Assembly: GCA_945869965.1 (NCBI GenBank) | Contig: CAMBRC010000010.1 | Span: 1-64,000, forward strand | Reading direction: 5' to 3' | From: Asaia bogorensis | Lineage (GTDB): Bacteria > Pseudomonadota > Alphaproteobacteria > Acetobacterales > Acetobacteraceae | Length of the DNA stretch: 64,000 nt | Shown here: one piece after another, positions 1-64,000 of the stretch | Position numbering within the stretch: position 1 is the first letter of the stretch | Layout of the letters: each line of letters starts with the position of its first letter | Program-made: the position numbers and the translations under genes | Notes under the pieces: model-generated | Seen by the model: only the letters and a program-made list of their open reading frames with translations | Database searches by the model: none | What the model was told of the DNA's origin: nothing

Positions 1-781
1 GCCCGATACGATCCGACAGCATGCCCGCCGGCATCTGGATCACCAGGCCGGCCACGTTGGCCGCCACGGCGAAGACGCCGACCATGGCGGCGCTGTGCCC
101 GAGGCTCTGCAGGTAAACCGGCGAAAGCGCGTGAAATGTGCTGTTGGCCAGTCCGGCCGCGACGCCGCAAGCCCACCCCACCGGGGAGACACGGAACAGC
201 GCCAGGAGCCCCATCCGGGTTTGCGCGTTCGTCGTGGCGATCACCGGGCTGCTGAGCGCCACCGGCAGTAACGCGGTGACAAAGGCCATGCCGGCGCCGG
301 CGATCAGCAGCACCGATGGGGGCGCGAAGCTGAGGATCATCGGCCCGGCCAGCCCGCCGCCCCAGGATGCCACCATGTATAGCGCGAAGACCCGGCCTCG
401 GCTGGCATTGTCTGCCCGGGCGTTCAGCCAGCTCTCGGCGACGATGCACATGCCGGCATAGGCGGCGCCTGAGATCGCGCGCAGCACCGCCCAGCCCAGG
501 GCCGATTGCCACATCGCCATCAGCAGGATGGCATCGGCCGCCAGCACCGCGAATGCGACGAAGGCCCGGCTGTGCCCCAGGCGCGGGATGATCCGCGGGC
601 AGTAGATCGAGCCCAGCAGGAAGCCTGCGGAATGGGCGGAGGCGACCATGCCGATATGGCTGGTGGGCACGTGCTGTTCGAGCAGGAGCAGCGGGATCAG
701 CGGACCAAGGAGTCCCTGGGCGACCTGGGCACTGGCGACGCCGAGCAGGACGGGCAGGAAGGCGGAGACGTTGGGGGGCAT
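1..781 (-). CDS. MFS transporter, partial (C-terminus outside window)
   Basis: About 260 N-terminal residues of a hydrophobic protein can be read on the minus strand from an ATG at 781; the gene runs off the left edge. It has regularly spaced membrane helices and the MFS loop region around GRVFALYMVASWGGGLAGP, which follows helix 4-5 with the conserved Glu/Arg-containing stretch. The N-terminus with AQGLLGPLIPLLL resembles the YcaD/sugar-efflux type of MFS carrier. The family moves small solutes across the inner membrane by proton coupling; the substrate cannot be told. It follows the alpha/beta hydrolase gene by 28 bases on the same strand and may be co-transcribed. No clear ribosome binding site precedes the ATG, so the start is uncertain. 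Confidence 0.8.
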   Translation of the reverse strand, partial: MPPNVSAFLPVLLGVASAQVAQGLLGPLIPLLLLEQHVPTSHIGMVASAHSAGFLLGSIYCPRIIPRLGHSRAFVAFAVLAADAILLMAMWQSALGWAVLRAISGAAYAGMCIVAESWLNARADNASRGRVFALYMVASWGGGLAGPMILSFAPPSVLLIAGAGMAFVTALLPVALSSPVIATTNAQTRMGLLALFRVSPVGWACGVAAGLANSTFHALSPVYLQSLGHSAAMVGVFAVAANVAGLVIQMPAGMLSDRIG

Positions 782-809
782 CAGCGCGGTGTCAGATCAG
801 GAGCTGCCC

Positions 810-1892
810 TCACATTCCCCCGCGGGGCGTTGTGCGCAGAAACTCCGCGAGTTCGCGCGTGTAGAACTTCGCCATCCCTGTGGTGCCGTGCCCGCGCGTC
901 TCTGTGCTTGGGGGGATCAGGTGATAGCGCGCGCCTGGAACACGCTTCAGTGCGGCGTCCATCAGCCCGGTTTCGGGCGGATTGCGCTCGTCATCGGCGG
1001 CATTCACCACCAGCAGCGCGGCCTTTATCCGCGCCAGCGCTGGCGACGGGTCGTAGTCGCGCGAGGACTCCCATTGATACAGGTAGTCATTGGCATCGGC
1101 GGTGAAGGGAGCGGCCAGACGGGTATCCAGAAGCTGGTCCGCGGTGGCGCGGGTCGGTGCTTGTTTCTGATAGGCCAGGGTGCCGCCATTGGTGGCGATG
1201 CCATAGAAGGCCGCCGCGATCTGGATCGCCTTGGGCTGCGTGGCATAGTCGCCACCCTTCCAGTCGGGGTCGTTGCGTATGGCGTCGATCATCATGCGGC
1301 GCATCATCCAGTTGCGGCTGGACATCTCGGTCGGTTGCGATGCCATTGGCACCAGCGTGTCCATCATGTCCGGGTAGCTGGTGCCCCAGATCCAGGCGTG
1401 CATGCCGCCCATGGAGTTCCCGATCACCAGCCGCAGCCGCTTGATGCCCAGCCCCTCGGTGACCAGGCGGTATTGGGCCAGCACCATGTCATCGTAGTTG
1501 TAGCGCGGGAATTTTGTTCGCAGGCCGTCGGAGGGCTTGGACGATCGCCCGGCGCCAAGCGCATCGGGGATGATGATGAAGTGCTTGGTTGCGTCCAATG
1601 GCTGACCAGGTCCGAACAATTCGCCCGCGAAGGCTGGTGTCAGCATGTTCGCCGCCGCGCCGGCGGTGCCGTGCAGGACCAGGACGGGGATGCCGGTGGG
1701 TTCGCCGATTGTGGTGTAGGCCAGTTTCATTGCGGGCATCGTTTCACCGGTGTGGAAACGAAAGTCGCGGGCTTCCCACATGCCCTGTCGGGGTGCGGGG
1801 TATTCGGCCGCCTGGGCGGCATCGAGGGAAACCATGGCAGCCATCAAGCCTCCCAGCAACACGGTGCGACGCAGCAGACTCGAATGCTTCAT
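810..1892 (-). CDS. secreted alpha/beta hydrolase, homoserine acetyltransferase-like fold
   Basis: The protein has 360 residues from ATG 1892. An N-terminal signal peptide (basic MKHSSLLRR, hydrophobic core, cleavage near AQAAEYP) suggests export to the periplasm. The mature part is an alpha/beta hydrolase of the MetX-like group: the nucleophile Ser sits in GNSMGGMHAW, an Asp in NAADDERNPPE and a His in TRGHGTTG complete a plausible triad. True homoserine acetyltransferases are cytoplasmic and lack a signal peptide, so this is more likely a secreted esterase-like enzyme of unknown substrate. An in-frame extension to 2054 would overlap gltB and is rejected. It lies 83 bases downstream of gltB on the same strand. 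Confidence 0.85.
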   Translation of the reverse strand: MKHSSLLRRTVLLGGLMAAMVSLDAAQAAEYPAPRQGMWEARDFRFHTGETMPAMKLAYTTIGEPTGIPVLVLHGTAGAAANMLTPAFAGELFGPGQPLDATKHFIIIPDALGAGRSSKPSDGLRTKFPRYNYDDMVLAQYRLVTEGLGIKRLRLVIGNSMGGMHAWIWGTSYPDMMDTLVPMASQPTEMSSRNWMMRRMMIDAIRNDPDWKGGDYATQPKAIQIAAAFYGIATNGGTLAYQKQAPTRATADQLLDTRLAAPFTADANDYLYQWESSRDYDPSPALARIKAALLVVNAADDERNPPETGLMDAALKRVPGARYHLIPPSTETRGHGTTGMAKFYTRELAEFLRTTPRGGM

Positions 1893-1975
1893 GGTCCGTC
1901 TTCCCCGGTTGTCGTCATTGGTCACATCCAAGCGGGCAGCCAAGCCCATGCGGCCGGCTGTTGCAACCGGCCGGG

Positions 1976-4900
1976 TCAGGCGCGCAATGCCGCCACCGGC
2001 TCTCCGAGCGGCTGGTCGAGGTAGCGGACGTACTCCTTCGGGACCACCTGCCAAAACCGTGGCAGCACCCGGTCCCAGTCATGCAGCAGGCGGGTGGCAT
2101 AACTGCTGTTGGTTTCGCGGGCATGTATGGCGACGAGGTCGTTCAAGACCGCGGACCAGTGCGGGGTGGCGAGGCGTTGCCAGGTCAGGGTTTCGGGGTT
2201 CACGCGCAGGCTGAACATGTCGTCGGGGTCGTAGACGAAGGCCATGCCGCCGGTGAAGCCGGCGCCGAAATTGTCGCCGATGGGGCCGAGGATGGCGACG
2301 GTGCCGCCGGTCATGTACTCGCAGGCATTGGAGCCGGTGCCCTCGACCACGGCCGTGGCACCGGAGTTGCGCACGGCGAAGCGCTCACCGGCCTGGCCGG
2401 CGGCGTAAAGGCTGCCGGCGGTGGCGCCGTAAAGCACGGTGTTGCCGATGATGGTGTTGAGGTGGCTCTGGAGTGTGGAGGAGGGGGCGGGGCGGACGAC
2501 GATGGTGGCGCCGGAGAGGCCCTTGCCGACGTAGTCATTGGCGTCGCCGAAGACTTCGAGCTTCACGCCCTGGACGGCGAAGGCGCCGAGGGACTGGCCG
2601 GCCGAGCCGCGCAGGCGGACGGTGATGTGGTTGGGCTGAAGGCCCGTCATGCCGAACTGGCGGGTGATCTTGCTGCTCAGCTTGGTGCCGATGGCGCGCT
2701 GGGTGTTTCGGATATTGTATTCCAGCTGCATTTTTTCGCCATGGGCGAACAGGGCGCTGGCGTCGGCGATCATCTGGGCGTCGAGGGTTTCGGGAACTTC
2801 GTTGCGGCCCTCCAGCGTGCAGTAGCGGGCGTACGGGCCGGGGTCGGCCTGGACCAGCAGGGGGTTGAGGTCGAGGTCGTCCAGCATTTCGGAACCGCGG
2901 CTGACCTGGTGCAGCAGGTCGGTGCGGCCGATCACTTCGGCCAGGGTACGGAAGCCGAGGCTGGCGAGGATCTGGCGGACGTCGTCGGCGATGAAGCTGA
3001 AGAGGTTGATGACTTTCTCCGGGGTGCCTTCGAACTTGGCGCGGAGTTTTTCGTCCTGGGAGCAGACACCGACCGGGCAGGTGTTGGAGTGGCACTGGCG
3101 GACCATGATGCAGCCCATGGCGACCAGGCTGGCGGTGCCGATGCCGAATTCCTCGGCGCCGAGCATGGCGGCGATGACGACGTCGCGGCCGGTCTTGATG
3201 CCGCCATCGGTGCGCAGCTTTATCTTGTGGCGCAGGCGGTTGAGCATCAGCACTTGGTGGGTTTCGGACAGGCCCACCTCCCAGGGCAGGCCGGCGTATT
3301 TCACCGAGGTTTGCGGGCTGGCGCCGGTGCCGCCGGAGTGGCCGGAGATGAGGATGGCGTCGGCCTTTGCCTTGGCCACGCCGGCAGCGATGGTGCCGAT
3401 GCCGGAGCGCGCGACAAGCTTCACGCAGACGGTGGCTTCGGGGTTAATCTGCTTAAGGTCGTAGATGAGCTGGGCGAGGTCCTCGATGGAGTAGATGTCG
3501 TGATGCGGCGGCGGGGAGATGAGCATCACGCCGGGGGTGGAGTGCCGCAGCTTGGCGATCAGGCTGGTGACCTTGAAGCCGGGGAGCTGACCGCCCTCGC
3601 CGGGCTTGGCGCCCTGGGCGATCTTGATCTCGATCTCGCGGCAGTTGTTGAGGTATTCGGCGGTGACGCCGAAGCGGCCCGATGCAACTTGCTTGATGGC
3701 CGAGTTGGCGTTGTCGCCGTTGGCGCGCGGCTTGGCGCGGGCGGGGTCTTCGCCGCCTTCGCCGGAATCGCTTCGTGCGCCGATGCGGTTCATGGCGATC
3801 GAGAGGGTTTCATGGGCTTCCGGCGAGAGCGCACCGAGAGAGATGCCAGGTGCGAGCAGGCGCTTGCGGATTTCGGTGATGCTTTCGACCTCCTCGACCG
3901 GGATTGCCTTGCCGGCCTGGTCGCGGAAGTCGAGCAGGTCGCGCAGGGCGACCGGGGGCATGCGGCGGACGGCTTCGGCGTATCGCCGGTATAGCTGGAA
4001 GCTGTCGGTGGCGACGGCTTCCTGGAGCATGTGGATCAGGGGGCCGTCGAAGGCGTGGGCCTCGCCGCGCTGGCGCAGCTTGTAGATGCCGCCGACCGGC
4101 AGGGCCGCCATCTCGGCGTCCCAGGCGGCTTCGTGCAGTGCGAGGATCTTGCGGGCGATGCCGGACAGGCCGATGCCGGAGATGCGGCTTTGCATGCCGG
4201 GGAAGAATTCGCCGACCAACTGGCGGGACAGGCCGATGGCCTCGAAGTTGTAGCCGCCGCGATAGGAGGAGATGACCGAGATGCCCATCTTGGACATCAC
4301 CTTCAACAAGCCCTTGTCGACGGCTTTCTTGAAGCGTTGCACGGCTTCCTTGAGCGAGATGGTGCCGAACAGGCCGCGCCGGTGGCGGTCGGCGATGCCT
4401 TCCTGGGCGAGGTAGGCGTTGATCGTGGTGGCGCCGACACCGATCAGCACGGCGAAGGTATGGACGTCCAGGCACTCGGCGGCGCGGACGTTGAGGCTGG
4501 TGAAGGTGCGCAGCGAGGAGTGCACGAGATGGGTGTGCACGCCGCCGGTAGCCAGGATCATCGGGATGGCGACGCGCGCGGCGGAGGTCGCCTCGTCGGT
4601 CAGGATGACGTGGGTGCAGCCGGCGCGCACGCCTTCCTCGGCTTCGCGGCGAATGCGTTCCAGGGCAGCACGCAGGCCCGACTCGCCCTCGGCGGACGGG
4701 AAGGTGCAGTCGACGATGCAGGCGTGGGTGCCCATGGTTTCGCGCATGGCGGCGAATTCAGCGGTGGAGAGAACTGGCGATTCCAGCTGCAACAGATCAA
4801 ATTGACTGCTGTCCTCGTCCATGACGTTGCCGAGGTTGCCAAGCCGGGTTTTCAGCGTCATCACCCGGGTTTCGCGCAGGCTGTCGATCGGCGGATTGGT

Positions 4901-6529
4901 GACCTGGGAAAAGCCCTGGCGGAAATAGTGGTGCAGGCCGCGGTATTTCTCGGACAGCACGGCGAGCGGCGTGTCGTCGCCCATGCTGCCGATGGCTTCC
5001 TGGCCGTCCTCCACCATGGGGTGAAGGATCATTTCGAGTTCTTCCAGCGTGGTGCCGACCGAGAGTTGGCGGCGGCGCAGTTCCTCGCGGTCGAAGAGCA
5101 CGGGCTCTGGCGCATCGGTTTTGACGATGTGGTCAATCTGACGGATGCGCTTGGCCCACTCGCCAAAAGGCTGGCGGGCCGCGAGCATGTCCTTCATCGC
5201 CTCATCGCCGTAGAAGGTGGCGGTATCGAGGTCGACGCCGATCGACTGGCCGGGGCCAACGCGGCCCTTTTCGACGATCTCGCTCTCGTCCAGCTTCACC
5301 ATGCCGGCCTCGCTGCCGACGATCAGCAGGGCGTTGCGGGCGATGGTGTAGCGCAGCGGGCGCAGGCCGTTGCGGTCGAGCCCGGCGATCACCCAGCGGC
5401 CATCGGTGGCGGCCAGGGCGGCCGGGCCGTCCCAGGGCTCCATCACCGAGTTGCAGTACAGGAACATGTCCCGGTACGCCTGTTTCATCGTGGCGTCGTT
5501 GCCGATGCTGGCCGGGATCATCAGCGCCTTGGCCATCGGCGCATCGCGGCCGGCGCGCAGCAGTACCTCGAAGACGTTGTCCAGGGTTGCGGTGTCGGAG
5601 CCGGCGGCCTGGATGACTGGCTTGATGTCGTCCATGAAGCGGTCCAGCGCCGGGCTGGACAGGCGGGTCTCGTGGCTCTTCATCCAGTTGACGTTGCCCG
5701 ACAGCGTGTTGATTTCGCCGTTGTGGGCGAGGGCACGGAACGGCTGGGCGAGACGCCAGGTGGGGAAGGTGTTGGTCGAATAGCGCTGGTGGTAGATGGC
5801 GAAGCGGCTGACGAAGCGCTCATCCTGCAGGTCGGGGTAGAATTCCGACAGGCTCTCGGCCAGGAACATGCCCTTGTAGATGATCGAGCGGCAGGACAGG
5901 GAGCAGAAGTAGAGCTCCTGAATCTGTGCGGCGATTGCCTGTTTCTCGATGCGGCGGCGGATGACGTAGAGGTCGCGTTCGAACTCGCCGATGTCGGCGG
6001 CCGCGCCGGCGGGTGACCAGATCATGATCTGTTCGATTTCGGGCCGTGTTGCGTTGGCCTTCTCGCCGATGCAGCCGGTGTCGATCGGCACTTGGCGCCA
6101 GCCATAGATGTGGTAGCCGAAGGCGATGATCTCGGATTCGACGATCTGCCGGCAACGTTCCTGGGCGCCGAGGTCGGTCTTCGGCAGGAACACCTGGCCG
6201 ACCGCGATTGGCCCGGGGCGCAGCCGGTCGCCGCCGCGGCGCACGGCATCGGCGAAGAAGTCCTGCGGGATTTCGATATGGATGCCCGCACCGTCGCCGG
6301 TCTTGCCGTCGGCGTCGACCGCGCCGCGATGCCAGACCGCCTTCAGCGCATCGATACCGGCCTGGACCACATCGCGCCGGGCCCGGCCGTCCAGTGCCGC
6401 CACCAGCCCCACGCCGCAGGCATCGTGCTCCTGCGCGGCAGAGTAGGTGCCGGCCAGGCGTGCTGCGTTTTCGTGCCATTCCCGCACGAAAACGTGACCG
6501 GAAACGGCCGGTTCGGCGGGCTGGGACAT
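1976..6529 (-). CDS. gltB: glutamate synthase (NADPH) large subunit
   Basis: The enzyme transfers the amide of glutamine to 2-oxoglutarate to make two glutamates, working with GltD and with glutamine synthetase in ammonium assimilation. The 1517-residue length is normal. Residues 1-37 are a short propeptide; Cys38 in EHDACGVGLVA is the expected N-terminal nucleophile of the class II glutaminase domain. The central and FMN-binding synthase domains follow, with GGTGASPQTS and the 3Fe-4S cluster cysteines in CHSNTCPVGVC near residue 1145, and a C-terminal GXGXG beta-helix domain rich in glycine. The start has AGGAG eight bases upstream. It is last of the group gltD-DUF2059-DUF2059-gltB, which is an unusual split of the gltBD pair. 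Confidence 0.97.
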   Translation of the reverse strand: MSQPAEPAVSGHVFVREWHENAARLAGTYSAAQEHDACGVGLVAALDGRARRDVVQAGIDALKAVWHRGAVDADGKTGDGAGIHIEIPQDFFADAVRRGGDRLRPGPIAVGQVFLPKTDLGAQERCRQIVESEIIAFGYHIYGWRQVPIDTGCIGEKANATRPEIEQIMIWSPAGAAADIGEFERDLYVIRRRIEKQAIAAQIQELYFCSLSCRSIIYKGMFLAESLSEFYPDLQDERFVSRFAIYHQRYSTNTFPTWRLAQPFRALAHNGEINTLSGNVNWMKSHETRLSSPALDRFMDDIKPVIQAAGSDTATLDNVFEVLLRAGRDAPMAKALMIPASIGNDATMKQAYRDMFLYCNSVMEPWDGPAALAATDGRWVIAGLDRNGLRPLRYTIARNALLIVGSEAGMVKLDESEIVEKGRVGPGQSIGVDLDTATFYGDEAMKDMLAARQPFGEWAKRIRQIDHIVKTDAPEPVLFDREELRRRQLSVGTTLEELEMILHPMVEDGQEAIGSMGDDTPLAVLSEKYRGLHHYFRQGFSQVTNPPIDSLRETRVMTLKTRLGNLGNVMDEDSSQFDLLQLESPVLSTAEFAAMRETMGTHACIVDCTFPSAEGESGLRAALERIRREAEEGVRAGCTHVILTDEATSAARVAIPMILATGGVHTHLVHSSLRTFTSLNVRAAECLDVHTFAVLIGVGATTINAYLAQEGIADRHRRGLFGTISLKEAVQRFKKAVDKGLLKVMSKMGISVISSYRGGYNFEAIGLSRQLVGEFFPGMQSRISGIGLSGIARKILALHEAAWDAEMAALPVGGIYKLRQRGEAHAFDGPLIHMLQEAVATDSFQLYRRYAEAVRRMPPVALRDLLDFRDQAGKAIPVEEVESITEIRKRLLAPGISLGALSPEAHETLSIAMNRIGARSDSGEGGEDPARAKPRANGDNANSAIKQVASGRFGVTAEYLNNCREIEIKIAQGAKPGEGGQLPGFKVTSLIAKLRHSTPGVMLISPPPHHDIYSIEDLAQLIYDLKQINPEATVCVKLVARSGIGTIAAGVAKAKADAILISGHSGGTGASPQTSVKYAGLPWEVGLSETHQVLMLNRLRHKIKLRTDGGIKTGRDVVIAAMLGAEEFGIGTASLVAMGCIMVRQCHSNTCPVGVCSQDEKLRAKFEGTPEKVINLFSFIADDVRQILASLGFRTLAEVIGRTDLLHQVSRGSEMLDDLDLNPLLVQADPGPYARYCTLEGRNEVPETLDAQMIADASALFAHGEKMQLEYNIRNTQRAIGTKLSSKITRQFGMTGLQPNHITVRLRGSAGQSLGAFAVQGVKLEVFGDANDYVGKGLSGATIVVRPAPSSTLQSHLNTIIGNTVLYGATAGSLYAAGQAGERFAVRNSGATAVVEGTGSNACEYMTGGTVAILGPIGDNFGAGFTGGMAFVYDPDDMFSLRVNPETLTWQRLATPHWSAVLNDLVAIHARETNSSYATRLLHDWDRVLPRFWQVVPKEYVRYLDQPLGEPVAALRA

Positions 6530-6572
6530 AGGAGGGCTCCTGGGCTTTAGTCGGCAGGCATCGGCGCGTGCC

Positions 6573-7148
6573 TTACGGGACGAACTTCAACCCGCGCTTG
6601 GTGAATTCGTCGGCGTGCTTTGCCTGCGAGGCAGTGTAGACCTTCTGCGCCCAGGTCTGGCCGGCCTGGTTGATGACGTTGTTGAGCTGCGGAATGGAGC
6701 GCAGCAGCTTGTCGCCCAGCGGGGTGTTGTAGAACGTGCGCAGGTTCCGCAGCTCCTCGGCGGTGAAGGCGCCGGCCCAGGCTTCGACGATCGTGGCGTG
6801 CAGTGTGCCGGCGTCACCGACGAAATCCGGCATCAGCAGGTCGTCGACCACGCCGATCATGTCCTGCGGAGTCTTGCCGTTGGCCTGGGCAATGTTGACG
6901 ATGATGGCGGTGCGCAGGGTGTTGATGATGCCGCGCACCTGGGCTTCCCAGCCGAGCTTTTCGCCGAGTGCGCGGGCCTCGCGCCGGCTGGCCTCGCTGA
7001 CCACCGGGGCGGGCTGAGCAGGTGCTGCACTCGGGGCCGGGGCGGGCGCGGGTGCCGTTACGGGAGGGTTCTGAGCATATGCGGTGCCGGCAGTCAGAAG
7101 GCCCGCCAGAAGCATGGCGCCGGCGATCGGCCGATAGGTGGTTTTCAT
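6573..7148 (-). CDS. DUF2059 secreted protein, copy 1
   Basis: This 191-residue protein has a clear signal peptide ending near AYAQNPP, followed by an Ala/Pro-rich linker up to about residue 50 and then a helical DUF2059 domain. The domain ends in a stretch resembling RTFYNTPLGDKLL, typical of this family, and the C-terminus reads KRGLKFVP. It is a paralogue of the next upstream gene: both share the TPLG-KLLR core and the terminal HADE-RGLKF segment. Function of the family is unknown; location is predicted periplasmic. It lies 12 bases downstream of copy 2 and 43 bases upstream of gltB, so it is very likely in the glutamate synthase operon. Confidence 0.85.
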   Translation of the reverse strand: MKTTYRPIAGAMLLAGLLTAGTAYAQNPPVTAPAPAPAPSAAPAQPAPVVSEASRREARALGEKLGWEAQVRGIINTLRTAIIVNIAQANGKTPQDMIGVVDDLLMPDFVGDAGTLHATIVEAWAGAFTAEELRNLRTFYNTPLGDKLLRSIPQLNNVINQAGQTWAQKVYTASQAKHADEFTKRGLKFVP

Positions 7149-7160
7149 GTCAACGCCCCT

Positions 7161-7664
7161 TTAGAATTTCAAACCCCGGGCACGCAGCTCATCCGCGTGG
7201 CGGTCAACCGAATCCTGGAACACTCGCTGTCCCCACGCCAGCCCCGCCTGTTCACCCTGTGCGCGCGCAATCGGCTGGGTGCGCAGCAGCTTCTGGCCCA
7301 GCGGCGTGATGAAGAAGGCGCGCAGGGCCTTGAGATCGGAGATGGTAAAGTTCAGCGCATAAGGTTCGATCATCTCCGACACCAGTTCGGCGCCGCGGGC
7401 GCGGAAGTTGGGCATCAGGATGTCGTCGACAATGGCTGCGGCCTCGGCCTCGGGCATCTCGGCGGCGAGCATGGTCGCCTCGATGATCTCCGCCCGCATC
7501 CGTGCCAGCAACGCCTCGGTCTGACGCGGGATGTCCAGCATTTCGGCCAGGGCGCGCGCCTCGCGACGGTTTTCATCCAGCGCTGACGTGGTGCCGCGGG
7601 TGCTTTGGGCCATCGCGGCACCGGCCACGGCGGCGGCAATGAGAAAGGCGAGGAAGCTGCGCAT
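7161..7664 (-). CDS. DUF2059 secreted protein, copy 2
   Basis: This 167-residue protein starts with a signal peptide (MRSFLAFLIAAAVAGAAMAQ). The mature part is a DUF2059 domain with FFITPLGQKLLRTQP and a C-terminal HADELRARGLKF, matching copy 1 closely enough to call them tandem paralogues. The start codon lies one base after the gltD stop, so translation is probably coupled to gltD. No catalytic residues are recognisable. Why two periplasmic proteins are embedded between the subunit genes of a cytoplasmic enzyme is not known. Confidence 0.85.
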   Translation of the reverse strand: MRSFLAFLIAAAVAGAAMAQSTRGTTSALDENRREARALAEMLDIPRQTEALLARMRAEIIEATMLAAEMPEAEAAAIVDDILMPNFRARGAELVSEMIEPYALNFTISDLKALRAFFITPLGQKLLRTQPIARAQGEQAGLAWGQRVFQDSVDRHADELRARGLKF

Positions 7665-7665
7665 C

Positions 7666-9093
7666 TCAGGCCGCTACCTTGCTGGATTGCTGGATATGGG
7701 TGTGCATCGCGGCCGCCGCATCCCGGCCGTCGCGGATCGCCCACACCACCAGCGAGGCGCCGCGCACGATGTCGCCGGCAGCATACACCCCCGGCAGGCT
7801 GGTCATGAAGCTGTGCCGGTCAATCGTCAGGGTACCTTGCCGGGAAACCTTGAGCGCGGGCTCGCCAAAGGCGCCAGGCAGGTCCTCGGGGTCGAAACCC
7901 AGCGCCTTGATCACCAGGTCGGCCGGGACAGAGAAGGCGCTGCCGGCAATCGGTTCCACGGTCTGGCGGCCCGCGGCGTCGGGCTGGCCGAGATGCATGC
8001 GAAGGGCGCGCACGCCGGTGACGCTTGTGTCGCCGAGGAAGGCTTCGGGGGCGGCGAGCCATTGGAACTGCACGCCTTCTTCCTCGGCATTCTTCACTTC
8101 ACGCAACGAACCCGGCATGTTGGCGCGGTCGCGGCGATACAGGCAGGTGACCGAGGCGGCACCCTGGCGCACCGCGGTGCGGACGCAATCCATCGCCGTG
8201 TCGCCGCCGCCGACCACCACGACCCGTTTGCCGTGGGCGTCCAGCTTGCCATTGCTGAAGTCGGCCACGGTATCGCCGAGCCCCGCGCGGTTCGAGGCGG
8301 TGAGGTAGTCGAGTGCGGCGACGACGCCCGGCAGCCCGGCGCCGGGACCGCCGATGTCGCGCGGACGGTAGACGCCGGTGGCGATCAGCACGGCGTCATG
8401 GCGCGCGCGCAGATCCTGGAAGGTGATGTCCTGGCCGATGCCGCAGTTGAGGTGGAACTGGACGCCGCCGTCCTCCAGCAGTTTCCAGCGGCGCACGACG
8501 ACCGGCTTTTCCAGCTTGAAGCCGGGAATGCCATAGATCATCAGGCCACCGGCGCGGTCGTAGCGGTCGTAGACATGGACCTGGTAGCCGTGTTTTCGGA
8601 GTTGCTCCGCCGCCGCGAGGCCGCCAGGGCCGGCGCCGATGATGCCGACCGATTCCCGGCGTTCCCGGCGCGGCTTGATCGGCCTGACCCACCCCTGTTC
8701 AAAGGCATTGTCGGTGATGAAGCGTTCGACCGCGCCGATGGTCACGCTGTCGAAGCCTTTTTCGATCACGCAATTGCCCTCGCACAGGCGGTCCTGGGGG
8801 CAGATGCGGCCGCAAATTTCCGGGAAATTGTTGGTGGCAGCGCTGATCTCGTATGCCTCGTCCAGCCGGCCTTCGGCCGCGAGCTTGAGCCAGTCGGGGA
8901 TGTTGTTGGCGAGCGGGCAATGCGCCTGACAGAACGGAACGCCGCACTGGCTGCATCGGCTGGCTTGGATGGCGGCCTGGCTGGGAGCGTATTCGGCGTA
9001 GATTTCCTCGAAGTCCTGCCGGCGCAGCTCGGCGTTCCGCTTTGGCGGCGTCTGTTGGGCAACGGAGACGAACTGCAGCATGCGGTCGGGCAT
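7666..9093 (-). CDS. gltD: glutamate synthase small subunit
   Basis: The subunit takes electrons from NADPH through FAD and iron-sulfur clusters to GltB. The 475-residue length is typical. The N-terminal cluster cysteines are Cys47, Cys50, Cys55 and Cys59 (CSQCGVPFCQAHCP) with a second set in CGRICPQDRLCEGNC. The FAD-binding GAGPGGLAAAEQL and the NADPH-binding VVVGGGDTAMD follow, and the C-terminal ATG-type motif YAAGDIVRGASLV closes the FAD site. It is the first gene of the operon, with a candidate promoter about 130 bases upstream, and its stop is separated from the next start by one base. Confidence 0.97.
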   Translation of the reverse strand: MPDRMLQFVSVAQQTPPKRNAELRRQDFEEIYAEYAPSQAAIQASRCSQCGVPFCQAHCPLANNIPDWLKLAAEGRLDEAYEISAATNNFPEICGRICPQDRLCEGNCVIEKGFDSVTIGAVERFITDNAFEQGWVRPIKPRRERRESVGIIGAGPGGLAAAEQLRKHGYQVHVYDRYDRAGGLMIYGIPGFKLEKPVVVRRWKLLEDGGVQFHLNCGIGQDITFQDLRARHDAVLIATGVYRPRDIGGPGAGLPGVVAALDYLTASNRAGLGDTVADFSNGKLDAHGKRVVVVGGGDTAMDCVRTAVRQGAASVTCLYRRDRANMPGSLREVKNAEEEGVQFQWLAAPEAFLGDTSVTGVRALRMHLGQPDAAGRQTVEPIAGSAFSVPADLVIKALGFDPEDLPGAFGEPALKVSRQGTLTIDRHSFMTSLPGVYAAGDIVRGASLVVWAIRDGRDAAAAMHTHIQQSSKVAA

Positions 9094-9220
9094 CGGACAG
9101 CTCCGGACGGATCAAGGCATCGGCACCATACGCGATCCCCGTCAGCTTGGCGAGTCTTTTATGGCAGTTATGCTGCCTTTATTCAGTCGATTTGCGTTGC
9201 CCGACTCTTGAGAGCGCAAG

Positions 9221-9235
9221 TTTGATCAAATTATA
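9221..9235 (-). promoter_or_regulatory. candidate gltD promoter -10 with overlapping palindrome
   Basis: On the minus strand a perfect TATAAT hexamer (9230-9235) runs directly into the perfect 10-base palindrome TTTGATCAAA (9221-9230), which would sit at the transcription start. No good -35 box is visible 16-18 bases upstream, so an activator may be needed. The start of gltD is about 130 bases downstream. The assignment rests only on motif match. Confidence 0.4.
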
Positions 9236-9265
9236 GTGCCGATATGGTTCTATTCGATGGATCGC

Positions 9266-10219
9266 TCAGGCCGGTCGCAGCACGCCAGACCGGTAGCGCG
9301 CAAGGTAGCCTGGAACCACCTGCTCCACCGCCAGCGGGGTGATGCCGAGTTCTGCCAGGCCGGCCGCCCCCGCTGCGACGACGTTGTCGCGGCGCAGCAA
9401 CAGCAGTTGGTCGCGGGTCAGCGGCTTGCCCGGGATGAGCTCCATCAGGCGTGCCTGTAGCGTGGCCAACTTGTCCGGCATCATGAACATCGGCCGGCGA
9501 TGGCCTGACTGCGCCATGATCCAGGCAATCAGGTCGCGCATCGACCAGATTTTCGGCCCGCCGAGTTCGAAGGTCTTTCCCGTAGCGTCGGCGCGGGCGA
9601 GGCCGGCCATCACCGCATCGGCGACGTCGCCGACATGGACCGGCTGGAACCGCGTGTCCGGCGCGAAGACCGGCATCACCGGTAGGTACTGCGCCAACGC
9701 GGCAAACCGGTTGAAGAACGCGTCCTCGGCGCCGAACACCACCGAGGGGCGAAGGATGGTGGCGGCCGGGAATGCGGCGCGCACCGCGGCCTCGCCGGCC
9801 GCCTTGCTTTGGGCATAGAGGCTGGGGCTGGAGGCGTCGGCGCCGATGGCGGAGAGGTGAACCAGCCGTGCCACGCCGGCCGCGGCAGCGGCGCGCGCGA
9901 TGGTGGCGGCGCCCTGGTGATGGACGCGGTCGAAATCACCGGGACGGCGTTCGCTGAGGATGCCGACGAGGTTCACCACGCAATCGGCGCCTTCGATAGC
10001 GCGGGCAACGGCGGCGGCGTCGCTGACCGGGGCGTGCAGCGGCACAACCTGGCCGATGCTGCCCAGCGGCTTGAGTGCCAGCGCAAGTTCGGTGTCGCGC
10101 ACCGCGACGCGCACGGCATAGCCGGCCGCAACCAGGCGCTTGACCACATGGCGGCCGATGAAACCGGTGCCGCCGAACACCGTGGCGATGCCGTGTCCCA
10201 GCCCAACTCGGTCGTTCAT
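9266..10219 (-). CDS. NAD-dependent epimerase/NDUFA9-like complex I accessory protein
   Basis: The 317-residue protein from ATG 10219 is an atypical short-chain dehydrogenase. The Rossmann motif is TVFGGTGFIGRHVVKRL near the N-terminus. The usual YxxxK is represented by YAQSKAAGEAAVR. The general pattern (FGAEDAFFNRFA, PVHVGDVADAV, MRDLIAWI) is that of the NDUFA9/complex I accessory family found in Alphaproteobacteria, which binds NADPH without known catalysis. A role in complex I assembly is inference from family. The long open frame upstream to 10840 runs through the tRNA gene and is not coding. Confidence 0.85.
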   Translation of the reverse strand: MNDRVGLGHGIATVFGGTGFIGRHVVKRLVAAGYAVRVAVRDTELALALKPLGSIGQVVPLHAPVSDAAAVARAIEGADCVVNLVGILSERRPGDFDRVHHQGAATIARAAAAAGVARLVHLSAIGADASSPSLYAQSKAAGEAAVRAAFPAATILRPSVVFGAEDAFFNRFAALAQYLPVMPVFAPDTRFQPVHVGDVADAVMAGLARADATGKTFELGGPKIWSMRDLIAWIMAQSGHRRPMFMMPDKLATLQARLMELIPGKPLTRDQLLLLRRDNVVAAGAAGLAELGITPLAVEQVVPGYLARYRSGVLRPA

Positions 10220-10330
10220 GGTGTGCTCCCGTGCGTGTCGGCCCTTGATATGGCGCCTGGGCCGCCGGCTCAAGCATGCGCCGCCGGTGGCATGGCGAAC
10301 AGAAATCTTGGTGCGCGGAAAGCTGGGCAG

Positions 10331-10359
10331 TTGACGCCGGGGCGGGTGGGGGTTACATC
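10331..10359 (+). promoter_or_regulatory. candidate tRNA-Leu promoter
   Basis: TTGACG at 10331-10336 is followed after exactly 17 bases by TACATC at 10354-10359. Transcription would start near 10366, about 38 bases before the mature tRNA. This is a good sigma-70 type match for a stable RNA gene. Confidence 0.5.
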
Positions 10360-10403
10360 GCCCGCCCACCGTCCGTCGCACACCGCGGACCGGTGCCGAA
10401 TGT

Positions 10404-10490
<87 letters not shown>

Positions 10491-10552
10491 CTCGGCGGGC
10501 GGCGATCGGTCCCGCCATGGGATTTTCCATGATGGCGGAGACCGTTCAGTTC

Positions 10553-11188
10553 ATGGCCAATGCCACCATCCATCTGCACCGGCACGACCTGCCGGAAGGC
10601 CTCGTCCTCGGCCCTGTGCTGGCGGTCGATACCGAGGCAATGGGACTCGATTCGCGGCGTGACCGGCTGTGCTTGGTGCAGATGTCGTCCGGCGACGGCG
10701 TGGTCCACCTGGTGCAGATCGTGCCGCCGGTGCTGGGCGGGCGTGGCGCGGATTGCCCGAACCTGAAGCGCGTGCTGGCCGATCCCGCCACCGTCAAGCT
10801 GATGCATTTCGCCCGCTTCGACGTCGGGCTGTTGCAGCACGCGCTAGGCATTCGCGTGGCGCCTGTGCGCTGCACCAAGATCGCCGCCAAGCTGGTGCGG
10901 ACCTATACCGACCGGCATGGGCTGAAGGATCTGTGCCGCGAGTTGCTCGGCGTGGACCTGTCCAAGCAGCAACAGACATCGGATTGGGGGGCGACGGAGC
11001 TGAGCGCCGAGCAGATGGCCTATGCCGCGTCGGATGTGCTGCACCTGCACGCCCTTTGGGCCAAGCTGGAGGGCCTGCTGGAGCGCGAGGGCCGGCGTGA
11101 GCTGGCGCAGGCATGCTTCGATTTCCTGCCGGCGCGCGGGCAACTGGACGTGCTGGGCTGGGACGCGCCGGATATTTTTGCGCACTGA
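10553..11188 (+). CDS. rnd: ribonuclease D
   Basis: This is a DEDDy-type 3'-5' exonuclease that trims tRNA and other RNA 3' ends. From ATG 10553 it has 211 residues, the short form found in Alphaproteobacteria that lacks the C-terminal HRDC domains of E. coli RNase D. Exo I is VDTEAMG (Asp26, Glu28), Exo II lies in HFARFDVGLL, and Exo III is YAASDVLHL. Alternative ATGs at 10517, 10529 and 10532 would add at most 12 residues without similarity to the family; GGAG at 10537-10540 favours 10553. It sits 62 bases downstream of a tRNA gene. Confidence 0.92.
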   Translation: MANATIHLHRHDLPEGLVLGPVLAVDTEAMGLDSRRDRLCLVQMSSGDGVVHLVQIVPPVLGGRGADCPNLKRVLADPATVKLMHFARFDVGLLQHALGIRVAPVRCTKIAAKLVRTYTDRHGLKDLCRELLGVDLSKQQQTSDWGATELSAEQMAYAASDVLHLHALWAKLEGLLEREGRRELAQACFDFLPARGQLDVLGWDAPDIFAH

Positions 11189-11211
11189 GATCTAGCCCGG
11201 TCGTGAAGGCA

Positions 11212-11264
11212 AGCAAGCCTCCGGCGGCAAAGGGCCGGGGGCCCTTTGCCGACGGAGGCTTGCT
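11212..11264. repeat. 25-bp inverted repeat between rnd and kdsD
   Basis: Left arm 11212-11236 and right arm 11240-11264 are complementary in 24 of 25 positions around a three-base GGG centre. The arms begin AGCAAGCCTCC, similar to the outer ends of family A repeats (AGCAAGGC). There is no following T-tract, so a simple rho-independent terminator is unlikely, although it could end the rnd transcript or stabilise its 3' end. Confidence 0.75.
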
Positions 11265-11400
11265 GGTTTACCCGATTTCCTTGCTTGCTTGACCGCGATG
11301 CGGCCGCCGCCGTAACTCCCTTCCCTCGACAAGATGCTGCGCGGCACCATGTTACTTTGTCGCTCCTCAGCGCTCCCCCATGGGCTGGAATGCACCGCCG

Positions 11401-12384
11401 ATGACTGCCGCCCTCGCGTCCCTGACGAGCGACCTCGATGTCGCTCGAGACGTGCTTGCCGCCGAGGCGGCCGGATTGCAGGCGCTTGCCGCCGGTCTGG
11501 ACGCGGGATTTGCCCGGGCGGTGGACCTGTTGGCGGCGGCCAGCGGGCGTATCGTGGTGTCCGGCATGGGCAAGTCTGGGCATGTGGCGCGCAAGATCGC
11601 CGCGACCTTGGCGTCCACCGGGGCGCCGGCGCTGTTCGTACATCCGGCTGAGGCGAGCCACGGCGATCTCGGCATGATCGTGCCGGGCGATGCCGTGCTG
11701 GCGCTGTCCAACTCCGGCGAGACGGCGGAGCTGGCCGACCTGGTGGCACATTCGCGGCGCTTTGGCCTGCCGCTGGTGGCGATCACGGCGCGGGCTGGCA
11801 GTGCGCTCGCGGCCGCCGCCGATGTCGCCTTGTTGCTGCCGGCGGCGCGCGAGGCCTGCCCGATGGGGCTGGCGCCGACCACCTCGACCACCATGCAGAT
11901 GGCGCTGGGCGACGCGCTGGCGGTGGCGCTGCTGACGCGGCGCGGCTTTGGAGCGGCGGATTTCCGCCAGTTCCATCCCGGCGGGAAGCTGGGTGCGCGG
12001 TTGCGGCGGGTGCGCGAGCTCATGCATGGCGGCGATGCTCTGCCGCTGGCCGGGCCCGACACGGTGATGGATGCGGCATTGGTGCTGATGACCGGCAAGC
12101 GCTTTGGCTGCCTGGGCGTGGTGGACAGCGAGGGGCGCCTGTGCGGCATCTTCACCGATGGCGATCTGCGGCGTTCCATGGGGTCGAATCTGTTGGCGCG
12201 CCGTCTGGGCGAGGTGATGAACGCGGCGCCCCGCACCATCGGGCCAGAGACGCTGGCGGCCGAGGCGCTGCATCTGATGAATGACCCCATGCGCCCGATT
12301 ACCGCGTTGTTTGTGGTGGATGGGCAGCAGCGTCCACTGGGGATCCTGCATATTCACGACCTTTTGCGGGCGGGAGCGGCCTAG
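11401..12384 (+). CDS. kdsD: arabinose-5-phosphate isomerase
   Basis: The enzyme interconverts D-ribulose 5-phosphate and D-arabinose 5-phosphate, the first step towards Kdo for lipopolysaccharide. Of 327 residues, about 35-170 form the SIS sugar-isomerase domain (VVSGMGKSG, LSNSGETAEL, PTTSTTMQMALGDALA) and about 200-327 hold two CBS domains (FGCLGVVDSEGRLCGIFTDGD). The start at 11401 matches the family's N-terminus; an in-frame ATG at 11380 would add seven residues. It begins the kdsD-lptC-lptA-lptB-rpoN-hpf run, which fits its role in envelope biogenesis. Confidence 0.94.
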   Translation: MTAALASLTSDLDVARDVLAAEAAGLQALAAGLDAGFARAVDLLAAASGRIVVSGMGKSGHVARKIAATLASTGAPALFVHPAEASHGDLGMIVPGDAVLALSNSGETAELADLVAHSRRFGLPLVAITARAGSALAAAADVALLLPAAREACPMGLAPTTSTTMQMALGDALAVALLTRRGFGAADFRQFHPGGKLGARLRRVRELMHGGDALPLAGPDTVMDAALVLMTGKRFGCLGVVDSEGRLCGIFTDGDLRRSMGSNLLARRLGEVMNAAPRTIGPETLAAEALHLMNDPMRPITALFVVDGQQRPLGILHIHDLLRAGAA

Positions 12385-12423
12385 TATGGGCTTGCCACTC
12401 TTCCAGCGCGAAAAGGCCGGCGC

Positions 12424-13107
12424 ATGAGCATCGCTCCCATGCCTGCGGCACCCAAGGCGCCGCGGGTGCCTGACCCACGTGCCAGCGGGCGCAGCTTCGG
12501 CGATGCGCGCCGTGCCCGTCATGCCGTGCGTCCGCACCGGCGCTGGCTGGTGGGTCTGGCCAAACGGCTGTTGCCGGTCGTAGCCCTTGGCCTGTTGCTC
12601 CTGGTGGCCTTCTATCCCGAGCTGAACAGCAACGGCGATCGCGGCCGCATCAGCTACCGCCGCGCCGAGATCACGCCGGAGGGTGGCCAGTTGACCGATG
12701 CGCACTACCAGGGAGTGGACGACGCCGGCCGCCCCTATACCGTCACCGCGACCAAGGTGCGACAGGTCGGGCCGAAGCGCACTGATCTCGATGCGCCCAA
12801 GGCCGACATGCAGCTGCCATCCGGTGAGTGGCTGATGGTCCAGGCCCGGCAGGGCGTATTCGAGCAAAAGCTGAACCGCCTGGATCTTTCGGGCGATGTC
12901 ACGCTGTATCGTGACGACGGCACCGTGTTGCAAACTGCGGCGGCGAGCATCGACATGAAGGCCAACGCGGCGGCCAGCCACGAGATGGTGCATGCCGAAG
13001 GGCCGTTCGGGGTCCTGGACGCCCAGGGCTTCACGGTGCTGGACCGTGGGGCGGTGGTGCAGTTCACCGGACCGGCGCGGCTGGTGCTGAATGGGGGGTC
13101 ACGGTGA
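12424..13107 (+). CDS. lptC: LPS export ABC transporter periplasmic protein LptC
   Basis: LptC is anchored in the inner membrane and passes lipopolysaccharide from LptB2FG to LptA. The 227-residue protein has a basic cytoplasmic N-terminus of about 45 residues, one membrane helix at about 48-64 (LLPVVALGLLLLVAFYP), and a periplasmic beta-jellyroll part (ITPEGGQLTDAHYQG, LDAPKADMQL, LDLSGDVTLYRDDG). The N-terminal extension before the helix is longer than in E. coli. Its TGA overlaps the lptA ATG by one base. Confidence 0.9.
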   Translation: MSIAPMPAAPKAPRVPDPRASGRSFGDARRARHAVRPHRRWLVGLAKRLLPVVALGLLLLVAFYPELNSNGDRGRISYRRAEITPEGGQLTDAHYQGVDDAGRPYTVTATKVRQVGPKRTDLDAPKADMQLPSGEWLMVQARQGVFEQKLNRLDLSGDVTLYRDDGTVLQTAAASIDMKANAAASHEMVHAEGPFGVLDAQGFTVLDRGAVVQFTGPARLVLNGGSR

Positions 13108-14012
13108 TGCGGGCATGGGCACTTCTGCTCCTTGCTGCCCTGGTGCCCGCTGCTGCGCTGGTACCTGCCTCCGCGCAGGCCCAGCAGATCGACCTGTCCA
13201 GTGGCGGGCCAATTGCGATCACCGCGCGCGAAGGCTTCGAATGGCGTGAGGCGGAGCAGATGGTGGTGGCCACCGGCGATGCGCGCGCCGTGCGTGACAA
13301 CGTGACCGTCATCGCCGACCGGTTGATTGCCCGCTACCGCAAAAAGGCCGGGGCGTCGCCGGCCGGCACCGCGCAGCCCGGCGTGGCGGGCGATACCGGC
13401 GGCAACGAGATCTACCGGCTGGAGGCCGAGGGCAATGTCCGCATCTTCACCCCAACCGACGAGGCCGTCGGTGATCGCGCGGTTTACGACATCGACCAGG
13501 CGGTGATGGTGATGACCGGCCGCGGCCTGAAGCTGACCACGCCGAGCCAGGTGCTGACCGCGCGCGACAGCCTGGAATACTGGTCGCAGAAGCGCATGGC
13601 GGTGGCGCGCGGCAATGCGGTAGCGGTCACGTCCGATGCCCGCCGCCTGGCCGCTGACACGCTGGTGGCTTTCATCGAGGAGGACAAGCCGGCCGCGCCG
13701 CGGCCGGCGGTCGCGCCCGGTGGAACCGAGCCACCTGGGGCCAACAGCAAGCTCAAGCGCATGGAGGCCTATGGCAACGTGGAGGCGCGCACCGTGACCG
13801 ATATCGTGCGCGGCGATCGCGCCGTCTACCTGCCGGAAACCGGGGTGGCGCGGGTGATCGGCAATGTCCGCGTGACCAGCGGGCAAAACCAGATCAACGG
13901 CCCCGCTGCGGATGTGAACATGCGCACCGGGGTGGCCCGCATGCTGGCCGACCCCGGCGCGCGGGTTCAGGGCGTGATCATGCCAAACAGCACCCCCGGA
14001 GCGAGCCGTTGA
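13107..14012 (+). CDS. lptA: LPS transport periplasmic protein LptA
   Basis: LptA is the periplasmic bridge for lipopolysaccharide. The 301-residue product has a signal peptide ending near [11 protein letters not shown] and OstA-type repeats with [32 protein letters not shown] and [25 protein letters not shown]. It is longer than E. coli LptA (185 residues), with Pro/Ala-rich inserts around residues 85 and 195. ATG 13107 overlaps the lptC stop (TGATG); a GTG three bases earlier is also in frame. Its own stop overlaps the lptB start. Confidence 0.9.
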
Positions 14013-14815
14013 GCGCTGCATCAGGTGCGCCGCTGCGCGTGGTGACCGGTGAAGGTGCTGCCGCGCCAGCGCCGAGCGCCGCCGGAATCGCGGCCACCGG
14101 AATCGCGGCCACCGGGGTGGGGAAAGTTTATCGCAAGCGCCCGGTGGTGCGGAACGTCTCGATCAGCCTGCGCCGCGGCGAGGCGGTCGGCCTGCTTGGC
14201 CCGAACGGTGCCGGCAAGACCACCACCTTTTATATGATCGTCGGGCTGGTACAGCCGGATACCGGCACCATCAGCCTGGACGGTCATGACATCACCACGC
14301 TGCCGATGTACCGTCGCGCCCGGCTCGGCATTGGCTACCTGCCGCAGGAGGCCAGCGTGTTCCGCGGCCTGAATGTCGAGCAGAACGTGATGGCGGCGCT
14401 CGAAGTGGTCGAGCCCGACCGCGACCGGCGCGACCACATGCTGGAGGAGTTGCTGGCCGAATTCGGCATCGGCCATCTGCGCCGCACCCCGGCGCTGGCG
14501 CTGTCTGGCGGCGAGCGGCGGCGGGTGGAGATCGCGCGGGCGCTGGCGACGCAGCCCAGCTATGTCTTGCTCGACGAACCGTTGGCCGGCATCGACCCGA
14601 TCGCGGTGGGCGAAATTCGAGATTTGGTCTCACATTTGAAACACCGCGGTATCGGAGTGTTGATCACCGACCATAATGTTCGAGAAACCCTTGAAATCAT
14701 TGATCGCGCCTATATCATGCACGACGGCCAGGTGCTGATGGAGGGGGTGCCGCAGGAGGTGGTGGCGAACGAAGATGTGCGCCGTGTCTACCTGGGTGAA
14801 AGATTTTCGCTGTAA
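14009..14815 (+). CDS. lptB: LPS export ABC transporter ATP-binding protein LptB
   Basis: LptB powers lipopolysaccharide extraction from the inner membrane with LptF and LptG, which are not in this window. The 268-residue protein has Walker [10 protein letters not shown] (64-72), Q-loop YLPQEASVF, signature [15 protein letters not shown], Walker [13 protein letters not shown] and H-loop [10 protein letters not shown]. An N-terminal extension of about 35 residues precedes the conserved part and contains a perfect 15-base tandem duplication (14084-14098 and 14099-14113) encoding IAATG twice. The TTG start at 14009 overlaps the lptA stop; a later GTG at 14039 is an alternative. Confidence 0.94.
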
Positions 14816-14820
14816 ACTGC

Positions 14821-14837
14821 TTGGCATGACAATTGCT
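14821..14837 (+). promoter_or_regulatory. sigma-54 promoter in front of rpoN
   Basis: TTGGCATGACAATTGCT matches the sigma-54 consensus (YTGGCACGrNNNTTGCW) at 13 of 14 defined positions, with GG at 14823-14824 and GC at 14835-14836 in the required 10-base spacing. Transcription would start near 14848, leaving about 58 bases before the rpoN ATG. A second, weaker element (14837-14853, CACGCTTTTTGCT part) follows exactly 16 bases downstream but lacks the -24 GG. No enhancer site was identified. Confidence 0.65.
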
Positions 14838-14905
14838 GAGCACGCTTTTTGCTTTGACCGACTGGCCGGCCCTCCAGTGTGCCGTCCTGCGCCGGTGACC
14901 CTCTG

Positions 14906-16393
14906 ATGGCGATCGGGCCCCGTCTGGACCTGCGCCAATCGCAGACGCTGGTGATGACGCCGCAGCTGCGGCAGGCGATCAAGCTGTTGCAATTTAATAA
15001 CATAGAGGCGAACGCCTTCGTCGAGGAGGAGCTGGAACGCAACCCGCTGCTCGAGCGCGACGACCGGCCGGATGTTCCCGGCATCGAGCGCGCGGCACCC
15101 GACCAGGTGGCGATCCCCGGCGATGGCCCGGCCGATTCCGCCGTCGCCGCCGAATCCGGCCTGCTGCCGAGCGCCGATGCCGCCCCGCTGGAGATCGACG
15201 ACAGCAACAGCTACGACCCCGGCGGCGCCGGCGACGGGGTGCGCACCGGCAGCGGCGGCAACACCGCCTTCGACGACGACGAGCGCGGCCTGGACGACAT
15301 CGCCAATGCCGGACCGACGCTGCGCGAGCACCTCGGCGAGCAGATGCGCCTGAGCTTTCGCGATCCCGCCGACCGGCTGATCGGCGCCTATCTGATCGCG
15401 CTGCTGGAACCCTCGGGCCGGCTATCCGCCATGCCGCAGGCCCTGGCCGACGCCATGGGCACCCCGCTTGACCGGATCGAGGCGGTGCGAGCGCGGATGA
15501 TGCGCTTTGAGCCCGTCGGCATGTTCGCCACCTCGCTGGCGGAATGCCTGGCGGTCCAACTGGCCGAAAAGAACCGGCTGGACCCGGCGATGCAGGCGCT
15601 GCTCGACAACCTGGAATTGCTGGCGCGGCGCGAGCACAAGAAGTTGATGGCGGTTTGCGGCGTCGATGCCGCGGACCTGACCGACATGATGGCCGAGATC
15701 CGCGCGCTCGACCCCAAGCCCGGCGCCACCTGGGACGCGACCCCGCCGCTGCCGGTGGTGCCCGATATCCTGATGCGCCGGGCGCCGGATGGCGGCTGGC
15801 TGCTCGAGCTGAACCCCGAGACCATGCCGCGCGTGCTGGTGAACCAGAGCTTCACCGCCCGCGTGCTGTCCAACGCCAACAAGGACGACCGCGCCTTCGT
15901 CAACGACAAGCTGCAAACCGCGACCTGGCTGGTGAAGTCGCTGCAACAACGGGCCCAGACGATCCTGAAGGTGGCAGCCGAGATTGTCCGGCGCCAGGAC
16001 GCCTTCTTCCGCCTCGGCGTCGCGCATCTGCGCCCGCTAATCCTACGCGACGTGGCCGAGGCGACTGAACTGCACGAGAGCACGGTCAGCCGGGTGACCA
16101 GCAGCAAATACATCGCCACGCCACGCGGCACCTACGAGCTGAAATATTTTTTTACCACCGCGATCGGCGCCACCGAGGGCGGTGAAAGCCACAGCGCGGA
16201 ATCGATAAGACACCGTATCAACGCCATGATCGATGCCGAAACCGCCGACGATATCCTGTCGGATGACGCGATCGTGGCGGCACTGCGTCGCGAAGGCGTG
16301 GACATTGCCCGCCGGACCGTGGCCAAATATCGCGGTGCGCTGCGAATCCCAAGCTCGGTGCAGCGCAAACGGGAGAAAGCCGTGCCGGTCTGA
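14906..16393 (+). CDS. rpoN: RNA polymerase sigma-54 factor
   Basis: RpoN directs RNA polymerase to -24/-12 promoters of nitrogen, motility and other genes and needs ATP-dependent activators. From ATG 14906 the protein has 495 residues. Region I is LDLRQSQTLVMTPQLRQAIKLLQ-like; region II is acidic and Ala/Gly-rich (about 50-140); the core-binding and DNA-binding parts follow (HESTVSRVTSSKY), ending in the RpoN box ARRTVAKYR. An upstream ATG at 14879 would add nine residues unlike the family. It follows lptB by 90 bases and precedes hpf, the common proteobacterial order. ptsN is absent here. Confidence 0.96.
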   Translation: MAIGPRLDLRQSQTLVMTPQLRQAIKLLQFNNIEANAFVEEELERNPLLERDDRPDVPGIERAAPDQVAIPGDGPADSAVAAESGLLPSADAAPLEIDDSNSYDPGGAGDGVRTGSGGNTAFDDDERGLDDIANAGPTLREHLGEQMRLSFRDPADRLIGAYLIALLEPSGRLSAMPQALADAMGTPLDRIEAVRARMMRFEPVGMFATSLAECLAVQLAEKNRLDPAMQALLDNLELLARREHKKLMAVCGVDAADLTDMMAEIRALDPKPGATWDATPPLPVVPDILMRRAPDGGWLLELNPETMPRVLVNQSFTARVLSNANKDDRAFVNDKLQTATWLVKSLQQRAQTILKVAAEIVRRQDAFFRLGVAHLRPLILRDVAEATELHESTVSRVTSSKYIATPRGTYELKYFFTTAIGATEGGESHSAESIRHRINAMIDAETADDILSDDAIVAALRREGVDIARRTVAKYRGALRIPSSVQRKREKAVPV

Positions 16394-16488
16394 GCCGAAC
16401 CTGCTGCCAAACCAGGGGGAAGCCTGGGGCGGGCCATGTTTGGCTCAGGTGGGCGGCGGTCCCGAACGAACGGGCGCGAGGAAAGGCC

Positions 16489-17073
16489 ATGCAGATCACG
16501 GTATCGGGCAAGCAGGTGGAGCTGTCGGACGCGCTGAGGACCCGCGTGTCCTCGGCGCTGGACACCATCGCCGGCAAGTATTTCGACCACGCCCTGGAAG
16601 CCCATGTCACGTTCAGCCGGGCGCGTAGCTTTTTTACCTGTGATATCAATGTCCACGCTGGACCCGGCCTGATGCTGCGCGGCGAGGGCGAGGCGGCAGA
16701 CGCCAACGGCGCCTTCGACGACGCGGCCGAGCACATCGCCAAACGACTGCGCCGCTATCGACGAAGGGTGAACGAGCACGCGCGCGACCAGGCCCATCGC
16801 GAACGCCCGCAGGCGGCGCGGCAATACACGCTGCGTCAGGAAGAAGAAGAGATCCCGGCCGTCGGCGATGTGAAGGCCGCGACCTACGCCACCGTGGTGG
16901 CCGAGGTTCCGACCGAAATCGCCCTGCTGACGGTCAGCGACGCGGTGATGCGCATGGACCTCGCCGACCAGCCGGTGCTGATGTTCCGCAACAGCACGAC
17001 CGGCGTGCTGAATGTCGTCTACCGGCGCAGCGATGGGCATATCGGATGGATTGATCCGAACGGGGCAGCGTAG
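16489..17073 (+). CDS. hpf: ribosome hibernation promoting factor, long form
   Basis: HPF binds the 30S subunit and promotes inactive 100S dimers when growth slows. The 194-residue length and two-domain layout mark the long form: an N-terminal S30AE domain (MQITVSGKQVELSDALRTRV to about 100), a charged linker, and a C-terminal dimerisation domain (about 130-190) with ALLTVSDAVMRMDLADQPVLMFRN. GAGGAAAGG precedes the ATG. It is the gene after rpoN, 95 bases away. Confidence 0.93.
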   Translation: MQITVSGKQVELSDALRTRVSSALDTIAGKYFDHALEAHVTFSRARSFFTCDINVHAGPGLMLRGEGEAADANGAFDDAAEHIAKRLRRYRRRVNEHARDQAHRERPQAARQYTLRQEEEEIPAVGDVKAATYATVVAEVPTEIALLTVSDAVMRMDLADQPVLMFRNSTTGVLNVVYRRSDGHIGWIDPNGAA

Positions 17074-17106
17074 GAAAGCGGCGTAGGAAAGCAGCGTAGG
17101 AAAGCA

Positions 17107-17222
17107 GTTCTTTTTTGAAAAAAAGAACCAAAAAACTTCTATTCATTGGCCCTCGGCCTACCTGGGGAGGCCGGGTGTCAATGGGTGAAGTCTTTTTGCT
17201 TCTTTTTATTCAGAAAAAGAAG
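17107..17222. repeat. family B palindromic repeat, copy 1
   Basis: Between convergent hpf and the DUF2336 gene lie two A/T-rich hairpins in inverted arrangement. The left one (17107-17128) is a perfect 10-bp stem GTTCTTTTTT/AAAAAAGAAC. The right one (17199-17222) has stem CTTCTTTTT/AAAAAGAAG. Between them are inverted segments AACTTCTATTCATTGG and CAATGGGTGAAGT around a GC-rich centre. The outer base pair of the left hairpin is G-C where copies 2 and 3 have C-G, a compensatory change. The T-rich arms could act as bidirectional terminators. Confidence 0.8.
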
Positions 17223-17233
17223 ACTCTTGCTTC

Positions 17234-18463
17234 CTACCGCCCCATGTCGCGCAAAAAATCGAGCTGCCACCGCATCTCATCAACCGCCAGCGGAAACCCG
17301 CCGCTGGGCGTTGGCCGCAAGATGGTCGACGGATTGAGCCGCGCCAGCAGCGTCTGCAACGGCCCGGCGACATTCATCGTGAACCCCGCCTTCCACACCA
17401 GGCTGATCAGCCCCTTGGCGCTGCGCAGCGTCGCCGCGCGATCGACCACGGAGGCGGGCAGCTCGGCCGCCAGGGCCAGGATCGCGGTCGCCATGCGCGG
17501 TTCGCCACGCTGGATTGCCGCCAGCAGCGCCGCCTCGTCCAACTGATGCTCCGACAGCAACTGCTGTGCCTCGATCATCGCCTGGTCGATATCCGGATCG
17601 TGCCGGGTGCGCGCAGGTGGCGGGTTCAACCGCAGCTCAAGCCGCTGCCGCAACTCCCGCGCGGTCGCCAAGGGTAGGTCGGCGCGCCCGGCGAGCACAT
17701 CGAGCAGTTGCGTGGCGACATAGTCGGACAAAGCGCGGGCGGCGCGCTCGGACAGCTTCGGATGGCTCACCAGCGGCTTGTGCCATGCCTCGTGCGGCGC
17801 CCCCGCCATCGCCAGCATGTCCAGCGTCGACTCGCGGATCGCCGCGGTACTGTTGGACAACAGCGCGGTGATGGCACGCACATTGCTGGTCGCCGCCACC
17901 GCGTCGGCGACGTCCTCGGCAAGGCAGGGCCGGGCCGCGATCGACACCGCCACTTCGGCCGCCGGCGCACTGGCCAACAATGCCAGAAGGTCCTCCGAGC
18001 CCAGCAACGGCGACAATCGCACCACCGGGTCGAACACCGTCGTCGCCACATCGCGCGCCAGCTGCATGATGATGCTGCGTGGCGCCTGTGGCATGTCCTT
18101 GAGCACGTCGGCGATCGCCTCGCGCACGCGCACAGCCTCGTCGCTGACCAGCCGGTTCAGCGTGCCCAGCGCCCGCTCGCGTAACGCGGCGCGATCTGCC
18201 ACGCCGAGGTTGGGCACCAGGTTTGCCAGTTTGCGCGCCAACAGCGTGCGCACCCGCTCGTCACGGTCCTGTGCCAGCACCAGGTCGGTGTCGCCGGCGG
18301 CGGCCAGGTTCATCGCCACGGCGGCGCGCACCGTCACCGCGGGGTCGCTGGCCAGTGACCGCAGAACATGCGGCGCGGTGTCCGGTGCCGCGCCCAGACG
18401 CACCCGGGCGGCTTCCGTCGTGTCTTCGGCCGGCGCCAGCAGGGCGGTGTCATCGCGTGGCAT
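17234..18463 (-). CDS. DUF2336 domain protein
   Basis: This 409-residue, mostly helical, Ala/Leu-rich protein matches the DUF2336 family, which is found in Alphaproteobacteria and looks like HEAT-type helical repeats (for example VRAAVAMNLAAAGDTDLVLAQDRDERVRTLLARKLA). No catalytic motif is seen. ATG 18463 overlaps the stop of the diguanylate cyclase (ATGA), which is why this start was chosen over one ten codons upstream. Co-translation with a c-di-GMP synthase hints at a signalling role, but the function is not known. Confidence 0.85.
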   Translation of the reverse strand: MPRDDTALLAPAEDTTEAARVRLGAAPDTAPHVLRSLASDPAVTVRAAVAMNLAAAGDTDLVLAQDRDERVRTLLARKLANLVPNLGVADRAALRERALGTLNRLVSDEAVRVREAIADVLKDMPQAPRSIIMQLARDVATTVFDPVVRLSPLLGSEDLLALLASAPAAEVAVSIAARPCLAEDVADAVAATSNVRAITALLSNSTAAIRESTLDMLAMAGAPHEAWHKPLVSHPKLSERAARALSDYVATQLLDVLAGRADLPLATARELRQRLELRLNPPPARTRHDPDIDQAMIEAQQLLSEHQLDEAALLAAIQRGEPRMATAILALAAELPASVVDRAATLRSAKGLISLVWKAGFTMNVAGPLQTLLARLNPSTILRPTPSGGFPLAVDEMRWQLDFLRDMGR

Positions 18464-19944
18464 CACACCGCCTCCGCCCGCCAGGCGCGCCATTGGCCGC
18501 GCCCGGCGCGCTTGGCCTGGTACATCGCCTGGTCGGCACGTTGCAGCGTCTCGTCCAGCCCTTCGCGCATGGCCGGCCAGCGGGTGGCGATGCCGATCGA
18601 CATGCCGAGCCTGATCTCGTGCCCCCCGGTCAACTCGCGCAGCATCCGCGGCGCGGTGATGGTCAGGTGCTCGGCGCGTTCGGCAGCGGTCAGATCATCG
18701 GCACCGTCCAGCCACAGGGCGAATTCGTCGCCGCCGAGGCGCGCCACCAGGTCGGACGGCCGCACCGTGTCGCGCAACAGGTCGGCCACCAGGCACAGCG
18801 CCTCGTCGCCAACGTCATGGCCGCATTGGTCGTTGAGCTGCTTGAACGCGTCCAGGTCGACAAACAGGATCGTGCCCGGCTGGCCCTCGCGGCTCAGCCG
18901 GTCGATGCGCCGGCCCATCTCGTCAAGGAACGCGCGGCGGTTCAGCAATCCGGTCAGCGGGTCGGTGCGGGCCTGTTGGTTCATGTCGCGCTGCATCGCC
19001 TCGTGCTGCAAGATCACGCGGATGATGCTGTTGATCGAGTTCGCCAGGGGATGGTCATCGGCATCCCATGGCCGCCCCCCCAACCCGCGCCACAGCGCCA
19101 GCGCCGCGGTTTGACTGCCGCTCGTCTGGGCCGGACAGGCAAGGGTCCAACGGCCATCGTTTGCCATGGCATCGCCCACCCCGGTCGTATTTGCCTCGAT
19201 CAGCGACATCGCGGTGTGCACCACCGCGGCGCTGGGCACGCCGATCTGGTGCAGGAAGGCAGCCTGAACGCCGTCTCCCAGCAGGTCGATCACCACGGCG
19301 CCCTCCGCCCCCATCGAGGTGACCATCGCGCCCAGGGCGGCCTTCATCATCCGCGGCGCCTGCACTTCCTTGTTCATCGCGGCAAGGATGTGTTCCACCA
19401 CTTGACTGCGGCGCAGCGCTGCGGCCAGGCGGCCTTCGTGCAGGTCCTGCTCGGTGATGTCCTGGCCCACGCCACGGGCGCCAATGATGTTGCCCTGGTC
19501 GTCCAGGATCGGGGCGGCGCTGAAAGTGAGGCAGATCGCACTGCCGTCCGGACGCCGCAACCAGGCGCGACGGCCACGGGTGCGCACGGTCGGCTGGAAC
19601 GGGTCGAACCCGGTCAGCCCCGCCGCATCGGCGAGCAAAAGTGCTGCCGGCTGGCCGATCAGCAAACTGCTGGACCAGCCGATTGCCGGGTCCGGCGCAA
19701 TGAAGACAAAGCGGCCATGCGCATCGGTTTCGAATGCGATGTCGGCGGACAGGTTGACCAGTTCGCGCCAGCGCTGTCGGCTCTCCAGGAGGGCGGCGTT
19801 CAGCGCGTCGCGACGCGCTGCGCCGATGTCCGCCGCGCCGGCGGGACCGCCGTCGGGCATGGCAAGCTCGCCTGCCCGGCTGTCCGGTCGGGGCAGCTGC
19901 GGCGCGATGAAGGCGACCGGTCCGGCTTCGGGTGCCAGGGGCAT
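18463..19944 (-). CDS. diguanylate cyclase with PAS and GAF-like sensor domains
   Basis: The 493-residue protein makes c-di-GMP from two GTP. A PAS-like domain lies at about 55-175 (WRELVNLSADIAFETDAHGRF, RPDGSAICLTFSAAPILDDQG), a GAF-like region at about 185-310, and a GGDEF domain at about 325-490. The active-site motif GGDEF is intact in ARLGGDEFALW, preceded by DPLTGLLNRRAF and DLDAFKQLND. An inhibitory I-site RPSD lies five residues before GGDEF, so product inhibition is expected. There is no signal peptide or membrane helix. ATG 19944 has AGGAG upstream; the longer open frame to 20394 overlaps dapD and is rejected. Confidence 0.92.
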   Translation of the reverse strand: MPLAPEAGPVAFIAPQLPRPDSRAGELAMPDGGPAGAADIGAARRDALNAALLESRQRWRELVNLSADIAFETDAHGRFVFIAPDPAIGWSSSLLIGQPAALLLADAAGLTGFDPFQPTVRTRGRRAWLRRPDGSAICLTFSAAPILDDQGNIIGARGVGQDITEQDLHEGRLAAALRRSQVVEHILAAMNKEVQAPRMMKAALGAMVTSMGAEGAVVIDLLGDGVQAAFLHQIGVPSAAVVHTAMSLIEANTTGVGDAMANDGRWTLACPAQTSGSQTAALALWRGLGGRPWDADDHPLANSINSIIRVILQHEAMQRDMNQQARTDPLTGLLNRRAFLDEMGRRIDRLSREGQPGTILFVDLDAFKQLNDQCGHDVGDEALCLVADLLRDTVRPSDLVARLGGDEFALWLDGADDLTAAERAEHLTITAPRMLRELTGGHEIRLGMSIGIATRWPAMREGLDETLQRADQAMYQAKRAGRGQWRAWRAEAV

Positions 19945-20089
19945 GGCGTGTGCTCCTCGTGTAACGCCATCCAAGATGAAAGACGTAAATTCCGAATGAA
20001 CACCCGCGCCCGAACTGCGATCGGCACTTCGATTGACAGCGCTAGCCGGCCTGCGCATGGTCCGCGAATTGTTGAGGAGGCCTGCCCCG

Positions 20090-20914
20090 ATGAGCGATTT
20101 GTCCCTGCGTTCGGCGATCGAAGCCCTGTGGGAGCGGCGCGATTCGCTGAATGCCCAGACCAAGGGTGCCGACCGCGAGGCGGTGGAACATGCGCTGGCC
20201 GGGCTTGAGGCCGGCACGCTGCGCACCGCCGAGAAGATCGGCGCCGACTGGGTCGTCAACGAGTGGCTGAAGAAGGCGGTGCTGCTTTCGTTCCGCCTGT
20301 TCGACTCCGCCCTGATGGAGGGCAATGGCGGCGCCCCGGTGTGGGACAAGGTGGCGATGAAGTTCGCCGGCTGGGACGCCGAGCATTTCCGCAAGGCCGG
20401 GTTCCGCGCCGTGCCGGGCGCGATCGTCCGCCGCAGCGCCTATATCGCGCCCGACGTCGTGCTGATGCCCAGCTTCGTCAATGTCGGCGCCCATGTCGGC
20501 CCGCGCACCATGGTGGACACCTGGGCGACGGTCGGCAGCTGTGCCCAGATCGGCGCCAACTGCCACCTGTCCGGCGGCGTCGGCATCGGCGGCGTGCTGG
20601 AGCCGCTTCAGGCAACGCCGGTGATCATCGAGGACGATTGCTTCATCGGCGCCCGCTCCGAGGTGGTCGAAGGCGTGATCGTCGAGCGCGGCGCGGTGCT
20701 GGCGATGGGCGTGTTCCTCAGCGCCACCACCAAGATCATCAACCGCGACACCGGCGAGGTCCATGTCGGCCGGGTGCCGCCCTATTCCGTCGTTGTCCCC
20801 GGGGCGATGCCCGGACCGGTCGGCACGCCGTCGCTGTACTGCGCGGTGATCGTCAAGCAGGTCGACGCGCGCACCCGCGCGAAAACCGCGATCAACGAGC
20901 TGCTGCGCTACTGA
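20090..20914 (+). CDS. dapD: 2,3,4,5-tetrahydropyridine-2,6-dicarboxylate N-succinyltransferase
   Basis: DapD uses succinyl-CoA to acylate tetrahydrodipicolinate in the succinylase branch of lysine and diaminopimelate synthesis. The 274-residue length is standard. After a helical N-terminal domain, a left-handed beta-helix of hexapeptide repeats runs from about residue 105 ([27 protein letters not shown]) to 230. GAGGAGG precedes ATG 20090, which excludes an upstream in-frame ATG at 20033. A TTGACA at 20034-20039 may be part of its promoter. It is followed after two bases by dapE, the deacylase of the same branch. Confidence 0.96.
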
Positions 20915-20916
20915 CC

Positions 20917-22050
20917 ATGTCTGGTAACACGGCGCACGACCCGCTGGCGCTGGCGCAGTCCCTGCTGCGCTGCGCCTCTGTCACACCCGCAGACGCCGGT
21001 GCGCAGGACGTCCTGGCCGGGGCGTTGGAAGCGATCGGCTTCACCGTGACGCGCCTGCGCTACGGCGAGATTGCGAACCTGTTCGCCCGCATCGGCACCG
21101 AAGCACCGCATATCTGCTTCGCCGGCCATACCGATGTGGTGCCAGAAGGTGCCTCCACCTGGACCAGCGGCCCTTTCGCCGGCGATATCCGCGACGGCGT
21201 TCTCTACGGCCGCGGCGCCTGCGACATGAAGGGGGCAATCGCGTCGTTTGTCGCCGCCGCCGCCGACCACCTCAAGGGCGGCGCACCCAAAGGCTCGATC
21301 TCCCTGCTGATCACCGGCGACGAGGAAGGCCCGGCGATCGACGGCACCGTCCGCGTCCTGGAATGGATGCAGGCGAACAACCAGGTCCCCGATTTCTGCA
21401 TCGTCGGCGAACCGACCAACCCCGTTGCCCTGGGCGACATGATCAAGGTCGGCCGGCGCGGCAGCGTCAACATGACGCTGACCGTGCACGGCACCCAGGG
21501 CCACGTCGCCTACCCCCACCGCGTCGACAATCCGGTCCACCGGCTGGTCCGCATCGCCGCCGCCCTGACCGCCGCCCCGATCGACGCCGGCAGCGCATTC
21601 TTCGAACCCACCAGCATCCAGATCACCAGCATCGATGTCGGCAACAGCGCCACCAACGTGGTGCCGGCCAGTGCGAAGCTGATGCTGAACATCCGCTTCA
21701 ACGAACGCCACAGCGGCGCCTCGCTGGCCGCCTGGGTGCGCGCCACCGCCGAGCGCCACGCTGAGCGCTTTGATCTCGACGTGTCGATCTCCGGCGAAAG
21801 CTTCCTCACCCCGGTCGGCCCCGAAATCGAGGCCCTGACCGCCGCCATCGCCGAAGCCACCGGCCGCGAGCCGAAGCTGGACACCGGCGGCGGCACCTCG
21901 GACGCCCGCTTCATCGCGCGCTACTGCCCAGTCGCGGAATTCGGCCTCGTCGGCCAGACCATGCACCAGGTGGACGAGTGCGTCCCGGTCGATGAACTTC
22001 GCGACCTCGCCCGCATCTATCGCGCCGTGCTCGGCAAGCTGCTGCGATGA
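20917..22050 (+). CDS. dapE: succinyl-diaminopimelate desuccinylase
   Basis: DapE removes succinate from N-succinyl-LL-diaminopimelate. The 377-residue M20 metallopeptidase shows metal ligand His71 in [10 protein letters not shown], the bridging Asp in GRGACDMKG, the catalytic Glu in [10 protein letters not shown], and later ligands in EPTNP and MHQVDECV. The dimerisation lid domain lies at about 180-290. ATG 20917 starts two bases after the dapD stop. The stop overlaps the next gene (ATGA), so the downstream membrane protein is translationally coupled. Confidence 0.96.
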
Positions 22051-22619
22051 GTGATCCGCCAGCACGCCGAAGCGTGATCCGCGGCGTCTACCGGCTGGCA
22101 CGGTTCAAGCCGGAGGGATTTGCCGAGTTCGGCGCCACCCGACAGGCGTTTCTCAATTCGCTGGCGCCGCTGATCGCCTTTCCGTTGGTTGGCGGCACGC
22201 TGATCCTGCTGTCCGGCGGCGGGCTGCGCGCGGTGACCGACCTGCTTGCCACCCTGGTCGCCCTGATCGCACCGGGGGTGATCACCGCCACCCTGGCCGA
22301 ACGCTGGCAGCGCGCCGATTGGTGGCCGCGCTATGCCGTGGCCTTCAACTGGTCGCAATGGGCGGTCCCGGTGGTGGCGCTGGCGCTGCTGATGGCAACG
22401 GGCGTGCTGCGCCGGATGGGATTGGGCGAGGCCCAGGCGGCCATCGCCGTGCTGTTCGCCATCGCCGCCTATGGCATCAGCCTGCACTGGTTCCTCGCTC
22501 GCCACGGTCTCGGCCTCTCAAAGGGCCGAACCACGCTGCTGGTCATCACAATCAATCTCGGCACCGTAACCCTGGTGATGGTACCGCGCATCGTCGCCGC
22601 CGTTCTGGCCCAGGACTAG
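22047..22619 (+). CDS. uncharacterised membrane protein, tandem copy 1
   Basis: I do not recognise this 190-residue protein. It has about five hydrophobic segments, with a polar N-terminal region (about 1-35). Notable features are FNWSQWAVP near residue 100 and [14 protein letters not shown] near 155. The next gene shares the same layout and the motif GLGLS-GR--LLV, so the two are paralogues. ATG 22047 overlaps the dapE stop. A role linked to lysine/diaminopimelate synthesis or peptidoglycan would be guesswork. Confidence 0.75.
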
Positions 22620-22625
22620 CCGCCC

Positions 22626-23195
22626 TTGACCGACGTCTCCATCGGCCCGTGGATGGGCCTGCGCGCGGCGCTACTGCTGGCCCGTGGCCGCCCCGAAGGC
22701 GCGTTCCTGATCAGCATCGAGCCCCCCGAGGCACAGCTGTCGCGGGCGCGCCACAGCTTCCTGGCCTTGCTGTTGTGCGTGCCGGTCTTCCTGCTGATCC
22801 AAAGCCTGGGCCAGGACCAGGGCAAGGCTGCCGCCGGCATCACCATCCTGCGCGACTCCGCCAGCTTCGTCCTGGCCTGGCTCGGCTATGCCGTGCTGTC
22901 GCACCGTCTGGCCGCGACGATGGACCGGGCCGAGCTGTGGCCACTCTTTGTCGTGCTGTGGAACTGGTGCAACCTCGTCCAGTACCTGCTGATGGCCTGC
23001 GCCATGGCACCCACCCTGCTCGGCGCGCCGGCCATCGTCGGACAGACCGCCTGGGTGGTGGCCATTGGCTGGTCGGTATGGCTGCAATGGTCGGCCACCC
23101 GTATCGGCCTCGGCCTGTCTGCCGGGCGCGCGGCACTCCTGGTGGTCGCCGACATGGCGCTGGGCATCGCGGTGCTTCGCCTCACCGCGGGCTGA
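22626..23195 (+). CDS. uncharacterised membrane protein, tandem copy 2
   Basis: This is a 189-residue integral membrane protein with about five hydrophobic segments and a TTG start at 22626, six bases after copy 1. The motifs LWNWCNLVQYLL and GLGLSAGRAALLVV align with FNWSQWAVP and [14 protein letters not shown] of copy 1. The N-terminus carries GRPEGAFLISIEPPEAQLSRARHSF, which precedes the first helix. Its last 14 bases overlap the end of the convergent truA gene. Function unknown. Confidence 0.7.
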   Translation: MTDVSIGPWMGLRAALLLARGRPEGAFLISIEPPEAQLSRARHSFLALLLCVPVFLLIQSLGQDQGKAAAGITILRDSASFVLAWLGYAVLSHRLAATMDRAELWPLFVVLWNWCNLVQYLLMACAMAPTLLGAPAIVGQTAWVVAIGWSVWLQWSATRIGLGLSAGRAALLVVADMALGIAVLRLTAG

Positions 23196-23946
23196 ACGGA
23201 TCCTCGGGATAGCGCACGGCCATCAACATCAGCCCGTCGGACGGCGCGGTCGGCCCGGCGGCCGCACGGTCACGCGCCACCAGCGCCAGCCCCACCCGCT
23301 CCGCCGGCCAGGTCCCTTCGCCCACCAGCTTCAGCGTGCCCACGATGTTGCGAACCATGTGATGCAGAAAGCTGCGGGCGGCCACGTCAATCACCACCAT
23401 CTCGCCCTCCCTTCGAACCTCCAATTGGTCGATCGTTCGCACGGGCGATTTCGCCTGGCACGAGGTGGCGCGAAACGAGGTGAAATCATGCCGCCCCAGC
23501 AGCGCCTCCGCCCCGCGCGCCATCGCCGCGTCATCCAGCTCCTGCGGCACATGCCACATTCGCCCGGCCTCCAGCGCCGCGCGCGCCCGCCGGTTTAGAA
23601 TGCGATAGCGATACTCCCGCCCGATCGCCGAAAACCGCGGATTCCACCCCGCCGGCGCCAGCACCGCCCGCAACACCGCCACCGCATGCGGCTTCATGTG
23701 GTAGTTCAACGCATCGCGCAGCTTGTCGCCGGAAATCGTCCGCTCCAGGTCGATACTGGCCACCTGCCCGCTGGCATGCACCCCGGAATCGGTCCGCCCG
23801 GCAGTGATGCTGGCCACCGGCGCCCCGCCCACCAACCGCGCCGCCGCCGCCTCCAACACCTGCTGCACCGACACCCCGCTCGCCTGGCGCTGCCAGCCGA
23901 AAAACCCGGCGCCGTGATACTCCAGTAACAGCGCATAACGCGGCAT
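23182..23946 (-). CDS. truA: tRNA pseudouridine(38-40) synthase
   Basis: TruA converts uridines 38, 39 and 40 of the tRNA anticodon arm to pseudouridine. The 254-residue protein has the catalytic Asp53 in GRTDSGVHA, with LLLEYHGAGFFGWQRQ at the start and FLHHMVRNIVGTL in the second half. ATG 23946 overlaps the fmt stop. It is the last gene of def-fmt-truA. Confidence 0.96.
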   Translation of the reverse strand: MPRYALLLEYHGAGFFGWQRQASGVSVQQVLEAAAARLVGGAPVASITAGRTDSGVHASGQVASIDLERTISGDKLRDALNYHMKPHAVAVLRAVLAPAGWNPRFSAIGREYRYRILNRRARAALEAGRMWHVPQELDDAAMARGAEALLGRHDFTSFRATSCQAKSPVRTIDQLEVRREGEMVVIDVAARSFLHHMVRNIVGTLKLVGEGTWPAERVGLALVARDRAAAGPTAPSDGLMLMAVRYPEDPFSPR

Positions 23947-24854
23947 CAGCCGAGCACCGTCCCCACCGGCACCCGCCGCCCGCGCAGGAACGCCCCGGCC
24001 GCCATGGCGCCCCGCCCCGGCGCCTGCACCCGCATCAGCCGCAGCGCACCCTGCCCACAGGCAACCAGCAGCCCTTCATCCAACACCGTCCCCGGCGCGC
24101 CATCCCCCGCTTCCGGCACCGCCGCCAGCACCTTCAGCACCTCGCCATCCAGCGTGGCAAAAGTCCCCGGCCAAGGGTTCAGCGCCCGCACCCGCCGGTC
24201 CAGCGCAGCAGCATCCAGCCGCCAGTCGATCCGCCCGTCCTCGCGCGTCAGCTTCGCCGCATAGCTCGCACCCTCTTCCGGCTGCGCCACCGGGGCAGGG
24301 GAGGCATCAAGCACCGCCAGCACCAGCCGCGCCCCCATCGCCGCCAGCGCATCATGCAATTCACTCGCCGTCGTGGTCGCGGTGACAGACACCGAATCGC
24401 ACGCCAGCATCGCCCCGGTATCGAGCCCGGCATCCATCTGCATGATGGTGATCCCGGTCCGCGCATCCCCCGCCAGCAACGCCGCCTGGATCGGCGCCGC
24501 CCCGCGCCAGCGCGGCAACAGGCTGGCATGGATGTTCAGGCACCCGCGCTTCGGCGCATCCAGCATCGCCTGCGGCAAGATCAACCCGTACGCCGCCACC
24601 ACCGCCACATCCAGCCCAAGTGCCGCAAATTCCGCCTGCGCCGCCTCGTCCTTCCGCAGCCGCACCGGTGTGCGCACCTCCAGCCCCATCGTCTCGGCGG
24701 CAACCTGCACCGGACACCGCCGCACCGCCTGCCCGCGCCCGGCCGGCCGCGCCGGCTGGCAGTACACCGCCGCGATCTCATGCCCCGCGTCATGCAGCGC
24801 CCGCAGCGCCGGCACCGCGAAATCCGGGCTGCCCATGAACGCCAGCCGCGCCAC
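23946..24854 (-). CDS. fmt: methionyl-tRNA formyltransferase
   Basis: Fmt formylates initiator Met-tRNA using 10-formyl-tetrahydrofolate. The 302-residue protein has the catalytic region [17 protein letters not shown] and the Asp in [13 protein letters not shown], then the C-terminal OB-fold domain (about 205-302) with ALNPWPGTF. The start is GTG at 24854, two bases after the def stop. The partner Def removes the formyl group, so the operon links both ends of the formyl cycle. Confidence 0.96.
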
Positions 24855-24856
24855 AA

Positions 24857-25402
24857 TCAGCGCTCCTTGTTCTTCTGTTCCTTGGCCAGCTTGCGCATGA
24901 TCATGTTGCGCTTCAGCGCCGAGATGTGATCGACAAACAACACCCCGTCCAGATGATCCAGCTCATGCTGCAAACACGCAGCCAACAGCCCGTCGCCTTG
25001 GATCTCGCGCCGCGCCCCCTCAAGGTCGAAATACCGCACCTTCACCTGCGCCGGACGGATCACATCGGCGAACATGTTCGGCAGCGACAAACACCCCTCC
25101 TCGCGCGTCGCCACCTCCTTGCTGGCCGCCACGATCTCCGGATTGACCAGCACATGCGGCGTCCGCTTGTCGCCCGGCGCCAGGTCGACGATCGCCACCC
25201 GCAACGCCACCCCAACCTGCGGCGCCGCCAGCCCGATCCCCGGCGCATGGTACATCGCCGCGAACATGCGCGGCACCAACGCGCGCACCGCATCATTGTC
25301 GCCGGCCGCAACCGCGCGGCAGCGTAGCTTCAGGGTGGCGTGTGGCGCGATCAGGATCGGCAACAGCATGGCGGCGGCGGCCGGCGGGGTTTCGTCGTTC
25401 AT
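24857..25402 (-). CDS. def: peptide deformylase
   Basis: Def removes the N-formyl group from new proteins. From ATG 25402 it has 181 residues. The three family motifs are GIGLAAPQ (about 55-62), EEGCLSLP with the metal-binding Cys, and QHELDHLDG with the two metal-binding His and the catalytic Glu. The open frame extends upstream to 25561 but this overlaps the divergent Hsp20 region. It heads the def-fmt-truA group. Confidence 0.95.
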
Positions 25403-25450
25403 CGCAGGGATGTAGCGGTGCGGCCCGCCGCGATCAACGCCGATGACCCT

Positions 25451-25480
25451 CTTGCAACCCAGCCGGGACCCGCCAAATAT
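25451..25480 (+). promoter_or_regulatory. possible heat-shock (sigma-32 type) promoter for Hsp20
   Basis: CTTGCAA at 25451-25457 and CCAAATAT at 25473-25480 are spaced 18 bases apart after CTTG. The first box resembles the RpoH -35 (CTTGAAA). The second departs from the alphaproteobacterial -10. The Hsp20 GTG lies about 60 bases downstream. This is a weak motif-only call. Confidence 0.25.
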
Positions 25481-25541
25481 GCTGGCGACGGGTTGCCATA
25501 ACGGGACCCGCCGCCCGCTTCGCTCGCATGAGGAGGCCTTC

Positions 25542-25997
25542 GTGACCACCCGCGTTTTCACATCCCCACTGTTCCTCGGCTTCGACCACCTCGAGCAGAT
25601 GCTCGAACGCGCGTCGAAAACCTCCTCCGAGGGCTATCCGCCCTACAACATCGAACAGACCGGCCCGACCGGCCTGCGCATCTCCCTGGCGGTGGCCGGC
25701 TTCACCATGGACGACCTGCAAATCACCCAGGAAGACAACCAGCTGGTGATCCGCGGCCGCCAGACCGACGACAGCCAGGGCCGGGTGTTCCTGCATCGCG
25801 GCATCGCCGCCCGGCAGTTCCAGCGCGCCTTCGTCATGGCCGAAGGCATCGAGGTCACCGGCGCCTGGCTCGACAACGGCCTGCTGCACATCGACCTCGC
25901 CCGCCCACAACCCGAAACGCGGGTGAAAACTATCAGCATCGGCAAGCGGGCAGCCACCGGCGCCGCCGTGCCAATGGTGGACGGCTCCGCCGAATAG
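25542..25997 (+). CDS. small heat shock protein Hsp20 (IbpA type)
   Basis: An ATP-independent holdase that keeps unfolded proteins soluble. The 151-residue product has the IbpA-like N-terminus FTSPLFLGFDHLEQML, the alpha-crystallin domain from about 35 to 125 (YPPYNIEQTG, LAVAGFTMDDLQI, FLHRGIAARQFQRAF) and a short C-terminal tail. GTG 25542 has GAGGAGG eight bases upstream; the in-frame extension to 25443 has no ribosome binding site. DUF1150 follows, the standard alphaproteobacterial pairing. Confidence 0.92.
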   Translation: MTTRVFTSPLFLGFDHLEQMLERASKTSSEGYPPYNIEQTGPTGLRISLAVAGFTMDDLQITQEDNQLVIRGRQTDDSQGRVFLHRGIAARQFQRAFVMAEGIEVTGAWLDNGLLHIDLARPQPETRVKTISIGKRAATGAAVPMVDGSAE

Positions 25998-26034
25998 CCG
26001 GCAACACTTCATCGGCTCAACCAGGAGACACGTC

Positions 26035-26277
26035 ATGACCGACACCACCTCCACCCCGCCGGCCGCCGTCATCTTCGACATCCGCCTGCTGTCACCCGCC
26101 GACCTCGGCCGCCTCGGCCTGCAACAGGTGGCCTACGTGAAGCCGGTGATCTTCAACGGCGCCCACGCCTTCGCCATCCACGCCGCCGACGGCACGCCGA
26201 TGGCCGTGGCGCCGGACCAGAACCTCGCCTGCGCCGCCATCGTCGAGCACGAAATGCTGCCCGTCCTGGTCCACTGA
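26035..26277 (+). CDS. DUF1150 family protein
   Basis: This 80-residue protein matches the DUF1150 family, which in Alphaproteobacteria usually sits next to an Hsp20 gene as here (37 bases downstream). The sequence shows LGLQQVAYVKPV and FAIHAADGTPMAVAPD. AGGAGA precedes the ATG. Function is not established; co-regulation with Hsp20 is inferred from context. Confidence 0.85.
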   Translation: MTDTTSTPPAAVIFDIRLLSPADLGRLGLQQVAYVKPVIFNGAHAFAIHAADGTPMAVAPDQNLACAAIVEHEMLPVLVH

Positions 26278-26358
26278 AGCAGGCTGGCAGCCACCGATCG
26301 CTTGACAGGCGGGGGCACCCAGCACCGAATAACGCCGTACAGCGAAGAAAGACCGGCG

Positions 26359-26754
26359 ATGAAGAAAGGCTACAAGGCGCTGCTGGCCGAAGCCGACGCC
26401 GAGGTCCAGACCCTGCCGGCCGACCAGGCCCTCGCCCAGCACGGCGACCCCGGCGTGGTCTTCGTCGACCTGCGCGACCCCCGCGAGATCGCGCGCGAGG
26501 GCCGCATCCCCGGCTCGTTCTCATGCCCGCGCGGCATGCTGGAATTCTGGGTCGACCCCGACAGCCCCTACGCCAAGCCGATCTTCGCCGAACCGAAACG
26601 CTTCGTCTTCTACTGCGCCAGCGGCTGGCGCTCGGCGCTGGCGGCCAAGACCGTACAGGACATGGGCCTGGCCAACGTCGCCCATGTCGGCGGCGGCTAC
26701 ACCGCCTGGAAACAAGCCGGCGGCGCCACCGAAATCCCGCAACCCAAGGGCTGA
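26359..26754 (+). CDS. rhodanese-like domain protein
   Basis: The 131-residue single-domain protein has the rhodanese pattern: VVFVDLRDPREIAREGRIPGS near residues 33-53 and the active loop FYCASGWRS with catalytic Cys86. Such proteins carry persulfide sulfur. An inserted SPYAKPIF segment before the active loop is typical of a small bacterial subgroup. The chosen ATG at 26359 skips 19 N-terminal residues unlike the family. It lies downstream of the Hsp20-DUF1150 pair. Confidence 0.88.
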   Translation: MKKGYKALLAEADAEVQTLPADQALAQHGDPGVVFVDLRDPREIAREGRIPGSFSCPRGMLEFWVDPDSPYAKPIFAEPKRFVFYCASGWRSALAAKTVQDMGLANVAHVGGGYTAWKQAGGATEIPQPKG

Positions 26755-26780
26755 TGGCCATACGCGCGAAGGGTCAGAAA

Positions 26781-27014
26781 AAGACTGGGCTCTGCCCAGA
26801 CCCGCCAGGGGCCAAGCCCCTGGACCTTTATTTTATAAAAATTTGAAAAACTCTGAAGACCTGGGGTCTTTGGAATCCCAAGAAGGTTCCTGACTAAACC
26901 AGCAGCGAAAAATCGCCACCCGGGTTTGATTGATGGCAACAGGAACGGTCACTTAAGGTAATGGGATCAAAGGGTCTCCGACCCTTTGCGGGTCGAGGGC
27001 AGAGCCCTCGCCTT
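26781..27014. repeat. family A structured intergenic repeat, copy 1
   Basis: Located between the convergent rhodanese and oxidoreductase genes. The left half (26781-26828) carries hairpins CTGGGC-TCT-GCCCAG and CCAGGGGC-CAA-GCCCCTGG. An A/T-rich stretch follows. The right half has a 9-bp hairpin (26968-26988, arm CAAAGGGTC, loop TCC) and a 7-bp hairpin (26994-27010, arms CGAGGGC and GCCCTCG). Relative to copies 3 and 5 the right-half stems differ in sequence on both arms but remain paired. Confidence 0.85.
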
Positions 27015-27041
27015 CCCTACCTGCACGAGCATGGAGCGGCG

Positions 27042-28472
27042 CTAAGGCAGCCGGGCGAGCCAGCCGATCAGGCGTTTGGTTGCCGGCGCGAACAGGCGGC
27101 TGGCGAAGAAGCTGCCGGCGGCGCGTTTGGTCGCTTCGGCGCGGGTGGGATACGGCACGATCATGCCGGCCAGGGCGGACAGCTTGATCCCCTGGCCGAT
27201 CGCCAGGGTCCAGGTGCCGATCATTTCGCCGGCATGGGGGGCGAGAATTCCGGCGCCGAGCACGCGCCCCTTCGGCGTCGCCACGATCTTGACCAGCCCT
27301 TCGGTGCGGCGCTCGGCCTGGGCGCGGTCGTTCTCGGCCAGCGGCCAGCGCAGGATTCGCAGCGCGGTGTGGCCGGCGGCGCGCGCCTGCGCCTCGGTGA
27401 GGCCGACCTGCGCTAGCTCGGGATCGGTGTAGATGACACGCGGCAGGGCGGCGTAGTCGAGCTTGGCCGGCAGGCGAAACAGCGCGCGGCGGATGACGAT
27501 GCCGGCGTGATAGCTGCCGACATGGGTGAACTGGCGCGGCCCGATATCCACCGGGTCGGCGATGTCGCCGGCGGCATAGACGCGGCGGTTGCTGGGGCTG
27601 CGCAGCCCGGCATCGGTGACAATGCCGCGTTCGCTGGCGCGGACATTCCCGGCCGCCAGGTCGAGCGCCGCCAGATTCGGGGTGCGGCCGGTGGCGATCA
27701 GCAGATGACTGCCGGCTAGGCGCCGGTCGTCAGCCAACACCAGGACGGGACCCGGCTCGACCCGGGCAACTTCCGCGTTCTCGAACAACGCGATCCCGTC
27801 CGCCTGCAATGCGGCCCGCAACCCGTCGACCAGCTCGGGGTCATCCTGTGGCGCGATGCCGCTGCGCTGCACCAGGCTGACGCGGCAGCCGAGTGCGGCA
27901 TGGGCCTGCGCCATCTCCAGCCCGATCGGACCGCCGCCGAGGATCAGCAGGTGCTCGGGCTTGGGCGTGACCTCGAAGATCGTCTCGTGCGTAAGGTAGG
28001 CGACGGCATCCAGCCCCGGCAAGTCGGGGATCGCGGCGCGCCCGCCGGCGGCGATCACGATGCGCGTGGCGGTCAGCCGGCGCGGGCCGCCGGGCAAGGC
28101 CACCTCCAAGGTGTCTGGACCAACAAAGCGCGCGCTCCCCTGCAGCACCTCGGCCCCCAGCGCGGTGAAGCGTTCGACACTGTCCATCGGCGCGATGCCC
28201 GCGATGACGCCATGGACATGGGCCTGGACCGCCGCCCAGTCGACCACCGGCTCGGCGATATGAAGGCCAAGCGGACCGGCGGCGCGGGCATTGCGGGCAG
28301 CATGGGCGCTGGCCAGCAAAGCCTTGCTGGGCACGCAGCCGGTGTTGAGGCAGTCGCCACCCATCCGCGCACGCTCGATCAACGCCACCCGCAAGCCAAG
28401 CTGGGCGGCAACCGCGGTCACCGAAAGCCCGGCGGCGCCGGCGCCGATGACGGCCAGGTCGAAATCAGCCAT
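27042..28472 (-). CDS. FAD-dependent pyridine nucleotide-disulfide oxidoreductase
   Basis: The 476-residue protein has the class I layout: FAD motif VIGAGAAGLSVTAVAA, the redox disulfide Cys41/Cys46 in GGDCLNTGCVPSKALL, NAD(P) motif LLILGGGPIGLEMAQ, the second FAD motif VYAAGDIAD, and a C-terminal dimerisation domain. The His-Glu of dihydrolipoamide dehydrogenase is not evident at the C-terminus, where PYPTRAEATKRAAG is seen instead; this resembles the mercuric reductase-like proteins that pair with TVP38 genes. No mercury-binding C-terminal cysteines are present. The start overlaps the TVP38 gene by eight bases. Substrate unknown. Confidence 0.88.
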   Translation of the reverse strand: MADFDLAVIGAGAAGLSVTAVAAQLGLRVALIERARMGGDCLNTGCVPSKALLASAHAARNARAAGPLGLHIAEPVVDWAAVQAHVHGVIAGIAPMDSVERFTALGAEVLQGSARFVGPDTLEVALPGGPRRLTATRIVIAAGGRAAIPDLPGLDAVAYLTHETIFEVTPKPEHLLILGGGPIGLEMAQAHAALGCRVSLVQRSGIAPQDDPELVDGLRAALQADGIALFENAEVARVEPGPVLVLADDRRLAGSHLLIATGRTPNLAALDLAAGNVRASERGIVTDAGLRSPSNRRVYAAGDIADPVDIGPRQFTHVGSYHAGIVIRRALFRLPAKLDYAALPRVIYTDPELAQVGLTEAQARAAGHTALRILRWPLAENDRAQAERRTEGLVKIVATPKGRVLGAGILAPHAGEMIGTWTLAIGQGIKLSALAGMIVPYPTRAEATKRAAGSFFASRLFAPATKRLIGWLARLP

Positions 28473-29154
28473 GACGGGTTTTCCAGCGCTTCCAGAGGGG
28501 CGGCAACAGCGACAGCGCCGCCAGGCCAAGCAGCGGCAGCAGCACCGGGGCGGACAGGATCAGCGACAGGTCCGGGGTACCGCCGGCATCCAGCACATGG
28601 CCAATGCCGGCGCCGATCGAGGCAAACACCGCGCCGCCGGGAATAATGCCGAGGAAAGTGGCGAGTGCGAACGGGGCCAGGCGCATCCCGGCCAGCGCCG
28701 GGGCCAGGTTGGTCAGCCAGAACGGCACCACCGGGATCAGCCGCAACGCCAGCACATAGTTGAAGCCGTCGCGCTCCAGCCCCGGCCGCAACCGGTCCAG
28801 CCACGGCCCGAGGCGGCGGGCGATCAACGGCCCCAGCGCGCTGCGCGCCGCGAGAAACACCAGCACCGCGCCAATGGTGGCGCCGATGACCGCCAGCACG
28901 GTACCAAGCAGGGTGCCGAACAGCAGCCCGCCGGTCACCGTGATGATCACCGCGCCGGGGATCGAGACCGCGACGGCGGCGGCATAGACCGCGACATAGC
29001 ACAACGCGGCCAGCATCGGCTGGGCCGCCACGGCGCCCTGAAGCTCCGCCCGCCGCGCCGCCAGCCCCGCCCAGGACAGCGCCTGATGCCAATTCATCGC
29101 ATAGGCCAGCCCCAGCAAGGCCAGGAGCACGATCAGCGGCAGCATCCGGCGCAT
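28465..29154 (-). CDS. TVP38/TMEM64 family (VTT domain) membrane protein
   Basis: The 229-residue inner membrane protein belongs to the DedA/VTT superfamily, linked in other organisms to lipid scrambling or transport. Hydrophobic segments are at about 5-20, 45-75, 80-105, 150-175 and 195-215. Conserved features are GAVIITVTGGLLFGTLLGT and LRLIPVVPFWLTNLAPALAGM. CAGGAG seven bases before ATG 29154 decides the start. The overlapping oxidoreductase gene suggests a common function. Confidence 0.88.
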   Translation of the reverse strand: MRRMLPLIVLLALLGLAYAMNWHQALSWAGLAARRAELQGAVAAQPMLAALCYVAVYAAAVAVSIPGAVIITVTGGLLFGTLLGTVLAVIGATIGAVLVFLAARSALGPLIARRLGPWLDRLRPGLERDGFNYVLALRLIPVVPFWLTNLAPALAGMRLAPFALATFLGIIPGGAVFASIGAGIGHVLDAGGTPDLSLILSAPVLLPLLGLAALSLLPPLWKRWKTRHG

Positions 29155-29186
29155 TGGCGGGCTCCTGATTGGCGGCACGCGCGTGG

Positions 29187-29216
29187 TTGACGCGCCAAGC
29201 GACGACCGACTATAAG
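29187..29216 (+). promoter_or_regulatory. candidate rpmH promoter
   Basis: TTGACG (29187-29192), 18 bases, TATAAG (29211-29216): a good sigma-70 type match in the divergent gap before rpmH. The leader would be about 130 bases. Confidence 0.5.
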
Positions 29217-29355
29217 CCGCGGCCTGCTATGGGACCCCTGGCCGGGATTGTCCTTGCGTGGATTGCGATGCTTCGCACACGCGGAAGGATCCGGCCAGCC
29301 CTATGCGAACCCGCTTACCTACACAAGACGGGCCCATGCAAGATCGGAGAATGTC

Positions 29356-29490
29356 GTGAAGCGCACCTATCAACCGTCGAAACTGGTTCGCAAGCACCGC
29401 CATGGCTTCCGCACCCGCATGGCCACCGTCGGCGGCCGCAAGGTGCTGTCCAACCGCCGCGCCAAGGGCCGCTCGAAGCTGTCGGCCTGA
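29356..29490 (+). CDS. rpmH: 50S ribosomal protein L34
   Basis: The 44-residue basic protein ([18 protein letters not shown], ending GRSKLSA) is bacterial L34 at its exact usual length. It starts at GTG 29356 with GGAGA five bases upstream; the longer open frame from 29248 is not coding. It leads the conserved block rpmH-rnpA-yidD-yidC-engB. Confidence 0.97.
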
Positions 29491-29543
29491 ATGCCGGCTG
29501 CCTGACAGCGCGCCGGGTACACGTTCAGCCAGCGGAGGCGACG

Positions 29544-29921
29544 ATGACGCCGACTCCGCCTCCCGCGCCTCGCCCCGACAAGCCGTTTCGCCTGACCCGG
29601 CGGGCCGAGTTCTTGCGCGTGGCCGCCAAGGGGCGCCGCGTCGCCGTGCACGGCCTGGTGCTACAGGCGCTGGAGCGCGAAGGCCCGGCACGGCTGGGCT
29701 TCACCGTCACCAAGAAAGTCGGCAATGCCGTGGTGCGCAACCGCACGCGGCGCCGCCTGAAGGAAGCCGCCCGGCTACACTTGGCCGCGCATCCGGTGGC
29801 CGGCGTCGACCTGGTGCTGATCGGCCGCGATTCCACCCGCGGGCGCGACTTCGCCGACCTCAAGGACGATCTCCGGCGCGCCCTGGCCAAGCTCGGCGTA
29901 ACGTCGGAAGAACGCCCATGA
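29544..29921 (+). CDS. rnpA: ribonuclease P protein component
   Basis: RnpA is the protein subunit of RNase P, which cuts tRNA 5' leaders. The 125-residue protein has FRLTRRAEFLRVAAKGRRV and the RNA-binding motif VGNAVVRNRTRRRLKEAAR. GCGGAGG precedes ATG 29544. The stop overlaps the yidD start. Confidence 0.95.
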   Translation: MTPTPPPAPRPDKPFRLTRRAEFLRVAAKGRRVAVHGLVLQALEREGPARLGFTVTKKVGNAVVRNRTRRRLKEAARLHLAAHPVAGVDLVLIGRDSTRGRDFADLKDDLRRALAKLGVTSEERP

Positions 29922-30163
29922 CCGCCGCCGCCGCCGTGCTGACCGGTGCCGTGCGCGTCTATCAATGGACCCTGCGCCCGTTCATCGGCGCGCATTGCCG
30001 TTTCGAACCCTCGTGCAGCCATTACGCCTGCGCCGTGCTGGCCAGCCACGGCGCCCTGCGCGGCACCGGACTTGCCGCCCGGCGCATCCTGCGCTGCAAC
30101 CCCTGGAACCCCGGCGGGGTCGATACGCCGCCCCCGCCCCGACAAGCCCGGACCCAAGCCTGA
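29918..30163 (+). CDS. yidD: membrane protein insertion efficiency factor YidD
   Basis: This 81-residue protein has the family pattern VYQWTLRPFIGAHCRFEPSCSHYA and RRILRCNPWNPGGVD. YidD assists YidC and lies at the inner membrane. It overlaps rnpA by four bases and yidC by one, so all three are translationally linked. Confidence 0.95.
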   Translation: MTAAAAVLTGAVRVYQWTLRPFIGAHCRFEPSCSHYACAVLASHGALRGTGLAARRILRCNPWNPGGVDTPPPPRQARTQA

Positions 30164-31902
30164 TGGATCAAAAGCGACTTTTCCTGGCAATCGCCATTTC
30201 GGTGGCGATCCTGCTCGGCTTCCAAATGCTGCTACCGGCGCCCAAGCCGGTGGCACCGCCCGCCCCCTTGGCAGGCGCACCGGCGGCCAGCGGCACCCCA
30301 ACCCCGTCGCCCAGCAGCGGGGCCGTGCCAAGCACCGCGCTGAGCGCTGGCGCGGTGCCCAAGGAAGTGCCGCGCGTGAAAATCGCCGGCCCCCGCGTCG
30401 ACGGCAGCATCAGCCTGCTCGGCGCGCGGATCGACGAACTGGTGCTGAAGGGCTACCGCGAGGCCGCCAAGCCCGACGCCCCGCTGGTCAAGCTGCTCGA
30501 GCCGCGTTCGGAAAAGCAGCCCTACTATATCCAGGTCGGCTGGTCCGCCGAAGCAGGCGCCGCCACCAAGCTGCCCGGCAACGACACAATCTGGACCGGC
30601 GCCGGCACCGTCACCAAGGACTCGACCGCCCTGCTCTCCTGGAACAACGGCGAGGGCCTGCTCTTCGAGATCGAAGTCGGGGTCGACGCCGACTTCATGT
30701 TCACTCTGCGCCAACGCGTGCGCAACACCACCGCGGCGCCGGTACCGCTCTACCCCTGGGCCCGCATCCGCCGCGACTACACCCCGGTCACCGCCGGCTA
30801 CTACATCCTGCACGAAGGCATGATCGGCATTCTCGACGCCCGCCTGAAGGAAACCACCTATGACGGCGCCAAGAGCGAAGGCGAAAAGCGCGCCGGCGTG
30901 GCGCTCGAACAGACCGGCACCGGCGGCTGGATCGGCTTCACCGACAAATACTGGCTGACCGCCCTGGTCCCCGATCAGAAAAGCATCCAGACCGCCACCT
31001 TCCGCCACGTCAAGGAGGCCGGCAGCGACCGCTACCAGGTTGATTTCGTCGCCAAGGACGCCGTCGCCACGGCCCCCGGCGCCACCTCGGAAACCGTGAC
31101 ACACGCCTTCGCCGGCGCCAAGGAAGTCCACGTTCTCGACCGCTACGAGACTGCCTTCAGCATCCCCAGCTTCGACAAGGCGGTCGATTTCGGCTGGTTC
31201 TATTTCATCACCAAGCCGTTCTTCTACGCGCTCGACTGGCTGTTCGGCCTGACCGGCAATTTCGGCATCGCCATCCTGATCTTCACCCTGTTCATCAAGG
31301 GCGTGTTCTTCCCGCTGGCGAACAAGTCCTACCGCTCAATGAGCAAGATGAAGCTGCTGGCGCCAAAAATGACCGCCTTGCGCGAGCAATACAAAGAAGA
31401 ACCGCAAAAACTCCAACAGGCCATGATGGAGATGTACAAGGCGGAGAAGGTCAACCCGGCCAGCGGATGCCTGCCCATCATCATCCAGATCCCGGTGTTC
31501 TTCTCACTCTACAAAGTCATCTTCACCACCATCGAAATGCGCCACGCCCCGTTCTATGGCTGGATCCACGACCTCTCCGACATCGACCCGACCAACATCT
31601 TCAACCTGTTCGGCCTGCTGCCCTTCGACCCCGGCCAATACAGCTCCTTCCTGCATCTCGGCGTTTGGCCGCTGGTCATGGGCGTCACCATGTGGGGCCA
31701 GATGAAGCTGAACCCGCCGCCGCCGGACCCGATCCAGGCCAAGATCTTCGCCTGGATGCCGGTGCTGTTCACCTTCATGCTCGCCTCCTTCCCCGCCGGC
31801 CTCGTGATCTACTGGACCTGGAACAACCTCCTGACCATCGGGCAGCAATGGCTCATCATGCGCCAAACGACGCTGGACAAACCCCAAGCAGCACGCGTGT
31901 GA
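30163..31902 (+). CDS. yidC: membrane protein insertase YidC
   Basis: YidC inserts and folds inner membrane proteins alone or with Sec. The 579-residue protein has an N-terminal membrane helix (about 5-22), a Pro/Ala linker, the large periplasmic beta domain (about 70-340) and the conserved insertase core from about 350 on, with FGIAILIFTLFIKGVFFPLA, the coiled-coil hairpin (MSKMKLLAPKMTALREQYKEEP) and GCLPIIIQIPVFFSLYKV. The length is as in other Gram-negatives. Its TGA overlaps the engB GTG (GTGA). Confidence 0.97.
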   Translation: MDQKRLFLAIAISVAILLGFQMLLPAPKPVAPPAPLAGAPAASGTPTPSPSSGAVPSTALSAGAVPKEVPRVKIAGPRVDGSISLLGARIDELVLKGYREAAKPDAPLVKLLEPRSEKQPYYIQVGWSAEAGAATKLPGNDTIWTGAGTVTKDSTALLSWNNGEGLLFEIEVGVDADFMFTLRQRVRNTTAAPVPLYPWARIRRDYTPVTAGYYILHEGMIGILDARLKETTYDGAKSEGEKRAGVALEQTGTGGWIGFTDKYWLTALVPDQKSIQTATFRHVKEAGSDRYQVDFVAKDAVATAPGATSETVTHAFAGAKEVHVLDRYETAFSIPSFDKAVDFGWFYFITKPFFYALDWLFGLTGNFGIAILIFTLFIKGVFFPLANKSYRSMSKMKLLAPKMTALREQYKEEPQKLQQAMMEMYKAEKVNPASGCLPIIIQIPVFFSLYKVIFTTIEMRHAPFYGWIHDLSDIDPTNIFNLFGLLPFDPGQYSSFLHLGVWPLVMGVTMWGQMKLNPPPPDPIQAKIFAWMPVLFTFMLASFPAGLVIYWTWNNLLTIGQQWLIMRQTTLDKPQAARV

Positions 31903-32549
31903 CCCCCGAAGAAACCGCCGCAGCCGAACAAGCAGCCGCCCTCGAAGCCGGCCGCCTGCTGTTCGCCGGCGAGTGCCGCTTCTTCTTCGCCGCCCAGCAA
32001 CTCGACAAGCTGCCGCCGGCCACCGGCCCGGAGGTGGCCTTCGCCGGCCGCTCGAACGTTGGCAAGTCCTCGCTCATCAACGCCCTGACCGGCCAGCACG
32101 GCCTGGCCCGCGCCTCCAACACCCCCGGGCGCACCAAACAGTTGAACTTCTTCGACCTCGCCGGCCGCCTCACCCTGGTCGACATGCCCGGCTACGGCTA
32201 CGCCAAGGCCGAACGCGCGGTGAAGGAAGACTGGCAGGGCCTGATGTTCGAGTTTCTGCGCGGCCGGCCAACCCTGCGCCGCGTCGTCCTGCTGCTGGAC
32301 GCCCGCATCGAGTTCAAGGAATCCGACACCGCGGTGATGGGCCTGCTCGACCGCGCCGCCGTCACCTACCAACTGGTGCTGACCAAGGCCGACGGCGTCA
32401 AACCAGCTACCCTGGAACGCAAACAGGCCGCCGTCCAGGCCCTGGCCCGCAAGCACCCGGCCGCCTTCCCGCACATCGTCACCACCAGCAGCGAGGCCGG
32501 GCTCGGCATCGCCGAACTGCGCGCCGAACTGGCAACCCTGGCAGCTTGA
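31899..32549 (+). CDS. engB: ribosome biogenesis GTP-binding protein EngB (YsxC/YihA)
   Basis: EngB is a GTPase needed for 50S assembly. Starting at GTG 31899 it has 216 residues with G1 GRSNVGKSS (about 50-58), G3 [11 protein letters not shown]4 TKAD and a G5-like TSSEAGLG. The GTG overlaps the yidC stop. An in-frame run back to 31467 lies inside yidC and is not coding. In Alphaproteobacteria this gene normally stands between yidC and argB, as here. Confidence 0.95.
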
Positions 32550-32604
32550 CCGATCCAAACCGGCGCCGCACAAGGCGACGCCTGTTCGCCTGGAGAAAGC
32601 CCGC

Positions 32605-33543
32605 ATGACCGACCCCGCCGTCATATCCAAAGGTGGCACCCCGCAAGATAGCGACGCCCGCCGCCGCGCCGCCGAGGAACAGGCGCGCATCCTGGTCCAC
32701 GCCCTGCCGTTCCTGCGCCGCTATGCCGGCGCCACCGTGGTGGTGAAATACGGCGGGCACGCCATGGGCGAGGAACACCTGGCCGCCAGCTTCGGCAGCG
32801 ACATCGCCCTGCTCAAGCAAGTCGGCGTCAACCCGGTCGTGGTGCACGGCGGCGGGCCGCAGATCAACGCCATGCTCAAGCGGCTGGACGTCAAATCCAG
32901 CTTCATCGACGGCCTGCGCGTCACCGACCAGCAAACCGTCGACGTGGTGGAAATGGTTCTGGCCGGCACCGTCAACAAGCACGTCGCCGGCCTGATCAAC
33001 CGCGCCGGTGCGCTCGCCGTCGGCATCAGCGGCAAGGACGGCGGCATGATCCGCGCCAGCAAACTGCGCCGCAGCCGCAAAAACCCCGATACCGGCGCAA
33101 TGGAGGAAGTCGACCTCGGCTTCGTCGGCGAACCTGCCCATATCGACGTCCGGGTGATCCACGCCCTGACCGGCGCCGGGCTGATCCCGGTGATCGCCCC
33201 GGTCGGCGTCGATGAACACGGCCAGACCTACAACATCAACGCCGATACCGTCGCCGGCGCCGTCGCCGGAGCCCTCGGCGCAACCCGCCTGCTGATGCTC
33301 ACCGACGTCGCCGGCGTGCTCGACAAACAGAAAAACCTGATCCCCGAAATGACCCTGGCCGACGTCGAGGCCGGCATCGCCGACGGCACCATCACCGGCG
33401 GCATGATTCCCAAAGTCGAAAACTGCGTCGATGCCGTGCGCCGCGGCGTCAAAGGCGCCGTCATCCTGGACGGCCGCCAACCACATGCCTGCCTGCTCGA
33501 ACTGTTCACCGAAGGCGGCCATGGCACCTGGATCCGTGCCTGA
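32605..33543 (+). CDS. argB: acetylglutamate kinase
   Basis: ArgB phosphorylates N-acetylglutamate in arginine synthesis. The 312-residue protein has [41 protein letters not shown] and [10 protein letters not shown] of the amino acid kinase family. The N-terminal helix (about 1-35) is typical of hexameric, arginine-sensitive forms. GGAGAAAG precedes the ATG. Confidence 0.96.
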
Positions 33544-33561
33544 TTAGCGCGAAGAGAAGGC

Positions 33562-33726
33562 AAGGCTGGGCTCTGCCCAGACCCGCCAGGGGCCAAGCCC
33601 CTGGACCTTAACCATATAAGAATTTGAATGATTCCAAAGGTATCAACCCTCTATAATCCTTCAATTTTCTGTAGAATTAAGGTCCAGGGGCTTGGCCCCT
33701 GGCGGGTCTGGGCAGAGCCCAGCCTT
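33562..33726. repeat. family A repeat, copy 2: perfect 50-bp inverted repeat
   Basis: Left arm 33562-33611 and right arm 33677-33726 are exact reverse complements over all 50 bases, separated by a 65-base A/T-rich spacer. Each arm contains hairpins CTGGGC-TCT-GCCCAG and CCAGGGGC-CAA-GCCCCTGG and ends in CCTTAA. The element lies between argB and a histidine kinase gene, both on the plus strand, in a gap without genes. Confidence 0.95.
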
Positions 33727-33839
33727 ACCTTGCCTGCCCTTGCTGCCTCCAACCCGCCCAATGCCTCCACCATTGCGTCGCCCGTGCCATCGCCGCACCA
33801 TTGCGCCATGACTCCGCGCCCGACACTTCCTTGCCGCCC

Positions 33840-35366
33840 ATGAACGCCGCGACCGGTTCGCCGCCCCTTCCGGCGCAGCAGGCGGTAGCTGAAACCGGTC
33901 ATTCGCCCGAATCCGCGCCATCGCCTGGCGACGCGCCTCCGCGCCGCAGCCTGTCATGGCGGGTTGTCTGGTTCACCTTGGCCGTGATGGCCGGGACCGA
34001 ACTGCTGCTGTTCCTGCCGGCCATGCACCGCGAGCGACAGAAATTCCTCGGCGACCGCATTGTCGCGGCCCAGATCGCTGTCCAGGCCATGCCGTCCCTC
34101 CCATCGCTTGCTGCCCCAGTTGGCCCCGATAGCGCCACCCGCGAAGAGCTGCTGCGCCTGGCCGGCGTCATGTCGGTGCGCCTGCAGGAACCCGGCCGCC
34201 CGATGGTCTCCCTCGCCCCGGTCGGCCAGTTCCACGCCCCGGTCCTGCTCGACCTGCGCAGCGAAACCACCTGGTCCGGCATGACCGCCACTCTGGTGTC
34301 GCTGACCCGCAGCGGCAGCCGCCTGATGCTGCTGGTCGCGCCCAGCCCGAAGCGCCCGCAATCCATCCTGTCGATCGTCCTGCAGGAAGGCGACCTGGAC
34401 GCTCATCTCAAGGCCGCGGCCGCCAGCGTCGCGCTGCATGGCCTGGCCGTCGCGGTGCCCACCGGCGTGCTGGTCCACCTCGCTTTGCTGATGCTGCTGG
34501 TGCGCCCGATGCGCCGCCTGACCGGCAGCATCGCCGCCTTCCGCGCTGACCCCGAACGCACACCCCCGATGGACGATCCGCACGAGGCGCCAACCACGCG
34601 CGACGAAATTTCCGTCGCCCAGCGCGAACTGGCCGCCATGCAGCGCGAACTGCGCGCCTCCCTGTGGCGCAACGCCCGCCTCGCCGCCCTGGGCGCCGCG
34701 GTGGCCAAGGTCAGCCACGACCTGCGCGGCATTCTCGCCCCCGCCCTGCTGAGCGCCGAACGCCTTCAGGGCAACGCCGACCCCGCCCTGCGCCGCACCG
34801 GCGATGCCATCGCCCGCACCGTCGAGCGCGCCACCGACCTGATGCGCAACACCCTGGAATTCGTCAGCGAAATGCCCGCCGCTCCGCACGAAAGCATCGC
34901 CCTGCGCGACCTGGTGTACGAAGTGGCCGACGAGGTCCGACAACGCCACCCCCGGCTGCAAACCGTGGTCGCCATAGATGGAACAACCGCGGTCCAGGGC
35001 GACCGCGCCTCCCTGCGCCGTGCACTGGCCAACCTGATCCGCAACGCCGCCGAAGCCGCCGCGGCCACGGTCACGATCGCCGCCGAACATGACGCCGACC
35101 TCGCCATCCTGACCATCGCCGATGACGGCCCCGGCCTGCCGGACGTGGTGCGGACAAACCTGTTCCAACCCTTCGTCACCAGCGGCAAACCTGGCGGCAC
35201 CGGCCTCGGCCTGGCCATCACCCGCGACCTTGTCCGCGCCCAAGGTGGCGATGTCGGCCTCCTGCGCACCACTGAAACCGGCACAATCTTCCGTCTTGCC
35301 CTGCGAACCACGCTCCCAGATGCGAATATGCGTCAGCTGATCCCCGTCGAACGCGACGGCCAGTAG
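33840..35366 (+). CDS. membrane sensor histidine kinase
   Basis: The 508-residue protein has a membrane helix at about 37-58, a periplasmic region, a second helix near 200-220 and a HAMP-like linker (VRPMRRLTGSIAAFRADP). The H box is AKVSHDLRGILAPAL with phospho-acceptor His293. N box LANLIRNAAEAA, G1 IADDGPGLPD and G2 GGTGLGLAI complete the kinase core. No response regulator gene is adjacent, so it is an orphan. The upstream part of the frame to TTG 33801 could be used; no ribosome binding site is clear for either start. Confidence 0.9.
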   Translation: MNAATGSPPLPAQQAVAETGHSPESAPSPGDAPPRRSLSWRVVWFTLAVMAGTELLLFLPAMHRERQKFLGDRIVAAQIAVQAMPSLPSLAAPVGPDSATREELLRLAGVMSVRLQEPGRPMVSLAPVGQFHAPVLLDLRSETTWSGMTATLVSLTRSGSRLMLLVAPSPKRPQSILSIVLQEGDLDAHLKAAAASVALHGLAVAVPTGVLVHLALLMLLVRPMRRLTGSIAAFRADPERTPPMDDPHEAPTTRDEISVAQRELAAMQRELRASLWRNARLAALGAAVAKVSHDLRGILAPALLSAERLQGNADPALRRTGDAIARTVERATDLMRNTLEFVSEMPAAPHESIALRDLVYEVADEVRQRHPRLQTVVAIDGTTAVQGDRASLRRALANLIRNAAEAAAATVTIAAEHDADLAILTIADDGPGLPDVVRTNLFQPFVTSGKPGGTGLGLAITRDLVRAQGGDVGLLRTTETGTIFRLALRTTLPDANMRQLIPVERDGQ

Positions 35367-35367
35367 T

Positions 35368-36045
35368 CTACCAGGGTATAGCCGCAGCCTTGTGGTCGAA
35401 GAAGCCGCCGCTGTCTGACGGCCCCAACCTAGCAATCGTTGCCAGCAATTCCGTAGCAGCAACGTCTGCGCTGCGCACATTTAATCCGGCACGCGTGAAT
35501 GGGGCGGACAGCCCGGTTTCCACCGTGCCCGGATGCAACGCCACGCAGACCGACTCGGGTGAGCGGCGCCGCAACTCAACTGCGGCCGTACGCACTAGTT
35601 GGTTCAATGCCGCTTTGCTTGCGCGATAGCTGTACCAGCCACCCAAGCGGTTATCACCGATTGAGCCCACTCGCGCTGATAGTGTGGCGAATACGGAGCG
35701 ACCGAGTCGCGGCAGCAATGGCAGAAAGTGCTTCATCAGCAACGCAGGGCCGATGGCATTGACCGCAAAAGCATGGGCCATATGCGCAGGATCCAGATCG
35801 CGCCATGATCGCTCGGGCATGAAACCTTCGCCGTGCAGAAACCCAGTGGCATCGATGACCAGCCGCGGTACGCCGATTGCCGCGACATGCGCTGCGGCGG
35901 CTGCAATTGAGGCTTCATCCGACAGCTCCAGCGGCGGAGTCGTCTTGCGCCCCAGGATTGCTACCTCTCGTCCTTCCGCCAAAAGCGCAACCACCAGCGC
36001 AGCTCCCACGCCGCCAGCACCAATCACCACTGCACATTCAGTCAT
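35368..36045 (-). CDS. SDR family oxidoreductase (C-factor-like)
   Basis: The 225-residue protein has the nucleotide motif VVIGAGGVGAALVVALLAEG and the active YSYRASKAALNQ (YxxxK), with VCVALHPGTVETGL after it, as in CsgA/C-factor type short-chain dehydrogenases. Its base composition appears less GC-rich and its codon choice more mixed than its neighbours, which could mean recent acquisition. It ends one base from the convergent kinase gene. Substrate unknown. Confidence 0.8.
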   Translation of the reverse strand: MTECAVVIGAGGVGAALVVALLAEGREVAILGRKTTPPLELSDEASIAAAAAHVAAIGVPRLVIDATGFLHGEGFMPERSWRDLDPAHMAHAFAVNAIGPALLMKHFLPLLPRLGRSVFATLSARVGSIGDNRLGGWYSYRASKAALNQLVRTAAVELRRRSPESVCVALHPGTVETGLSAPFTRAGLNVRSADVAATELLATIARLGPSDSGGFFDHKAAAIPW

Positions 36046-36197
36046 CGCACGCCCTATCTCTTCGAGCAGCAGATGTGGGACTTGTACGGAAATCCGCGCC
36101 CCCGCCTGGGCGAACAATTGAATGGAATCCGGAGTTGTCTGGCACCGGGTGGATACGCCGTAGACACCTTGCGGAGCGAAGAACTGGTCCTGGCCTT
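36046..36197. other. gap with possible coding remnant
   Basis: A plus-strand frame here reads like part of a protein (GNPRPRLGEQLNGI followed by LAPGGYAVDTL), similar in style to a methyltransferase region, but it runs into the neighbouring minus-strand gene and has no family match that I can assign. It may be a fragment left by the event that brought in the SDR gene. Confidence 0.25.
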
Positions 36198-36809
36198 CTA
36201 CCTTCCTAGCAACGCCGCACGAAACCGGTCGCGCACCACATGCGGCCGCAGGCTGCGCGGCTTCTTCATCGCCGGACCTTCCTTCACCCGCAACAGGATG
36301 AACGCCAACCCCGGCGCCGCCAGAATACGCCGCCCTTCCGCGATATCGGCCATCGTGTTGATCGTATGCACCACCGGAATGCCGAATCCCGCGGCGATCC
36401 GGTCCAACTGCACCCCCAGCCCGGTATGGCTGTCCTGGTTGCCGGTCTCGCCGTAATGCCCGTTATCGACGCAGACCAGTTTGAGGTTCGCCGGCGCCGC
36501 CAGGGCAATCGTCCCCAGCGCGCCGATGTTCATCAACAGCTCGCCGTCCCCGGTAATGCCCAGAACCCGCCGGTTCGGCTGCGCCAGGGCAAGCCCAAGC
36601 GCCATGCTCGGCCCGGCCCCCATCGCACCGCCGAGCCCGAACACATTCGGCCCGTCATCGGTCATGGCGCACAACTCCTGCGCCGTGCCGGCCAGCCCCG
36701 CCACCACCAGCCAATCCTGCGGCCGCTCGATCAGCGCCGGCACCGCCTCGCGCCGGTCCAGCGTCGCCGCCGGCTGGTTCACCCCGGCGATGCGCTTCAA
36801 CTGTGCCAT
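36198..36809 (-). CDS. TPP-dependent decarboxylase, beta-like subunit (ComE type)
   Basis: The 203-residue protein is the TPP-binding half of a two-gene decarboxylase related to sulfopyruvate/phosphonopyruvate decarboxylase. The pyrophosphate and Mg-binding region is ITGDGELLMNIGALGTIA with the later Asn in VCVDNGHYGETGNQDSHTG. FGLGGAMGAGPSMALGLALA precedes it. The partner subunit lies 12 bases upstream. No ComA, ComB or ComC gene for coenzyme M synthesis is nearby, so the substrate is open. Confidence 0.85.
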   Translation of the reverse strand: MAQLKRIAGVNQPAATLDRREAVPALIERPQDWLVVAGLAGTAQELCAMTDDGPNVFGLGGAMGAGPSMALGLALAQPNRRVLGITGDGELLMNIGALGTIALAAPANLKLVCVDNGHYGETGNQDSHTGLGVQLDRIAAGFGIPVVHTINTMADIAEGRRILAAPGLAFILLRVKEGPAMKKPRSLRPHVVRDRFRAALLGR

Positions 36810-36821
36810 GCCTGCTGCCCC

Positions 36822-37343
36822 CTAGAACTTTTTCGCGCCAAGCAGCCGCTGCCCCAACAGCACCGCCACCGCCTCGCCCGAACCCCACACCATCGAACAG
36901 GCGGCGCGGATTGTCGGCATCACATCCTCCGGCCCGTCACAGCGCAGCACGATCACCCCCATCGCTTCCAGCACGGTCTGCGTCGCCCGCCCCATCGGGA
37001 ACTGCCACGGATTGCCCTCGCCGAAATCGCCGCGCATCGAGACGATGCACAACAACGGAAACCGGGAACCATTCGTCAGCGACAGCATGTTGATGCAATT
37101 GCCCACCCCGGAGGACTGCATCAGCAACACCCCCTTGGCGCCCCCGAGATCCGCCCCGGCCAGCAGCGCCACCCCTTCTTCCTCGGTGGTCAGCGGAATG
37201 GAATGGGCATCCGCATCGGCCAGCGACCGGTTGATCATCACCTTGTGCCCGGCATCGGGCACATAGGCGATCTGCGTCACCCCTTCCGCGCGGAGATAGT
37301 CGTACATCGCATGTGCCCATGCCGGCCCATCGGCAGCACCCAT
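36822..37343 (-). CDS. TPP-dependent decarboxylase, alpha-like subunit (ComD type)
   Basis: The 173-residue protein is the pyrimidine-binding half. TTEEEGVALLAGADLGGAKGVLLMQSSGVGN holds the Glu expected to activate TPP, and GVTQIAYVPDAGH is near the N-terminus. Together with the next gene it would form an alpha-beta enzyme acting on a 2-oxo acid such as sulfopyruvate or phosphonopyruvate; which one is inference. The start at 37343 leaves no overlap with the small secreted protein upstream. Confidence 0.82.
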   Translation of the reverse strand: MGAADGPAWAHAMYDYLRAEGVTQIAYVPDAGHKVMINRSLADADAHSIPLTTEEEGVALLAGADLGGAKGVLLMQSSGVGNCINMLSLTNGSRFPLLCIVSMRGDFGEGNPWQFPMGRATQTVLEAMGVIVLRCDGPEDVMPTIRAACSMVWGSGEAVAVLLGQRLLGAKKF

Positions 37344-37345
37344 CC

Positions 37346-37600
37346 TCAGTTCACCAGGTCGCAGGTCGCCGGCTTGCCATCGCCATGCCGGCACAGGAAC
37401 ACATACTTGCCCAGCTGCAACAGGATCCGGTCCTTGCTGTCCATGCCACGCACCAACGCCCCATCGCTCATCACCCGCGCAAACGGCACATCACGCGCCG
37501 GCTGCGGCGCTGGCGCCGGGGCAGTCGCCGCCGGCTGCTGTGCCAAGGCCGGCGAAAAGGCCAGTGCGGTGGCAATCGCCACCATCATCATCCGGTACAT
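37346..37600 (-). CDS. small secreted protein, unknown function
   Basis: An 84-residue protein with a signal peptide (MYRMMMVAIATALAFSPALAQ), a Pro/Ala linker and a short mature part containing two cysteines (FLCRHGDGKPATCDLVN). The two cysteines could form a disulfide in the periplasm. AGGAAGGA before ATG 37600 supports the start over a TTG two codons earlier. It is wedged between the CoA-transferase and decarboxylase genes and ends two bases before the latter's start. Confidence 0.7.
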   Translation of the reverse strand: MYRMMMVAIATALAFSPALAQQPAATAPAPAPQPARDVPFARVMSDGALVRGMDSKDRILLQLGKYVFLCRHGDGKPATCDLVN

Positions 37601-37642
37601 CGTCAATCCTTCCTATGTCGAGTTATCATCCCATCCGCCCGC

Positions 37643-38305
37643 TCACAGCGTCCGGATCACCCGCAAATCAGCCGCCACCTCGACCGGCGCCCCGGTCGCC
37701 GCACGAACCTCGTCCACGCTGACCCCCGGCGCGATTTCACGCAACAGGAAGCGATCGCCCAGCGGCTTGAACAGCCCGAGATTGGTGGCAATCGTCGTCA
37801 CCACCCCGCGCGCCGTGACCGGCAGCGCGCATTGGCTCAACAGCCGCGGCTTGCCGTCGCGGGTCGCGTGCTCAAGGATGACAAACACTTGCTTGGCACA
37901 GGCCGCCAAATCCATCGCGCCCCCGATCCCGCCGCCATTGGCGCCGGCCACCTTCCAGTTGGCGAAATCCCCGTTGCACGCCACCTCGTAGATGCCGAGC
38001 ACGGTCACATCGATCCGCCCGCTGCGGATGATCGCAAAGCTGTCGGCATGATGCACGATCGCCGCCCCTGGCTTGAGCGAGACGTTCTGCCCCCCGGCAT
38101 TGACCAGGTGCACATCCTCCTGCCCGTCGGGCAGCACCGGCCCATAGCCGATCACGCCGTTTTCCGAGTGGTAGATGATGTCGGTGTCGATCGGCGTGTT
38201 CGAGCACATCGTCGGCATGCCCACGCCAAGATTGACGATCCAGCCATCCCTGAATTCCTGCGCCAGCCGATCGGCGATCTGCTGGCGTTCAAGACCCGTG
38301 CTCAT
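37643..38305 (-). CDS. 3-oxoacid CoA-transferase-type, subunit B
   Basis: The 220-residue subunit has VNLGVGMPTMCSNT and the active-site Glu in SENGVIGYGP, the residue that takes the CoA thioester. GGIGGAMDLAAC follows. These heterodimers move CoA from succinyl-CoA or acetyl-CoA to a 3-oxo acid. It overlaps subunit A by four bases (ATGA). The acceptor cannot be told from sequence. Confidence 0.92.
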   Translation of the reverse strand: MSTGLERQQIADRLAQEFRDGWIVNLGVGMPTMCSNTPIDTDIIYHSENGVIGYGPVLPDGQEDVHLVNAGGQNVSLKPGAAIVHHADSFAIIRSGRIDVTVLGIYEVACNGDFANWKVAGANGGGIGGAMDLAACAKQVFVILEHATRDGKPRLLSQCALPVTARGVVTTIATNLGLFKPLGDRFLLREIAPGVSVDEVRAATGAPVEVAADLRVIRTL

Positions 38306-39078
38306 GATTTCACCACCCGCTCCGTTGGGTTTGAAGCGGTCGCTATGCGCTCCGGCCGCCGACCCGGCCACAACCCTTCCGGCGGCGGCGGGATTTTCAC
38401 CATCCGCTGCACGAAGATCCCCGAGGTGTGCACCTCGTCGGGATCGATCGCCCCGGGCTCGACGAAATCCTCCTCGACCTCGACGATCACCAGCTTGGCT
38501 GCCATCGCCATGATCGGATTGAAATTGCGCTGGCTGCGTCGGAACAACAGGTTTCCCGACGTATCCGCCTTCCACGCCCGCAGGAAAGCCACATCCACCG
38601 GCATCGCGTATTCCAGCAGGTACTCGCGTCCGCCAAACATCCGCGTCTCCCGCCCGGCCGCCAACTCGGTGCCGACCGCCGTCGGCGTGAAGAATGCTGG
38701 AATGCCAGCGCCCGCAGCACGCAGCCGTTCCGCCAACGTCCCCTGCGGCACCAGCTCCGCCACAACCTTGCCCTCATCGACGAACTTGGTCAGCGGAATC
38801 CGGTCCGACGCCCGTGTCGGGGCGGTAAACGCAGCGATCACTTTCGCGACTTGCCCGTTCTCCACCAGCATACCGATATCCGGCATCCGGTCCGGCGCCG
38901 CGCCCCCGGTGCCATTGGTGATGCAGGTCAGCCCCTTCGCCCCCTGGTCCAGCAATGCGCGGATCAGGTTGAACGGCACGCCGGGATAGGCGAAGCCGCC
39001 AAACGCGATGGTGCTGCCGTCGGGGATGTCCGCCACCGCCTCCGCGAAGCTGTCGAAAATCTTGGACCGCCGGGCCAT
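38302..39078 (-). CDS. 3-oxoacid CoA-transferase-type, subunit A
   Basis: The 258-residue subunit has STIAFGGFAYPGVPFNLIRAL near the N-terminus, VPQGTLAERLRAAGAGIPAFFTPTAVGT, and PVDVAFLRAWKADTSGNLLFRR, all typical of the alpha subunit. AGGAGG before ATG 39078 decides the start. It is first in the minus-strand set CoA-transferase A, B, secreted protein, decarboxylase alpha, beta. Confidence 0.92.
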   Translation of the reverse strand: MARRSKIFDSFAEAVADIPDGSTIAFGGFAYPGVPFNLIRALLDQGAKGLTCITNGTGGAAPDRMPDIGMLVENGQVAKVIAAFTAPTRASDRIPLTKFVDEGKVVAELVPQGTLAERLRAAGAGIPAFFTPTAVGTELAAGRETRMFGGREYLLEYAMPVDVAFLRAWKADTSGNLLFRRSQRNFNPIMAMAAKLVIVEVEEDFVEPGAIDPDEVHTSGIFVQRMVKIPPPPEGLWPGRRPERIATASNPTERVVKS

Positions 39079-39137
39079 GCCGCCCCTCCTGGTGATTGCC
39101 GCAAGTCTGGCCCGATCGCGCCGCGCCGTGAAGTGGC

Positions 39138-40310
39138 TCAAACCGCCATGCCCGCACACCACCCGCTGGACCACGCCCACTGAAAATTATAACCGCCCAG
39201 CCACCCCGTCACATCGACCGCCTCGCCGATGACGAACAATCCAGGTACGTCTTTCGCTTCCATCGTCTTCTGCGACAGCGCCGAGGTATCCACGCCTCCG
39301 AGCGTCACTTCCGCCTTTGCGTAACCTTCGGTCCCCGCGGGTTCCAACCGCCAGCCACGCAGCATTGCCGCCGCTTCTCCCAGCAGCTTGTCGCGCAGCG
39401 TGGCCATCGCCGCATCGCCGAATCGCGCGGCCAGCGCCGCCGCCAACCGCGCCGGCACGATGTCGCCCAGCACCGTGCGCAGCAAAGCGTTGGGTCGCGC
39501 CAGCTTCGCCGCCAATAGCAGTGCCAGCACATCCCGCCCCGGCGTCAGGTCTAGTGTGATCGGCAGCCCCTCGCGCCAGTAGGATGAGATCTGCAGGATT
39601 GCCGGCCCCGACAAGCCGCGATGGGTGAACAGCATCGCCTCGCGGAAGGCGCGCTTGCCGCAGGCCGCCTCGACTTCGGTCGAAACGCCGGACAAGGGCT
39701 GCATCAGCGCGAGGTCATCGCCACCGAAGGTCAGCGGCACCAGGCCGGGCCGGATTTCTGTCAGCTTCAGCCCGAACCGGGCCGCCAGGTCATACGCAAA
39801 ACCCGTCGCCCCCATCTTCGGGATCGACAATCCGCCCGTTGCCAGAACCAGCGCAGGCGCGCTGAATTGCCCGTCGCTGGTTGCCACCGCGAATGCATCC
39901 CCCTGGGTGACGTCGGTGACCCGGCAGCCGAGTTTCAGTTCCACCCCGGCCGCCGCACATTCGGCCAGCAGCATCGCCACGATCTCGCGGGCTGATCCGT
40001 CGCAGAACAACTGGCCCAGCGTCTTCTCGTGGAACGCGATGCCGTGCTTCTTCACCAGAGCGATGAAATCGTGTTGCGTGTAGCGCGCCAACGCCGAGCG
40101 GGCGAAATGCGGATTCTTCGACACGAACCGCTCCGGTACGACTTCCAGGTTGGTGAAGTTGCAGCGCCCGCCGCCGCTAATCAAAATCTTCTTCCCGGCC
40201 GCCTCGGCATGGTCCAGCAGCAACACGCGTCGTCCGCGCGCGCCGGCGGTCATCGCGCACATCAGCCCGGCCGCCCCGGCGCCCAATACGATCACGTCGA
40301 AATTCTGCAT
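39138..40310 (-). CDS. HI0933/BaiN family NAD(P)/FAD-dependent flavoprotein
   Basis: The 390-residue protein has the dinucleotide motif VIVLGAGAAGLMCAMTA, the family signature KILISGGGRCNFTN, LVLATGGLSIPKMGATG and the C-terminal GEAVDVTGWLGGYNFQWAWSSG. Family members are flavoproteins of poorly known function; a BaiN member reduces bile acids in gut bacteria, which is not expected here. It lies between the CoA-transferase and a divergent SDR gene. Confidence 0.9.
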   Translation of the reverse strand: MQNFDVIVLGAGAAGLMCAMTAGARGRRVLLLDHAEAAGKKILISGGGRCNFTNLEVVPERFVSKNPHFARSALARYTQHDFIALVKKHGIAFHEKTLGQLFCDGSAREIVAMLLAECAAAGVELKLGCRVTDVTQGDAFAVATSDGQFSAPALVLATGGLSIPKMGATGFAYDLAARFGLKLTEIRPGLVPLTFGGDDLALMQPLSGVSTEVEAACGKRAFREAMLFTHRGLSGPAILQISSYWREGLPITLDLTPGRDVLALLLAAKLARPNALLRTVLGDIVPARLAAALAARFGDAAMATLRDKLLGEAAAMLRGWRLEPAGTEGYAKAEVTLGGVDTSALSQKTMEAKDVPGLFVIGEAVDVTGWLGGYNFQWAWSSGWCAGMAV

Positions 40311-40396
40311 CGGCCCCGCGCCCGCCTGCCGCATGATTGACCCGTCCTGATGCGGGTGCTGATCTGCCCAGCATAGTCGAACCTGGAGGAAACCAA

Positions 40397-41191
40397 ATGC
40401 GCCTGGCGAACAAAGTGGCCGTCGTCATCGGCGCCGGACAGAGCCCCGGCGAAGGCGTCGGCAACGGTCGCGCCACCGTGCTGCGCTTTGCCCAGGAAGG
40501 GGCGAAGGTCTGGGCGGTCGATCGCGACCTTGCCTCGGCCAAGGAAACCGCAGCACTGGTGGTAGCCGAGGGCGGAGCCTGCGAGGCGCATATTGGCGAT
40601 GTGACCAGCGAGGCATCGTTGGCCGCGGCGATCGCCGCCTGTCATGCGCGCTGGGGCAGGGTGGATATCCTGCACTACAATGTCGGCGTCAGCCTCGGCG
40701 GCGGCGATACCGTGCTGGCCGACTTCACCGAGGAGGCGTTCGACCGACTGTGCGCCATCAACCTGCGCGGCTGCATTATGGCCGCCAAGCACGCCATCCC
40801 GATCATGCGGGCGCAGAACAGCGGCGTGATCATCAACATCTCCTCGGTCGCCGCCTACGAGAACTACCCCTACGTCGCCTACAAGGCGACCAAGGCGGCG
40901 ATGGTGGAATTCACCAAGCAACTCGCCATCCAGAACGCGCCCTACGGCATCCGCGCCAACGTCATCCTGCCCGGGCTGATGGACACGCCGATGGCAGTCG
41001 ATACCCGGGCGCGCGCCACCAACCGCACCAGGGCGGAGATCGCCGCCGAACGCGACTCGCGGGTGCCGCTGCGAGGGAAAATGGGGACGGGGTGGGATGT
41101 GGCCAACGCGGCTTTGTTCCTGGCCAGCGATGAGGCGAACTTCATCACGGGGGTGGAGCTGCCGGTGGATGGGGGGGCGTTGGTAAGGTAA
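40397..41191 (+). CDS. SDR family oxidoreductase
   Basis: A classical short-chain dehydrogenase of 264 residues: VVIGAGQSPGEGVGNGRA binds the cofactor, and catalytic residues are Ser in NISSVAAYENYPYVAYKATKAAM with Tyr and Lys in YKATK preceded by the Tyr of VAYKATK. The C-terminus FITGVELPVDGGALV is standard. CTGGAGGA lies eight bases before ATG 40397. The inserted PGEGVGNGR in the glycine loop is longer than usual. Substrate unknown. Confidence 0.9.
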   Translation: MRLANKVAVVIGAGQSPGEGVGNGRATVLRFAQEGAKVWAVDRDLASAKETAALVVAEGGACEAHIGDVTSEASLAAAIAACHARWGRVDILHYNVGVSLGGGDTVLADFTEEAFDRLCAINLRGCIMAAKHAIPIMRAQNSGVIINISSVAAYENYPYVAYKATKAAMVEFTKQLAIQNAPYGIRANVILPGLMDTPMAVDTRARATNRTRAEIAAERDSRVPLRGKMGTGWDVANAALFLASDEANFITGVELPVDGGALVR

Positions 41192-41193
41192 GA

Positions 41194-41286
41194 CTTCTTT
41201 TTGTGAACAAAAAGAAGCAAAAAAACTTCATTCATCGGCGGGCCAAGCGGATGAAAGTTTCTTGTTTCTTTTTTTCAGAAAAGAAG
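41194..41286. repeat. family B palindromic repeat, copy 2
   Basis: The left hairpin (41194-41217) is a perfect 10-bp stem CTTCTTTTTG/CAAAAAGAAG with loop TGAA. It is followed by an A-run and AACTTCATTCATC. After a short GC-rich centre comes the inverted GATGAAAGTTT and a degenerate T-rich hairpin. It begins three bases after the SDR stop and ends 75 bases before the dehydrogenase start, both on the plus strand. Confidence 0.85.
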
Positions 41287-41360
41287 TCCTTAGCTTTCTC
41301 CCTGAGACCTCCCGCGACGGCATCGAGCCCGCCAACGAGAGGCCGCACGGGAGGATAAGC

Positions 41361-42623
41361 ATGACCATCTACACCGGCCCGGTCTTCGACATGGCCGCCG
41401 AGCAGTTCCATGTCATCGCCAACCACCTCGATATCCCCGAGGACGAGCGGCCGCGTTTGCTTTATCCCAAGCGGGCGGTGGCGGTGGCGGTGTCCTGCCC
41501 GATCCACCGCGATGACGGCAGCACGGCGGTGTTCCAGGGCTACCGCGTCCAGCACCATCTCACCCTCGGACCGACCAAGGGCGGTACGCGGTTTTCCCCG
41601 AATCTGGACATCGGCGAGGTTGCGGCGCTGGCGATCTGGATGAGCTGGAAATGCGCGTTGGCCGGCCTTCCCTATGGCGGTGCCAAGGGCGGTGTGGCTA
41701 TCGACCCGCGCGCCATCTCGCATCGCGAACTTGAAGCCGTCTCGCGGCGCTACATGCAGGAGATGATCCCCTTCGTCGGGCCGCATATTGATGTGATGGC
41801 GCCGGACATGGGCACCAATGAGCAGGTGATGGCCTGGTTCATGGACACCTACTCGATGTACCAGGGCCGCACGGTGACCGAGATCGTGACCGGCAAGCCG
41901 GTGGCGTCCGGCGGCACCGAGGGCCGGCGCGAGGCGACCGGGCGCGGCGTGGTGTTCCTGGCCGAACGCGCGCTGGAGACGTTGCAGATCACGATGAATG
42001 GCGCGACCGCCGTGGTCCAGGGGTTTGGCAATGTCGGCTCCTGGGCGGCGATCACGCTGGCGGAGCGCGGCGCGCGGGTCATTGGCGTGTCCGACCATAC
42101 CGCGTGTTACGTCGATCGCCGCGGGCTGGATGTCGCTGCCCTGGTGGCCCATGTCGCGCGCACCGGCGGGCTGGCCGGCTATTCGACCGAGCGGCTGGCC
42201 GACCCCAACGAACTGCTGGCGACGGAATGCGACATCGTCATCCCCGCCGCGTTGGAGCGGGTGATCGACGCGGACATGGCGACCCGGCTGCGCTGCCGCG
42301 TGCTGGCCGAAGGCGCCAACGGGCCGACCACACCCGAAGCCGATCAGATTCTGGCCCTACGTCCGGAGATCTTCGTGGTGCCGGACATCCTGTGCAACGC
42401 CGGGGGCGTGATCGTCAGCTATTTCGAATGGGTCCAGGACCTGCAGCAATTCTTCTGGACCGAACCCGAGGTCCGTGCCCGGCTGAACCAGATCCTTGAC
42501 CGCAGTTTTCATGCGGTGATGGCGCGGGCTGGCCGCGACGGCGTATCGAAGCGCACGGCGGCGATGGCAATCGGGGTGGAAAAGGTGCGCAGCGCCAAGA
42601 ATGTCCGGGGGCTGTTTCCGTAG
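41361..42623 (+). CDS. Glu/Leu/Phe/Val dehydrogenase
   Basis: The 420-residue protein is a hexameric-type amino acid dehydrogenase, most like glutamate dehydrogenase. The substrate region holds GPTKGGTRF and LPYGGAKGG with the catalytic Lys, then DVMAPDMGTNEQVM. The nucleotide domain has VVQGFGNVGSWAA. It would deaminate glutamate or aminate 2-oxoglutarate; NAD or NADP preference is not clear. GGGAGGA precedes ATG 41361. With GltBD in the same window the organism has both ammonium routes. Confidence 0.92.
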   Translation: MTIYTGPVFDMAAEQFHVIANHLDIPEDERPRLLYPKRAVAVAVSCPIHRDDGSTAVFQGYRVQHHLTLGPTKGGTRFSPNLDIGEVAALAIWMSWKCALAGLPYGGAKGGVAIDPRAISHRELEAVSRRYMQEMIPFVGPHIDVMAPDMGTNEQVMAWFMDTYSMYQGRTVTEIVTGKPVASGGTEGRREATGRGVVFLAERALETLQITMNGATAVVQGFGNVGSWAAITLAERGARVIGVSDHTACYVDRRGLDVAALVAHVARTGGLAGYSTERLADPNELLATECDIVIPAALERVIDADMATRLRCRVLAEGANGPTTPEADQILALRPEIFVVPDILCNAGGVIVSYFEWVQDLQQFFWTEPEVRARLNQILDRSFHAVMARAGRDGVSKRTAAMAIGVEKVRSAKNVRGLFP

Positions 42624-42631
42624 ATCAGGGC

Positions 42632-42662
42632 AGATCCCAGTCTTTTTAGATCCCAGTCTTTT
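42632..42662. repeat. two tandem copies of a 16-base unit
   Basis: AGATCCCAGTCTTTT occurs at 42632-42646 and again at 42648-42662, a direct repeat with a 16-base period. It fills the short gap between two convergent genes and reaches into the stop of the minus-strand one. Confidence 0.85.
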
Positions 42663-43065
42663 ACCGCACCCCGATGCGATGCCGATCCTCAAGCCCGCGT
42701 GGCGGATTGGCCACCACCAGGGCCGCGTCCTCCAGTCCGTCGCGCACTTCGATCGCGCCGTCGTGCATGGCGCCGAGTTGGATCCGCGTCAGCCGCACCA
42801 TGCCATCGCGCACCACGAACAGGTTGGCCGCGCCGGCTGCTTCAAGCTTGCCTTGCGGCCCGAAGGCGCGCACCGCGGCGGCGGGGACCATCAGGTTGCC
42901 GGTCGCATCGCGCCATGGCTTGGCGGTGGCCAGATTGGGCGGCGCGGTGACTTCCCACCAGAGCGGCGCGAGGCCGATGACGATGGCCAACAACAATGCC
43001 GGCGCCAGCCAGCGCGGGAAGCGTGGCGGGCGGACCTTGGCCGGGGGGGAGCCTGCTCGGTGCAT
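42661..43065 (-). CDS. small membrane-anchored protein resembling an efflux adaptor C-terminal domain
   Basis: The 134-residue protein has a basic N-terminus and one membrane helix (about 20-38, WLAPALLLAIVIGLAPLWW). The rest reads like the C-terminal barrel of RND/HlyD periplasmic adaptors: LMVPAAAVRAFGPQG, NLFVVRDGMVRLTRIQLGAMHDGAIEVRDGLEDAALVV. A normal adaptor has lipoyl, hairpin and barrel parts before this; all are absent. No efflux pump gene is adjacent. It could be a decayed or a stand-alone domain. Confidence 0.65.
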   Translation of the reverse strand: MHRAGSPPAKVRPPRFPRWLAPALLLAIVIGLAPLWWEVTAPPNLATAKPWRDATGNLMVPAAAVRAFGPQGKLEAAGAANLFVVRDGMVRLTRIQLGAMHDGAIEVRDGLEDAALVVANPPRGLEDRHRIGVR

Positions 43066-43120
43066 GGCGACGCCCGATTCGGTTGTGCTGTCCTATAGAA
43101 TGGGTTGGCACGTCGCCGGG

Positions 43121-43795
43121 TCAAGTTTCCTCTGCATCTGGAGGTGGTGATGCGGCGGGCAGCACGCGCGAAAGTGTCACTTCGCGCTCCAGCCGGTCTT
43201 CCAGTTCCAAGGCGGTTGGCACGATGAAGCGTGCGAACGGGGCCATGCCGGTCCGAGGCGTGTAGCTGCGGCCGGGATCGGCCATCCAGACCTCGGCGGT
43301 GGTCGCCATATGGCGCAGCCAGGGCACGATGTGCTGGGTCATCGGTGCCTCGTAACAGACGTCGCCGCACAGGATGAGGTCCCATCGGCAGGGTTGGCCC
43401 ACCACGTCGCCGGCGATGTGCACGGAAACACCGTTGGTCGCGGCGTTGAGCCGGATGGCCACGTCGGCCAGGGGATCGATTTCCGCCGCCTCGACGGTCG
43501 CGGCACCGGCCATGGCGCAGGCGATCGCGGCCAGCCCGCCGCCGGCGGCGAAATCGAGGACGCGCTTGCCGGCCACGGTCTGCGGGTGGTCCAGCACGTG
43601 GCGCGCCAGGGCCTGGCTGCCGGGCCAGGCGAAGGCCCAGAAGGGTGGGGCGATATTGCGCGCGGCCAGCCAGTCTTCGGTGGCCTGCCAGATCGGGGTG
43701 ATCTCGCTGGCGAGCCAGAGCCGGATTTCGGGGACCAGCTTGGCGGTTCCGGGCAGGGTGTGCGCCCGGATGAAATCGTCGGGCTGGAGGTTCAC
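43121..43795 (-). CDS. class I SAM-dependent methyltransferase (PrmA/nicotinamide methylase-like)
   Basis: The 224-residue protein has motif I VLDFAAGGGLAAIACAMAG, an acidic VEAAEIDPLA, and the post-II segment DLILCGDVCYE. The N-terminal WAFAWPGSQALARHVL is typical of the predicted nicotinamide N-methylase/ETFB lysine methyltransferase-like family. GTG 43795 overlaps the ubiA stop (GTGA), which selects this start. The target is unknown; a protein lysine is possible. Confidence 0.85.
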   Translation of the reverse strand: MNLQPDDFIRAHTLPGTAKLVPEIRLWLASEITPIWQATEDWLAARNIAPPFWAFAWPGSQALARHVLDHPQTVAGKRVLDFAAGGGLAAIACAMAGAATVEAAEIDPLADVAIRLNAATNGVSVHIAGDVVGQPCRWDLILCGDVCYEAPMTQHIVPWLRHMATTAEVWMADPGRSYTPRTGMAPFARFIVPTALELEDRLEREVTLSRVLPAASPPPDAEET

Positions 43796-44688
43796 AGACG
43801 GCCCAGCAGCAGCGCCAGTGCGACAGCGAGCCCGACCTCGCGATTCGCATGGAACAAGCGCAGGCAGGCGGCGGGGTTGTGGATGTCCAGCCGCGATGCC
43901 TGCCAGGCCAGCAAGCCGGCCGGCACGGTCATCGCCGCGTAAAAGCCCCAGTGCAGCGCGGTTGCGAAGCCCGCCGCCAGCAGCAGGGCGATCGCGACGG
44001 CATAGCAGGCGCCGATGAACAGGCGCGGGCGGGCGGCGAAGCGGCGGGCGGTGGAGCGGACGCCGATCAGCGCGTCGTCCTCGCGGTCCTGGTGGGCGTA
44101 GATCGTGTCGTAGCCGAGAATCCAGGCGATCGCGGCGAGGTACAGCAGCCCTGCGGCCAGGTCCAGGCGGCCGGTAGCGGCGGCGAAGCCCATTGGCGCG
44201 CCCCAGCCGAAGGTGAAGCCCAGCATCAATTGCGGCCACCACGTTACCCGCTTGGCCAGCGGGTACAATGCCACCAACCCGAGTGAGGCAATGCCCAATA
44301 TCTGTGCCAAGCCATTGAGTTGTAGAAGAATCGTCAGCCCGACCGTTAGCAGGACCGCCAGGAAAGCGACGGCGTGGCGCATTCGAAGCGCGCCGCTGGC
44401 CAGGGGGCGCGAGGCGGTGCGCGTCACCTGGCGGTCGAGGTCGCGGTCCCACATGTCGTTGACCACGCAGCCGGCCGCGCGCATCGCCACGCTGCCGAGC
44501 AGGAATAGCGCGATCAGCCGTGTGCCGGTTGCCAGGTCGGGGGCTGCGAGCGCGATCGACCATAGGCCCGGCAGGAACAGCAGCCAGAAGCCGATCGGCC
44601 GGTCGGCGCGCGCCAGCTCCGCATACGGCACCCAGGCAGCGGGCAGCCGGGCTACCCAGCCGGTGCGGACGATGTCGGTGTGCGCCAT
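43792..44688 (-). CDS. ubiA: 4-hydroxybenzoate octaprenyltransferase
   Basis: UbiA prenylates 4-hydroxybenzoate in ubiquinone synthesis at the inner membrane. From ATG 44688 it has 298 residues and about eight membrane helices. The Mg-prenyl diphosphate motifs are GCVVNDMWDRDLDRQV and GYDTIYAHQDREDDALIGVRST. A TTG 39 bases upstream would extend it. It is coupled to the methyltransferase gene downstream. The divergent promoter region contains family B copy 3. Confidence 0.95.
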   Translation of the reverse strand: MAHTDIVRTGWVARLPAAWVPYAELARADRPIGFWLLFLPGLWSIALAAPDLATGTRLIALFLLGSVAMRAAGCVVNDMWDRDLDRQVTRTASRPLASGALRMRHAVAFLAVLLTVGLTILLQLNGLAQILGIASLGLVALYPLAKRVTWWPQLMLGFTFGWGAPMGFAAATGRLDLAAGLLYLAAIAWILGYDTIYAHQDREDDALIGVRSTARRFAARPRLFIGACYAVAIALLLAAGFATALHWGFYAAMTVPAGLLAWQASRLDIHNPAACLRLFHANREVGLAVALALLLGRL

Positions 44689-44741
44689 GGATGCTGGGGG
44701 TCCGATGCTGACGGGGGAGGAAGGCAAGCGGCAGGAAGAAT

Positions 44742-44876
44742 CTTCTTTTTGTGAACAAAAAGAAGCAAAAAAACTTTATCCGATTCTGCCCAGGCAAGGC
44801 GACCGGCGTGCGCATGGGGGAAGGGACGGCACCAATGGATGAAGTTTTTTTGCTTCTTTTTGTTCACAAAAAGAAG
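44742..44876. repeat. family B palindromic repeat, copy 3: perfect 35-bp inverted repeat
   Basis: Left arm 44742-44776 and right arm 44842-44876 are exact reverse complements, separated by 65 bases. Each arm holds a hairpin with perfect 10-bp stem CTTCTTTTTG/CAAAAAGAAG and then an A-run with AACTT. The element fills most of the gap between the divergent ubiA and rsmE genes, so promoters of both must lie in or around it. Confidence 0.95.
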
Positions 44877-44920
44877 ACCCTTCCTGCCCCTCGGCTTTTC
44901 TGCTTTCCCTGTGAACGAAG

Positions 44921-45652
44921 ATGCAATCCACCCACACCACCCCCCGGCTCTTTGTGCCCGACGCGCTTGCCGAGGGTGTCGAGATCGCGGCCACGCCGGC
45001 CCAGGCGCACTACCTGGGCACCGTCATGCGCCAGGCGGCGGGGGCGGGGGTGCGGCTGTTCAACGGGCGCGATGGCGAGTGGTTGGCCAGTATTGCCGCG
45101 ATCCGCCGCGACCGGGCCGGTTTCGCGGTGCAGCGGCAAATCCGCCCGCAGATGCCGGAGCCCGATCTGTGGTTGGTGTTTGCGCCGCTGAAGCGCGATG
45201 CGACCGATCTCGTGGTGGAGAAGGCGACCGAGCTCGGCGTTTCGGCGATCCTGCCGGTGTTCACCGAGCGCACCAATACCGCGCGGCTCAACCTCGACCG
45301 GTTGCGCGCCATTGCCACCGAGGCGGCGGAACAGTGCGAACGCCTCACCGTGCCGCGCATGGCAGACCCGCAACGAATGAACGATTTGCTGGCGGCATGG
45401 CCGGCCGGGCGGCGTTTGGTGGTGGCGCTGGAACGGGCGGATGCGCCGCCGCCGCAGGCTGCCGACTCGCCGGTGGCATTGCTCGTGGGGCCGGAGGGCG
45501 GGTTTGCGGCGAGTGAAGCGGAGTTGTTGCGGCGGCAGCCTTTCGTGACGCGGGTTACGCTGGGGCCGCTTGTGCTGCGGGCTGAAACGGCTGTGATCGT
45601 CGGGCTGGCCCTGTTGCAGCCGTCGCGGCGAGGCTATGTAGCGATGGACTGA
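44921..45652 (+). CDS. rsmE: 16S rRNA (uracil1498-N3)-methyltransferase
   Basis: RsmE methylates U1498 of 16S rRNA in the 30S subunit. The 243-residue SPOUT enzyme has LVFAPLKRDATDLVVEKATELGV, the SAM loop LLVGPEGGFAASE, and the knot residues LGPLVLRAETAVIVGLAL. The start is ATG 44921. Its A/T-rich leader comes from the adjoining family B repeat. Confidence 0.95.
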   Translation: MQSTHTTPRLFVPDALAEGVEIAATPAQAHYLGTVMRQAAGAGVRLFNGRDGEWLASIAAIRRDRAGFAVQRQIRPQMPEPDLWLVFAPLKRDATDLVVEKATELGVSAILPVFTERTNTARLNLDRLRAIATEAAEQCERLTVPRMADPQRMNDLLAAWPAGRRLVVALERADAPPPQAADSPVALLVGPEGGFAASEAELLRRQPFVTRVTLGPLVLRAETAVIVGLALLQPSRRGYVAMD

Positions 45653-45703
45653 AGCGCCGGTCCACCGGCGGCTGACGGAAGCGCCAGAACGAACGGAATA
45701 CCT

Positions 45704-47080
45704 ATGTCGAATCCCGGAGACGCCGATGCGACGCCGATCACTTCGGTGCGCCAGTTGGCCGAGCACATCGCCGTTGGCTGCAAGCCGCGTGACCGCTTTG
45801 CCATCGGCACCGAGCATGAGAAGTTCGGCTTTCGCCACAACGACCTGACCTCCCCGGAATACGAGAATAACGGCATCCGCGCGGTGCTGGAGGGTATCGC
45901 CGCTGGCGCGCCCGAGATTTGGAAGCCGATCCTGGATCGCGGAAATCCGATTGGCTTGTCGAGCAACACGTACGCCGCCATTTCGCTGGAGCCGGCCGGA
46001 CAGCTGGAATTGTCCGGCGGGCTGACCGCCGACCTGCACGAGGCCCGTGCCGAGTTGGAGGCGCATTACGCCGAGGTGCGCCCGATCGCCGACCGCCTCG
46101 GCATCGGCTTCGCCCCCCTGGGCTTCCACCCGCTGAACCGCCGCGAAGACATGCCGTGGATGCCCAAGGGCCGCTACGCGATCATGAAGGCGTATATGCC
46201 CAAGGTGGGCACTCGTGGCCTCGACATGATGACCCGCACCTGTACCGTGCAGGTCAACCTGGACTACGAGAGCGAGGCCGACATGGTGGCCAAGCTGCGC
46301 ATCGGGCTCGCGCTCCAGCCTTTGGCCTCGGCCATGTTCGCCAATTCGCCCTTCGTCGAGGGCAAGCCCAGCGGCTTCCTGTCCTATCGCAGCCATGTCT
46401 GGACCGACACCGACAATGCCCGCAGCGGCATCCCCGGTGTGGTGTTCGAGGACGGCTTTGGCTTTGAGCGCTACGCGAATTGGCTCGTCGACACCGTGCC
46501 GATGTATTTCGCCTATCGCAACGGCGGCTATGTCGACCTCGCCGGCCGCTCCTTCCGCGACTTCATGAACGGCAAGCTGGGATCGAACGAGGCCGGCGAA
46601 GCCACGGTGGGCGACTTCGCCGACCACATGACCACCGCCTTCACCGATGCCCGCCTCAAGCGCTACATCGAGATGCGCGGCGCCGATGCCGGCACCGCCG
46701 AGATGATGATCGCCCAATCCGCCTTCTGGGTCGGCCTGTTCTATGACCCGGCCGCCCTGGCCGCCGCCACCGCCCTGGTGGCCGGCCGGCCTTGGACCGA
46801 GTTCGCTGCCCTGCGTCCGCTGGTGCCGCGCACGGCGCTGGCCACGCCGTGGCAGACGGGGACGGTGCGCGACCTGATGCGCGAGGCGCTGGCGATTTCG
46901 CGCGACGGGCTGCGGGCGCGGGCGCGGCGCGACGGGCTTGGCCGCGACGAGACTATCCACCTGGCGCCGCTGGAGGCGATCGCCGCCGGCGCTCCGACCC
47001 AGGCCGAGCGCTGGCTGGAGCGGTATCATGGTCCCTGGCGCGGCGATGCGGCGCAGATGCTGCGCGAAGCGGCGATCTGA
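45704..47080 (+). CDS. gshA: glutamate--cysteine ligase
   Basis: GshA makes gamma-glutamylcysteine, the first step to glutathione. The 458-residue protein is of the alphaproteobacterial/plant type: RFAIGTEHEKFGF, ISLEPAGQLELSGG, PKGRYAIMKAYMPKVGTRGLDMMTRTCTVQVNLDY. It follows rsmE on the same strand after 51 bases. No gshB is in the window. Confidence 0.95.
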   Translation: MSNPGDADATPITSVRQLAEHIAVGCKPRDRFAIGTEHEKFGFRHNDLTSPEYENNGIRAVLEGIAAGAPEIWKPILDRGNPIGLSSNTYAAISLEPAGQLELSGGLTADLHEARAELEAHYAEVRPIADRLGIGFAPLGFHPLNRREDMPWMPKGRYAIMKAYMPKVGTRGLDMMTRTCTVQVNLDYESEADMVAKLRIGLALQPLASAMFANSPFVEGKPSGFLSYRSHVWTDTDNARSGIPGVVFEDGFGFERYANWLVDTVPMYFAYRNGGYVDLAGRSFRDFMNGKLGSNEAGEATVGDFADHMTTAFTDARLKRYIEMRGADAGTAEMMIAQSAFWVGLFYDPAALAAATALVAGRPWTEFAALRPLVPRTALATPWQTGTVRDLMREALAISRDGLRARARRDGLGRDETIHLAPLEAIAAGAPTQAERWLERYHGPWRGDAAQMLREAAI

Positions 47081-47134
47081 CGGGGCTGCGGGATGTGCGG
47101 GCGTGCGCGCATGGCAAGAGCGTGAATTTTTCTC

Positions 47135-47151
47135 TTGTCACAACGTGACAA
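47135..47151. promoter_or_regulatory. perfect palindrome upstream of the BTAD regulator gene
   Basis: TTGTCACAACGTGACAA has perfect 7-base arms around a 3-base centre. It lies 55 bases after gshA and 50-130 bases before the possible starts of the regulator gene. Its symmetry suggests an operator for a dimeric DNA-binding protein, possibly the regulator itself. Confidence 0.5.
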
Positions 47152-47262
47152 CAGCACCATTGATGCTCGCCATGACGATGCTTTGAGCAGGAGCGTGCCA
47201 CGTCTGCGAGCCTGAATTCCTCCGCCGATCCGGTCCTGGTCCGCCTGCGCCTGATTGGCCAG

Positions 47263-49314
47263 ATGGAAGCCTGGACCCTGACAAGCGAGAATATCCTGCC
47301 GACCGGGCGCAAGACGCGCGCGTTGTTGGCCATCCTGGCGCTCTCCTCGCCGCGGCCGGTGCTGCGCAGCAAGCTCGCCGAGCTGCTGTGGAGCCGGCGG
47401 CCGGAGGAGCAGGCGCGGGCGTCTTTGCGCCAGGAAATTCATCGCCTGCTGGAGGCGCTGAACCCCGTCGGCAACCAGATCATGTCGGTGCAGCGCGACC
47501 ATCTGACGCTGCGGCCGGGGACTGTTTGGGTTGACGTGGAGGAGGTGCTGCGCGCCTCCGTCAGCAAGCCGCAGGCGCTGTCGCTGCTGGACGGCGAATT
47601 GCTGGAGGACCTCGACGGGGTCGATCCCAGCTTTGACCAGTGGCTGGCCGGCGAGCGCGAGCGGCTGCGCGACCGGGCGCGCAACCTGGCCGAGACATTG
47701 CTGCGCGAAAAGGACGACCCGGAAACCGTGATCCCCGCTGCTCAGCAATTGCTCGCCATCGACCGCACCCATGAAGGCGCCTGGCGCGCTTTGATGCGGG
47801 CCTATGCCGGGCGGGGCGAGCGCGGCATGGCGATCCAGGCCTATGAGCGCTGCCGCTCGGTGCTGGCGGACATGCTGGACGCCCAGCCGTCCGACGAGAC
47901 CCAGCGGCTGCTGGCCGAGATCCGCGCCTCGAGCCCGACCCCGGTGCGCGCGCCGCTGTCGACCCCAACACCGCCATCGCGGCCGGAACCGCGCCCGATG
48001 CAACGCGAGCCGCGCTTCGATGCGCGCATCGACAACCGCGAACCGCGTGGCGAATCGCGCGATGCGCGCAGCGGCGATCGCGCTGACCGCGGGGGCGATA
48101 CCCGCTCATCCACCCGCGGCGGTGCCCGTGTTGGCGTCCTGCCGCTGCAGATGATTGGCACGACTGAGGCCGAGGCGCATCTGTCGACTGGCCTGGCGGA
48201 TGAGATCACCTCGGCGCTGGCGCGATTTCGTTGGATCTTCCTGGTCTCGTCCAGCTCGCTGGCGCGTTATGCCACCCAGACGCGCGATGAAATGCAGATC
48301 CGGCGCGCTTTTGACATCCACTTCCTGTTGGACGGCACGATCCAGCGCGTGGGTGAGCGGTTGCGGATCAACCTGCGCCTGCTGGACCTGCGCGCGGGCA
48401 ACCAGATGGTCTGGTCGCAGCGCTTCGACCGCGCCGCCAACGACCTGTTGAGCCTGCAGGACGATGTGGCCGCCGAGGTGGTGGCGCAGATCGACCCCGA
48501 GATCCTGCTGATCGAGTCCCAGCGCGTGACGGCGCGGCCGTCGCACGATGCCGGCGCTTATGACCTGGTGCTGCGCGCCATGCCGCTGATCAGCCGGCTG
48601 GACAAGCCGCTGTTCATGGAAGCCGGCGAGTTGCTGCGCCGTGCCATCGAGGTGGAGCCGGATTACGCCGCGGCGCATGCCTGGTTTGCCTATTGGCAGA
48701 TGTTCCTAGTCGGGCAAGGCTGGTCCGATATGCCAGGTGAAGTGATGGCGGAGGCCGGGCGGCTTGCCGAGCGCGCCATCACGCTGGACCCCCAGGACGC
48801 CAAGGCGCTGACCATCGCCGGCCATGTTCGCGCGTTCCTGCACCATCGGTTGCGCGAGGCGATCGCGCTGCATGAGCGGGCGCTGATGCTGAACCCGAAC
48901 CTGGCGATGGCATGGAATCTGTCCGGCGTGGCCTTCGCCTATCTTGGCGACCTGCAGGAAGCCGAACGGCGGGTGGCGCGCTACAAGCAGCTCTCGCCGT
49001 TTGATCCTCAGGCATATTTCTACGACACCGCCCGCATCATCATCGCGTTGCTGAAGCGGGCGCATGAGCATGCGGTGGAGATTGGACGCGAAGTCAGCCA
49101 GATGAACCCGGCCTTCTCGGCCGCGTGCAAGCCGTATTTGGCCGCCCTCGGCCATCTCGGCGCCAAGTCGGAAGCGGATTCGGTGCGCGCCCGGCTACTT
49201 GAGATCGAGCCGGAATTCAGCATCGCCCGGTTTATCGCTGCCAGCCCGTTCGAGCGGGCCGAGGATCGGGAGCACTATGTGCGCGGGCTGAGGCTGGCAG
49301 GGATCAAGGAATAG
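47263..49314 (+). CDS. BTAD-type transcriptional regulator with TolB-like and TPR domains
   Basis: From ATG 47263 the product has 683 residues. About 1-70 form a winged-helix region (KTRALLAILALSSPRPVLRSKLAELLW), about 95-220 the BTAD helical domain (AYERCRSVLADMLDAQPSDETQRLL). A disordered Arg/Asp/Pro-rich linker (about 225-290) leads to a TolB N-like domain (GLADEITSALARFRWIFLVSSSSLARY) and TPR helices to the end (AMAWNLSGVAFAYLGDLQEAERRV). BTAD proteins usually regulate transcription in response to signals. The conserved sequence appears to extend about eight codons upstream of 47263. No ATG, GTG or TTG exists between there and an in-frame TGA at 47173, but an ACG at 47200 has AGGAG six bases upstream. 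Confidence 0.88.
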   Translation: MEAWTLTSENILPTGRKTRALLAILALSSPRPVLRSKLAELLWSRRPEEQARASLRQEIHRLLEALNPVGNQIMSVQRDHLTLRPGTVWVDVEEVLRASVSKPQALSLLDGELLEDLDGVDPSFDQWLAGERERLRDRARNLAETLLREKDDPETVIPAAQQLLAIDRTHEGAWRALMRAYAGRGERGMAIQAYERCRSVLADMLDAQPSDETQRLLAEIRASSPTPVRAPLSTPTPPSRPEPRPMQREPRFDARIDNREPRGESRDARSGDRADRGGDTRSSTRGGARVGVLPLQMIGTTEAEAHLSTGLADEITSALARFRWIFLVSSSSLARYATQTRDEMQIRRAFDIHFLLDGTIQRVGERLRINLRLLDLRAGNQMVWSQRFDRAANDLLSLQDDVAAEVVAQIDPEILLIESQRVTARPSHDAGAYDLVLRAMPLISRLDKPLFMEAGELLRRAIEVEPDYAAAHAWFAYWQMFLVGQGWSDMPGEVMAEAGRLAERAITLDPQDAKALTIAGHVRAFLHHRLREAIALHERALMLNPNLAMAWNLSGVAFAYLGDLQEAERRVARYKQLSPFDPQAYFYDTARIIIALLKRAHEHAVEIGREVSQMNPAFSAACKPYLAALGHLGAKSEADSVRARLLEIEPEFSIARFIAASPFERAEDREHYVRGLRLAGIKE

Positions 49315-49350
49315 AACGGCTGGGGCTTTGTCCCATTTGCGCTAGGATAG

Positions 49351-49474
49351 AGCAGACTGGGCTCTGCCCAGACCCGCCAGGGGCCAAGCCCCTGGACCTT
49401 ATTCCTTTGAAAATGGATGGGTTTCCAAAGGCCCTCGGCCTTTGGTGGGTCCAGGGCAAAGCCCTGGCCTTGCT
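49351..49474. repeat. family A structured intergenic repeat, copy 3
   Basis: Between the convergent regulator and aminotransferase genes. The left half has CTGGGC-TCT-GCCCAG and CCAGGGGC-CAA-GCCCCTGG. The right half has a 9-bp hairpin at 49425-49445 (arm CCAAAGGCC, loop CTC) and CCAGGGC-AAA-GCCCTGG at 49451-49467. The right end lies four bases from the aminotransferase stop. Confidence 0.9.
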
Positions 49475-49477
49475 TCT

Positions 49478-50809
49478 TCAGACCGATGCCACCGCGGCGT
49501 CGACTGCGTCGCCGAGCCGGGCGACGATGGCGTCGATGTCGGTTGCTTGAGCGATGTAGGGGGGGGCGACGATGACGTGGTCGCCATTTTTGCCGTCGAT
49601 GGTGCCGGACATTGGGTAGATCGCCAGGCCGCGATCGAAGGCTTGTTGTTTGATTCGTTCGTTGATTTTGAGGGCGGGGTCGAAGACTTGCTTGCTGGCG
49701 CGGTCCTGGACCAGTTCGATGGCCCAGAACAGGCCGCGGCCGCGGATGTCGCCGACATGGCGGTGGTTGCCGAGGCGCTCGGTGAGGAGCATCGAGAGGC
49801 GCTCGCCCTGGGTGCGGACGTTTTCGATGAGGTTGTCGTCGCGGATGACTTTTTGCACGGCGAGGGCGGCGGCGCAGGCGACGGGGTGGGCCTGGTAGGT
49901 GTGGCCGTGCATGAAGGCGCCGGAGCCGGCGCGCAGGGCGTCGACGACGCGGCCGCCGATGAGGATGCCGCCGATCGGCTGGTAGCCGCCGCCGAGGCCT
50001 TTGGCGATGATCTGGATGTCCGGGGTGATGCCTTCCTGTTCCCAGGCGTGCATCGTGCCGGTGCGGCCCATGCCGCACATCACTTCGTCCAGGATGAGCA
50101 GGGCGCCGTGGCGGTCGCAGATTTCGCGGACTTTTTTGAAGTAGCCGGGAGGAGCGGCGACGCAGCCAGTGGTGGCGCCGACGACGGGCTCGGCCATGAA
50201 GGCGATGACGTTTTGCGGGCCGAGTCGCTGGAATTCGGCTTCGAGTTCGTCGGCCAGGCGCTGGACGTATTGCGATTCGGTCTCGGTTTCGGCCTGGAAG
50301 CGGTAGGCGAAGGCGGGGCTGACGTGGTGGAAGTTTTGCGACAGGAGGGGGGCGTAGGGGGCGCGGCGCATCATGTTGCCGCCGGCGGACAGCGCGCCGA
50401 GGGTGTTGCCGTGGTAGCTGCCGCGGCGGGCGATGTAGTGGGTGCGTTGGGGCTGGCCGATTTCGAGGAAGTATTGGCGGGCCATTTTGATAGCGGCCTC
50501 GGCACCTTCGGAGCCGGAGGAGCAGATATAGGCGTGGGTGAGGCCGCCGGGGGAGCCGTCGAGGATCATGTCGGCGAGGTCTTCGGCGGCCTGGTTGGTG
50601 AAGAGGGCGGTGTGGACGTAGGCGACCTGGTCCAGTTGCGCCTTGATGGCTTCGTTGACGCGAGCGTCACCGTGGCCGAGGCAGGCGACGGCGGCGCCGC
50701 CCGAGCCGTCGATGATTTGGCGGCCGTCGGCGCCAACCAGGTACATCCCCTTGCCGGAGACGGCGATCGGCGGGGTTGCGAACTGGCTGCGGTGCAGGAT
50801 GCGGCTCAT
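49478..50809 (-). CDS. class III PLP-dependent aminotransferase
   Basis: The 443-residue protein has YICSSGSEGAEAAIKMARQY, GSYHGNTLGALSAGG, the PLP-binding LLILDEVMCGMGRTG and the Schiff-base Lys in IIAKGLGGGYQPIGG. This is the omega-aminotransferase group acting on amines or omega-amino acids with pyruvate or 2-oxoglutarate; the substrate cannot be told. ATG 50809 has GGAGA upstream and was chosen over a start nine codons earlier. Confidence 0.92.
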   Translation of the reverse strand: MSRILHRSQFATPPIAVSGKGMYLVGADGRQIIDGSGGAAVACLGHGDARVNEAIKAQLDQVAYVHTALFTNQAAEDLADMILDGSPGGLTHAYICSSGSEGAEAAIKMARQYFLEIGQPQRTHYIARRGSYHGNTLGALSAGGNMMRRAPYAPLLSQNFHHVSPAFAYRFQAETETESQYVQRLADELEAEFQRLGPQNVIAFMAEPVVGATTGCVAAPPGYFKKVREICDRHGALLILDEVMCGMGRTGTMHAWEQEGITPDIQIIAKGLGGGYQPIGGILIGGRVVDALRAGSGAFMHGHTYQAHPVACAAALAVQKVIRDDNLIENVRTQGERLSMLLTERLGNHRHVGDIRGRGLFWAIELVQDRASKQVFDPALKINERIKQQAFDRGLAIYPMSGTIDGKNGDHVIVAPPYIAQATDIDAIVARLGDAVDAAVASV

Positions 50810-50875
50810 CGGGGGTGTTCTCCGGGAAATCGACAATTCGAGCTTGCGCCGGGGTTAAACCCTGTTCAACCGTTC

Positions 50876-50904
50876 TTGACACTACCCTGCCCCGACTGTA
50901 GCAA
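50876..50904 (+). promoter_or_regulatory. candidate promoter of the F0 ATP synthase operon
   Basis: A perfect TTGACA (50876-50881) is followed after 17 bases by TAGCAA (50899-50904). Transcription would start about 35 bases before atpI. The -10 is a weak match. Confidence 0.45.
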
Positions 50905-50946
50905 GCCCTCGCCTCTCGGCACGCAAACTTGCCGGGTGAGGGACGT

Positions 50947-51327
50947 ATGAGCAGAGAACGGGACGGTGGCGATCGGCCGCGCGGCACGTCAGGCGACAAG
51001 CCTGATGGTTCGTTCGAGGATCGATTGGGCGCTGCCCGGCGCAGGCAGGGGCTTGAAGGGGCTGGGGGAGACTCTGGTCGCGGATTGTCGCCAGTTCAGG
51101 GCAATGCCCTGGGGATGGGTCTGCGGGTTGGGGTCGAGCTGGTGTCGGCATTGGCGGTGGCGGTTGCCATTGGCTGGTATCTCGACAGATGGCTTGGAAC
51201 GAAGCCGTTTCTGCTGATGTTGTTCGTCGTTTTGGGGGGCGGGGCCGGGGTGGCCAATGTGTGGCGGCTGGTTGCGCCGCCGCGATCGCCTCGTCTTCGG
51301 GAACCGCCGGAGGGTGGCGGGGGCTGA
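50947..51327 (+). CDS. atpI: ATP synthase protein I (AtpI/AtpZ type)
   Basis: The 126-residue accessory protein starts at ATG 50947 with GAGGGA upstream. Two membrane helices are seen (about 63-83 and 88-108) with GLRVGVELVSALAVAVAIGWYLDRWLGTKP of the family. The N-terminal 55 residues are polar and glycine-rich. It is thought to help c-ring assembly. First gene of atpI-B-E-b'-b. Confidence 0.88.
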   Translation: MSRERDGGDRPRGTSGDKPDGSFEDRLGAARRRQGLEGAGGDSGRGLSPVQGNALGMGLRVGVELVSALAVAVAIGWYLDRWLGTKPFLLMLFVVLGGGAGVANVWRLVAPPRSPRLREPPEGGGG

Positions 51328-51391
51328 GCGTGCGTTTAATATGGGTTCCTGGCCGCATGTGGTGCGGCGACTTGGCGCAAAGGACGTGACG

Positions 51392-52147
51392 GTGGCCGCC
51401 GAAGGACAAGCGATCGACGCACTCGGGCAGTTCACCCTGACCCCTGCGCTGGGGGCCCTGGGCCACTCCGTGAATTTCACCCAGGCAAACCTGATGATGG
51501 TTGTTGCCGGGATGCTGACGCTGGGGCTTCTGTATTTCGGGGCGCGGCCGCGCGCGATTGTGCCGGGGCGGCTGCAGGCGCTGGCCGAGCTGTCCTACGA
51601 GGGCATCCTGAAGATGTGCACCGACCAGATCGGGCCGGAGGGGCGCGCTTTTTTCCCGTTCGTGTTCACGCTTTTCTTCTTTGTGCTGATGGGCAACCTG
51701 CTTGGCATGATGCCGTATGCGTTCACCTATACCAGCCACATCGCGGTGACCTTCGCGCTTGCCGCGACCGTGATTGTGCTGGTGACGGTGGTGGCGTTGC
51801 GGATCCACGGGATGCATTTCTTCAGCTACTTCTTTCCGGATGGGGCGCCGAAGCTGTTGGCGCCGTTGATCATCCCGGTTGAGGTGATCTCGTATCTGTC
51901 GCGCCCGGTCAGCCTGTCGATCCGTCTGTTCGCCAACATGGTGGCCGGGCACGTGATGTTGAAGGTTTTCGCCACCTTCGTGGTGATGCTGGCCGGGGCG
52001 GGCACGATTGGGTTTGTGGCCGCAGCGGCGCCGTTGGCGCTGAATGTGGCGCTGATCGGCTTTGAGTTCCTGGTCGCGTTCCTGCAGGCGTATGTGTTCG
52101 CTATTCTTACCTGCATCTACCTGCACGATGCCGTGCATCTGCACTAA
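51392..52147 (+). CDS. atpB: F0F1 ATP synthase subunit a
   Basis: Subunit a forms the proton channel against the c-ring. The 251-residue form from GTG 51392 begins AAEGQAIDALGQFTLTP, as in related proteins, with AAGGA seven bases upstream. An ATG at 51341 is in frame but lacks a ribosome binding site. The essential Arg lies in SLSIRLFANMVAGH; GFEFLVAFLQAYVFAILTCIYL forms the last helix. Confidence 0.94.
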   Translation: MAAEGQAIDALGQFTLTPALGALGHSVNFTQANLMMVVAGMLTLGLLYFGARPRAIVPGRLQALAELSYEGILKMCTDQIGPEGRAFFPFVFTLFFFVLMGNLLGMMPYAFTYTSHIAVTFALAATVIVLVTVVALRIHGMHFFSYFFPDGAPKLLAPLIIPVEVISYLSRPVSLSIRLFANMVAGHVMLKVFATFVVMLAGAGTIGFVAAAAPLALNVALIGFEFLVAFLQAYVFAILTCIYLHDAVHLH

Positions 52148-52221
52148 GGCACGACGCTGTGCATCTGCACTGAGCCGTGTTCGCTTGAACCTCATCTTGC
52201 TATCCTGAAAGGACTGATCCC

Positions 52222-52446
52222 ATGGAAGTCGCTGCTGCTAAGGCACTTGGTGCCGGTATTGCCGTGATCGCGCTTGCGGGCGTTGGCATCGGCATTGGCA
52301 ACATCTTCTCCGCGCTGGTGACCAGCGTGGCGCGCAATCCGTCGGCCCGTGACCAGGTTTTCGGCCTGGGCATTCTCGGCTTCGCGCTGACGGAAGCCGT
52401 GGCGCTGTTCGCGCTGCTGATCGCGTTCCTCATCCTCTTCACCTGA
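52222..52446 (+). CDS. atpE: F0F1 ATP synthase subunit c
   Basis: The 74-residue hairpin of two helices makes up the rotor ring. The glycine-rich first helix has [10 protein letters not shown] and the polar loop [11 protein letters not shown]. The proton-binding Glu is in [20 protein letters not shown] precedes the ATG. Confidence 0.97.
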
Positions 52447-52463
52447 TCGCGAGGGGCGCGGAC

Positions 52464-53069
52464 ATGTTCCGCCCGAGTTTCCCAGCTATCCGGGGCGCCG
52501 CTTCGGTTGGGCTGCTGGCTGGTATGAGCCTGTTTTCGGCAGCCCAGGCGGCCGAGAAGAAGGGTGGCATGCCGCAGCTGGATTTCGCCAATCCGCTGAC
52601 CATCGCACAGGTGGTTTGGCTGGCGATTATCTTTGTCGTGCTTTACTTGCTGCTGTCCCGGTGGGCGCTGCCGCAGGTGGGGGCGGTGCTTGAGCAGCGT
52701 GCCAATCGTATTCAGGGCGACCTGGAGGCGGCGAAGAGCGCCAAGGCTTCCGCTGATGCCGCTGTGGTCGAGTTGACCGCCGCGACCCGGCAGGCTCAGG
52801 TCACCGCGCAGGCGGAGATCGCCGGCGCGGTTGCCGCAGCCAGTGAAGCCGCCGCAGCCCAGGCAGCGACGCTGAATGCTCGGCTTGAGAAGCAATTGGC
52901 CGACGCCGAGGGACGCATCAATGCCGCGCGTGCCGCGGCGGTGGGTGCGTTGCGCAGCGTAGCCACCGACACTGCTGCGGCCGTTGTTACCCGCCTGGTT
53001 GGCATTGCCCCGTCGGCCGGTTCGGTTGAGCAGGCTGTCGATGCGGCGCTTGCCGCCCGCCGGGCCTGA
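52464..53069 (+). CDS. F0F1 ATP synthase subunit b' (second b subunit)
   Basis: The 201-residue subunit is one half of the b-b' peripheral stalk found in Alphaproteobacteria and phototrophs. Following an N-terminal stretch that looks like a signal peptide (ending near AQAAEKK), one membrane helix lies at about 50-70 (IAQVVWLAIIFVVLYLLLS) and a long Ala-rich helix follows. It is 17 bases downstream of atpE. Confidence 0.93.
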   Translation: MFRPSFPAIRGAASVGLLAGMSLFSAAQAAEKKGGMPQLDFANPLTIAQVVWLAIIFVVLYLLLSRWALPQVGAVLEQRANRIQGDLEAAKSAKASADAAVVELTAATRQAQVTAQAEIAGAVAAASEAAAAQAATLNARLEKQLADAEGRINAARAAAVGALRSVATDTAAAVVTRLVGIAPSAGSVEQAVDAALAARRA

Positions 53070-53080
53070 GGAGAAGCGCG

Positions 53081-53596
53081 ATGGGCCACGAATACGGTTT
53101 CTGGGACGACCCCAAGACCTGGGTTGCCGCGGCGTTCTTCATTTTCTTCATCCTGTTCGGATCGAAGGTCTGGGCGGCGCTGACCGGCATTCTCGACAAG
53201 CGGGCGGAGCAGGTTCGCGCCGAATTGGCCGAGGCGCAGAAGCTGCGCAGCGAGGCCGAGGCGTTGCTGGCCGATGCCAAGACGCGGCGTGAGCAAGCGC
53301 TCGCCGATGCCAAGGCGTTGATGGAAAGTGCACGGATCCAGGCGGCTCAGCTTGCCACGGCTGCAGCCGCGGATGCCGAGGCCTCTGCGGCCCGACGCGA
53401 ACGGATGGCGGTGGAGCGCATTGCCACGGCCGAGAAGCAGGCGGTTGACGAAGTTCGCATTATTGCCGCCGAGGTTGCCGCCAGCGCTGCCGAGAAGGTG
53501 ATCCGCGAAACCTTGACCGCCGAGGCCGGTGGCGGATTGGTTGACCGGGCCATTGCCAGCTTGCCGACTGCCCTGGCGCCGCGCCGCGCCGCCTGA
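53081..53596 (+). CDS. atpF: F0F1 ATP synthase subunit b
   Basis: The 171-residue stalk subunit has one N-terminal helix (about 12-28, WVAAAFFIFFILFGSKV) and a charged coiled coil rich in Ala, Glu and Arg. It is 11 bases downstream of b' and last in the operon. The F1 genes are elsewhere, as usual in Alphaproteobacteria. Confidence 0.94.
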   Translation: MGHEYGFWDDPKTWVAAAFFIFFILFGSKVWAALTGILDKRAEQVRAELAEAQKLRSEAEALLADAKTRREQALADAKALMESARIQAAQLATAAAADAEASAARRERMAVERIATAEKQAVDEVRIIAAEVAASAAEKVIRETLTAEAGGGLVDRAIASLPTALAPRRAA

Positions 53597-53624
53597 CGGT
53601 TAGCTATGCCTTGAATTGAGAAAG

Positions 53625-53654
53625 GGGCGGTCCAGCATGGGCCGCCCTTTTTTT
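53625..53654 (+). terminator. rho-independent terminator of the atp operon
   Basis: A nine-pair stem (GGGCGGTCC with GGGCCGCCC, one G-T pair, loop AGCAT) is followed directly by seven T (53648-53654). It lies 28 bases after the atpF stop. Confidence 0.9.
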
Positions 53655-53660
53655 GAGGCA

Positions 53661-53772
53661 AGCAAGGCTGGGCTCCGCCCAGACCGGCCAAAGGGCCAAG
53701 CCCCCCGGACCCTTAATGTATAAGGTCCAAGGGCTTGGCCTCTGGCGGGTCTGGGCGGAGCCCAGCCTTGCT
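53661..53772. repeat. family A repeat, copy 4 (inverted pair)
   Basis: Two inverted half-elements between convergent atpF and rne. The outer 25 bases are a perfect inverted repeat (53661-53685 with 53748-53772), including the hairpin CTGGGC-TCC-GCCCAG. The inner parts are degraded: the second hairpin has mismatches in both halves. The spacer is only about ten bases. It lies between the terminators of both operons. Confidence 0.9.
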
Positions 53773-53787
53773 GGCTTTGGACGCGGC

Positions 53788-53821
53788 AAAAAGCGAAGGC
53801 CCCGGGTTGCCCCGGGGCCTT
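53788..53821 (-). terminator. rho-independent terminator after rne (minus strand)
   Basis: The palindrome at 53796-53821 is a perfect 11-bp stem (arms AAGGCCCCGGG and CCCGGGGCCTT) with a four-base loop. On the minus strand it is followed three bases later by TTTTT (53788-53792). It lies about 225 bases after the rne stop. The 53822-54045 stretch holds no gene. Confidence 0.75.
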
Positions 53822-54045
53822 CCATTGTCTGACAGCGTTTGCTGACGGACCCTAGGCCGACTCTGCCACGATAGCGGGGACAGAGATCCAGGCCACGCCA
53901 GACGAACGGCGCCATGAGCAATGAGACACTGGATCACCTCCTTTCAGTTGGTTGAAGAGGAGGACAGCCTGCCTTGTCGTTGCGTGCCGATACAAGCCAA
54001 ATCCGCGGCCTTGGTGCAGAAACCTGCGCCGAGGCCGCGGTAGGT

Positions 54046-57207
<3,162 letters not shown>

Positions 57208-57973
57208 CTAGTCGCGCACTCCGGTGCACCGCCGGCCCGCGCGCATCGGCGCGGCGGGGGCGGAAAAATAGGCTTGCATGGAGAGGCGGCGAGTCCGACC
57301 GCAGGAAAGCCAGGGGAACGATGATGTCGAGCGACCGCAGCGGGCAGGCCGCATTGCCCCGCGCACGCGCCGCTACGGCCGCGGGAGCGGTCCGTTCGGT
57401 CGGCGGGGGAAGCGCTATCGCCACGGTCATCATACCCTAGTTGCTGCGGGTCGGAGCCTTGTTGAAGGCGCCGCCCCGGTGGAATCCTTTGCTAACCGCC
57501 GTGCCGGGGCGAATCCCCGGCACCCGTGTCTGCCGCCTTGCCCCGCTTTGAAGCCTTGGAGCGAAGTCTGGCACGGACAAGGCGCGCGAAACGTCACGCG
57601 GCGCGGCCTGGTGGGCGCTGTCCCGGCGAGCGCCGTTCCGATGCGAATAGCTGGCGCCACCCGCCGGGTTCGCTTGGCCGTCATACGCGGCCAGGCTGCA
57701 ACCCATCACTGCTTGGAACGTCGTCTTGTCCGCCGGTAAAGCGCGGCGCCGGCATGCCATCAGCCGGCCCCGGCGCACCACCGAAGCGGCGGTACCATGA
57801 CGCAAACGCTGCGCAACTGCAAGCTGCACCTGTGTTGGTGCCCGGTGGAATATCGGAGAAGTGGGACAAATCAATTATTAAGGTGACTTTTCCAAAGCGA
57901 TGTGGGAGGATTTGTCGTTGATCCTCACCATTCACGGCCTGCCGATCGTTCGGCTCGCACCAAGGTATCTCCC
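57208..57973. other. 766-base gap between rne and amiC; no gene found
   Basis: Open frames here have no family resemblance and read like random GC-rich sequence. The half next to rne is probably its long leader; on the minus strand TATGAT (57429-57434) is a possible -10. A perfect 9-bp hairpin (57501-57523, arms GTGCCGGGG and CCCCGGCAC) stands out. The 30 bases around 57870-57895 are A/T-rich and may be the amidase promoter. No tRNA or known riboswitch pattern was seen. Confidence 0.5.
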
Positions 57974-58762
57974 GTGACCTCTCGTCGAGGCTTCCTGTCC
58001 AGCCTGTCGCTGACCATCCTGCTGCCGCAGCGCCCTGCCCTTGCGGCACCGCCAGTTGCCGGTGCTGCACTGCCGTTGGTGATGCTGGATCCCGGACATG
58101 GCGGGCGGGATCCCGGAGCGATCGGCTTCTCCGGCACCTATGAGAAGCACGTGGCGCTGGCCGCGGCGCAGGAGTTGCGGCGGCAGTTGCTGGCAACCCG
58201 ACGCTATCGGGTTGAGCTGACGCGCGGGCGCGATGTGTTTGTGGCGCTGGAGGAGCGGGTGGCAGCGGCGCGGCGGCGCGGGGCGGCGCTGTTCGTGTCG
58301 ATCCATGCTGATGCGCTGGCCGATACCGGGGTGCGCGGCGCCAGCGTCTACACGCTGAACGAAACCGCGTCGGACCGGCAGACGGCGGCGCTGGCGCAGC
58401 GGGAGAACGCTGCGGACCGCTTTGGCACGCCGAATTTCCAGGGCACGCCGCCCGAGGTGGCACGCATCCTGGTGAGCCTGGTGCGCCAGGAAACCCGCGT
58501 GGGTTCGACGCGGATGGCGCGCTCGGTGGTGCATTCGTTGGCGCGCGAGGTGCCGTTGCTGCCGAACCCGGCGCGGCATGCCAGTTTCATGGTGCTGAAG
58601 GCGGCCGATATTCCCAGCGTGCTGGTGGAACTCGGCTTCATGTCCAACAAGGCGGATGAGGCAGCGCTGCGGCGGCCGGCACACCGGGCGTTGCTGGCCA
58701 CGGCGATGCTGCGCGCCGTTGACGCGTATTTTGCCGCGGGCGGCGAGCGCTACGCCGGTTGA
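57974..58762 (+). CDS. amiC: N-acetylmuramoyl-L-alanine amidase (Tat-exported)
   Basis: The amidase cuts the bond between muramic acid and the stem peptide during cell separation. From GTG 57974 it has 262 residues and a twin-arginine signal TSRRGFLSSLSLTILLP ending near PALAAPP. The Amidase_3 domain has Zn ligands His in LDPGHGGRDPG, Glu in TYEKHVALA and His in VSIHADALA, plus the catalytic Glu in VLVELGFMSN. No AMIN or LysM domain is present. The GTG at 57902 is also in frame but would spoil the signal. The gene stands before PBP1A, a common pairing. Confidence 0.93.
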   Translation: MTSRRGFLSSLSLTILLPQRPALAAPPVAGAALPLVMLDPGHGGRDPGAIGFSGTYEKHVALAAAQELRRQLLATRRYRVELTRGRDVFVALEERVAAARRRGAALFVSIHADALADTGVRGASVYTLNETASDRQTAALAQRENAADRFGTPNFQGTPPEVARILVSLVRQETRVGSTRMARSVVHSLAREVPLLPNPARHASFMVLKAADIPSVLVELGFMSNKADEAALRRPAHRALLATAMLRAVDAYFAAGGERYAG

Positions 58763-58834
58763 GGTGCGTGCCGTGCCACATGTGCGGGGTAGCATGACCT
58801 GTCCGCGCGACGATTTTCGCGATAGAAGCCGCGC

Positions 58835-61504
58835 ATGAGCGACCCGCAAGGCCCCACACCGCTGACCGCCGGCGAGCGTTTGTCACCGCGCGCAACCACG
58901 GCGGCGCAGCTTGCGCGCAATGCCGCGATCGTGGCCGCCGCCAGTCCGCCGCCGCCTGAACCACCTGCTGCGGAGCCGCGGCAGCGACGGGTGGTCAAGC
59001 CGCGGCGCAAGCGCGGGCCGATTGCCCGGCTGTTCGCGTGGTTGATGAGCCTGGCGATTGTCGGCGGCGTGGTCACCGTGGCGGCGGGCTTTGCGGTTGT
59101 GCAGCATTATGGCGAGGACCTGCCGGACCATGAGACGCTGACGCATTATCAGCCGCCGATGATGAGCCGGGTCTATGCCGGCGATTCCCGGCTGTTGGCC
59201 GAGTTGGCGACCGAGCGGCGGATTTTTGTGCCGTATGCCGCGGTGCCGGAGTTGGTGAAGCGGGCGTTCATCTCGGCCGAGGACCAGAATTTCTACGACC
59301 ACAAGGGGGTGGACCCGATCGCCATCGCCCGGGCGGCGGTGTTCGATATCATGCAGTACGGCTCTGGCCGGCGGCCGATCGGCGCCTCGACGATCACCCA
59401 GCAGGTGGCCAAGAACATGCTGCTGAGCAACGAGGTGTCGATCCGGCGCAAGGTGCGCGAGGCGTTGCTGGCGTTCCGCATCGAGCAGTCGTTGAGCAAG
59501 GAACGCATCCTGGAGTTGTATCTCAACGAGATCTACCTGGGGTTGCAGGCCTATGGCGTGGCTGCGGCGGGGCAGTCGTATTTCAACAAGGCGCTCGATG
59601 AGTTGACCCTGGCGGACGCCGCGTTCATCGCGGCGCTGCCGAAGGCGCCGAACAACTACAATCCCTTCCGGTTTCCCGAGGCCGGGCGGGCGCGGCGCGA
59701 CTGGGTGCTGGACCGGATGGCCGAGGACCGGGCGATCACCGCGGCGCAGGCGGCCGAGGCGAAGGGGCAGCCGATTGCCGTGTCGCCGTTCCGCCGGCCG
59801 GAGACGGCGGCGGCGGAGTATTTCGCCGAGGATGTGCGCCGCCAGTTGGTGGAGCGCTTCGGTGCGGACCAGGTGACGCAGGGCGGCTTTACCGTGCGTA
59901 CCAGTGTGGACCCCGTGTTGCAGGTCGCCGCCGACCGGGCGTTGCGCGAGGGGTTGTTGCGCTATGACCAGCGCCGCGGCGGGTGGCGCGGGGCGGTGGC
60001 GCATCTGGGGTTGGCGCCGCGGCAAGGGAGCAACCTCGGGGGTGCCAACCCGCCGGCTGGCTGGCAGCCGGCCTTGGCGAACGTGGCGCGGCCGGCTGGT
60101 ATGTTGGCCGAGTGGCGGTTGTCGGTGGTGCTGGAGGCCAGCGATGGCGAGGCGCGGCTGGGCTTTCTTGAGCGAGCGCCGGGCGCTGCCGCGCAGCCGC
60201 GCATTCTGACGATGGCGTTGGCCGACACCGTTTGGGCGCGGCCGTTGGTCAACGACAAGCTTGGCCCGGTGCCGCGGCGCTTTGCCGAGATCCTCAAGCC
60301 TGGCGACGTGGTGATGGCCGAGCCGTTGGCGGCTGTCCCCGCCCAGGGGCGCACGCCTGCCCGTCCGGAGCGCATCGCGCTGCGCCAGGTGCCGCTGGTG
60401 CAGGGTGCGCTGGTGGCACTGGACCCCGCGACCGGCCGGGTGCTGGCGATGTCTGGTGGGTGGAGCTTCGAGACCAGCCAGTTCAATCGCGCCAGCCAGG
60501 CGCTGCGCCAGCCTGGGTCCAGCTTCAAGCCCTATGTCTATCTGGCGGCGATGCAGGCGGGGATTTCGCCTTCGCAGCGTTTTCTGGATGCTCCGTTCGT
60601 GGTGGATAACGGGGCGGCCGGGAAGTGGCGGCCGAGCAATTATGGGCAAAGTTTCAGCGGGCCGGTGTCGCTCAGGGTGGCGCTGGAGAAGTCATTGAAT
60701 CTGGTCACCGTGCGGGCGGCCGACAAGGTGGGGATGGAGCGGGTGGCGCAGTTGGCGATCGGGCTGGGGGTGGTGGACGACATGCCGCGGGTGCTGCCGG
60801 CGGCGTTGGGGGCGGTGGAGACGACGGTGCTGCGGCAGGCCGGCGCCTATGCCAGCTTCGTGGCTGGTGGGCGTCAGGTGGTGCCGAGCCTGATCGACTC
60901 GGTGCAGGACCGGGATGGGCGCGTGGTCTGGCGGGCGCCGGCGCAGAGCTGCGATGGCTGCAATGACCCCGGGCGACGGCCGGAATTGCAGGATTTGCGG
61001 CCGCAGGTGGTGGACCCGCAAAGCACCTTCCAGCTGGTCACCATGCTCCAGGGCGCGGTCCAGCGCGGCACCGGCAACCCCGCCGGGCAGGGGATCAAGA
61101 CCGCGGTGGCGGGCAAGACCGGCACCAGCCAGGATTTTCAGGACAACTGGTTTGGCGGTTTCACGCCGGACATGGTGGCGATCGTCTGGGTTGGCTTCGA
61201 CACCCCGTCCAGCCTGGGCGACGCCGAGACCGGCGGCAGCAACGCGGCACCGATCTTCCGCAGCTTCATGACGGCGGCCCAGCAGAACCGGCCAGCGCTG
61301 CGCTTCATCCCGCCGGCCGGGGTGAACATGGCGTCCTGGGAGTCCGGCTCCGGTGCGGTCACCGATGCGTTCAAGCCCGGGCAGGAGCCTGGCGGGTCCT
61401 CGGCGATCAGCGGCGGCGGCGGTGGCGGCCAGGGCGGGGCGACCACCGCTGGCGGCCGCGGTCAGGCCGGCGGGGTCGACAGCGCGCTGGGCGGGCTGTA
61501 TTGA
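58835..61504 (+). CDS. mrcA: penicillin-binding protein 1A (transglycosylase/transpeptidase)
   Basis: This class A PBP polymerises and cross-links peptidoglycan at the periplasmic side. The 889-residue protein has a basic cytoplasmic N-terminus, one membrane helix (about 69-90), a GT51 domain with catalytic Glu in SAEDQNFYDHKG and IGASTITQQVAKNM, an OB-like insert, and a transpeptidase domain with Ser562 in GSSFKPYVY, SLN, and KTGTSQD. The C-terminus is a disordered Gly-rich tail. It is 72 bases downstream of amiC and before prfB. Confidence 0.96.
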   Translation: MSDPQGPTPLTAGERLSPRATTAAQLARNAAIVAAASPPPPEPPAAEPRQRRVVKPRRKRGPIARLFAWLMSLAIVGGVVTVAAGFAVVQHYGEDLPDHETLTHYQPPMMSRVYAGDSRLLAELATERRIFVPYAAVPELVKRAFISAEDQNFYDHKGVDPIAIARAAVFDIMQYGSGRRPIGASTITQQVAKNMLLSNEVSIRRKVREALLAFRIEQSLSKERILELYLNEIYLGLQAYGVAAAGQSYFNKALDELTLADAAFIAALPKAPNNYNPFRFPEAGRARRDWVLDRMAEDRAITAAQAAEAKGQPIAVSPFRRPETAAAEYFAEDVRRQLVERFGADQVTQGGFTVRTSVDPVLQVAADRALREGLLRYDQRRGGWRGAVAHLGLAPRQGSNLGGANPPAGWQPALANVARPAGMLAEWRLSVVLEASDGEARLGFLERAPGAAAQPRILTMALADTVWARPLVNDKLGPVPRRFAEILKPGDVVMAEPLAAVPAQGRTPARPERIALRQVPLVQGALVALDPATGRVLAMSGGWSFETSQFNRASQALRQPGSSFKPYVYLAAMQAGISPSQRFLDAPFVVDNGAAGKWRPSNYGQSFSGPVSLRVALEKSLNLVTVRAADKVGMERVAQLAIGLGVVDDMPRVLPAALGAVETTVLRQAGAYASFVAGGRQVVPSLIDSVQDRDGRVVWRAPAQSCDGCNDPGRRPELQDLRPQVVDPQSTFQLVTMLQGAVQRGTGNPAGQGIKTAVAGKTGTSQDFQDNWFGGFTPDMVAIVWVGFDTPSSLGDAETGGSNAAPIFRSFMTAAQQNRPALRFIPPAGVNMASWESGSGAVTDAFKPGQEPGGSSAISGGGGGGQGGATTAGGRGQAGGVDSALGGLY

Positions 61505-61536
61505 CCCGCCGCTCCTGAAACCATCGCAGGGACCCC

Positions 61537-62668
61537 ATGTCGACCGAATCCATCGCGTTGAACGAACAGATCAAGCAGTCCGTCGCGCTGCTGAGGAGGC
61601 ATCTTTGACTGGGATGTCGCCCGCGCCCGCCTGGACGAACTGAACCACCGGGTCGAAGACCCCACGCTGTGGAATGACGCCGCCGCTGCACAGGTGCTGA
61701 TGCGTGAGCGCAATCGGCTGGCCAGCGCCATCGACGGCGTGGAAAAGCTTGAGCAAGAGGTCGCCGACACCAGCGAGCTGATCGAGATGGCCGAGGCCGA
61801 CGGCGACGCCGCGATGGCAAGCGAAGGCATTGCCGCACTGCGGGCCATGGCCAGCGAAGCCAAACGACGGGAGATTGAATCGCTGCTGTCCGGCGAGGCC
61901 GATGGGCGGGACTGCTACATGGAAATCAACGCCGGCGCCGGCGGTACCGAGGCGCAGGACTGGGCCGAGATGCTGATACGGATGTATTCGCGCTGGGCCG
62001 AGGCGCGCGGCTACAAAATCCAGTTGATGGAGCAGTCCGAGGGCGAGCAGGCCGGGATCAAATCGGCCACTTTGCAGATCACGGGCGCCAATGCATATGG
62101 CTGGCTGAAGACCGAGGCGGGGGTGCATCGCCTGGTTCGCATTTCGCCGTTTGATGCCGCTGCACGGCGGCAGACCAGCTTTGCCAGCGTCTGGGTCTAT
62201 CCGGTGGTGGACGACACGATCCACATCGATATCGACCCGTCCGACCTGCGGGTGGACACCTATCGCGCGTCCGGCGCCGGCGGCCAGCATGTGAACAAGA
62301 CCGAATCGGCCATTCGCATCACCCATATCCCCAGTGGCATCGTGGTGGCGTGCCAGACTGACCGCAGCCAGCATCGCAACCGGGCGACGGCAATGGAGAT
62401 GCTGCGGGCGCGGATGTACGAGGCGGAGTTGCAGCGGCGCGAGGCGATTTCGACGGCGCAAGAGAATGCCAAGACCGAGATCGGCTGGGGGCATCAGATC
62501 CGCAGCTACGTGTTGGCGCCGTATCAGATGGTCAAGGACCTGCGCACCGGGGTGGAAACCGGCAACCCGGACGCGGTGCTCGATGGCGCGTTGGACGATT
62601 TCATGGCCGCGGCCCTGGCGCAGCGCGTTGGCGCGACGCGTAGCGATGCGAGCGCGCAGGCGCAGTAA
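61537..62668 (+). CDS. prfB: peptide chain release factor 2 (programmed +1 frameshift)
   Basis: RF2 reads UAA and UGA. The first 23 codons from ATG 61537 end at an in-frame TGA (61606-61608). Translation continues in the +1 frame from GAC at 61607 to the TAA at 62666-62668, giving 376 residues. The tripeptide anticodon SPF is in [11 protein letters not shown] and the catalytic GGQ in [16 protein letters not shown] lies before the ATG. It is a complete gene, not a pseudogene. Confidence 0.96.
61594..61609 (+). promoter_or_regulatory. prfB +1 frameshift site
   Basis: AGGAGG CAT CTT TGA C: an internal Shine-Dalgarno sequence lies three bases before the slippery CTT, followed by TGA and C, which is the weakest RF2 termination context. 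Low RF2 lets the ribosome slip by +1 from CTT to TTT. E. coli uses AGGGGG TAT CTT TGA C, so the site is conserved with small differences. Confidence 0.95.
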
Positions 62669-62806
62669 GGCTGGGCTCCGCCCAGACCCGCGTCGTGCGA
62701 AAGCACGCATACGCGTGACGGGCCAAGCCCCTGGACCTTACTAAAATTAAATGGGATCCAAGGGCCACTGGCCCTTGGTGGGTCCAGGGCAAAGCCCTGG
62801 TCTTGC
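62667..62806. repeat. family A repeat, copy 5, with an inserted GAAA hairpin
   Basis: The element starts in the last two bases of the prfB stop codon and ends ten bases from the stop of the convergent binding protein gene. The left half has CTGGGC-TCC-GCCCAG, but the second hairpin is broken: four bases are replaced by a 29-base segment (62691-62719) containing CGTGC-GAAA-GCACG (62694-62707). The right half is intact: a 9-bp hairpin at 62758-62778 (arm CCAAGGGCC, loop ACT) and CCAGGGC-AAA-GCCCTGG at 62784-62800. Confidence 0.9.
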
Positions 62807-62815
62807 CTTCTGAAT

Positions 62816-64000
62816 TCAGCGCCAGGACGCGAGGTAGAATCGCGGCAATTCATCAGGAAACGGGCGGAAAGCGAGGCCGCGGCTCGTGGCGTAAGTCGTG
62901 ACATAGGTATTGAGCGGCAGCATGTAGGCTTGGTCGCTGATCAGGCGGATCGCTTGGCTGTAGAGCTTACGCCGTTCGTTCGGGTTGGTGCTGGCCCCGC
63001 CTTGAGTAACCAGCGCCGCTAGCGCGGGGTCGCGGGCATAGTCGTTGCCGCCGCCAGTGAACAGGAAGGGCAGGAAGGCGGAGACGTCATTGATCGAAAA
63101 ACTGCCCCAGGCGAATTGGCCGAGCGGCACGTCGCCATCCAGCGTCTGGCGCACCGCGGCGGCCACCGGCAGCTGGGTGATGCGTGCCGAGATGCCCACC
63201 GCCTTGAGGTAGGCCTGGATCGCCGCCGCCCATTGCGGTAGGGCGTAGGTGACCATCTCGGTATCGAAGCCGTCGGGATAGCCGGCCTCGGCCAGCAGGG
63301 CACGGGCGCGGGCGGGGTTGTAATCGTAGCGCACCGCGGCGGCGGCGTCGCAGCCGAACTGGGTGGGGAAGCACGGCGCCTCGGGCACGCGCGAACCACC
63401 CTGTATTACGGTGCGCACGAAGGCCTGACGGTCGATGGCGTGAAAAACCGCCTGGCGTACTTTCTGGACAGTCAGCGGGTTGTCCCGGCCGGTACGGCCA
63501 GCGGCGTCCAAGGCGAGGTAGCCGACGCGCATGCTCTCGGCGCGCATCACCTGGATGTTGGGGGTACGGGCCAGCGTCTCGGTGTGTTCGGCCAGGAAGT
63601 TCCAGATCCAGTCGGCGCGCCCCGCGAGCAGGGCATCGAGTTCACTGGCCGCATCGGTCAGCTGGTCGATCTGCAGCCGGGCGATCGGCGGGCGACCTTT
63701 CGGGCTGTCGGGGTAGTAGGCGTCAAAGCGTTCCAGGGTGATCCGGCGCAAGCCGGCTTCCAGCGACAACAGGCGGTATGGGCCGGTGCCGGCCGGTGCC
63801 AGAGCAAATGCCTCCGCGCCCATGGCCTCGCGCGTTGCCTTCGGCAGGATCGGCAGCACCATGGCGATGTATTCGATGGCGGCCGGGAAAACCTGTTTCA
63901 GCTTCAGCCGGACGCGGTGGCTGTCCAGTTTTTCCGCGCCGTCCAGCCAGGCGTAATTGCTGGGCACCGAGATGGCGGGGTCCGACCGGATGGTGGCGAC
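62816..64000 (-). CDS. ABC transporter substrate-binding protein, family 5, partial
   Basis: The C-terminal 394 residues of a peptide/nickel-type binding protein (DppA/OppA family) can be read; the start lies beyond the right edge. Typical segments are GTGPYRLLSLEAG, VRQAVFHAIDRQAFV, and the C-terminal RRKLYSQAIRLISDQAYMLPL. Such periplasmic proteins deliver peptides or other small solutes to an ABC importer. The ligand cannot be told. It is convergent with prfB, with family A copy 5 between them. Confidence 0.9.
   Translation of the reverse strand, partial: VATIRSDPAISVPSNYAWLDGAEKLDSHRVRLKLKQVFPAAIEYIAMVLPILPKATREAMGAEAFALAPAGTGPYRLLSLEAGLRRITLERFDAYYPDSPKGRPPIARLQIDQLTDAASELDALLAGRADWIWNFLAEHTETLARTPNIQVMRAESMRVGYLALDAAGRTGRDNPLTVQKVRQAVFHAIDRQAFVRTVIQGGSRVPEAPCFPTQFGCDAAAAVRYDYNPARARALLAEAGYPDGFDTEMVTYALPQWAAAIQAYLKAVGISARITQLPVAAAVRQTLDGDVPLGQFAWGSFSINDVSAFLPFLFTGGGNDYARDPALAALVTQGGASTNPNERRKLYSQAIRLISDQAYMLPLNTYVTTYATSRGLAFRPFPDELPRFYLASWR

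Follow-up and report, generated by a model that had tools for sequence, protein, structure and literature searches.

Two genes encoding proteins of the DUF2059 family lie between gltD and gltB, the genes for the small and large subunits of glutamate synthase, in the stretch of Asaia bogorensis DNA analysed here (64,000 nucleotides in all, hereafter the window). As far as our searches reach, gltD-DUF2059-gltB is a real, conserved and apparently unreported neighbourhood of a known family: no report of DUF2059 between gltD and gltB was found in the open-access literature. The reading that we favour, and consider probable, is that the two proteins (p1 and p2) would be Sec-exported, all-helical envelope proteins that are independent of canonical glutamate synthase and whose genes sit in an old gltD-gltB slot, most likely on the same message as their neighbours. 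At sequence level, this reading builds on the order and spacing of the genes, their family membership and signal-like starts, the purifying selection acting on them and the occurrence of DUF2059 at the old site without canonical gltD and gltB (gltDB).

The gltD-p2-p1-gltB locus

All of the genes concerned are on the minus strand. gltD (7666..9093; TIGR01318, 526.6 bits for a cut-off of 482.95) is followed by p2 (7161..7664, 167 aa; PF09832, E 2e-13), which starts 1 base past the gltD stop, by p1 (6573..7148, 191 aa; PF09832, E 4.5e-12), which starts 12 bases past the p2 stop, and by gltB (1976..6529; PRK11750, 1701.9 bits for a cut-off of 1047), which starts 43 bases past the p1 stop. The sequence-only reading had described two DUF2059 genes between gltD and gltB, the successive genes being separated by 1, 12 and 43 bases, and rechecked coordinates bear it out, as do the PF09832 scores of the two intervening proteins (46.2 and 50.6 bits, cut-off 23.6). 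Both subunits being above cut-off, GltB and GltD constitute an NADPH glutamate synthase by the TIGR01318 and PRK11750 family models. p1 and p2 are 40% identical across 136-138 residues, and are the only DUF2059 genes found in the genome to which the window belongs (a draft, 97% complete). The same genome encodes a second, distant glutamate synthase outside the window (contig C40, ~22926-28983), with GltD-like and GltB-like proteins of 40% and 44% identity, respectively. Directly upstream of gltD is a short-chain dehydrogenase (SDR) gene of the NAD-dependent epimerase/dehydratase family (9266..10219; PF01370, E 1.5e-18). This gene is a constant neighbour of the glt locus: it is directly upstream of gltD in 60 of the 67 named loci with enough upstream sequence (80 loci, among the matches listed).

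That gltD comes first and gltB last, the reverse of Escherichia coli, had also been noted. The observation is true, yet this order is ordinary, since gltD leads in all 71 measurable genomes of the family (Acetobacteraceae). It also does so in Azospirillum brasilense Sp7, and on a Paracoccus plasmid gltB is preceded by a gene for an NAD(P)-dependent oxidoreductase that is presumably gltD. The ordinary gltD-gltB operon of the family thus shares gene order and upstream SDR gene with the window, but there is usually no gene between the two subunits where here there are two.

It is from spacing that we infer co-transcription of gltD, p2, p1 and gltB, which would be made from one transcript. The ATG of p2 one base past the gltD stop, together with AGGGG ahead of the p1 start and AGGAG ahead of the gltB start, makes coupled translation plausible: p2 translation would be started via coupling to the gltD stop, while p1 and gltB would each be started from their own purine-rich site. 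Promoter and terminator scans do not separate the genes: nothing promoter-like was found on their strand, and nothing terminator-like in the gaps between them. Promoter-like sites were at chance level in the scanned region (1 found, on the other strand, for 0.9 expected), and a weak terminator-like site (6509-6496) falls just inside gltB, in a region where 9 such sites were found for 5.7 expected. Sigma-54 sites, sought as a sign of nitrogen control, were as frequent in the window as expected (36 versus 36.2, with up to two mismatches). None at that threshold is in the gap preceding gltD, and the sole perfect match (17872-17887) falls inside a 419-codon ORF on the other strand. A scan of positions 1000-12000 for Rfam families found none except one tRNA.

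The p1 and p2 proteins and their family

Both proteins have signal-peptide-like starts, MKTTYRPIAGAMLLAGLLTAGTAYA/Q and MRSFLAFLIAAAVAGAAMA/Q, with cut sites read by eye from the sequence, and in p1 the signal is followed by a Pro/Ala-rich linker. The signal peptides claimed for both in the sequence-only reading are thus predicted here too, since p1 and p2 pass a simple home-made rule, and export to the periplasm may be inferred. By the same rule, a signal-like start was recognised in 30 of 32 glt-linked DUF2059 genes, and the other two are genes cut by contig ends; the contrast with 8/102 in the control is flattering because every start was tried in the test and the first start only in the control. 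An export signal has been reported for some DUF2059 members, and lies outside the Pfam definition of PF09832.

The structure model of p2 (pLDDT 90.7) is all helices. Its best fold matches are PA0856 of Pseudomonas aeruginosa and BPSL2520 (3oao, Z 10.0; 6f03, Z 9.8; 2x3o, Z 9.8), the next row being at Z 5.5; the model would thus share the helical fold of solved DUF2059 members. Matches at Z of 5.5 or less (phage GamS, MscS and others) were regarded as chance hits of a helical protein. PA0856 (3oao, 2x3o) and BPSL2520 (6f03) have in common with the window proteins both their sequence family and, as predicted for p2, an all-helical fold, and BPSL2520, whose structure is titled secreted antigen, also shares the exported character predicted here for p1 and p2. 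Unlike these solved members, p1 and p2 are encoded in tandem in a glutamate synthase operon, and p1 has the Pro/Ala-rich stretch.

An exported or envelope context of DUF2059 proteins is found in a table of the Xylella secretome (PMC10673610) and in a Burkholderia list in which one is given as putatively exported (PMC7549894). They also figure among uncharacterised proteins in gonococcal proteomics from work on MlaA (PMC6424457) and, in the case of PA0856, in the proteomics of irradiated P. aeruginosa (PMC7770229), and among listed root-related transcripts (PMC10719396). A plasmid DUF2059 gene was lower at 15 degrees (PMC11858219). In the relevant parts of these six sources, no function of DUF2059 is stated. 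Our guess would be that these proteins serve the envelope as structural components or in a chaperone-like way.

A precedent for a single gene of the family being found between metabolic enzyme genes on one strand is the rpiA-DUF2059-gor cluster of Sinorhizobium meliloti (L156, 3042-5985). It differs in its enzymes and in a DUF2059 protein that is 23.7% identical, over the matched part, to a glt-linked copy from another alphaproteobacterial family (L040). In another locus (L063), DUF2059 is likewise followed by a pyridine nucleotide-disulphide oxidoreductase gene.

Across the genus, Ka/Ks is 0.05-0.34 for p1 and 0.10-0.38 for p2 (5 genomes and 10 species pairs each, one p2 being cut by a contig end), the corresponding ranges being 0.07-0.17 (gltD, 6 pairs) and 0.05-0.15 (gltB, 10 pairs). 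By these values, both p1 and p2 are under purifying selection within the genus, which, together with the frequent position of DUF2059 just before gltB in the family (43 of 53 carriers), makes the arrangement more than a chance one.

Occurrence and age of the arrangement

The survey of glt neighbourhoods across the family that the sequence-only reading had called for was run on 240 genomes. Using a sensitive profile, DUF2059 was found in 53 of them, and canonical gltB in 214. In 43 carriers a copy is just before gltB, i.e. on the same strand and within 1,500 bases (one copy in 37 genomes, two in 6), with three of the gltB places coming from separate searches; in the other 10, DUF2059 is solely away from gltB. 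Two genomes (G471 and G513) hold a further copy elsewhere. An initial sample of 80 genomes (79 genera) gave a PF09832 match in 15, to which the sensitive profile adds only one (G078), away from gltB. In 12 of the 15, the window's genome included, DUF2059 is between gltD and gltB; in G052 it has gltB on one side and the contig end on the other, while G058 and G076 differ. In 59 of the 71 measurable genomes of this sample, the PF09832 search revealed no DUF2059 in the gltD-gltB gap. For this count the best canonical row of either gene was kept (74 genomes apiece), distant second copies and a partial gltB (G019) were dropped, and three of the 74 genomes have the two genes on different contigs. 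In an order-level sample, 11/120 genomes gave a DUF2059 match, which was glt-linked in all but one (G058).

Searching with the start of gltB produced at least 80 named loci. DUF2059 precedes gltB in 25 of 80, a set that includes one locus (L106) whose upstream sequence is too short to judge; it is double in 5 of the 25, among the matches listed, namely in four relatives of the window and in L135. The four nearest relatives of the window are metagenome assemblies, one of them from Lac Pavin by title, and two loci titled A. bogorensis (L068 and L072) fall in or beside its genus on a GltD+GltB tree. Carriers that by title are not metagenome assemblies include, among the matches listed, Acidisoma silvae, Pseudoroseomonas wenyumeiae, P. 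deserti and Acidicaldus organivorans. Absence from all close relatives, which the sequence-only reading had named as grounds for abandoning its proposal, is not what was found: the arrangement is present in 5/5 genomes of the genus and well beyond it. The gltD-p2-p1-gltB order is unbroken in four of these five, the fifth being cut by a contig end.

That the pair is a genus curiosity born of a recent local duplication would agree with its form in the window, which is seen solely in this genus (5/5 genomes, among the matches listed). We nevertheless regard this as highly improbable. In a DUF2059 tree, p1 joins the single copies of other genera (G052 and G076; support 99/97) and p2 stands apart; forcing p1 and p2 together was rejected (p-AU 0.008) and, in a second set of 43 rows, was rejected again (p-AU 0.002). 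Support for the p1 group was lower (80/92) in the second tree, from which rows of the first, many of them divergent, were dropped and to which ten were added. Since p1 and p2 are not nearest kin, the duplication predates the genus, and the trees point to different losses of the duplicated copies in different lineages. A separate tandem pair between gltD and gltB in another genome (G445; L135, 4800-5974), on a branch other than that of the window's pair, also speaks against a curiosity of one genus.

Beyond the family, PF09832 was matched in 43/289 genomes of a class sample. Glt genes were sought within 1.5 kb in 29 of the 42 other matching genomes (29 loci), and gltD-DUF2059-gltB was found in two loci of other families (L040 and L046). 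In loci without glt genes, the neighbours of DUF2059 (20 proteins from 13 of 27 loci, 13 of the 20 with a Pfam match) have no common theme. In old literature, an extra ORF is said to occur near gltD-gltB in Azospirillum. In A. brasilense Sp7, ~134 bases separate gltD from gltB and no match to p1 or p2 is found in the locus. On the GltD+GltB tree (90 rows, 32 of them carriers), presence of the trait requires 13 changes compared with a mean of 26.4 in shuffles, none of 500 being as low; the tree was made by a quick method with 9 extra rows picked by hand, and gain and loss are indistinguishable on it. Occurrence of the slot in outside families, together with absences nested among close carriers (L132 and L136), suggests that the slot is probably ancient and that the arrangement has been lost many times.

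The slot has other occupants. In G038 (L019, 1297-1485(-)), a tautomerase gene (PF01361, E 2e-15) is found between gltD and gltB in place of DUF2059. G049 (L018, 1664-2359) has a gltD-gltB gap of ~747 bases containing small ORFs with no Pfam match, and a genome of the same genus (G488) shows a weak DUF2059 match in this gap (E 3.8e-9). In G058, gltD and gltB overlap by an estimated few bases and DUF2059 (L022, 6515-6934) is found away from these genes, where it follows an ORF of 711 codons whose product by eye resembles a membrane protein; DUF2059 is likewise away from gltB in two genomes of the same genus (G492 and G550). Two further genomes (G046 and G061) have a gltB match with one in-frame TAA, which may either stem from the boundary of the match or mark a disrupted gene.

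These findings bear on whether the slot merely tolerates insertions, with weak selection on DUF2059 and a position that is uninformative on its use. Such a neutral passenger is unlikely in our opinion. It would account for the patchy presence (the 13 changes on the tree), for the tautomerase and unassigned ORFs found in the slot, and for Ka/Ks values of p1 and p2 (0.05-0.38) whose top exceeds that of gltD and gltB. These ratios are still well under 1, however, and DUF2059 has stayed intact in two genera after loss of the adjacent glt genes.

DUF2059 and glutamate synthase apart

Five draft genomes that carry DUF2059 (G076, G464, G505, G532 and G556; 91-100% complete) yielded no canonical gltD or gltB. 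Glutamate synthase in these genomes is of the distant second type and is encoded elsewhere (GltD 39-42%, GltB 46-49% identity; the G556 large subunit is split in two, with pieces 41 and 49% identical). In all five, DUF2059 is directly behind the SDR gene. G076 has a p1-type DUF2059 (an open frame of 183 codons) behind an SDR gene product 65% identical to that of the window, and its contig ends ~230 bases further on. Ahead of this DUF2059 gene is DGCDAAAQMHGFMQQVAGMAAAAE-stop, a retained gltD end of 24 codons that matches gltD tails, with 16/24 residues identical to L072, the best of 80 gltD tails, and a score equalled in 0/1000 shuffles. G499, of the same genus, retains canonical gltD-DUF2059-gltB. 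In the four remaining genomes, which belong to another genus, the SDR gene is followed after ~200 bases by DUF2059, and neither a gltD or gltB match in the surrounding 8-11 kb nor a gltD tail was detected. In the second tree, DUF2059 of all five falls with p1, with moderate support.

With DUF2059 at the old site without canonical gltDB, and most GltBD operons without DUF2059, each can occur alone. DUF2059 thus does not appear to need canonical GltBD, a statement that holds for the p1 type, to which all five copies belong. An accessory subunit or dedicated partner would be present wherever canonical GltBD is and would be lost with it; 59 of the 71 gaps are without DUF2059, only 53 of the 240 genomes carry it at all compared with 214 that have canonical gltB, and the five draft genomes keep it. 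The sequence-only reading had offered two explanations for the arrangement. A connection between periplasmic events and nitrogen status is unsupported, given these same 59 gaps and five genomes. The option that the small genes simply exploit the promoter fits best.

A nitrogen link could take the form of an envelope sensor or helper tracking glutamate synthase and, for example, tying glutamate supply to wall synthesis, in which case DUF2059 would serve nitrogen assimilation. The position of DUF2059 just before gltB in 43/53 carriers, the gene order shared with two other families and the tight spacing in the window (1, 12 and 43 bases) are all in its favour, and the distant second glutamate synthase kept by the five genomes would be compatible with a need for some such enzyme. 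It loses on presence, i.e. on the measurable glt operons that do without DUF2059, to which Azospirillum Sp7 can be added, and on natural separation, i.e. on the five genomes without canonical gltDB and on five more in which DUF2059 is solely elsewhere. We therefore consider it improbable, somewhat more so than a neutral passenger. The linkage to gltB (43/53, plus two other families) nonetheless persists more than that of a random passenger would, which counts against the reading that we favour, as does the unbroken order in the four genomes of the genus in which it can be followed.

According to that reading, the small gene probably travels with the operon as a passenger, without being part of the enzyme, and the advantage of the slot for DUF2059 would be steady, growth-linked expression. 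Less probable than either of the two alternatives just weighed is an ancestral operon design, shared by some of the Alphaproteobacteria, that couples production of an envelope protein to glutamate synthesis, p1 and p2 having split the job and the p1 type having kept its part where another glutamate synthase took over. If this were true, envelope building would follow nitrogen supply.

DUF2059 is recurrent across bacteria and often exported-looking, and its glt neighbourhood, present in roughly one in five of the family's sampled genomes (43/240) with either partner naturally absent in some, provides a comparative handle on it. The natural separation of the two partners is a warning against inferring a role in nitrogen metabolism from operon membership.

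Follow-up and report, generated by a model that had tools for sequence, protein, structure and literature searches.

A 32-bp segment directly upstream of rpoN (positions 14822-14853) in the 64,000-nucleotide stretch of Asaia bogorensis DNA analysed here (the window) appears to consist of two abutting sigma-54 sites, and sigma-54 RNA polymerase probably controls the gene for its own sigma factor through this pair. Autoregulation of rpoN is already known as a kind; what is new is the tandem layout and a dedicated site with AG in place of GG (the AG site). The passage of PMC3538637 that cites Clark et al. 2001 describes rpoN of Rhizobium leguminosarum VF39SM as negatively autoregulated, and a 2025 survey (PMC12316311) predicted sigma-54 targets in alphaproteobacteria and other classes and reported an enrichment of rpoN among them. 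The window resembles both the R. leguminosarum case and the class-wide prediction in placing rpoN under the control of its own product, here by prediction. Here, however, a full element and an AG element stand in tandem, and the predicted sigma-54 site is common to a clade of Acetobacteraceae. Our search of the literature found no paper naming both Acetobacteraceae and sigma54 or rpoN.

The genes in the window follow the usual order lptC-lptA-lptB-rpoN-hpf. An open reading frame at 14009-14815 (plus strand) encodes LptB, the ATPase of the LPS-export ABC transporter (Pfam ABC_tran; NCBIfam TIGR04406, 367.8 bits, over the cut-off). The rpoN gene (plus strand) starts with an ATG at 14906 and ends at 16393; its sigma-54 product matches TIGR02395 with 389.6 bits, has the activator-interacting (AID), core-binding (CBD) and DNA-binding (DBD) domains, and carries the RpoN box ARRTVAKYR, as read from the translation. 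Sequence and open reading frames delimit a 90-bp intergenic region on the plus strand (14816-14905), which contains both elements directly 5′ of rpoN, on the same strand and with no gene in between.

Element 1 (14822-14837, plus strand; TGGCATG-ACAA-TTGCT) is a full sigma-54 −24/−12 element by its letter pattern, its rarity and its invariance in the genus. The sequence TTGGCATGACAATTGCT at 14821-14837 begins 6 bp past the lptB stop codon and 84 bp ahead of the rpoN ATG. GG at 14823-14824 (−25/−24) and GC at 14835-14836 (−13/−12) are 10 bp apart, in agreement with the exact −24/−12 spacing claimed by an earlier note on this DNA. That note had also counted 13 of 14 consensus positions as matching; our recount gives 12 of 13 for YTGGCACG-N4-TTGCW, and the core TGGCATGACAATTGCT departs from TGGCACG-N4-TTGCW only at −21, where it has T in place of C. 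In its GG and GC pairs, exact spacing, matching letters and free N4, element 1 is like known sigma-54 promoters, whereas A stands at −25 in element 2 and in the lone site of the sister genera. A transcript from element 1 is predicted to start near 14848.

The strict motif TGGCAYG-N4-TTGCW has eight matches in the 4.7-Mb genome versus none for the reversed pattern, a control that preserves composition and not coding bias. By arithmetic from the genome density, the chance of meeting the strict motif in the ~75 positions of the intergenic strand is ~6e-5. The weight matrix used for scoring was built from the consensus, and our conclusions rest on plain letter patterns rather than on matrix scores. 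The match could in principle be accidental and functionless, with rpoN transcribed by read-through from lptB. Motifs with up to two mismatches are no commoner in the window than in shuffles (16 found, 14.4 expected), and rpoN simply follows lptB in most alphaproteobacteria. The genus alignment, in which the defined letters are conserved against a varying background, and the recurrence of a site at the same place family-wide both speak against an accident, which we find scarcely credible.

Both elements, with the same 16-bp spacing, lie between lptB and rpoN in all nine genomes of the genus. In element 1, none of the 12 defined columns varies, against all 10 of the tested flank and spacer columns (Fisher P=1.5e-6), and for both elements jointly 2 of 22 defined columns vary against 19 of 24 others (P=1.5e-6), P values that are merely indicative because the nine genomes are related and the columns are not independent events. 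The spacer of element 1 reads ACAA, CCCC, CACC or CCGA. Both of the varying defined columns, C/T at −21 and A/T at −11, belong to element 2, and both changes are tolerated by sigma-54. The alignment shows that selection maintains element 1 as a full −24/−12 element in the genus, and the pattern of constraint over the two elements is the signature of sigma-54 recognition. The near-perfect element that the earlier note had seen directly upstream of rpoN is real and selected, with GG and GC pairs that are invariant in the genus. That note had named conservation of these pairs in relatives as a point on which its proposal could fail, and the proposal held, because the defined positions of element 1 are invariant in the nine genomes while flank and spacer vary.

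The same alignment bears on whether the stretch is instead the intrinsic terminator of the lpt operon, formed by a hairpin at 14818-14842 and the following CGCTTTTTGC. A scan gave a 9-pair stem and then a T run at this place, and the window sequence folds at −12.8 kcal/mol (z −1.7). That scan found five such matches in 3.5 kb where two are expected by chance, however, and the genus genomes outside the sister species G006 fold differently (z +0.7 to −1.6). In eight of the nine genus genomes the T run is interrupted and reads TTCTTGC, and the letters that are conserved are those of sigma-54 sites. Because neither the fold nor the T run is kept in the genus, we reject an intrinsic terminator as very improbable.

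Element 2 (14838-14853, plus strand; GAGCACG-CTTT-TTGCT), the counterpart of the sister-genera site NAGCACGATTCTTGCTTGC, abuts element 1 as GAGCACGCTTTTTGCT, starting exactly 16 bp downstream, where the earlier note had rightly placed a second partial element without the −24 GG. It has two mismatches and agrees with sigma-54 sites in the −24 core (GCAYG) and at −12 (TTGCW), with A replacing G at −25. The −25/−24 pair is AG in the window, in all nine genus genomes and in most sister genera, and because AG stands in place of GG we class element 2 as a sigma-54-like site, not a full sigma-54 promoter. A start from element 2, if any, would fall at about 14864.

The region 5′ of rpoN was compared in 129 genomes, mostly one or a few per genus of Acetobacteraceae. 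An element of more than 9 bits lies within 200 bp upstream of rpoN in 41 of the 129, nearly all Acetobacteraceae, with one match in reversed sequence and one in the adjacent coding stretch farther upstream as controls; the count of 41 includes three genomes with TGGCATGGCTTTTGCT at the rpoN start codon. Matches of this kind, in which TGGCATGGCTTTTGCT or CGGCATGGCGATTGCA falls on the rpoN start codon, partly reflect coding (ATG GCN NTT GCN) and were given no weight in our reasoning. In three species of one genus (G099, G216 and G170; L144, L146 and L148), TGGCATGGCTYTTGCT runs across the likely rpoN start codon and may be either a chance product of the coding sequence or a sigma-54 site placed over that codon.

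A single matching site precedes rpoN in at least 16 further genera of Acetobacteraceae, in most cases NAGCACGATTCTTGCTTGC, whose −25 letter is A. This commonest form is found 84-124 bp ahead of rpoN in about 15 genera, and variants whose −25 letter is T, C or G are found in those genera and in one more. When one mismatch is allowed, the 18-bp core NAGCACGATTCTTGCTTGC is present in 15 of 120 genomes, once in each, and every match lies just upstream of rpoN, as judged against the rpoN coordinates. Acetobacter has TGGCACGGTTTTTGCG before rpoN, and just downstream of it (L018-L020) are TTTCATGAAA-type inverted repeats, possibly hairpin-forming or operators.

In the tree of RpoN proteins, all 21 rows of one supported clade, the window's genus among them, have an element, and the GG tandem occurs in the window's genus only. 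Other lineages also gained second or tandem sites, at a distance of 19 bp in G107 and G219, which are two species of another genus, and of 45 bp in G129 and G185, from a third genus. The simplest history suggested by this distribution is that the GG-less element is the older and wider one and that the perfect GG element was gained in the window's genus. This reverses the earlier note, which had treated the second element as accessory to the first: the GG-less one, present in at least 16 other genera, would be ancestral and the perfect one is genus-specific. Forty genomes of other alphaproteobacterial families yielded one clear element: at L215 (G263), where rpoN follows an RNase D gene, a perfect TGGCACGCTTCTTGCT stands between the two, an independent case of this arrangement. 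In the remaining alphaproteobacteria outside the family, rpoN mostly lies 8-30 bp behind lptB without a site, in keeping with the earlier note's remark that housekeeping promoters usually drive rpoN downstream of lptB. Class-level matches such as GGGCATACATCTTGCA were rejected as sites, being lptB coding sequence.

This distribution also weighs on a simpler reading of the pair, in which element 1 is an ordinary activator-dependent promoter conferring simple positive autoregulation and element 2 is a functionless relic in decay. Element 1 is indeed invariant with the full GG/GC pattern, and positive feedback is known at the NifA-driven prxS-rpoN2 of rhizobia (PMC3538637). We nevertheless consider a relic unlikely: within the genus, element 2 is preserved to the same degree as element 1 once changes that sigma-54 tolerates are set aside, and, unlike a relic, it is conserved across more genera than element 1.

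Alignment of 26 distinct rpoN elements revealed G3, C4, T12, T13, G14 and C15 in all 26 and A5 and G7 in 25, with the four spacer positions the least conserved, positions 1 and 2 aside. The letters retained are, judged from this set, the sigma-54 letters. We also counted both forms in 26 genomes, taking totals as sums over the columns of a per-genome table. The GG form GGCACG-N4-TTGCW has 218 matches versus 107 for the reversed control, and the AG form has 64, of which 43 are non-rpoN versus 54 in the control. Because these non-rpoN matches are not in excess, AG is not a normal promoter variant in those genomes. The earlier note had suggested that the GG-less site binds sigma-54 without opening and acts as a repressor; the absence of an AG excess elsewhere in the 26 genomes fits this, and we carry the repressor role forward as a proposal. 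The AG element is expected to bind sigma-54 more weakly, and we infer that element 2 may act as a brake. In the same 26 genomes, GGCACGTGCGTTGCT appears about once per genome in nearly all of those listed and, because of this recurrence, probably lies in a conserved gene and not in a promoter.

In the sister genera, conservation of the spacer ATTC and of the A at −25 goes beyond the needs of an ordinary sigma-54 site, and because of this surplus a second protein may also read the site there. Carried further, the AG element would be read chiefly by another dimeric regulator, as a near-palindrome (AGCACGATTCTTGCT, 6 of 7 pairs), or its GATTC would be a GANTC site for CcrM/GcrA cell-cycle control, leaving the sigma-54 likeness secondary. 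The conserved ATTC and A raise the symmetry, GATTC fits GANTC, GcrA is present in 20 of 20 genomes tested and the genomes contain no further copy of the 18-bp motif. Yet pair (6,12) is complementary in 0 of 26 variants although both of its letters are conserved, and because it is never complementary a plain palindrome is disfavoured. Pairs (8,10), (2,16) and (7,11) likewise fail in 16, 12 and 11 of the 26, while the sigma-54 letters stay. The window's genus, which has GCTTC or GCTTT, and others have lost the GANTC match, and GcrA is equally present in genomes without the site. As the sole explanation, GcrA/CcrM was rejected, since the occurrence of GcrA in every genome tested, irrespective of a GATTC site, is uninformative. 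Overall, we give a primary role for another regulator a low probability and retain recognition by sigma-54 as the preferred reading.

In many sister genera (including L160-L174), a second conserved block, CGCGCTGCACTGC, follows the AG site TTGCTTGC at a constant distance of 15 nt. This block is nearly palindromic and might represent a −10 region, the region of a transcript start or the site of another regulator. We conjecture that, with TTGCCA, it might form a GC-rich housekeeping promoter (TTGCCA-N17-TGCACT) with its −35 overlapped by the AG site; no promoter of this type is visible in the window's genus. In the window, a TTGACC-like stretch after element 2 (14854-14860, plus strand; YYGAYC in the genus alignment) is a weak candidate for a housekeeping −35, for which no good −10 was found and at which a scan gave no sigma-70-type match.

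In the model that we propose for the paired sigma-54 sites, element 1 would be the working promoter, producing rpoN mRNA from ~14848 once an enhancer-binding protein is active, most likely NtrC or NtrX. Element 2 would bind the sigma-54 holoenzyme weakly and without opening and, when occupied, would cover the start site of element 1; in the sister genera, an occupied AG site would cover the −35 of the possible housekeeping promoter. Rising sigma-54 would lower rpoN transcription because the occupied site masks the start or, in the sister genera, the −35, and because of the 16-bp spacing the two elements could not be occupied together. As a net outcome, rpoN would be autoregulated, with an upper limit built into its expression, and the history of the pair would be the addition of a full −24/−12 promoter beside an ancestral, probably non-initiating sigma-54 site. 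More tentatively, the AG site in the Acetobacteraceae clade could be a dedicated, rpoN-only operator at which polymerase binds without initiating, sigma-54 repressing its own gene through a weakened promoter, and the second sites added by several lineages could turn this brake into a two-state switch; we offer this as a possibility on which we would not rely.

The genome encodes five full-length sigma-54 activator proteins alongside rpoN. NtrC scored over its cut-off, a FlbD-like activator reached 698 bits, below the cut-off of 750, and NtrX was assigned by its position after an NtrY-like kinase. NifA was not among the enhancer-binding proteins (bEBPs) of the genome and no NifA-type enhancer (TGT-N10-ACA) occurs within 1.5 kb upstream; control of rpoN by NifA was rejected on these two grounds. 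In the genus alignment, no clear protected patch emerges from the synonymous changes near the 3′ end of lptB, and the search for the NifA-type motif or a protected lptB patch identified no enhancer site upstream of the pair.

Two known systems share parts of this logic. In rhizobia, prxS-rpoN2 is driven by NifA and sigma-54 (PMC3538637) and, as predicted here, a sigma-54 promoter raises a sigma-54 gene. There, however, NifA activates an operon promoter during symbiosis, whereas no NifA was found here and the site lies directly before the housekeeping rpoN, after lptB. At glmY/glmZ of Salmonella, overlapping sigma-54 and sigma-70 promoters bring the two polymerases into competition (PMC3844500). 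There, as proposed for the AG site, sigma-54 polymerase at one site can bar another from an overlapping promoter, although the competing housekeeping promoter is here a possible one, suggested by TTGCCA-N17-TGCACT in the sister genera.

The family-wide conserved site before rpoN suggests that the sigma-54 level is itself under control in these bacteria. Usually this level is taken to be constant and regulation is ascribed to the activators. The conserved AG variant would make it possible to ask, in a natural setting, whether a closed complex of sigma-54 can act as a dedicated repressor, and the repeated gain of a second site would provide independent evolutionary replicates.

Strict sigma-54-type sites occur elsewhere as well. 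A perfect TGGCACGCACATTGCT at window positions 17872-17887 (plus strand) lies inside and antisense to the open reading frame 17234-18493 (minus strand), as an intragenic sigma-54-like site. Other strict sites of the genome (G000 C93, C99, C49 and C37; L059, L060, L056 and L055) are near genes that look secreted or exopolysaccharide-related and near an FtsH-like protease, and one of them lies 76 bp after a gene for a PEP-CTERM/LuxO-like sigma-54 response regulator.
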